Origin: a virus
Strand: one strand, 5' to 3'
Length of the DNA stretch: 25,008 nucleotides
IMG/VR virus record: IMGVR_UViG_3300032313_001771
Location: 1-25,008 of that record
Shown here in pieces: positions 1-25,008 of this stretch (position 1 is its first letter; each line of letters opens with the position of its first letter). Under the pieces are notes generated by a model, which did not search any database, was not told the DNA's origin, and worked only from the letters and a program-made list of their open reading frames with translations. The position numbers and the translations under genes are program-made.

Positions 1-167
1 ATACGACAATTTGTCATAGAATTTTTGATGGAAAATATTTTCCACCCAAAGTTCGTTATACCGTTGACGTACGACCATTTTTGAAAGACATTCTCAGAGA
101 ATTGACTGACATTTTTTCAGAACAAAGATTATCTTATCAATATTTGGATTTTGATTTGAGTAAGTGA
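1..167 (+). CDS. 3' end of an unidentified phage gene (partial)
   Basis: An open frame enters from the left edge (first full codon at base 3) and ends at TGA 165-167, giving the last 54 residues of a protein. The visible end reads TTICHRIFDGKYFPP..., continues with a mixed charged/hydrophobic stretch and finishes DFDLSK. I do not recognise the family. It lies 34 bases upstream of the helicase gene on the same strand, so a role in replication or recombination would fit the context, but that is only positional inference. The codon use and AT content look like those of its neighbours. The alternative is a chance open frame, which is less likely because it is the only open + strand frame filling this stretch and the coding density elsewhere is nearly complete. 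Confidence 0.6.
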   Translation, partial: TTICHRIFDGKYFPPKVRYTVDVRPFLKDILRELTDIFSEQRLSYQYLDFDLSK

Positions 168-168
168 G

Positions 169-178
169 TATTTAATAA
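169..178 (+). promoter_or_regulatory. A/T box TATTTAATAA ahead of the helicase gene (weak promoter candidate)
   Basis: The 34-base gap before the helicase contains TATTTAATAA, which resembles the TATTTATAA boxes found before later genes but has an extra A. A GGGGAG run lies about 11 bases before the ATG and might serve as a ribosome binding site, one of the few G-rich leaders in the window. It could equally be random A/T sequence. Confidence 0.2.
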
Positions 179-201
179 TACACAGGGGAGCAATACAATA
201 T

Positions 202-1578
202 ATGAACAAAAATTTCGATTACTTAGGAAACACTTTCCAGATTCAGTTATTGAATCAGATTGTGGTAGATAAAGATTTTTCATCATCTATTCTTGATGTC
301 ATCGAGTCCACATACTTTGATAACAAGTATTTCAAAATCATTTTACAAATGATTAAGGAGTACTATGTGAAGTATGAATCAACCCCTAACTTCGAAACTC
401 TCGAACAAATTATCAAGTCTGAAGTTTCTCAAGAATTGGTAGCTAAAATTGTTTTGGACACACTAAAACAAGTTAAGGAAGCACCATTTGAAGGAACACA
501 GTTTGTCCAAGAAAAGGCCTTGAAATTCTGTAAACAACAGGAACTTCAGAAGGCGATGGACAAGGCACAAAAAATTATCACTCAAGGAGATTTTGAATCT
601 TACGATAAAGTGGAGGGGTTAGTTAGAGAGGCGTTACAGGTAGGTGAAATAGAGAAAGGTCAGACGGATATTTTCTCTGATTTAGAAACAGTATTAGATG
701 AGGATTACAGACATCCAATACCTATGGGTATACCAGGTATTGATAAACTACTTAAGGGTGGTTTAGCTAAGGGAGAGATAGGTGTAATCCTTGCACCAAC
801 TGGTGTTGGTAAAACTACTATCTTAACCAAGATTGCGAACACAGCGTTTAACTTGGGATACAATGTCCTTCAGGTGTTCTTTGAGGACAATCCTAAAATT
901 GTTCAGAGAAAACACTTCACAATATGGACAGGTATTCCACCTGATGAGTTGGCAAAACATAGAGAAGATGTAATGTCAAAGGTTACTGAAATACAAGAAA
1001 CAATGAAAAACAAACTTGTATTGAAGAAATTGGCATCGGATACTATGACAATGAACCAACTTAAAAATCAGGTTAGAAAAATGATTGCGGATGGAAATAA
1101 ACTTGATATGATTATGTTAGATTATATCGACTGTGTATTACCTGAGTCATCATCAAAGGACGAGTGGAAGGCTGAAGGTTCGGTAATGAGAGGGTTTGAG
1201 GCTATGTGTCACGAACTCAACTTGGTTGGTTGGACTGCAACTCAAGGGAATAGAAGTTCTATTTCTTCAGAGGTAGTAACCACTGACCAAATGGGAGGGT
1301 CAATCAAAAAGGCCCAAGTTGGACACGTCATCATCACGGTGGCAAAAACACTTCAACAGAAAGAAATGAATTTGGCGACAATCGCGATAACAAAGTCTCG
1401 TCTTGGAAAAGACGGGGTTGTATTCGAGAACTGTAAATTCAACAATGAACTTCTTGAAATTGATACTGAAAGTTCAGTAACGTTCTTAGGATTTGAGGAA
1501 CAACAAGAAGAAAAGAAGAGAGACAGAGTCAAAGAATTGATGGAGAAGAGAAAACAAAAGGAACAACAACAATTATAA
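202..1578 (+). CDS. Replicative DNA helicase, T4 gp41 / DnaB family
   Basis: This is the hexameric 5'-3' helicase that unwinds the phage replication fork with the primase. The 458-residue length is close to T4 gp41 (about 475). Residues 1-150 are a helical N-terminal domain of the type that contacts primase. The RecA-like core begins near 172 with a GIPGIDKLLKGG segment. Walker A is APTGVGKTT at 198-206. Walker B lies in LDMIMLDYID at 301-310. The ATQGNR motif at 346-351 fits the gamma-phosphate sensor, and the TKSRLGKDG segment near 398-406 carries the basic residues expected at the subunit interface. A highly charged Lys/Glu/Gln tail follows from about 431. The ATG start gives a normal N terminus. 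The gene precedes nrdB by 15 bases, so the three genes probably share a transcript. The family assignment is strong. Orthology to gp41 rather than another phage DnaB rests on length and context. Confidence 0.92.
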   Translation: MNKNFDYLGNTFQIQLLNQIVVDKDFSSSILDVIESTYFDNKYFKIILQMIKEYYVKYESTPNFETLEQIIKSEVSQELVAKIVLDTLKQVKEAPFEGTQFVQEKALKFCKQQELQKAMDKAQKIITQGDFESYDKVEGLVREALQVGEIEKGQTDIFSDLETVLDEDYRHPIPMGIPGIDKLLKGGLAKGEIGVILAPTGVGKTTILTKIANTAFNLGYNVLQVFFEDNPKIVQRKHFTIWTGIPPDELAKHREDVMSKVTEIQETMKNKLVLKKLASDTMTMNQLKNQVRKMIADGNKLDMIMLDYIDCVLPESSSKDEWKAEGSVMRGFEAMCHELNLVGWTATQGNRSSISSEVVTTDQMGGSIKKAQVGHVIITVAKTLQQKEMNLATIAITKSRLGKDGVVFENCKFNNELLEIDTESSVTFLGFEEQQEEKKRDRVKELMEKRKQKEQQQL

Positions 1579-1593
1579 AACACACAATTAATT

Positions 1594-2541
1594 ATGGAAA
1601 AAATTTTAATAGAGAATCCCAATAGGTTCGTTATATTCCCAATTGAGCACAATGATATTTGGGAATTTTACAAACAACATCAGGCAGCTTTTTGGACTGC
1701 TGAAGAGGTAGATTTGACTAATGATATTAGAGATTGGAATAATCTTACTGAAAATGAACAATATTTTGTTAAAAATATTTTATCATTCTTTGCGGCTTCT
1801 GATGGTATCGTTAATGAAAATCTTGCAGAAAACTTCTTAAAGGAAGTACAATATCCTGAAGCTAAATTTTTCTATGGATTTCAGTTGATGATGGAAAACA
1901 TTCATAGTTTGATGTATTCATTACTCATCGATACGTATATCTCAAACGAAAAAGAAAAACAACTTTGTTTCACAGCATTAGATAATCTACCTGCAGTTCA
2001 AAAGAAGGCTAAGTGGGCTCTTGATTGGATTGAAAACGCATCCTTCCAAGAGAGACTTGTGGCATTCGCTGCGGTTGAAGGTATTTTCTTTTCAGGGTCT
2101 TTCTGTTCAATTTTCTGGTTGAAGTCAAGAGGTATTATGCAAGGTTTGTGTAATGCAAACAGTTTGATTTTCAAAGACGAGAATCTTCACTGCGACTTTG
2201 CAATTCACTTAGTTAATAATCACTTGGAAACTAAACCATCTGAAAAAAGAATTAAAGAAATTCTATTGTCTGCATTGGAGATTGAAAAAGAATTCATCAC
2301 AGAATCATTACCTGTTTCACTTATTGGTATGAACTCCAATCTTATGAAACAATATTTGGAATTCGTTACTGATGGATTGTTGGTTAAGTTTGGATGTAAA
2401 AAAGAATTCAATGTTGAACAACCATTTAAGTTTATGGAACAGATTGCGGTTGAAACTAAAGGTAACTTCTTTGAGTCAAGAACGATGGAATACCAAAAAG
2501 CGAAATTAAACGAAGAGTTATCATTCGATTCTGATTTTTAA
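1594..2541 (+). CDS. nrdB: Ribonucleoside-diphosphate reductase class I, small subunit (R2)
   Basis: R2 houses the diiron-tyrosyl radical cofactor that starts ribonucleotide reduction in the R1 subunit, supplying dNTPs for phage DNA synthesis. All expected cofactor residues can be placed: D70 in [11 protein letters not shown]101 and H104 in MENIH, radical Y108, E162 in [10 protein letters not shown], and E196/H199 in DENLHCDF. The spacing D70-E101 (31) and E162-E196 (34) equals that of the mouse enzyme, and W34 in FWTAEEVD sits where the radical-transfer Trp is expected. The C terminus ends FDSDF, like the R1-docking tail of eukaryotic-type R2 (usually ending in DADF). At 315 residues it is complete but lacks the long N-terminal extension of animal R2. 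It is followed by nrdA after 18 bases, an unusual nrdB-nrdA order compared with E. coli (nrdA first). There is no intron or intein. Confidence 0.97.
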
Positions 2542-2559
2542 TTTAATACTTTTATATCT

Positions 2560-4986
2560 ATGATGTCATTAAAAATTAAAAAAAGAGGAGGGGAAGATGT
2601 TTCATTCAACCCTCAAAAAATTTATAACAGAATTAAAAGAGCTGCTAAGGGTTTGACCGTTAACTCTGATGAGATATTCATTAAAGTTATTACATCAGTA
2701 CCAACTGAAGGTAATATAACCACAAAAGAGCTAGATAAACTTGTTTATGAAATCGCTGCGGCATATACTGGTAGTCACTATGATTATTCTAGACTTGCGG
2801 CTTCAGTTGCGATTTCATCGTATCATAAGGAAACCGATCCAAGTTTTTCAAATGTAATGCATACCCTTCATGTTGATGGTGTTGTTCATGATGACCTTAT
2901 GAATGTGATTGAAAAGTATGGTCCTTCTAAAATTGATGAAGTCATCAATCATGAGAATGATTACAACTTTGATTACTTTGGATGGAGGTCATTACAAGAA
3001 ATGTATTTGTTGAAAACCCCTCAAGGTAAAGTAATTGAAAGACCACAACACATGTATATGAGAGTGGCATTGTGGGTGACCAATTCATTTGAAGAAGCGG
3101 TAGAATATTATCATTCATTATCAAGTCAGAGAATTTCTAAGGCGACTCCAATTATGATTAACTCAGGAACAAAAGTTCCTCAGTTAGCATCTTGTGTGTT
3201 ACATTATAATAATTCAGATTCAAGAGAAGGATTACTAAAAACCTTGAATGATATTTCAACATATTCTTCAGATGCTGCGGGTATTGGATTGTCTATGTCA
3301 AACATCAGAAGTAAAGAAAGTAGAATCAAATCATCTGGTGGTTTTGCTGGTGGATTGTTAAAATATCTTAAGATTGTAAACGAATCATTGAGATTCTTTA
3401 ACCAACAAGGAAGAAGACCTGGTAGTGCTGCGATATACTTAGAACCATGGCACAAAGATATTTTCGATTTATTGGATATCAAAAAGAATACAGGTGCAGA
3501 AGAATTGAGAGCGAGAGACTTATTTACTGCACTTTGGATTCCTGATAATTTCATGAGAGCGGTAAAAAATAATGAAGATTGGTATTTGTTCTGTCCAAAT
3601 GATATTATCAGAGCAGGTATCAAACCTTTACAGGAATGTTTTGGTGACGAATATGAAAGAAACTATCAGTTAGCTGTTAATGCTGGTATTGGTCGTAAAG
3701 TGAAGGCCCAAGAGATTTGGAGTAAAGTAATTGAATCCCAAGTTGAAACTGGTGTTCCTTATTTATGTGCCAAAGATAGTGCGAACAAGAAAACCAACCA
3801 TCAAAACATTGGTGTAATTAAACAATCTAACTTGTGTAATGAAATCTATCAGTATACTGATGAGAACACAACAGCGATTTGTACTTTATCTTCAATCGTT
3901 CTTAAAAACTTTATTGTTGAAGGAAAGTTTGACTACAAGTTATTAATTCAAGAAGTTAGAAAGGCGGTACGAGCGTTGAACAATGTTATCGACAAGAATA
4001 ATTATTCAACTCAAAAAGGTCTTAAAGGAGGTTTAGAACAAAGAGCAATTGGTATTGGAGTACAAGGTTTAGCGGATGTATTCTGTCTTTTGGATTATGT
4101 TTTCACTTCTGATGAGGCTAAGACTTTGAACAAAAATATTTTTGAAGCAATTTACTTCGCAGCAATTACTGAAAGTAATGATTTGTGTAAGAAAGGAATT
4201 AGACACCCTTACGAATTCTTCAAAGGTTCTCCAATGTCAAAAGGTATCTTCCAATTTGATATGTGGGAAATTAATGAATCTGAGTTATTTTTAGATTGGG
4301 AAACATTAAAGAAAGATGTTCAAGAGTTTGGTGTTTGTAACTCCTTATTTACCGCTCAGATGCCAGTTGCATCTTCAGCAAAAATTACAGGTTCATTTGA
4401 AATGACTGAACCAGCACATTCGGCACTATTCAACCGAAGAGTTGTTGGTGGGGAAATTATGATTGTGAACAAGTACTTAATTAATGACTTTGAAAAAATT
4501 GGTATTTGGTCCGAAGATTTGAAGAATGAAATTATTATGAATGAAGGTTCAATTCAAAACATTAATTTCAATCAATACCTTGACCCTGAAGACAAAAACT
4601 ATAACAAAAAGGTTAAGAGAATTGAGCATTTAATTCCTAAGTACAAAACAATTTGGGAGATTTCTCAGAGAGATTTGATTAATATGGCGGCAGATAGAGC
4701 ACCATTCATTGATCAGTCTCAGTCTATGAACATATATATGTCGAATCCTACGTTGTCTAAAATTACATCATCTCACTTTCACTCGTGGGAAAAAGGTTTG
4801 AAAACATTATGTTATTATGTAAGGACTAAGGCAATTTCAACAGGAGCTAAACACTTAGCGTTGGATATGTCAAAGACACAAAAATCAAAACCAAATGTTG
4901 AAGTTCCTAAAGTTGATTATAGTAGTATGAATTTACCACCAAAACCTGAAGGAATTGAAATTGAGTGTTTCGGTTGTTCTTCGTAA
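2560..4986 (+). CDS. nrdA: Ribonucleoside-diphosphate reductase class Ia, large subunit (R1)
   Basis: R1 is the catalytic subunit that converts NDPs to dNDPs. The full length of 808 residues matches class Ia enzymes. An ATP-cone allosteric domain begins at residue 3 (LKIKKRGGEDVSF...), suggesting dATP/ATP activity control. Active-site cysteines are C212 in QLASC and C441 in AICTLSSI, and the thiyl-radical Cys is C426 in the NLCNEI motif with N424 and E428. The radical-transfer tyrosine pair is Y752-Y753. The tail ends with C803-x-x-C806 (CFGCSS), the mobile dithiol that re-reduces the active site. The substrate loop MPVASSAKITGS lies near 601-612. Two ATGs stand in tandem at the start (2560 and 2563) and either is possible. 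No thioredoxin or glutaredoxin gene is seen in the window, so the electron donor is elsewhere or from the host. A terminator follows directly. Confidence 0.97.
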   Translation: MMSLKIKKRGGEDVSFNPQKIYNRIKRAAKGLTVNSDEIFIKVITSVPTEGNITTKELDKLVYEIAAAYTGSHYDYSRLAASVAISSYHKETDPSFSNVMHTLHVDGVVHDDLMNVIEKYGPSKIDEVINHENDYNFDYFGWRSLQEMYLLKTPQGKVIERPQHMYMRVALWVTNSFEEAVEYYHSLSSQRISKATPIMINSGTKVPQLASCVLHYNNSDSREGLLKTLNDISTYSSDAAGIGLSMSNIRSKESRIKSSGGFAGGLLKYLKIVNESLRFFNQQGRRPGSAAIYLEPWHKDIFDLLDIKKNTGAEELRARDLFTALWIPDNFMRAVKNNEDWYLFCPNDIIRAGIKPLQECFGDEYERNYQLAVNAGIGRKVKAQEIWSKVIESQVETGVPYLCAKDSANKKTNHQNIGVIKQSNLCNEIYQYTDENTTAICTLSSIVLKNFIVEGKFDYKLLIQEVRKAVRALNNVIDKNNYSTQKGLKGGLEQRAIGIGVQGLADVFCLLDYVFTSDEAKTLNKNIFEAIYFAAITESNDLCKKGIRHPYEFFKGSPMSKGIFQFDMWEINESELFLDWETLKKDVQEFGVCNSLFTAQMPVASSAKITGSFEMTEPAHSALFNRRVVGGEIMIVNKYLINDFEKIGIWSEDLKNEIIMNEGSIQNINFNQYLDPEDKNYNKKVKRIEHLIPKYKTIWEISQRDLINMAADRAPFIDQSQSMNIYMSNPTLSKITSSHFHSWEKGLKTLCYYVRTKAISTGAKHLALDMSKTQKSKPNVEVPKVDYSSMNLPPKPEGIEIECFGCSS

Positions 4987-4996
4987 TTAAATAATT

Positions 4997-5022
4997 AATC
5001 CCGATATATTTCGGGATTTTTT
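4997..5022 (+). terminator. Rho-independent terminator after nrdA
   Basis: An 8-bp perfect stem (AATCCCGA at 4997-5004 with TCGGGATT at 5011-5018) encloses a six-base loop. The end of the 3' arm merges into a T run that continues to 5022. It starts 11 bases after the nrdA stop codon and separates the replication/nucleotide genes from the structural genes. Confidence 0.9.
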
Positions 5023-5031
5023 ATTTTGGGC

Positions 5032-5040
5032 TATTTATAA
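5032..5040 (+). promoter_or_regulatory. TATTTATAA box, candidate late promoter of the baseplate genes
   Basis: The 9-mer TATTTATAA lies just after the terminator and 29 bases before the ATG of the gp25-like gene. Identical copies stand before two other structural genes (7457 and 16028). A fresh promoter is needed here because transcription from nrdA should stop at 4997-5022. The string is the exact reverse complement of TTATAAATA, which contains the T4 late box TATAAATA, so the resemblance to T4 is in the opposite orientation. No matching -35 element was found here. Confidence 0.5.
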
Positions 5041-5069
5041 GGAAAAACAAGGGACTTATATTTATCTTT

Positions 5070-5540
5070 ATGGCAAACGGAGTTACATATGGTATTAATT
5101 TTCCATTCAGAGATTCGAGACGAGGAGATTATTTAGAGCTTACTCAATTAGCAGACCAACAGGTAAAGTCAGATTTAATTCATTTACTTCTAACCAGAAA
5201 GGGAAGTAGATATTATCTACCGAATTTTGGAACAAGATTATATGAATTTTTATTTGAGCCTTTTGATGGATTAACGTTTGATGCAATTCAATCGGACATA
5301 AGGGATGCTGTTCAGACTTTTATGCCAAATCTTTTATTAAATCAAATAACAATAACACCAGCAGATCCTGAGGAAGAAGTGGATAGTATGATAGGAGAAA
5401 ATACACTTGGTACAAGTGAATCACCAATCTATAGATTACCTGGCAAAGGAACCTCAGAATACACTGCAAAAATTAGAATAGATTATTCAAATAACAGATC
5501 GAGTTTTGCTCAAAGTGATTTTGTTATTATTAATATTTAA
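5070..5540 (+). CDS. Baseplate wedge protein, T4 gp25-like
   Basis: This is a member of the gp25/GPW family, the small protein that links the baseplate wedge to the first sheath ring and starts sheath polymerisation. It has 156 residues against 132 in T4. The diagnostic region is residues 20-98. The helix LADQQVKSDLIHLLLTRKGS is followed by RYYLPNFGTRLYEFLFEP (48-64), which is the family's G-R-x-x-P-x-F-G-x-x-L-x-x-x-L-F-x-P pattern. Next come an amphipathic helix and the PNLLLNQITITP strand (86-97). A short acidic insert at about 99-110 and a beta C-terminal tail make it slightly longer than T4's. It is the first structural gene after the terminator and sits five bases before the gp6-like gene, an arrangement common in contractile tails. 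The family call is strong. Confidence 0.9.
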   Translation: MANGVTYGINFPFRDSRRGDYLELTQLADQQVKSDLIHLLLTRKGSRYYLPNFGTRLYEFLFEPFDGLTFDAIQSDIRDAVQTFMPNLLLNQITITPADPEEEVDSMIGENTLGTSESPIYRLPGKGTSEYTAKIRIDYSNNRSSFAQSDFVIINI

Positions 5541-5545
5541 TATAG

Positions 5546-7384
5546 ATGGCAAATCGTAAAATTTCATATACAACCAGAGATTATCAGGGAATAAGAACTG
5601 AGTTACTTAATTATGTAAGGACTTACTATCCTGAACTTATCCAAGATTTTAATGACGCATCTGTATTCTCGGTGTTTTTAGATTTGAACGCTGCAGTTGC
5701 AGACAACCTACATTATCATATAGATAGAAGTATTCAAGAAACTGTACTTCAATACGCACAACAGAGGTCTTCAATTTATAATATTGCCAGAACTTATGGT
5801 TTGAAATTACCAGGCCAAAGACCATCTGTAGCCTTAGTAGATTTTTCAATAACTGTTCCTGTATTTGGTGATAAAGAAGACGAGAGATATTTGGGAGTTT
5901 TGACAAGAGGTTCTCAAGTTTCAGGAGCTGGTATTGTGTTTGAAAATATATACGACGTTGATTTTACCTCACCATACAATGCACAAGGTTTTCCAAACCG
6001 ACTCAAAATTCCAAACCGTAATGCCAACAATGTCATAATCAATTATACTATTACTAAAAGAGAACTTGTTGTAAATGGAATTACAAAAGTTTTCAAACGA
6101 GTAATAACTCCAAATGATGTTAAACCATTTTTTGAATTGTTTTTACCTGAAAAAAATGTTTTGGGTATTACAAGTGTTTTGTTAAAAAGTGGTACTGAAT
6201 ATACAAATATACCTACTGTCGCAGAATTTTTAGGTACACCTAATAAGTGGTATGAAGTAGATGCATTAGCCGAAGACAGAGTATTCATTGAGGACCCTAC
6301 TAAAGTTTCTGACCAACCTGGAATTAAGGTGGGAAGATATATACAAACATCAAACAGATTCATCAGTGAATACACTCCTGAAGGGTTTAAGAAGTTGACA
6401 TTTGGTGGAGGAACAAACACGGCTCAAGATGCCTTAGACCAATTTACAACTGTAGGGGCAACAATCGACTTACAAAGATATTCAAATAATTTATCTTTGG
6501 GGTCAGCTTTAACACCTAATTCAAGTTTATTTGTTCAATACAGAGTAGGTGGTGGATTGGGTACAAACTTAGGTACAAATGTAATCACACAAATAGGAAC
6601 TGTTTCATTTTTTGTTAATGGACCTTCTGAACTTACAAACTCTTCGGTAGTGAATTCTTTGAGATGTAATAACGTTACTGCCGCAATTGGTGGGGCGGGA
6701 TTACCATCACTCGAAGAAATTAGAAATTATGTTTCGTTTAACTTTTCAGCACAGAAAAGAGCGGTGACTGTACAAGATTATGAATCGATTATTAGAAATA
6801 TGCCTTCTGAGTTTGGTGCTCCAGCCAAAGTATCAGTAACTGAAAATAATAATAAAATATTAATTCAGCTATTATCTTATGATACTTCGGGTAAATTGAC
6901 GAATATAGTTTCGAATACTTTAAGACAAAACATTGCAACATATCTTTCTAACTACAGAATGATGAATGATTACATATCAATTTTCACCGCTGAAGTGATT
7001 GATTTAAGTGTTGAAGTTCAAGTCGTATTAACTTCAGCTCAAAATTCAGGACAAGTAATCGCTGAAATAGTTGACAGAATTTCAACATATTTTAATCCTC
7101 AAGTCAGAGAATTGGGACAAAACGTTTATTTATCAGAGATACAAAGCATTGTTCAAAACCAAAGTGGTGTTCTAAGTGTTTCTTCAATCAAAGTCTTCAA
7201 CAATGTTGGTGGTCAATATTCTTCAGCAGAAACTTCAATGGAATATTCAGACCCTGAAACAAAACAAATTGCACCTGTTAATTCAACAATTTTCGCACAA
7301 CCTTCTCAAGTGTATCAAATTAGATATCCAAATAAGGATATTAAAGTCTCGGTAATTAATTTCCAATCTACAACATTATCGTAA
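5546..7384 (+). CDS. Baseplate wedge protein, T4 gp6-like (baseplate J family)
   Basis: gp6/gpJ proteins form the wedge framework that holds the baseplate closed and opens on contraction. This one has 612 residues, close to T4 gp6 (about 660). The N-terminal signature is at residues 35-100: DFNDASVFSVFLDLNAAVAD, then a helix with HYHIDRSIQETVLQYAQQRS and the YGLKLPGQRPSVALVDF strand. This follows the family pattern in which a helical hairpin precedes a beta domain. Around 402-420 the segment AQKRAVTVQDYESIIRNMP is the typical 'R-x-V-T-x-x-D-Y' element of the J family. The C-terminal half carries the paired small domains, ending with a VYLSEIQSIVQNQSGVLSV element. It follows the gp25-like gene by five bases, so the two are almost certainly co-translated. 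I see no defect in it. Confidence 0.88.
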   Translation: MANRKISYTTRDYQGIRTELLNYVRTYYPELIQDFNDASVFSVFLDLNAAVADNLHYHIDRSIQETVLQYAQQRSSIYNIARTYGLKLPGQRPSVALVDFSITVPVFGDKEDERYLGVLTRGSQVSGAGIVFENIYDVDFTSPYNAQGFPNRLKIPNRNANNVIINYTITKRELVVNGITKVFKRVITPNDVKPFFELFLPEKNVLGITSVLLKSGTEYTNIPTVAEFLGTPNKWYEVDALAEDRVFIEDPTKVSDQPGIKVGRYIQTSNRFISEYTPEGFKKLTFGGGTNTAQDALDQFTTVGATIDLQRYSNNLSLGSALTPNSSLFVQYRVGGGLGTNLGTNVITQIGTVSFFVNGPSELTNSSVVNSLRCNNVTAAIGGAGLPSLEEIRNYVSFNFSAQKRAVTVQDYESIIRNMPSEFGAPAKVSVTENNNKILIQLLSYDTSGKLTNIVSNTLRQNIATYLSNYRMMNDYISIFTAEVIDLSVEVQVVLTSAQNSGQVIAEIVDRISTYFNPQVRELGQNVYLSEIQSIVQNQSGVLSVSSIKVFNNVGGQYSSAETSMEYSDPETKQIAPVNSTIFAQPSQVYQIRYPNKDIKVSVINFQSTTLS

Positions 7385-7456
7385 TAGGTTTATTATCTAA
7401 TACTTTGGTCTATAATTTATGATGTGTGTATTAACTTTGAAAAATTACACATAAAG

Positions 7457-7465
7457 TATTTATAA
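7457..7465 (+). promoter_or_regulatory. TATTTATAA box, candidate late promoter of the 1642-aa gene
   Basis: This is an identical 9-mer to the one at 5032, at the end of a 95-base noncoding gap and 14 bases before the start codon. A TTTG occurs at 7436-7439, 17 bases upstream, reminiscent of the -33 TTTG of Bacteroidota promoters, but this pairing is not repeated before the other boxes. The rest of the gap has only a weak 6-bp inverted repeat (7425-7430 with 7446-7451) without a T run. Confidence 0.5.
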
Positions 7466-7479
7466 ACTAAAGACAATAG

Positions 7480-10400
7480 ATGGGTGATTCATATAGAATT
7501 AAGACCGAACTTGGTATTAACAAATCAATTAACGTACAATTAGACCAAGAGTTTGAGTTCTTAGAAATTTTATCTCTCAAGATACAACAAACAGACATCT
7601 ACACAAGAAGTTGTGCTGATTATGGTGTCTTAGTTGGTCGAGTTACGGCAAACAACGGATTCGGAATACCGAATGCGAGAGTTTCAATATTCATTCCTAT
7701 TGAACAAGTCGATGAATCAAATCCATTGATTACATCTATATATCCTTACAAATCTCCAAATGATAAAAATGAAGATGGGTATAGATATAATTTACTTCCC
7801 TACACTCCTTCATATTCAAAACATTCTGCGACAGGAACTTTACCATCAAGATCGGATGTATTGACTGGAGGCACTGCAGTTGAAATTTACGACAAGTATT
7901 ACAGATTCACTTCGAAAACTAATGATAGTGGTGATTACATGATTATGGGTGTTCCACTCGGGCAACAAACTATAGTCATGGACGTAGACCTTTCAGACAT
8001 CGGTGAATTTTCTCTAACACCTCAAGATTTAATTAGAATTGGTTTAGCCACTGAGGCACAAGTTGCAGGAAATAAATTTAGAACATCAAGTGACTTAAAT
8101 TCTTTACCACAAATAATTAACTTAGTTAAAAATGCTGAAATTTCTCCTTTGTGGGGGGATCCTGAAATATGTGACATATCAATTAATAGATTAGATTTTG
8201 ACTTACGAGATGATGCAAATGTTGATATTCAACCAACATCAGTTTTCATGGGGTCAATTTTTTCGACTGAAGATAATTTTAGACTCAGATCTAATCGAAT
8301 ACTTGGAAACGAATTGGGATGTAGACCTCGTGACAACATGGGGAATTTGTGTGACCTTGTCCCTGGACCAGGACAAATATTGGCAATCAGACAGACAATC
8401 CAACAAGATGAGAATGGTAATCCTGTGTTGGAGGTTTATGAGTTGGAGCAAGCTGGAAATGTCATAGATGGGGACGGGACATGGATTGTCGAACTTCCAA
8501 TGAATTTGGATTACTTTATAACAAACGAGTTTGGTGAAAAAGTAATATCGAGTGATACTACGATTGGGATTCCGAGTAAAGCAAAATATAGATTCAAAAT
8601 CAAATGGCAACAGTCTCCTGGTTTATCTCAACAAACTAGGAGAGCAAGTTTTTTAATTCCAAATGTTAGAGAATATGGTTGGATTGATTCTGGTAATGAC
8701 CCAAATTATTCAACAAATGTTACAAGACAAAATAAATTAAAGAGTTCTTATTACTTTGGACTAGATTGGAATGGTTATGTGACAGGGTTTACAAGTTCGG
8801 AAAGAATTCAAAAACTCAACGAGATAATTGATTGTCAAGACACTTTTTATGAATTCAAATTCAATAGGGTTTATACTGTTTCAAATTTGATTGACCAATA
8901 CAAAAAAGGAGGAAGAGGTAGATTTATAGGAATAAAAGAAATCGATGATGCATCTTGTAATTCAACTGTGAATAAATTTCCAACAAATGATGGGTTTAAA
9001 AATTTTAATATATTGTTCTTTGTTTTTTCCATTTTGATGCAAGTAATACAGATTGTTTCAATCCCATTATTAATTGTAACTCACGTTGTGGCTTTTATGT
9101 GGAATTTATTTATTAGGCTTAGGGTTTGGATTAGTAGTTTCATTGGTATATTAATTCTTGTCAACGTTTTCTTGGGTATTAAAGCAGCTGTAAAAGGATT
9201 TAAAGAAAAGGCTAACGCAATTTCTTTTGCTGCGGCGGCAACTGCTGCGGCGGCAACTCTTGTTTTGGCTCCATTAGCAGTACTTTTTGGTGTACTCTCG
9301 GTTACTTCAGCCACGGCAGCGGCGGCATTTTTCGCCTCTGCGGTACAATATGCCATAACTGCGGCTAAATTGGGGGCTCTCCTAATTGCATTGAATGTGA
9401 TTTTCAAATTAGTTAAAGGTCAACCTATAAAAGGATTCAACCTTCCAGTGATTACTTATCCTGATTGTGCTTCTTGCGAGTGTGGGGTATCAGAAGCTGA
9501 TTCAGAAAATTCAAGTTTATCGTTAGGTACTTTAGCATCACAATTTTCTAATTCGTCATTATACTATAATAAGTTAGTTAATGCGGTCATTCAACTAGGA
9601 ATATCACAAGAGAATTCTGAAGCTGTTGCGGGATCGTTTTCTTCTACTATTGGTGGGAATAACACTACCAATAACAACAATCAGGCTTATAAAGTGATGG
9701 AATCCGAACCTGGTATATTAGCCACGACTGATGGAGGGAACGAATATTTTACATATTCGAATTACATACCATTCGGAGAAAGGATAAACAACTTCAATTT
9801 ACGACAAAAATATTTTAATGGTTCAAATCGAATTAGTGTTTCATTTGATACTGACTTAAATAAACACTACGATAGTACATTAATATTAATTTATGACGCT
9901 CCTTTAGATTCAGGAACCCTTTTGACTTTTGTAGATCCTTTACTCACAAGAGACGTAAATGCGACATATACTGGTAATACAGGTGGTTATGTTAGGGGTA
10001 TAAGTGGAACACCATTAAATCCTGGTTTATCAACTTACAATGTTGAGTATTGTGACCCAAATAATCAGTTGAACAATTTATCTGTAAGTTATTTACTGAG
10101 CTCAGGGTCTACCTTGACCAACTATAAATTCCCATCTGACGTTGAATATTTTCAAGTATTGACTGGAATTACAGTGTCAGAAGCATCCACAATTTGGGAT
10201 ACATCTACTGTTGGGTCATTACCGAACATAATGAACTCTGGAACTCAAGTCATTATAAGTGTAAAATTCCCTGTTATTGGTTGGAACGAAACTACTCTTT
10301 CAGAACTTCAGATAAAAGATTTATTTGAATCATTCTCAGAAAAATACATTTTGATTTTGCAGAGGGGAGTCGACCCATATTCACCACTTTATAATAACAA

Positions 10401-12408
10401 GTATGGATTAGGTAAGTTATTTGGTTTAGAAAATGAGGATGACTTATTCATAACCGCGAATACGAGATTGAATATTCCAATTCAAAAATTACCTGATAGT
10501 ACTATTTCAGTTCAAAAGTTTAATAATCAGGATAATATTTTTTATCCATCTCACTTCTTCAGAGGTAATGATACGGAATTTTCGGCATTTACAACTAGCT
10601 TGGTAGGATATTATGGAGCGTATGATGCATTGAATCTGCCTCAAAACTCGTCCACATTGAATGTCAATGGGGTTAATTGTTTTGTATCATCAATTACAAA
10701 TGATTCATGGTCAAGTGGAATTGATGAACCTGCAAAATATACCACTTCCGAAGATTTGTCGGGAGGAGCTTATTATTTTGTAGAGGGGGGACAAGAACCA
10801 TCAACAACTAAAATTACATATTTCACAAGTGTATTATTACCAAGTTTGACTGCTAATCCGATGAGCATCACTTCAAGATTGAAAAATGTTATGAGGACTG
10901 ATAGGCTTCCATCTTCAGATGTATTGGACGGTTCAAGTTGGGATTACAATCCGTCATTACTACAACAAAACTTAGGATTTGCAGTCTATGTTATAGATGA
11001 CGAAGGAGGGGTGATTCAAACATCTAATTTCTCTACAGGGGCTGAAATAGCTAATCCTGATATTGTGGGTCAGTATGCTTCTTCAAACGTGTTCGAGACT
11101 CTTAATACCTGTAGTCAAATTGTAAGTTTGGGATGTTATGAAGGATTTGGAACTGACTTCCAAGTCAATCAGAATTGTGCGGATAAGGATGCGGTTATAG
11201 GAGGATGTTATCAATTCCTGAAAAGACCTTTATTGGATATAGGGAAAGACGTAAGAAATTTCAATGAATGGGCTTATCGATGGAGATTTTTTTATGGGTT
11301 ATGCCAAGGAGTATTATCTCAATCATTTGTAAACAATTGGATAAATGGGGCATTGTACATGTATCCTATACAAGTTAATACAATTTTTGATTCTCAAAAC
11401 AAACCTGAACCACCTATTTTTTGTAAAGATGTAATATACTTTGAAAGTGATACCAATAACTTCTATTATAGAAGTAGTCCATTTAATGAGTTTACAAATA
11501 AATTTGTTGGTAAATTAGCGACTCAACCAGGGGCATTAAATGATTTGAATTTACAATCCCCAACAACAGTCATCAATCTTGGAATGAAGGATAGTTTCTA
11601 TAATGAAATTATCTTGGGGGATGGTGATACAGGTGCTTATGTGATGAATCAAATGAATCCTACTTCATATGGAGATCCATCTGACTTGATAAACCTTTTT
11701 GTGATTTCAAGGATTACGGATGAAAAATTTTTACAACGAATTATTAGCGGTAAAGACAATGGTATAAACCAACTTTTTTCAAGACCTAGTCTTCGAATAG
11801 ATGGTGATTTAGCTCAATTATTATCTATCAATTCGGAATTGGGAGTGATTAAGTTTTCACCTGAATTCTATCAAATTGTCCCTAATCAATTAGGGCCTGT
11901 AGAAGTTTTAGGTACTCCGTCAAATCCTCTAATTGCTGTTTGGTTTTCATCCACAACCGAGGACCTTCAAGTTAAAGATTACTTAACTCCAGGAAGAATT
12001 AATTTCAGAACAAATGATAATTCTGTAAATTATCCATATCCATATGGAATTAAATCACAGATAGTTCCTTTCTATCAGTGGAAATTAACAAATCAAAACA
12101 CAATATTTGGGTCAGAGCTTAATAATTGGGCAACTAATTATGTGGATATTGTTCAAGATAAACTATATCAATCCTTGGACAGAACGAGTCTTACAACTCC
12201 AAACTATTTTAGACCTTTGACAAGTAGTGTAAGTGACTTGTATGCTAGAGGTTACATTTTCAGTGTAGATGCCGCAGGTAATTATTCTACAACAGGAGCG
12301 TCATCTGGCCGATTCATTGTTGGAGCACCATTCCATTTTTATTTTGGAATAGTAAAAGGTAATAGTGCTTTAGATAAATTCAAAACAAAGTATTCTGTAG
12401 ATGAATAA
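7480..12408 (+). CDS. Very large tail/baseplate-region protein with Ig-like N-terminus and internal multi-pass hydrophobic block
   Basis: A 1642-residue protein with no family I can name with certainty. Residues about 48-172 look like a carboxypeptidase-regulatory-type beta sandwich (VLVGRVTANNGFGIPNARVSIFI ... TNDSGDYMIMGVPLGQQTIVMDV) with a long insert at about 75-140. Residues about 508-647 are strikingly hydrophobic. Two Ile/Leu/Phe/Val-rich stretches come first, then a short basic linker (KAAVKGFKEKANA), then Ala-rich and Leu-rich stretches, enough for roughly four to five membrane spans. A CASCEC motif (C663, C666, C668) follows at once. The remaining 970 residues are polar and beta-rich, with a Cys cluster at C1211, C1219, C1233 and C1243. 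By position (after gp25/gp6) and size it could be a wedge component or a protein delivered at infection. It overlaps the next gene by eight bases. The gene is certain; its role is inference. Confidence 0.85.
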   Translation: MGDSYRIKTELGINKSINVQLDQEFEFLEILSLKIQQTDIYTRSCADYGVLVGRVTANNGFGIPNARVSIFIPIEQVDESNPLITSIYPYKSPNDKNEDGYRYNLLPYTPSYSKHSATGTLPSRSDVLTGGTAVEIYDKYYRFTSKTNDSGDYMIMGVPLGQQTIVMDVDLSDIGEFSLTPQDLIRIGLATEAQVAGNKFRTSSDLNSLPQIINLVKNAEISPLWGDPEICDISINRLDFDLRDDANVDIQPTSVFMGSIFSTEDNFRLRSNRILGNELGCRPRDNMGNLCDLVPGPGQILAIRQTIQQDENGNPVLEVYELEQAGNVIDGDGTWIVELPMNLDYFITNEFGEKVISSDTTIGIPSKAKYRFKIKWQQSPGLSQQTRRASFLIPNVREYGWIDSGNDPNYSTNVTRQNKLKSSYYFGLDWNGYVTGFTSSERIQKLNEIIDCQDTFYEFKFNRVYTVSNLIDQYKKGGRGRFIGIKEIDDASCNSTVNKFPTNDGFKNFNILFFVFSILMQVIQIVSIPLLIVTHVVAFMWNLFIRLRVWISSFIGILILVNVFLGIKAAVKGFKEKANAISFAAAATAAAATLVLAPLAVLFGVLSVTSATAAAAFFASAVQYAITAAKLGALLIALNVIFKLVKGQPIKGFNLPVITYPDCASCECGVSEADSENSSLSLGTLASQFSNSSLYYNKLVNAVIQLGISQENSEAVAGSFSSTIGGNNTTNNNNQAYKVMESEPGILATTDGGNEYFTYSNYIPFGERINNFNLRQKYFNGSNRISVSFDTDLNKHYDSTLILIYDAPLDSGTLLTFVDPLLTRDVNATYTGNTGGYVRGISGTPLNPGLSTYNVEYCDPNNQLNNLSVSYLLSSGSTLTNYKFPSDVEYFQVLTGITVSEASTIWDTSTVGSLPNIMNSGTQVIISVKFPVIGWNETTLSELQIKDLFESFSEKYILILQRGVDPYSPLYNNKYGLGKLFGLENEDDLFITANTRLNIPIQKLPDSTISVQKFNNQDNIFYPSHFFRGNDTEFSAFTTSLVGYYGAYDALNLPQNSSTLNVNGVNCFVSSITNDSWSSGIDEPAKYTTSEDLSGGAYYFVEGGQEPSTTKITYFTSVLLPSLTANPMSITSRLKNVMRTDRLPSSDVLDGSSWDYNPSLLQQNLGFAVYVIDDEGGVIQTSNFSTGAEIANPDIVGQYASSNVFETLNTCSQIVSLGCYEGFGTDFQVNQNCADKDAVIGGCYQFLKRPLLDIGKDVRNFNEWAYRWRFFYGLCQGVLSQSFVNNWINGALYMYPIQVNTIFDSQNKPEPPIFCKDVIYFESDTNNFYYRSSPFNEFTNKFVGKLATQPGALNDLNLQSPTTVINLGMKDSFYNEIILGDGDTGAYVMNQMNPTSYGDPSDLINLFVISRITDEKFLQRIISGKDNGINQLFSRPSLRIDGDLAQLLSINSELGVIKFSPEFYQIVPNQLGPVEVLGTPSNPLIAVWFSSTTEDLQVKDYLTPGRINFRTNDNSVNYPYPYGIKSQIVPFYQWKLTNQNTIFGSELNNWATNYVDIVQDKLYQSLDRTSLTTPNYFRPLTSSVSDLYARGYIFSVDAAGNYSTTGASSGRFIVGAPFHFYFGIVKGNSALDKFKTKYSVDE

Positions 12409-14098
12409 ATATTCTTTAATACCAAGTAGTCAGAGATATAAAGGTGCTCCCGCATTGAATGAAGAATTGACAATCACTCTTCAAGAACAAAGCCAGGAGA
12501 TTACTGAGTATGATCGAACATCAACTCTGAATTTAGCTCAAGTCTATGACAACGAAAGACAATCAAACACTATTTTTAGACCAACATTCAAAGTTACATA
12601 CCTTTACGATAATACTTATACCGGCAATACTACGTATCTTCCATTCCAATATAATCTATATTATACTGACCCTATTTCATCTAAACAAAGTGGTATTTGG
12701 AGAGGATTCCCCCAATATTATGAATTTGATTTCTATAGACCTAACGTAGGAGACAATCATTTTCAATATAAAGCTAAAAGTGCTTACACCTATAATTGGA
12801 TGTACTATCTAACATATCCTTATGAGAATGATGGGAATAGACAACTTACATATTACTCAAGGACAAACAATGATGTGAATTGGATTGCGTCTAGTGGTAT
12901 TCCATTTTCGATTACAAGTACTACTCGTAATGGTAATGGATTGGTTTCATTCGTATGTATTGCTCCACATGGATTGACAATAGGGGAATATGTTGAATTG
13001 TCTTTCAGTTATAGAGGGAGCAACATTTTTCAAGTGTTTTCATTGGGGAATGGATTATTTGGGAGTAGGGAACACGTATTCAATTTGTTTAACATTGGAT
13101 TTACTGGAGCAACATTTAGTAATGGTAAAGTTGGAACTTTTAGAAGAGTTATTAACCCAAGTAATTTGATAGAAACAAGGTCTAAATATTATATTAAGAA
13201 ATATAAAGTTTTAACCAATCTTACTGACCTTGCTATAACCAAAGCAGGATTTGAGAAAAATGTGTTCGGGGAGCAAAGTAAGTTAGAATATAGTTCAATT
13301 ACGCCAAATAATGTAACTAGGATTTCCCAAAAGTTGAGTTCTAATGCCTTTGACTTAACATCAAATTATGATTTGGATTTTGCGGCATTACGGGACAATC
13401 AAAAAAGACCATTGAATGAAATCAGTTTAACAATCATTAACAAAGGATATTCAGGTTATTTCAATCAACCATTCAGAGGAGTTGGTTTGAAACAAGGGTG
13501 GGAGTTTAACTTATCAAAAAATATTAATCCATGGTGGGACCTGAAAAATGAAAGGTCAAATACGAGTATTCCTGTTTCAGCGTATACTCTTACCAATGGT
13601 GCGAGAAAGACATTTTATTATAATCTCGATTTGAAAGCAGGTGATGTAATTGATGGTGATTTTTGTGAGTGGAATGATTATGAACAAGCTGAACGTGTCG
13701 TATCCAAATACTATCACAAATTGAAGTTTAATCAGGAGGTGTTTCAAACAACAAATAATTATTCAACAAACACACCAGGATATTACTACAGCCCCCACAA
13801 TGCTATGGTTCTGAAAGTTTTTTCAGATTACATTGAAACTGCTAATTTGGGTCAAATTGATAATGTACCAAGTTGGGCGTTTTATTCAAACGTAGACCGG
13901 CAGTTTAGATGGAGAGATATTTATACCTATGGATTTATAGACAACTTGGGACGTGGTGTTGATTATCCATATTTGAATTCTGCCCATTATCCATATACTC
14001 AGGTAATTTTTAGATTAATTCCTGAAGGAATAAATTACAATGAAAATCTTGATGGATTTAACTTTGCTATAAAACCACTAATTGATGAGTGTGAATAA
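12401..14098 (+). CDS. Unidentified structural protein in the baseplate cluster
   Basis: A 565-residue protein that I do not recognise. It is rich in Tyr, Asn, Phe and Thr with few Cys, which is typical of beta-structured virion proteins. The segment CIAPHGLTIGEYVEL at about 186-200 has the 'HGL-x-x-G-(D/E)-x-V' shape seen in small beta domains of various phage tail proteins. The C-terminal third contains Trp/Tyr-rich segments such as DGDFCEWNDYEQAERVVSKY. There is no signal peptide, membrane span or catalytic motif. The ATG lies inside the end of the preceding gene (ATGAATAA context, eight-base overlap), so it is probably translated by coupling with the 1642-residue protein. It also overlaps the next gene at its own 3' end. 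A baseplate or baseplate-peripheral role is inferred from this context only. Confidence 0.75.
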   Translation: MNKYSLIPSSQRYKGAPALNEELTITLQEQSQEITEYDRTSTLNLAQVYDNERQSNTIFRPTFKVTYLYDNTYTGNTTYLPFQYNLYYTDPISSKQSGIWRGFPQYYEFDFYRPNVGDNHFQYKAKSAYTYNWMYYLTYPYENDGNRQLTYYSRTNNDVNWIASSGIPFSITSTTRNGNGLVSFVCIAPHGLTIGEYVELSFSYRGSNIFQVFSLGNGLFGSREHVFNLFNIGFTGATFSNGKVGTFRRVINPSNLIETRSKYYIKKYKVLTNLTDLAITKAGFEKNVFGEQSKLEYSSITPNNVTRISQKLSSNAFDLTSNYDLDFAALRDNQKRPLNEISLTIINKGYSGYFNQPFRGVGLKQGWEFNLSKNINPWWDLKNERSNTSIPVSAYTLTNGARKTFYYNLDLKAGDVIDGDFCEWNDYEQAERVVSKYYHKLKFNQEVFQTTNNYSTNTPGYYYSPHNAMVLKVFSDYIETANLGQIDNVPSWAFYSNVDRQFRWRDIYTYGFIDNLGRGVDYPYLNSAHYPYTQVIFRLIPEGINYNENLDGFNFAIKPLIDECE

Positions 14099-14918
14099 AT
14101 TTACGATTAGACAAGACGCGATTGTTGATAAGCAAATCAATATACCTGTTGAACTCAAGTGGGATTATTTGGGGTTGGACATGGCAATTGATGAATATGA
14201 AACAAAAGCCATTGAAGACGTTATAGGTAAAGGAAGGGATTTTGAGGTCTCAAGATTTTCTCATGCTCCTGCTACAGGAACAACTGACAACACTGCGGTC
14301 AATTATGAATTCTATTTTTATTCTGGTGGGTCGTTGAATGACATTAACAATTGGAGAATAAACTATTTGAGTGAGGGATTCACTCCTCAAGAAGTTTATT
14401 ATTACAATAATAACTTCGCGAATTCATTTTTCAAATTGGATTTCTATGACACTCCTGATGAAAAACAACAAACGAATTATATAACCATAATTCTTCCAAC
14501 CCAACAAGGGTTGTTTATGGAAACGCAGATGCAAAGAACTTTGGTTAATATAAGAAAACCTCAGTTTGTTTTGGATTACGTTGGAGACAAAGAAGGGTTT
14601 TTTATTTATTGGTTGAAGAAAAGAAATTTCTTGGACATTAATACATTCTATATGACCGCAAAGTTTTTCAATGCAAAGACTGGTCAATTCACCAAAATGA
14701 TGACAGGTAGAGGAACAAGCCAAATTGATTCAACAAATGGACCCCAAGTTTATTTAACTGAAAACAACAAATATACTTTTGACAACACACAGTACTTTTA
14801 TTACACGGTGAAGTTAAATTATGAGGCACAAACTTACCAAGTGTTGAACACAACAGGTCAAAGGTTGGGAACAAACATTCCCATAAAATGGTATGAGTAC
14901 GTTAATCCACCACAATAA
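14085..14918 (+). CDS. Unidentified structural protein in the baseplate cluster
   Basis: A 277-residue protein of unknown family. I place the start at ATG 14085 (MSVNKFTIRQDAIVDKQINI) rather than the in-frame TTG three bases earlier. This start lies within the last codons of the preceding gene, whose stop is at 14096-14098, giving a 14-base overlap consistent with coupled translation. The N-terminal 40 residues look like an extended arm leading into a folded domain (PVELKWDYLGLDMAIDEYE). The rest is a Tyr/Phe/Asn-rich beta protein without Cys, membrane segments or recognisable motifs. The 3' end shares one base with the next start codon (TAATG). It is most likely a partner of the proteins encoded on each side of it. 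I cannot offer a specific function. Confidence 0.72.
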   Translation: MSVNKFTIRQDAIVDKQINIPVELKWDYLGLDMAIDEYETKAIEDVIGKGRDFEVSRFSHAPATGTTDNTAVNYEFYFYSGGSLNDINNWRINYLSEGFTPQEVYYYNNNFANSFFKLDFYDTPDEKQQTNYITIILPTQQGLFMETQMQRTLVNIRKPQFVLDYVGDKEGFFIYWLKKRNFLDINTFYMTAKFFNAKTGQFTKMMTGRGTSQIDSTNGPQVYLTENNKYTFDNTQYFYYTVKLNYEAQTYQVLNTTGQRLGTNIPIKWYEYVNPPQ

Positions 14919-16012
14919 TGTCACAGGATAGTTATAGATTCATAGTTTCACCTGAGAATATCAAAGGAGATTTGTCTGTTATAGATTACAAAGGGACACC
15001 TGTTGGGGTTTATTCAGCAATGACCCAAGTTGTTAGTTCAGGACCAAATGGTACTTCATTATTGACTGACTTATCAGTACCTATTTTGTTAAGACAAACT
15101 GCTGTCGATGCGGGATATTATAGTCCTTTTGATGGAGCGGTGTTACAAAAAGATGTGGTGGCAAATTTTTTATTTTCATCAACAACAAGCCAACCTTATG
15201 TTTGGAATGTGTATAATACATCAGACCAATTTCAGAAGTTTTTGGAATTGTCTGTGTATAGAGTTGATTGGGGGGACGGAAGTCCTAAACAAACAATTAC
15301 CACTTATGCTCCAAACTCAATTACTCATACATACCCAACTGCTACGAAACAATATACAATCACTTTGGAACAAACAAATCCATGGGGAATAACTAAAGTT
15401 TCCAAGACTATCAATGTTCCGTTTTCTGATGTGGTGATATATAATCCTCAAGGTCAGGCGTTCTTTGCTCCATCCACAGGTAATTGGATTGGGACACCAG
15501 TATCATATAATTACATTTTTTCGGGAGATGCTGTCAACGTGGTTTCAGCACAAACATCGAACAACTATGTAACAATACCATTCACAGTATCGGGAAATAC
15601 TAAATCAAGGGTTAATGAATTGGCATTCTATGGTAGTCCTAAATTTCGAGTCGGAGTACCTGTAATAAGTAATGGTCAAATATGGGGTGCGATTACTGAT
15701 ATAAATCCTGTTTATACTGCTTACACAATAACGGAAGTGAACTATTATGATTATAAAGATGGAACTACAATATTTTTCCAACAATCATCGGGATTCACTT
15801 CTAATAATCTCACTGCAGAACCTATCACTAAAGATGAGGTTCTTCTCAAAGTTATAGACCAAGCACAGATACAAACCAATGTTTTTGTGGAGAGAGGAAA
15901 GAATAGTGCTTATGAAAGAGTTTTGAGATTGGGTGAGGTTGATAATTTGGGAGATATGATTAACTATGGGTATGGATTTTTTAATGTAGTTAATAAAGAA
16001 AGTACCAATTGA
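14918..16012 (+). CDS. PKD-domain virion protein
   Basis: A 364-residue protein with one clear PKD-type Ig-like domain at about residues 110-170: VDWGDGSP at 116-123 is the hallmark W-G-D-G turn, and ITHTYP at 135-140 with the YTITL strand completes it. PKD domains are protein- or glycan-contact modules known from surface proteins and from phage tail components. The remainder (1-105 and 171-364) is beta-rich and unassigned, with no signal peptide or membrane segment. Translation is coupled to the previous gene through a TAATG overlap. The gene ends the second structural run, because a 39-base gap with a promoter-like box follows. The PKD call is good. Its place in the baseplate, tail or fibre is inferred from neighbours. 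Confidence 0.8.
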   Translation: MSQDSYRFIVSPENIKGDLSVIDYKGTPVGVYSAMTQVVSSGPNGTSLLTDLSVPILLRQTAVDAGYYSPFDGAVLQKDVVANFLFSSTTSQPYVWNVYNTSDQFQKFLELSVYRVDWGDGSPKQTITTYAPNSITHTYPTATKQYTITLEQTNPWGITKVSKTINVPFSDVVIYNPQGQAFFAPSTGNWIGTPVSYNYIFSGDAVNVVSAQTSNNYVTIPFTVSGNTKSRVNELAFYGSPKFRVGVPVISNGQIWGAITDINPVYTAYTITEVNYYDYKDGTTIFFQQSSGFTSNNLTAEPITKDEVLLKVIDQAQIQTNVFVERGKNSAYERVLRLGEVDNLGDMINYGYGFFNVVNKESTN

Positions 16013-16027
16013 AAAAAAGAACTAAAC

Positions 16028-16036
16028 TATTTATAA
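16028..16036 (+). promoter_or_regulatory. TATTTATAA box, candidate late promoter of the 302-aa gene
   Basis: This is the third exact copy of TATTTATAA, in a 39-base gap and 15 bases before the ATG at 16052. The spacing to the start codon is nearly the same as for the copy at 7457. The following bases extend it to TATTTATAAATTA, which also includes a partial sense-strand match to TATAAATA. Confidence 0.5.
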
Positions 16037-16051
16037 ATTAAATAAAAGAAT

Positions 16052-16960
16052 ATGGCAATCGGCTCATACGGTACAATAAGACCTTCAGATGTTTCACCAG
16101 CAGATGTTGAAATTATTATGAACTATACTCCAACAAGGGATGTGACAGACCAATTTGTTTTAACAAAGTTGGATGCACAAACTATATTGAGACCTTACTT
16201 CGCAAACACTGAAACTGGTGGAACTCCTGATGTTGAAGTTTTGGGAGGACTTTATAATTTGACATTACCGGCAAATCAATTCAATGCGTTGGGAATTTAC
16301 ACATTATATATAAGACCCGCTGAAATTAGAACGGTGATTACTGATTGTGGGGTTTTAAGTGCTTTACCAAATGTGAAAGGTATTATCATTGACATTAGTG
16401 ATGTACCAACACAATATCAAAACAAATTTGTCCCACAGGGGTTGGTAGGATTTAGAGTGGAATACCTCAATCCAGATGGGTCAAAAATTCCTAACTTTTT
16501 CAGAGTCGTTACATCAAGTTTCTTTTGTGAACCAGTGACAACAAATGAAGTTAATACAACGCAAAAGGCGATAAGATATAGATATGTTGAAGGGGACTCA
16601 AATCTGATATTCTTAACATTGTCACCATCTTCATCACCAACAAACAAACCAAATTCAACTCCGTTCATTGGACAGCCAGACCAAGATATTATAATTACAA
16701 ATACATTTTTCAATCCAGTATCCATAGAGATTGAAATGGTTGAGTATGACATTTCTTCTCTTGCAATTGCTCTATATGGTAATCAAACTAAGTCTATTGA
16801 TGATGGAATCTACACTATCTACGACGCTAATGATAACATATATAGACAATACAACCTATACGAAATCAGAGACCAATTTAATGCTCTTCTTTATGAGGTT
16901 AGACAAAGTAGAGGTAATAATATTGATTTTAGTAAAAACTTTACAAATATAACTAATTAA
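16052..16960 (+). CDS. Unidentified structural protein preceding the gpI/gp7-like gene
   Basis: A 302-residue soluble protein of unknown family. It starts MAIGSYGTIRPSDVSPADVE, has a beta-rich centre with two Cys (near 'ITDCGVL' and 'SSFFCEP'), and a Ser/Pro/Thr-rich loop (TLSPSSSPTNKPNSTP) at about residues 190-205. A polar C-terminal helix region ends NNIDFSKNFTNITN. It leads a transcription run (box at 16028) and its stop codon overlaps the next ATG (TAATG). Being immediately upstream of a large wedge-like protein, it could be a baseplate wedge or fibre-attachment protein comparable in size to T4 gp8 or gp9. I see no sequence motif that proves this. Confidence 0.72.
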   Translation: MAIGSYGTIRPSDVSPADVEIIMNYTPTRDVTDQFVLTKLDAQTILRPYFANTETGGTPDVEVLGGLYNLTLPANQFNALGIYTLYIRPAEIRTVITDCGVLSALPNVKGIIIDISDVPTQYQNKFVPQGLVGFRVEYLNPDGSKIPNFFRVVTSSFFCEPVTTNEVNTTQKAIRYRYVEGDSNLIFLTLSPSSSPTNKPNSTPFIGQPDQDIIITNTFFNPVSIEIEMVEYDISSLAIALYGNQTKSIDDGIYTIYDANDNIYRQYNLYEIRDQFNALLYEVRQSRGNNIDFSKNFTNITN

Positions 16961-19947
16961 TGGCGACTACTCAAAGGAATACTAAATTTTTCTACCCACC
17001 ACGGCCAGGTAGTGGAGCGGGAACCTTCTCTGACAACATTGTTGGATTACAAACAGTGGAGGGAGGAGGACTTACGCAAGGAAACTTTGAGTTCACAACT
17101 TCGGTTACAGAAAGAGTAACTAGAGACTTTAATGTAGGAGCGTTCTCTCAACCAATTGGTTTGGATGGGTTAAATATTAATGACTTAGAGGAAAGTAGGA
17201 GGATAATTGCGACACAATTCAGAGTTTATCCAAATTACGATGTCTCTCAAGTATTAAACTTTTCGATGTATGGATCTTTGAGTAAAAGATTTCAGGTGTC
17301 AGTAACAGAAATAATTAATAGGTTTCCAGCGTCTTTGGATATAGTCTTCAACAATGAAGACTTTGTGACTGGAGCAACTGCAACTAATATATCTTATGAT
17401 ATTAATACTGATGAAACTACATTAAGAATAAACACTGATAGAATCAATAATCCTTTTGATATTGATTATTCATTAAGTGCAACAACTAATCTATCAATTA
17501 GAGAGATAGTGGTTTCTCCTTATAGAAATTTGTATAACACCTATTTGGATTATTGTATTGCCATTAATGACAACATATTCAACGTAGTTTCCTTTACTCC
17601 ATCTCCAACATTATCATCAGGATACATTGAATTTATAGTTTCAGGTGCGCCATTTGGAAAAACTGCGACCATATCATACGAAGAATTTCAAGTTAGACCA
17701 AATGATTTAGTTACAGATAGAATATTTGCTGAAAACTTTGACGAAGTTCAAAAGTTTTTGTTGAATAGATTAATCAGACCTGAATACACGGCAGTGTTTC
17801 AAGTTCCTCAACAAAATGAGTCAGGTCAATTTTTTACGAATTATCAACAAGTAACTTGGCCAAAAGAAGGTCCGTGGAACTTAGATATTAAATCATTTCT
17901 TTTTGAAGATTACCTTACTCAGTTGGAATCAATCGCTGTCAACTTGGATTCATTCAAAACCAATTTGATTTCAAGATTTTTGGTTTCGGATTCCCTTAAA
18001 GAATTCGATACACTTGGACGTAAGGTTGAGAAGATATTCCAAATTTACGGAAGAAGTTTTGACCAAATCAAACAATTCATAGATGCCTTGGCATATATGA
18101 ACTCAGTGAATTACAATCCATCGAATGATATTCCATCACAATTATTAGCCAATTTGGCGCAAACACTTGGATGGAGTTCAAATTTTTCACCAATAACTAA
18201 TGAAGATTTCCTTAGTTCAGTTTTTGGAAATACTTCAACTCCAACTTATCCTGGATATGCAAGAGCATTAGCCCCAACAGAATTAAATTACGCTTATTAT
18301 CGTAATCTTATTTTGAATGCGTCTTATTTATTCAAATCCAAAGGTACGAGACGTTCGGTTGAATTTCTGTTAAGATTAATCGGAGCACCTGATTCTCTGA
18401 TTGAATACAACGAACACATTTATTTAGCAGACCAAAAAATTAATATGGAACAATTTAATGTTCAGTGGGCTGCAATATCAGGAGGAACATATGTTCAGAA
18501 TACTCCAGGTTTTATACCAGGTTCTACATATAAAATCAAAGGACAATCTTTTAGTGCATTCACTTCTATTGCGACTTATCAAGATGTTGCAACAAGACTT
18601 GGTGATTATCCTGTAGATGCTACAGGTTTCCCAAAGGCGCCAATAAATACTGAGAGTTATTTCTTTCAATTAGGAGCGGGATGGTACGAATCTACTCCTT
18701 CTCACAGAAGCCCTGACCAAGTTACAATTACAGGACAAATATATACAGGTCAAAACTTTAACATACAGACACAATTACAGCCATTCACTTATGGACAACT
18801 TTATTTGAATAGGTTTAGAGATTTTCCTTATATGACTGAGGGATTCAAACTTAAAAAAGTTGTAGACAATAATAAATCTTGGTTGGCGGAAGATGATAGA
18901 ATAAGAGTTTCAACAAACGCTGATTACAATGCGTATTATTTTGTAGATGATGAGAGATTAGTTCTCAATGTCAAAAACGTAGATTTGTTTTTGAATCCAG
19001 CACAAGGTTTAGTTTATGATGTTTGGGATGAATCAAGACGATATGATTATCCAATCCCTGAGTCAGGATTAACAGTTGGATATCCCGTACCTGGTGGAGT
19101 CGATAGTACATTTGTAAATCCACAACCGAAGAAAAAAACATTTTTTGAGTTCTCTCAAACTTTTTGGGAGAATATGATTAATGTGAGGAACCGTCAATAT
19201 ATTACTGATGGTAAAACAGGTGGGTATCCAACGCTTCAATCAATTTTTTGGAAATACATTGAATCTGAAAGTACAGTTGGAATACCAAACAACAAATACA
19301 CTTATCAAAAATTGATTGATTATGTAAATGGTATTGGGCCTTATTGGATGAAGTTGGTGGAACAGATGTTTCCAGCTACTACGATTTGGAATACAGGTGT
19401 CAAAATGGAAAACTCGATTTTCCAAAGACAAAAATTTGTCTATCGAAGACAGAGAGGATGTCAATTCATACCAGTTCCTGTTGACCCTTGTTTTATAATA
19501 TCAAATATTTTCGATTATAACTGTACAACTGAATATACTGACTTTAATATATTTCCATGGCTGAATGGAGATGTTGATGTTAGTAATTTCAGTAGCATTT
19601 TATCGAATAGAGTCAACAGTATGTTGGCACAAAGTGGTCTGACTTTGAATGATTGTCTTACAAATTCTGTACAGAGCAGTTGGTATGTTGATTTGAGAAT
19701 AGGTGGGGATATAATAATTCAAGAATTGTTCTATGTGGGTTATGGACTTACAGATGTTCCGACCAACACTATGTGGAGAAACGCATTGATACAATATCTA
19801 CCACAATTATATGATTATGGATTCACATTTTTCTTAAACGGAAATGTGTTGACCATCACAAGTTTGACTTGTACAGAAAGAAATTTCAATGAAGTACTTT
19901 CGTTGAATTCGGGGATAAATATAAGTATTAATTGTCTTAATAACTAA
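16960..19947 (+). CDS. Large baseplate protein with tail-protein-I/gp7-like segment
   Basis: A 995-residue protein. At about residues 340-490 it resembles the P2 gpI / contractile-tail 'gp7-like' family. A helical region (FDTLGRKVEKIFQIYGRSFDQIKQFIDAL) precedes a 'Y-R-N-L-I' helix, and then comes the signature SYLFKSKGTRRSVEFLLRLI with GAP after it. The 'K-G-T-R-x-x-(V/I)-x-x-L-L-x-x-x-G-x-P' pattern is what I recognise. T4 gp7 is of similar size (about 1030 residues), so this may be the wedge initiator equivalent. N-terminal residues 1-330 and the region 500-850 are beta-rich and unassigned. The last roughly 140 residues form a separate module, also present at the end of the next gene's product: VPTNTMWRNAL at 933-943 lies 62 residues before the C terminus. 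It touches its neighbours by TAATG overlaps on both sides. Confidence 0.78.
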   Translation: MATTQRNTKFFYPPRPGSGAGTFSDNIVGLQTVEGGGLTQGNFEFTTSVTERVTRDFNVGAFSQPIGLDGLNINDLEESRRIIATQFRVYPNYDVSQVLNFSMYGSLSKRFQVSVTEIINRFPASLDIVFNNEDFVTGATATNISYDINTDETTLRINTDRINNPFDIDYSLSATTNLSIREIVVSPYRNLYNTYLDYCIAINDNIFNVVSFTPSPTLSSGYIEFIVSGAPFGKTATISYEEFQVRPNDLVTDRIFAENFDEVQKFLLNRLIRPEYTAVFQVPQQNESGQFFTNYQQVTWPKEGPWNLDIKSFLFEDYLTQLESIAVNLDSFKTNLISRFLVSDSLKEFDTLGRKVEKIFQIYGRSFDQIKQFIDALAYMNSVNYNPSNDIPSQLLANLAQTLGWSSNFSPITNEDFLSSVFGNTSTPTYPGYARALAPTELNYAYYRNLILNASYLFKSKGTRRSVEFLLRLIGAPDSLIEYNEHIYLADQKINMEQFNVQWAAISGGTYVQNTPGFIPGSTYKIKGQSFSAFTSIATYQDVATRLGDYPVDATGFPKAPINTESYFFQLGAGWYESTPSHRSPDQVTITGQIYTGQNFNIQTQLQPFTYGQLYLNRFRDFPYMTEGFKLKKVVDNNKSWLAEDDRIRVSTNADYNAYYFVDDERLVLNVKNVDLFLNPAQGLVYDVWDESRRYDYPIPESGLTVGYPVPGGVDSTFVNPQPKKKTFFEFSQTFWENMINVRNRQYITDGKTGGYPTLQSIFWKYIESESTVGIPNNKYTYQKLIDYVNGIGPYWMKLVEQMFPATTIWNTGVKMENSIFQRQKFVYRRQRGCQFIPVPVDPCFIISNIFDYNCTTEYTDFNIFPWLNGDVDVSNFSSILSNRVNSMLAQSGLTLNDCLTNSVQSSWYVDLRIGGDIIIQELFYVGYGLTDVPTNTMWRNALIQYLPQLYDYGFTFFLNGNVLTITSLTCTERNFNEVLSLNSGINISINCLNN

Positions 19948-22082
19948 TGGCGGTATTAAATTATAACATAGCGGTTACAGGTGATTGTTCCAACAATAAC
20001 TCAGGGGCACTCAATCTTTATGTTAGTGCGGGGTCACCTCCATATACAGTACAATTTATCAGTCCGTCTTACTCTTCACAAATCATCACAACTCAACCAG
20101 CTTCCCTTGCTGGATTGGCAAGTAATGTTTATCAAATTAGAGTTAATGATAGTAGTCTACCCACTAACAATGAATTTTTAATCAATATTCCAATATCAAG
20201 TGGGGTCTGTGGTTCTATAAGTGCAGTTCAAAACACAACTTGTGGAAACAATAATGGTTCAGTTACGGGTTCTTCAACTTCATTATACTCTTCAACAGAC
20301 TTTTTTTTGTATGATGTAAATAACAATTACCTGGCATCTGCAAATACCGTTACAAATGCGGCGGTTTTTGGTGGATTGAGTGCAGGAACCTATTATTTAG
20401 GAGTAACAGATTTAGGAGGATGTACGGCATTCACTCCAACTTTTATTGTACAAGACTCTGAAAATTTGGATTTCGGACTTTATGTTGTTCCAAATTCAAG
20501 TTGTGGAGGTTCACCGATAGGTAAAATTTTTGTAACAGGTCAAACGGGACAAGCTCCTTTCAGTTATTTGTGGAATGATGGCCAAACAGGGAGTACAATC
20601 ACAGGATTAACTTCTGGTCTTTACTCGGTTACTGTGACAGATGCTTATGGCTGTACTCTGTCAAAGTCAGGAACTATCACGAATGTAAGTCCAATTGGGC
20701 TTGGGTTATTCACTGCCACTGAACCAACTTGTCTTCAATCAAATGGAGTAATTAACATGACAGTAACAGGCGGTACTGAGCCATTTTATTATTCGGCATC
20801 TACAGGAAGTGTTCTAGTATCCTATTCAAGGACGTTTTCAATTTCAGGATTATCTGCGGGTCAATATAATTTCTTAGTAACAGATGCAGGATTGTGCCAA
20901 ATGACTGCAGGTATAACACTTGAAACACCAGGTGGATTGACAAGTGTTACAGTACAGGGACAGAATTCAACTTGTTCTACAAACAACGGTTCAATCTTAG
21001 TAAATGTTGTTGGAGGTACAGTGCCTTACACTTATACTTTAATTTATCCAACAGGTAATCAACTCAATATTAGTAATTCACAAACTAGTCAAATTTTCCA
21101 AAATCTAAGTGGAGGAACTTATTCTGTTGCTGTTTCAGACAATAGTGGATGTTCATTTTTACAAGAATTGACATTATTGACACAAAACAAATTTACAGTT
21201 TCAACACAAGTATTGGGAACAAGTTGTGGTCAAAGCAATGGAAGTGTTACAATTTTTACATCCTCAGGAGCAACCTTACCTTTGGATTATTCTGTTGATG
21301 GAATACAAAATGTTATTGACACAAATTTGAGTGCGGTGACATTCAACAATCTTTCATCAGGAACTCATGTTGTTACAGTAACTGATGATGATAATTGTGC
21401 TCAGATAACAAATATATTAGTTTCTCCAAGCCAACAATTAAACTATACTTTATATAGCACTTCTTGCGGTAGTGGGTCGAGTGGTAAAATTACTGCATTC
21501 ATAACCTCAGGTGAGCCACCATTTAGTTTTAATTGGTCAGATAATGTACCAAATGAACCTCAACAAATACAAGTCAGTGGACTTACTGCTGGAACTTATT
21601 CTTTGACAGTGGTGGACGCTAATGGATGTTCATTAACAAGAAATACAACTATAACTTGTAATTCAAATTATGCGTCTTACCAAACTTATGTCATGGGTGC
21701 TGAGATATTTAATATTCAATCTCCAACTAAATTTGGATTACTTCAAATGTTAAACGAGGGGTATTTTGATTTAACCTCAGGTAATACAGGTTGTGATTTA
21801 ATAAGTGCAACGTTTACTGCAAAAGTTTCCGTAAATCCATCGGGAGTTATCGCTTCTCAAAATTTCTTCACATCAACATCTTTGGTTCAAGTCCCAACAG
21901 ATAATGATTGGTATAATACGCTAAGAACTTTATTACTTGGAATTCCTGGTGTTGGGAGTGTTATAATTGACCAATTAAATAATCAAATTACTATCGAGAC
22001 AAGTAGAAACAATACTTCATTAGAAGGGGAAGAAATTGTGATCGATTTGATTATAAACTATAACATAATTTGTTTATCATGA
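19947..22082 (+). CDS. SprB-type repeat protein of the phage tail
   Basis: A 711-residue protein composed of about seven imperfect repeats of 75-82 residues, at roughly 5-88, 90-172, 173-250, 252-330, 333-412, 415-492 and 497-572. Most open with a Cys followed by an N/G-rich turn (TTCGNNNGSV, TCLQSNGVI, TSCGQSNGSV), continue with a P-Y/F-x-Y/F strand, and close with GLSAGTYxxxVTDxxGC. This is the SprB repeat pattern, a beta-sandwich family best known from large gliding adhesins and other surface proteins of Bacteroidota. A non-repeat C-terminal domain (575-711) matches the end of the preceding protein, with VPTDNDWYNTL at 649-659. There is no signal peptide or sorting domain, as expected for a virion component rather than a secreted host protein. 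Likely an elongated tail or fibre adhesin; the target is unknown. The stop overlaps the next ATG (ATGA). Confidence 0.85.
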   Translation: MAVLNYNIAVTGDCSNNNSGALNLYVSAGSPPYTVQFISPSYSSQIITTQPASLAGLASNVYQIRVNDSSLPTNNEFLINIPISSGVCGSISAVQNTTCGNNNGSVTGSSTSLYSSTDFFLYDVNNNYLASANTVTNAAVFGGLSAGTYYLGVTDLGGCTAFTPTFIVQDSENLDFGLYVVPNSSCGGSPIGKIFVTGQTGQAPFSYLWNDGQTGSTITGLTSGLYSVTVTDAYGCTLSKSGTITNVSPIGLGLFTATEPTCLQSNGVINMTVTGGTEPFYYSASTGSVLVSYSRTFSISGLSAGQYNFLVTDAGLCQMTAGITLETPGGLTSVTVQGQNSTCSTNNGSILVNVVGGTVPYTYTLIYPTGNQLNISNSQTSQIFQNLSGGTYSVAVSDNSGCSFLQELTLLTQNKFTVSTQVLGTSCGQSNGSVTIFTSSGATLPLDYSVDGIQNVIDTNLSAVTFNNLSSGTHVVTVTDDDNCAQITNILVSPSQQLNYTLYSTSCGSGSSGKITAFITSGEPPFSFNWSDNVPNEPQQIQVSGLTAGTYSLTVVDANGCSLTRNTTITCNSNYASYQTYVMGAEIFNIQSPTKFGLLQMLNEGYFDLTSGNTGCDLISATFTAKVSVNPSGVIASQNFFTSTSLVQVPTDNDWYNTLRTLLLGIPGVGSVIIDQLNNQITIETSRNNTSLEGEEIVIDLIINYNIICLS

Positions 22083-22438
22083 ATCAGGTAAGAATTACGG
22101 AAATATCGGGAGGTACTTATCCTATAAGTGTTTACATATCAGATGTCTATGGAAATAACCAAACACTTTTAGGGACTATTTCTTCAGGACCAGTTCCACC
22201 TGTTGTTGAATATAATACAGTAATACCTTCAATATTCTCAACTGCGCCTGAAATAATGTTAAAGTTGGTCGATGGCAACAACTGTGAAGTATTCAAAATA
22301 CTCCAATGTACTTTTGGATGCGCGTTTGAAATTACAATCGAATTGGCATCTTGTATTGTTAACATTGATATCCAAGAATCCAATTGTAATTTCTCTATTT
22401 ATAGTACAGAAGCGAATTGTGGATTCATTTTAATTTAA
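22079..22438 (+). CDS. Small protein ending in four 11-residue Cys repeats
   Basis: I start this at ATG 22079, in the ATGA overlap with the previous stop, giving 119 residues. An upstream in-frame TTG at 22070 is less likely. Residues 1-75 form a beta domain (VRITEISGGTYPISVYISDVYG ... KLVDGNNCEVFKI) that resembles a single SprB-like sandwich. Then Cys residues occur at exactly 11-residue steps: C81, C92, C103 and C114, each followed by a short alternating hydrophobic strand (CAFEITIELAS, CIVNIDIQESN, CNFSIYSTEAN, CGFILI). Two further Cys at 69 and 77 precede them. Such regularity suggests a small beta solenoid or stacked hairpins. It is probably a cap, chaperone or partner for the SprB-type protein. 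I know of no named family for it. Confidence 0.75.
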   Translation: MNQVRITEISGGTYPISVYISDVYGNNQTLLGTISSGPVPPVVEYNTVIPSIFSTAPEIMLKLVDGNNCEVFKILQCTFGCAFEITIELASCIVNIDIQESNCNFSIYSTEANCGFILI

Positions 22439-22497
22439 TAAAAAAAATATTCATTCTATATTTTTAACATATCGTAAATGAAATAGAATAGTTGTGG

Positions 22498-22506
22498 TAT
22501 TTATTT
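22498..22506 (+). promoter_or_regulatory. TATTTATTT box, degenerate candidate promoter
   Basis: In the 82-base gap before the Thr/Pro-rich gene, TATTTATTTAATAA begins 23 bases before the ATG at 22521. It shares TATTTAT with the exact boxes at 5032, 7457 and 16028 and occupies a similar place. A weak 7-bp inverted repeat (22453-22459 with 22483-22489, 23-base loop) lies upstream, but lacks a T run and is not a convincing terminator. Confidence 0.3.
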
Positions 22507-22520
22507 AATAAAAACATCGG

Positions 22521-24170
22521 ATGTCTACATATTCTATTTTAGTTACGAACAATGCCCCTGGTTGCACAACCGAGATTGAGCAACAACTTACGGTCACTGG
22601 TTGTACTACATACATCGTTAGACTTGCTTCTAACTCAAACGCGTTAGGTCCATTTAACATTTATGTTGATGACGTAATTTATTATTCTGCAGCAACAAGA
22701 AATGACATGTTCAATGGTATTGTGGTTGTATTAGAATGTGTAACTCCAACTCCAACTCCAACACCTACAACGACTGTAACTCCGAGTATTAGTGCATCAC
22801 CTGGACTGTCACCAACGGCAACTCAGACACCTACAAATACGCCAACGGTAACAAATACACCGACAAATACTGAAACTCCAACAGTAACACCGACTAATAC
22901 ACCTACAAATACAATTACACAAACACCAACAAATACTGAAACACCAACTAATACTCCTACAAATACAATTACAAATACGCCTACAAATACAATTACAAAT
23001 ACGCCTACAAATACCGAGACACCAACAAATACGCCTACAAATACAATTACACAAACACCAACAAATACTGAAACACCAACACCTACACCAACAGAAACTC
23101 CAACAAATACGCCAACTAATACCGCAAGTGTTACACCAACTAATACTGAGACACCAACTGAAACTCCAACAAACACGCCTACAGAAACACCAACTAATAC
23201 ACCAAGTGAAACACCAACACAAACTCCAACTAATACTGAAACACCAACACAAACTCCAACTAATACTGAAACACCAACTAATACACCAAGTGAAACACCA
23301 ACACAAACACCAACTAACACACAGACTCCAACAGAGACTCCAACAAACACGCCTACAGAGACTTCAACTAACACGCCAACACAAACACCAACTAACACAG
23401 AGACACCAACAAATACACCAAGTGAGACTCCAACAGAGACTCCTACAAACACGCCTACAGAAACACCAACTAATACACCAACTCAAACCGCAACTGTAAC
23501 TTCAACACCTAGTGAGACACCAACACAAACGCCTACAGAGACTCCAACTAACACACCAACTACTACAACAACACCAACTAATACACCTTCACCTACACCT
23601 ACTAGTCAACCGTTATTTGCTTATGTAACTATTGAACCACAAGGACAAACGTCTAATTTCAATGGATGGATGTTATCACAAGGTTCTGCGTTCCGTGGAT
23701 TCGGGATTAACGGAGCGACAACCGCAAACGCTGTAACATTTAACCAACAGATGAATGCTTACTTGAACTACTCAGGATGGGGAGGAAATTCACCTGCAAT
23801 CATTACAGGTACAATTTCTCCAACATCAGGTGGAAATGATGCGTATGGTAATCCAATTAACGCTTATTTATTCCAAACAACACAAATACCAGCGGGAACA
23901 ACACCAAGTAATGCTTGGTATACATGGTATATATCTACGGGAGCAACAAATGGTCAAATTATGACACAAATTGCAACTAATACCGCAAATAATCCAACTG
24001 CATTGGTAGGGAGAAATCTAAATTCATCTTACTATAACCTAACGGTATCATATACTGGTGGTACAATCCCACCAGGTACATATCGAGTTTATACTACTTA
24101 TTCAGATCCTGCCTTTAGAATAAACGCATCGCTAAACAATATTTATTTTAAAGGAAACGCATTAATATAA
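22521..24170 (+). CDS. Two-domain adhesin-like protein with long Thr/Pro repeat linker
   Basis: A 549-residue protein in three parts. Residues 1-73 are a small beta domain with Cys at 15, 28 and 73. Its first 28 residues ([12 protein letters not shown] ... TVTGC) look like the closing hairpin of an SprB-type repeat, followed by [14 protein letters not shown]. Residues 75-361 are almost wholly Thr, Pro, Asn, Glu and Gln in TPTNTP/ETPTQTP units, uncharged except for Glu, and should be an extended flexible or glycosylatable rod. Residues 362-549 form a globular domain starting [12 protein letters not shown], Gly/Asn/Thr-rich with many aromatics and no Cys. It is a plausible receptor-binding or fibre-tip domain. 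No signal peptide or membrane anchor is visible. Neighbouring genes encode other adhesin-like proteins, so a fibre or whisker role fits. The function is inference. Confidence 0.8.
22902..23080 (+). repeat. 47-bp exact direct repeat with a nested 24-bp tandem duplication
   Basis: Bases 22902-22948 and 23034-23080 are identical (47 bp) at an offset of 132 bases (44 codons). Between them a 24-bp unit is perfectly duplicated in tandem at 22959-22982 and 22983-23006. Both preserve the reading frame. Confidence 0.85.
23184..23308 (+). repeat. Overlapping 41-bp and 42-bp exact repeats in the Thr/Pro array
   Basis: Bases 23184-23224 recur at 23268-23308 (41 bp, offset 84). Bases 23207-23248 recur at 23237-23278 (42 bp, offset 30, so self-overlapping tandem copies). 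Offsets are whole codons. This is a second duplication centre, separate from the one at 22902-23080. Confidence 0.85.
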
Positions 24171-24190
24171 AATAAAATAAAAAAAATAAC

Positions 24191-25008
24191 ATGAGCTTTA
24201 ACTATCAAAATCCACTTGCAACAACAATATTTGAATCCCCTGTTGGTGTTGCCCTTGATAATAGTACGGGTACAAATTTCAGTGTATATTCAATTGGAGG
24301 ATATATGGAAGTTTATTCTCATCAAGATTTGGAGTATACAATACCTCCAGGAACTGAAGGGCAAGTACTATACTCTGGAAATACAATTCCAATTGCCTTT
24401 AATTATAATGTACCATTTTCGACACCTAATCTTTTAATATTAAATAATGATGAAATTTCATCAGGAAGAAGACGATTAGGTATGATGGTGTATGTGATAT
24501 CTGCCGATACCACATATCAATATGTTATCGACGACTATGCGACATTATGGAATGCGGCACAAACATCGGGGGCTCTTGGATTTAACGGTACTAACTGGAT
24601 TTGTGAAAATAGCACTGAGGCTGGTACCAATTTCGTCAATGCTTGGACAGGGTCAACAATTGAAGGTATTAGTGGCGTTACACATGCAAATGCAAGATGG
24701 AGAATTGCAAATATGAATGACACTGTTATTACGGGTGGCACATATTTTTCTGCAACTACAACTTTACAGCTATACGAAAACAATGGTCAAACAATATCAA
24801 TTACAGGATTTACAGGAACGGTAACGGGAGGGACTTATGATAGTGGTTCTTCAACGTTAACTCTTAATAATAGTGATGGTAGTGTAGTATCAATTACTGG
24901 TATTACTTCAGGGTCTGGATCAGCCTTATCCGTTGGAGACGGTGGAACACCGGTAACTAATGTTTCAGGAATTACATTTAGTGGAGCATCGGTTATAAAT
25001 AATACGGG
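24191..25008 (+). CDS. Tail-fibre-like repeat protein (5' part, runs off the window)
   Basis: An open frame from ATG 24191 continues to the window edge without a stop: 272 codons plus two bases. It follows a 20-base A-rich leader. The protein begins MSFNYQNPLATTIFESPVGV and has a mixed N-terminal domain to about residue 175, with TLWNAAQTSGALGFNGTNW at 118-136. It then enters short beta repeats: TGGTYFSATTTLQLYENNGQ at 181-200 followed by ISITGFTG, then TGGTYDSGSSTLTLNNSDGS at 212-231 followed by VVSITGIT. This 30-32-residue 'TGGTY-x-(9-10)-TL-x-(8-9)-(V/I)SITG' unit, rich in Gly, Ser, Thr and Asn and ending in Gly-rich turns, is typical of trimeric phage fibre shafts. The role as a fibre is a good guess from composition and position. 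The C-terminal, receptor-recognising part is outside the window. Confidence 0.75.
   Translation, partial: MSFNYQNPLATTIFESPVGVALDNSTGTNFSVYSIGGYMEVYSHQDLEYTIPPGTEGQVLYSGNTIPIAFNYNVPFSTPNLLILNNDEISSGRRRLGMMVYVISADTTYQYVIDDYATLWNAAQTSGALGFNGTNWICENSTEAGTNFVNAWTGSTIEGISGVTHANARWRIANMNDTVITGGTYFSATTTLQLYENNGQTISITGFTGTVTGGTYDSGSSTLTLNNSDGSVVSITGITSGSGSALSVGDGGTPVTNVSGITFSGASVINNT

Follow-up and report, generated by a model that had tools for sequence, protein, structure and literature searches.

Seven SprB-type repeats in a tail-cluster protein of a jumbo-phage lineage, probably the shaft of a tail arm

The SprB domain is known mainly from giant T9SS adhesins of Bacteroidota; F. johnsoniae SprB, for example, has 6497 aa (PMC9870892) and is exported by the T9SS (PMC12635249). 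It is also a fixed part of the tail-gene cluster of a widespread, apparently freshwater lineage of jumbo phages. Here, we analyse a 25-kb virus record from this lineage (25,008 nucleotides, hereafter the window) and propose, with a probability of about 0.62, that the product of its SprB gene is a structural arm on the contractile tail of a jumbo phage with a Bacteroidota host, an arm that docks through its C-terminal domain and positions binding tips.

The gene occupies 19947..22082 on the + strand and encodes 711 aa from an ATG, exactly the open reading frame singled out in the first-pass annotation, and the SprB membership proposed there from the repeat pattern was borne out by a Pfam profile search (PF13573, E 1.3e-21, 76.3 bits in six stretches, with a gathering cut-off of 28 bits). 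The same profile exceeds its cut-off in the contigs of ten relatives, single repeats reach up to E 2.6e-9 when the window DNA is searched, and none of 14 control genomes was matched. With a profile derived from the window's repeats themselves, the originally estimated 'about seven' becomes exactly seven, spanning aa 1-572; the Pfam scan passes only six because the repeats are divergent. The most divergent, R1 (19947..20207, aa 1-87; own-repeat profile aa 3-86), is followed along the chain by R2 (20208..20459, aa 88-171; profile aa 88-170), R3 (20460..20690, aa 172-248; profile aa 173-247), R4 (20691..20936, aa 249-330; profile aa 250-328), R5 (20937..21185, aa 331-413; profile aa 332-413), R6 (21186..21431, aa 414-495; profile aa 415-494) and the most conserved, R7 (21432..21662, aa 496-572; profile aa 496-573), all on the + strand. 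Within the protein the units are 16-43% identical to one another and thus form an old array; recent tandem duplication is ruled out by these identities together with the positional orthology across phages described below. Common to the repeats, with variations, is the pattern C..NG / GG.PY.Y / G.Y...V.D..GC; occupancy of its two cysteine positions is 97% and 83% among phage repeats and 95% and 95% among cellular ones, suggesting that the cysteine pair arrived together with the SprB module. The window protein has 17 cysteines in total, all of them invariant or nearly so in 42 relatives.

An AlphaFold2 model of the protein comprises seven Ig-like all-beta domains (pLDDT 82.8), in keeping with the beta-sandwich fold that had been anticipated. 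The pTM of the whole model is 0.34, as expected of a flexible chain, and the model therefore does not predict the overall shape of the arm. Its best matches among solved structures, found with Foldseek, are parts of GhpA (E 5.6e-18), the grappling hook of Aureispira sp. CCB-QB1 (PDB 9flp, 9fly), followed by animal Ig and fibronectin arrays and alpha-2-macroglobulin-type proteins. Alignment of GhpA with the whole model gives a VIA Z of 12.2 over 509 residues at an rmsd of 54.8, and the very large rmsd of such long alignments means that the match is one of domain by domain rather than of overall shape. GhpA is itself a bacterial protein of >5000 residues, and likeness in fold to the phage protein does not imply grappling; as far as a predicted model can tell, the resemblance fits a Bacteroidota origin of the SprB module.

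The array is followed by a separate alpha/beta domain of 139 aa (21663..22079, + strand, aa 573-711), not of the SprB type, which the first-pass annotation had overlooked. Modelled alone it is predicted with good scores (pLDDT 89.9, pTM 0.83); Foldseek returned no significant known fold (best E 0.023), and a VIA Z of 7.2 to the little finger of Y-family polymerases may reflect only a common arrangement. A profile of the domain found no significant match in cellular SprB proteins. Among the proteins of these phages, its best similarity other than to itself is to the C-terminus of the protein encoded immediately upstream, a 995-aa tail-cluster protein (hhalign E 0.003, with five column shuffles giving E 0.24-0.49; hmmsearch E 0.014 at best), and this is suggestive of a docking domain common to the C-termini of the two proteins.

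The tail-gene setting assigned to the locus at the outset holds. Upstream lie genes for a baseplate wedge gp25-like protein (5070..5540, + strand) and a baseplate wedge gp6 or Baseplate_J-like protein (5546..7384, + strand), and between the latter and the 995-aa gene are several tail-cluster ORFs without family matches. A 364-aa tail-cluster protein at 14918-16012 contains a PKD-like stretch by eye (VDWGDGSP...HTYPT), for which there was no Pfam confirmation. The 995-aa gene (16960..19947, + strand), whose product is 78-99% identical among the relatives fetched, is the immediate upstream partner of the SprB gene, the ATG of the latter overlapping its stop by 1 nt; homologues of the 995-aa protein were not found in LR756502, LR756508, LR745206, immuto or pT24, in a search run without a positive control. 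On the 3' side, a small protein (22070..22438, + strand), which more likely starts at the ATG at 22079, is present in most relatives. Beyond it, at 22521..24170 (+ strand), is encoded a candidate tip carrier, a protein whose conserved N-terminus and variable C-terminus are separated by a long stalk of Pro/Thr repeats. The repeats of its stalk are of the TPTNTPT type, and similar stalks recur in several proteins of the lineage.

How firmly the SprB gene belongs to this cluster becomes clear from its relatives in IMG/VR, which as contigs reach 326 kb. When read piecewise, the 326-kb relative was found to encode a portal, a terminase large subunit and a DNA polymerase, as well as a cluster of 12 tRNA genes (L199 6622-13149), and we therefore assign the lineage to the tailed jumbo phages; that it is a freshwater lineage is a reading, not a tabulation, of the source collections and of described aquatic relatives. 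Counting each distinct locus once and requiring ≥1 kb of sequence beyond the 995-aa gene, 67/67 relatives carry the SprB protein. Its gene comes directly 3' of the 995-aa gene in all relatives checked, and the complete copies (60/60) uniformly contain seven repeats and the C-terminal domain. In a tree of repeats from five phages plus cellular repeats, R1 to R7 are each monophyletic across phages (SH-aLRT 98-100), so that no repeat swapping is seen since the five sampled phages diverged; with only 83 columns, this joint tree was too short to settle the direction of transfer.

Selection acts on the protein throughout, with dN/dS at 0.05-0.10 in every domain, values that leave the notion of a diversifying receptor binder unsupported. 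Mean pairwise identity rises from 57% in R1 to 73% in R7 and is 70% in the C-terminal domain, the most variable stretches being loops in R1 and R2 (33-44% pairwise identity). In contrast, relatives diverge strongly in the genes that lie a few kilobases farther downstream. The protein is longer in six of the 60 copies, where the C-terminal domain is followed by a Pro/Thr-rich stalk; four of these have an additional domain after the stalk (L043, L060, L067 and L224). By eye, some of the additional domains resemble repeat propellers, for which the three copies scanned gave no supporting Pfam match.

The host is most likely a member of the Bacteroidota, at no finer rank, a placement that upholds the link to this phylum drawn in the initial reading and that rests on genomic signals of three kinds: the absence of Shine-Dalgarno leaders, the kinship of the ribonucleotide reductase and the cellular relatives of the repeats. 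A Shine-Dalgarno signal precedes 4.3% of genes, as compared with 4.2% in Bacteroidota contigs and 56% in T4, and start sites have A-rich leaders. The ribonucleotide reductase is nearest to those of Cellulophaga and Tenacibaculum phages, while the baseplates of isolated phages nearest by sequence include that of Flavobacterium phage immuto (~26% identity) and also that of a Microcystis phage. Related repeats were matched in 63 cellular loci, 62 of them in Bacteroidota, and the matches stop near aa 570 in most loci and extend further in a few; the one locus outside Bacteroidota (L158) is from a MAG labelled Sphingomonadales that carries a SprB protein and is possibly a misassigned genome. SprB arrays do not appear to be a general trait of Bacteroidota phages, as none was seen in the Cellulophaga and Flavobacterium phage isolates scanned and Tenacibaculum phage pT24 has one borderline match (E 0.003).

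Taken together, these observations lead us to favour a protein that is part of the virion and probably works as a tail shaft, holding or positioning binding modules. The seven SprB-type Ig-like domains would form a beads-on-a-string rod in which the conserved cysteine pair staples each repeat, the disulfides presumably forming after lysis, and the lineage-specific C-terminal domain would dock to other tail proteins or to receptor-binding modules. The arm could then extend towards or across the host surface layer and position binding tips; these may be the variable and Pro/Thr-stalked products of downstream genes, or else domains that some relatives have fused to the C-terminus of the SprB protein itself. 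A shaft is favoured over a diversifying adhesive surface because of the fixed seven repeats, their positional orthology and the low dN/dS, and because the variable tips are elsewhere or appended while the array itself stays fixed under strong purifying selection; the copies that continue into a stalk, most of them with a further domain, argue in the same direction. As to orientation, the C-terminal stalks suggest that the C-terminus of the arm is distal; the conservation gradient from R1 to R7 and the possibly shared C-terminal domain suggest that it is baseplate-proximal.

The best-surviving alternative, though an unlikely one, is that the SprB protein is itself the adhesin, its repeats binding host surface glycans, as proposed in the first-pass annotation, or an extracellular polymer for reversible attachment. 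SprB domains do come from surface adhesins, the closest solved fold belongs to a Bacteroidota protein, GhpA, the location among tail genes agrees with such a role and loops in R1 and R2 are the most variable stretches; however, the repeat order is fixed across the lineage under strong purifying selection, the variable genes sit downstream, and Ig-like arrays are generic stalks, contactins and fibronectins matching nearly as well as GhpA. Less probable still is a Hoc-like or whisker-like decoration of head or neck, loosely surface-binding and merely encoded in the tail cluster. One stretch of the protein matches phrog_3945, 'Hoc-like head decoration' (E 9.3e-8), and profile comparison shows a weak resemblance to a neck-whisker protein of a phage (E 0.023) and to decoration proteins (E 0.06-0.29), but such matches probably reflect Ig-like domains in general, and the position of the gene in all relatives checked, in a baseplate cluster and directly after the 995-aa gene, speaks against this reading. 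We regard as a long shot a form of mimicry in which a virion arm would bind host SprB filaments or their exopolysaccharide ligands, so that moving gliding adhesins carry the phage towards its injection site.

In line with the initial reading, no secretion signals were found. No T9SS type B sorting domain (CHU_C / TIGR04131) was found in the window protein with either Pfam or NCBIfam, both of which matched the positive control (L107), no hydrophobic stretch is visible by eye at its N-terminus (MAVLNYNIAVTGDCSNNNSG), and the tail-cluster ORFs scanned (5070-24170) gave no Pfam match to a SprF/PorP-type partner. The control is the 1670-aa SprB protein encoded at L107 10873-15885 of LR756502.1, a 642-kb record of an uncultured phage from a metagenome; its 13 repeats are accompanied by a PKD domain, an apparent signal peptide and a T9SS type B sorting domain. 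By this domain content it amounts to a host-type adhesin, complete and encoded on a huge-phage record, and so differs from the window protein. Such a record gives some precedent for the idea that the window gene is cargo, a host adhesin gene whose product reaches the host surface by secretion in the course of infection rather than being built into the virion. We nonetheless consider this highly improbable for a core gene fixed in a tail cluster whose product shows neither a sorting domain nor an apparent signal peptide, the window ORFs scanned also giving no PorP/SprF partner.

Compared with the SprB gliding adhesins (F. johnsoniae and the Flavobacterium rakeshii and Flagellimonas homologues), the phage repeats belong to the same PF13573 family, have the same two cysteine positions and are predicted to be Ig-like beta-sandwiches, whereas the phage protein is far shorter, has no T9SS sorting domain or apparent signal peptide and ends in a domain without significant match in cellular proteins. 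Ig-like modules are displayed on phage virions, as in Hoc and other decoration or tail Ig domains; these belong mostly to other Ig families, in contrast to the window array with its SprB type, cysteine pair and fixed seven-fold repetition. A phage protein already labelled as such, A0A6J5LD72 of an uncultured Caudovirales phage (714 aa, 34% identity over 729 columns, Foldseek E 4.7e-63), is very probably a distant member of the same family, and its 'SprB repeat' label is automatic only, with no functional study found in our literature search. The PHROGs family phrog_26672, 'virion structural protein', also matches the phage repeats (E 1.7e-6); its matches include SprB-type repeats at G001:C1:34025-34477 and LR756502.1 515419-517929. 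The moraphages (PMC12619734) are likewise large aquatic phages with predicted Bacteroidota hosts and gp25 and gp6 baseplate genes, described up to 307 kb as against at least 326 kb for the window lineage in a comparison of size and gene content; the glutamine synthetase and DnaK reported in them (PMC12619734) were not found in six contigs of the window lineage.

What was already known, then, is the 'SprB repeat' label on a phage protein and a PHROGs 'virion structural protein' family matching the repeats, and our literature search found no paper on SprB repeats in phages. Our analysis adds the anatomy of the protein, with exactly seven repeats and a C-terminal domain specific to the lineage, and shows that this layout is universal and positionally orthologous among these jumbo phages, is under purifying selection and in some copies carries modular tips at the C-terminus. 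The proposed arm would provide a concrete, testable part in the process by which such phages gain access to the surface of gliding bacteria, together with a clean example of one Ig-like module serving both predator and prey, while the combination of seven repeats and C-terminal domain offers a marker protein for spotting this lineage in metagenomes. Elsewhere in the longer contigs there is a second SprB-containing protein of 591-949 aa with Pro/Thr-rich linkers (L113 3378-6227, L115 5388-7877, L117 7297-9072, L118 13367-15685, L119 7710-10199 and L120 7504-10188), which in several contigs lies ~20 kb from the first.
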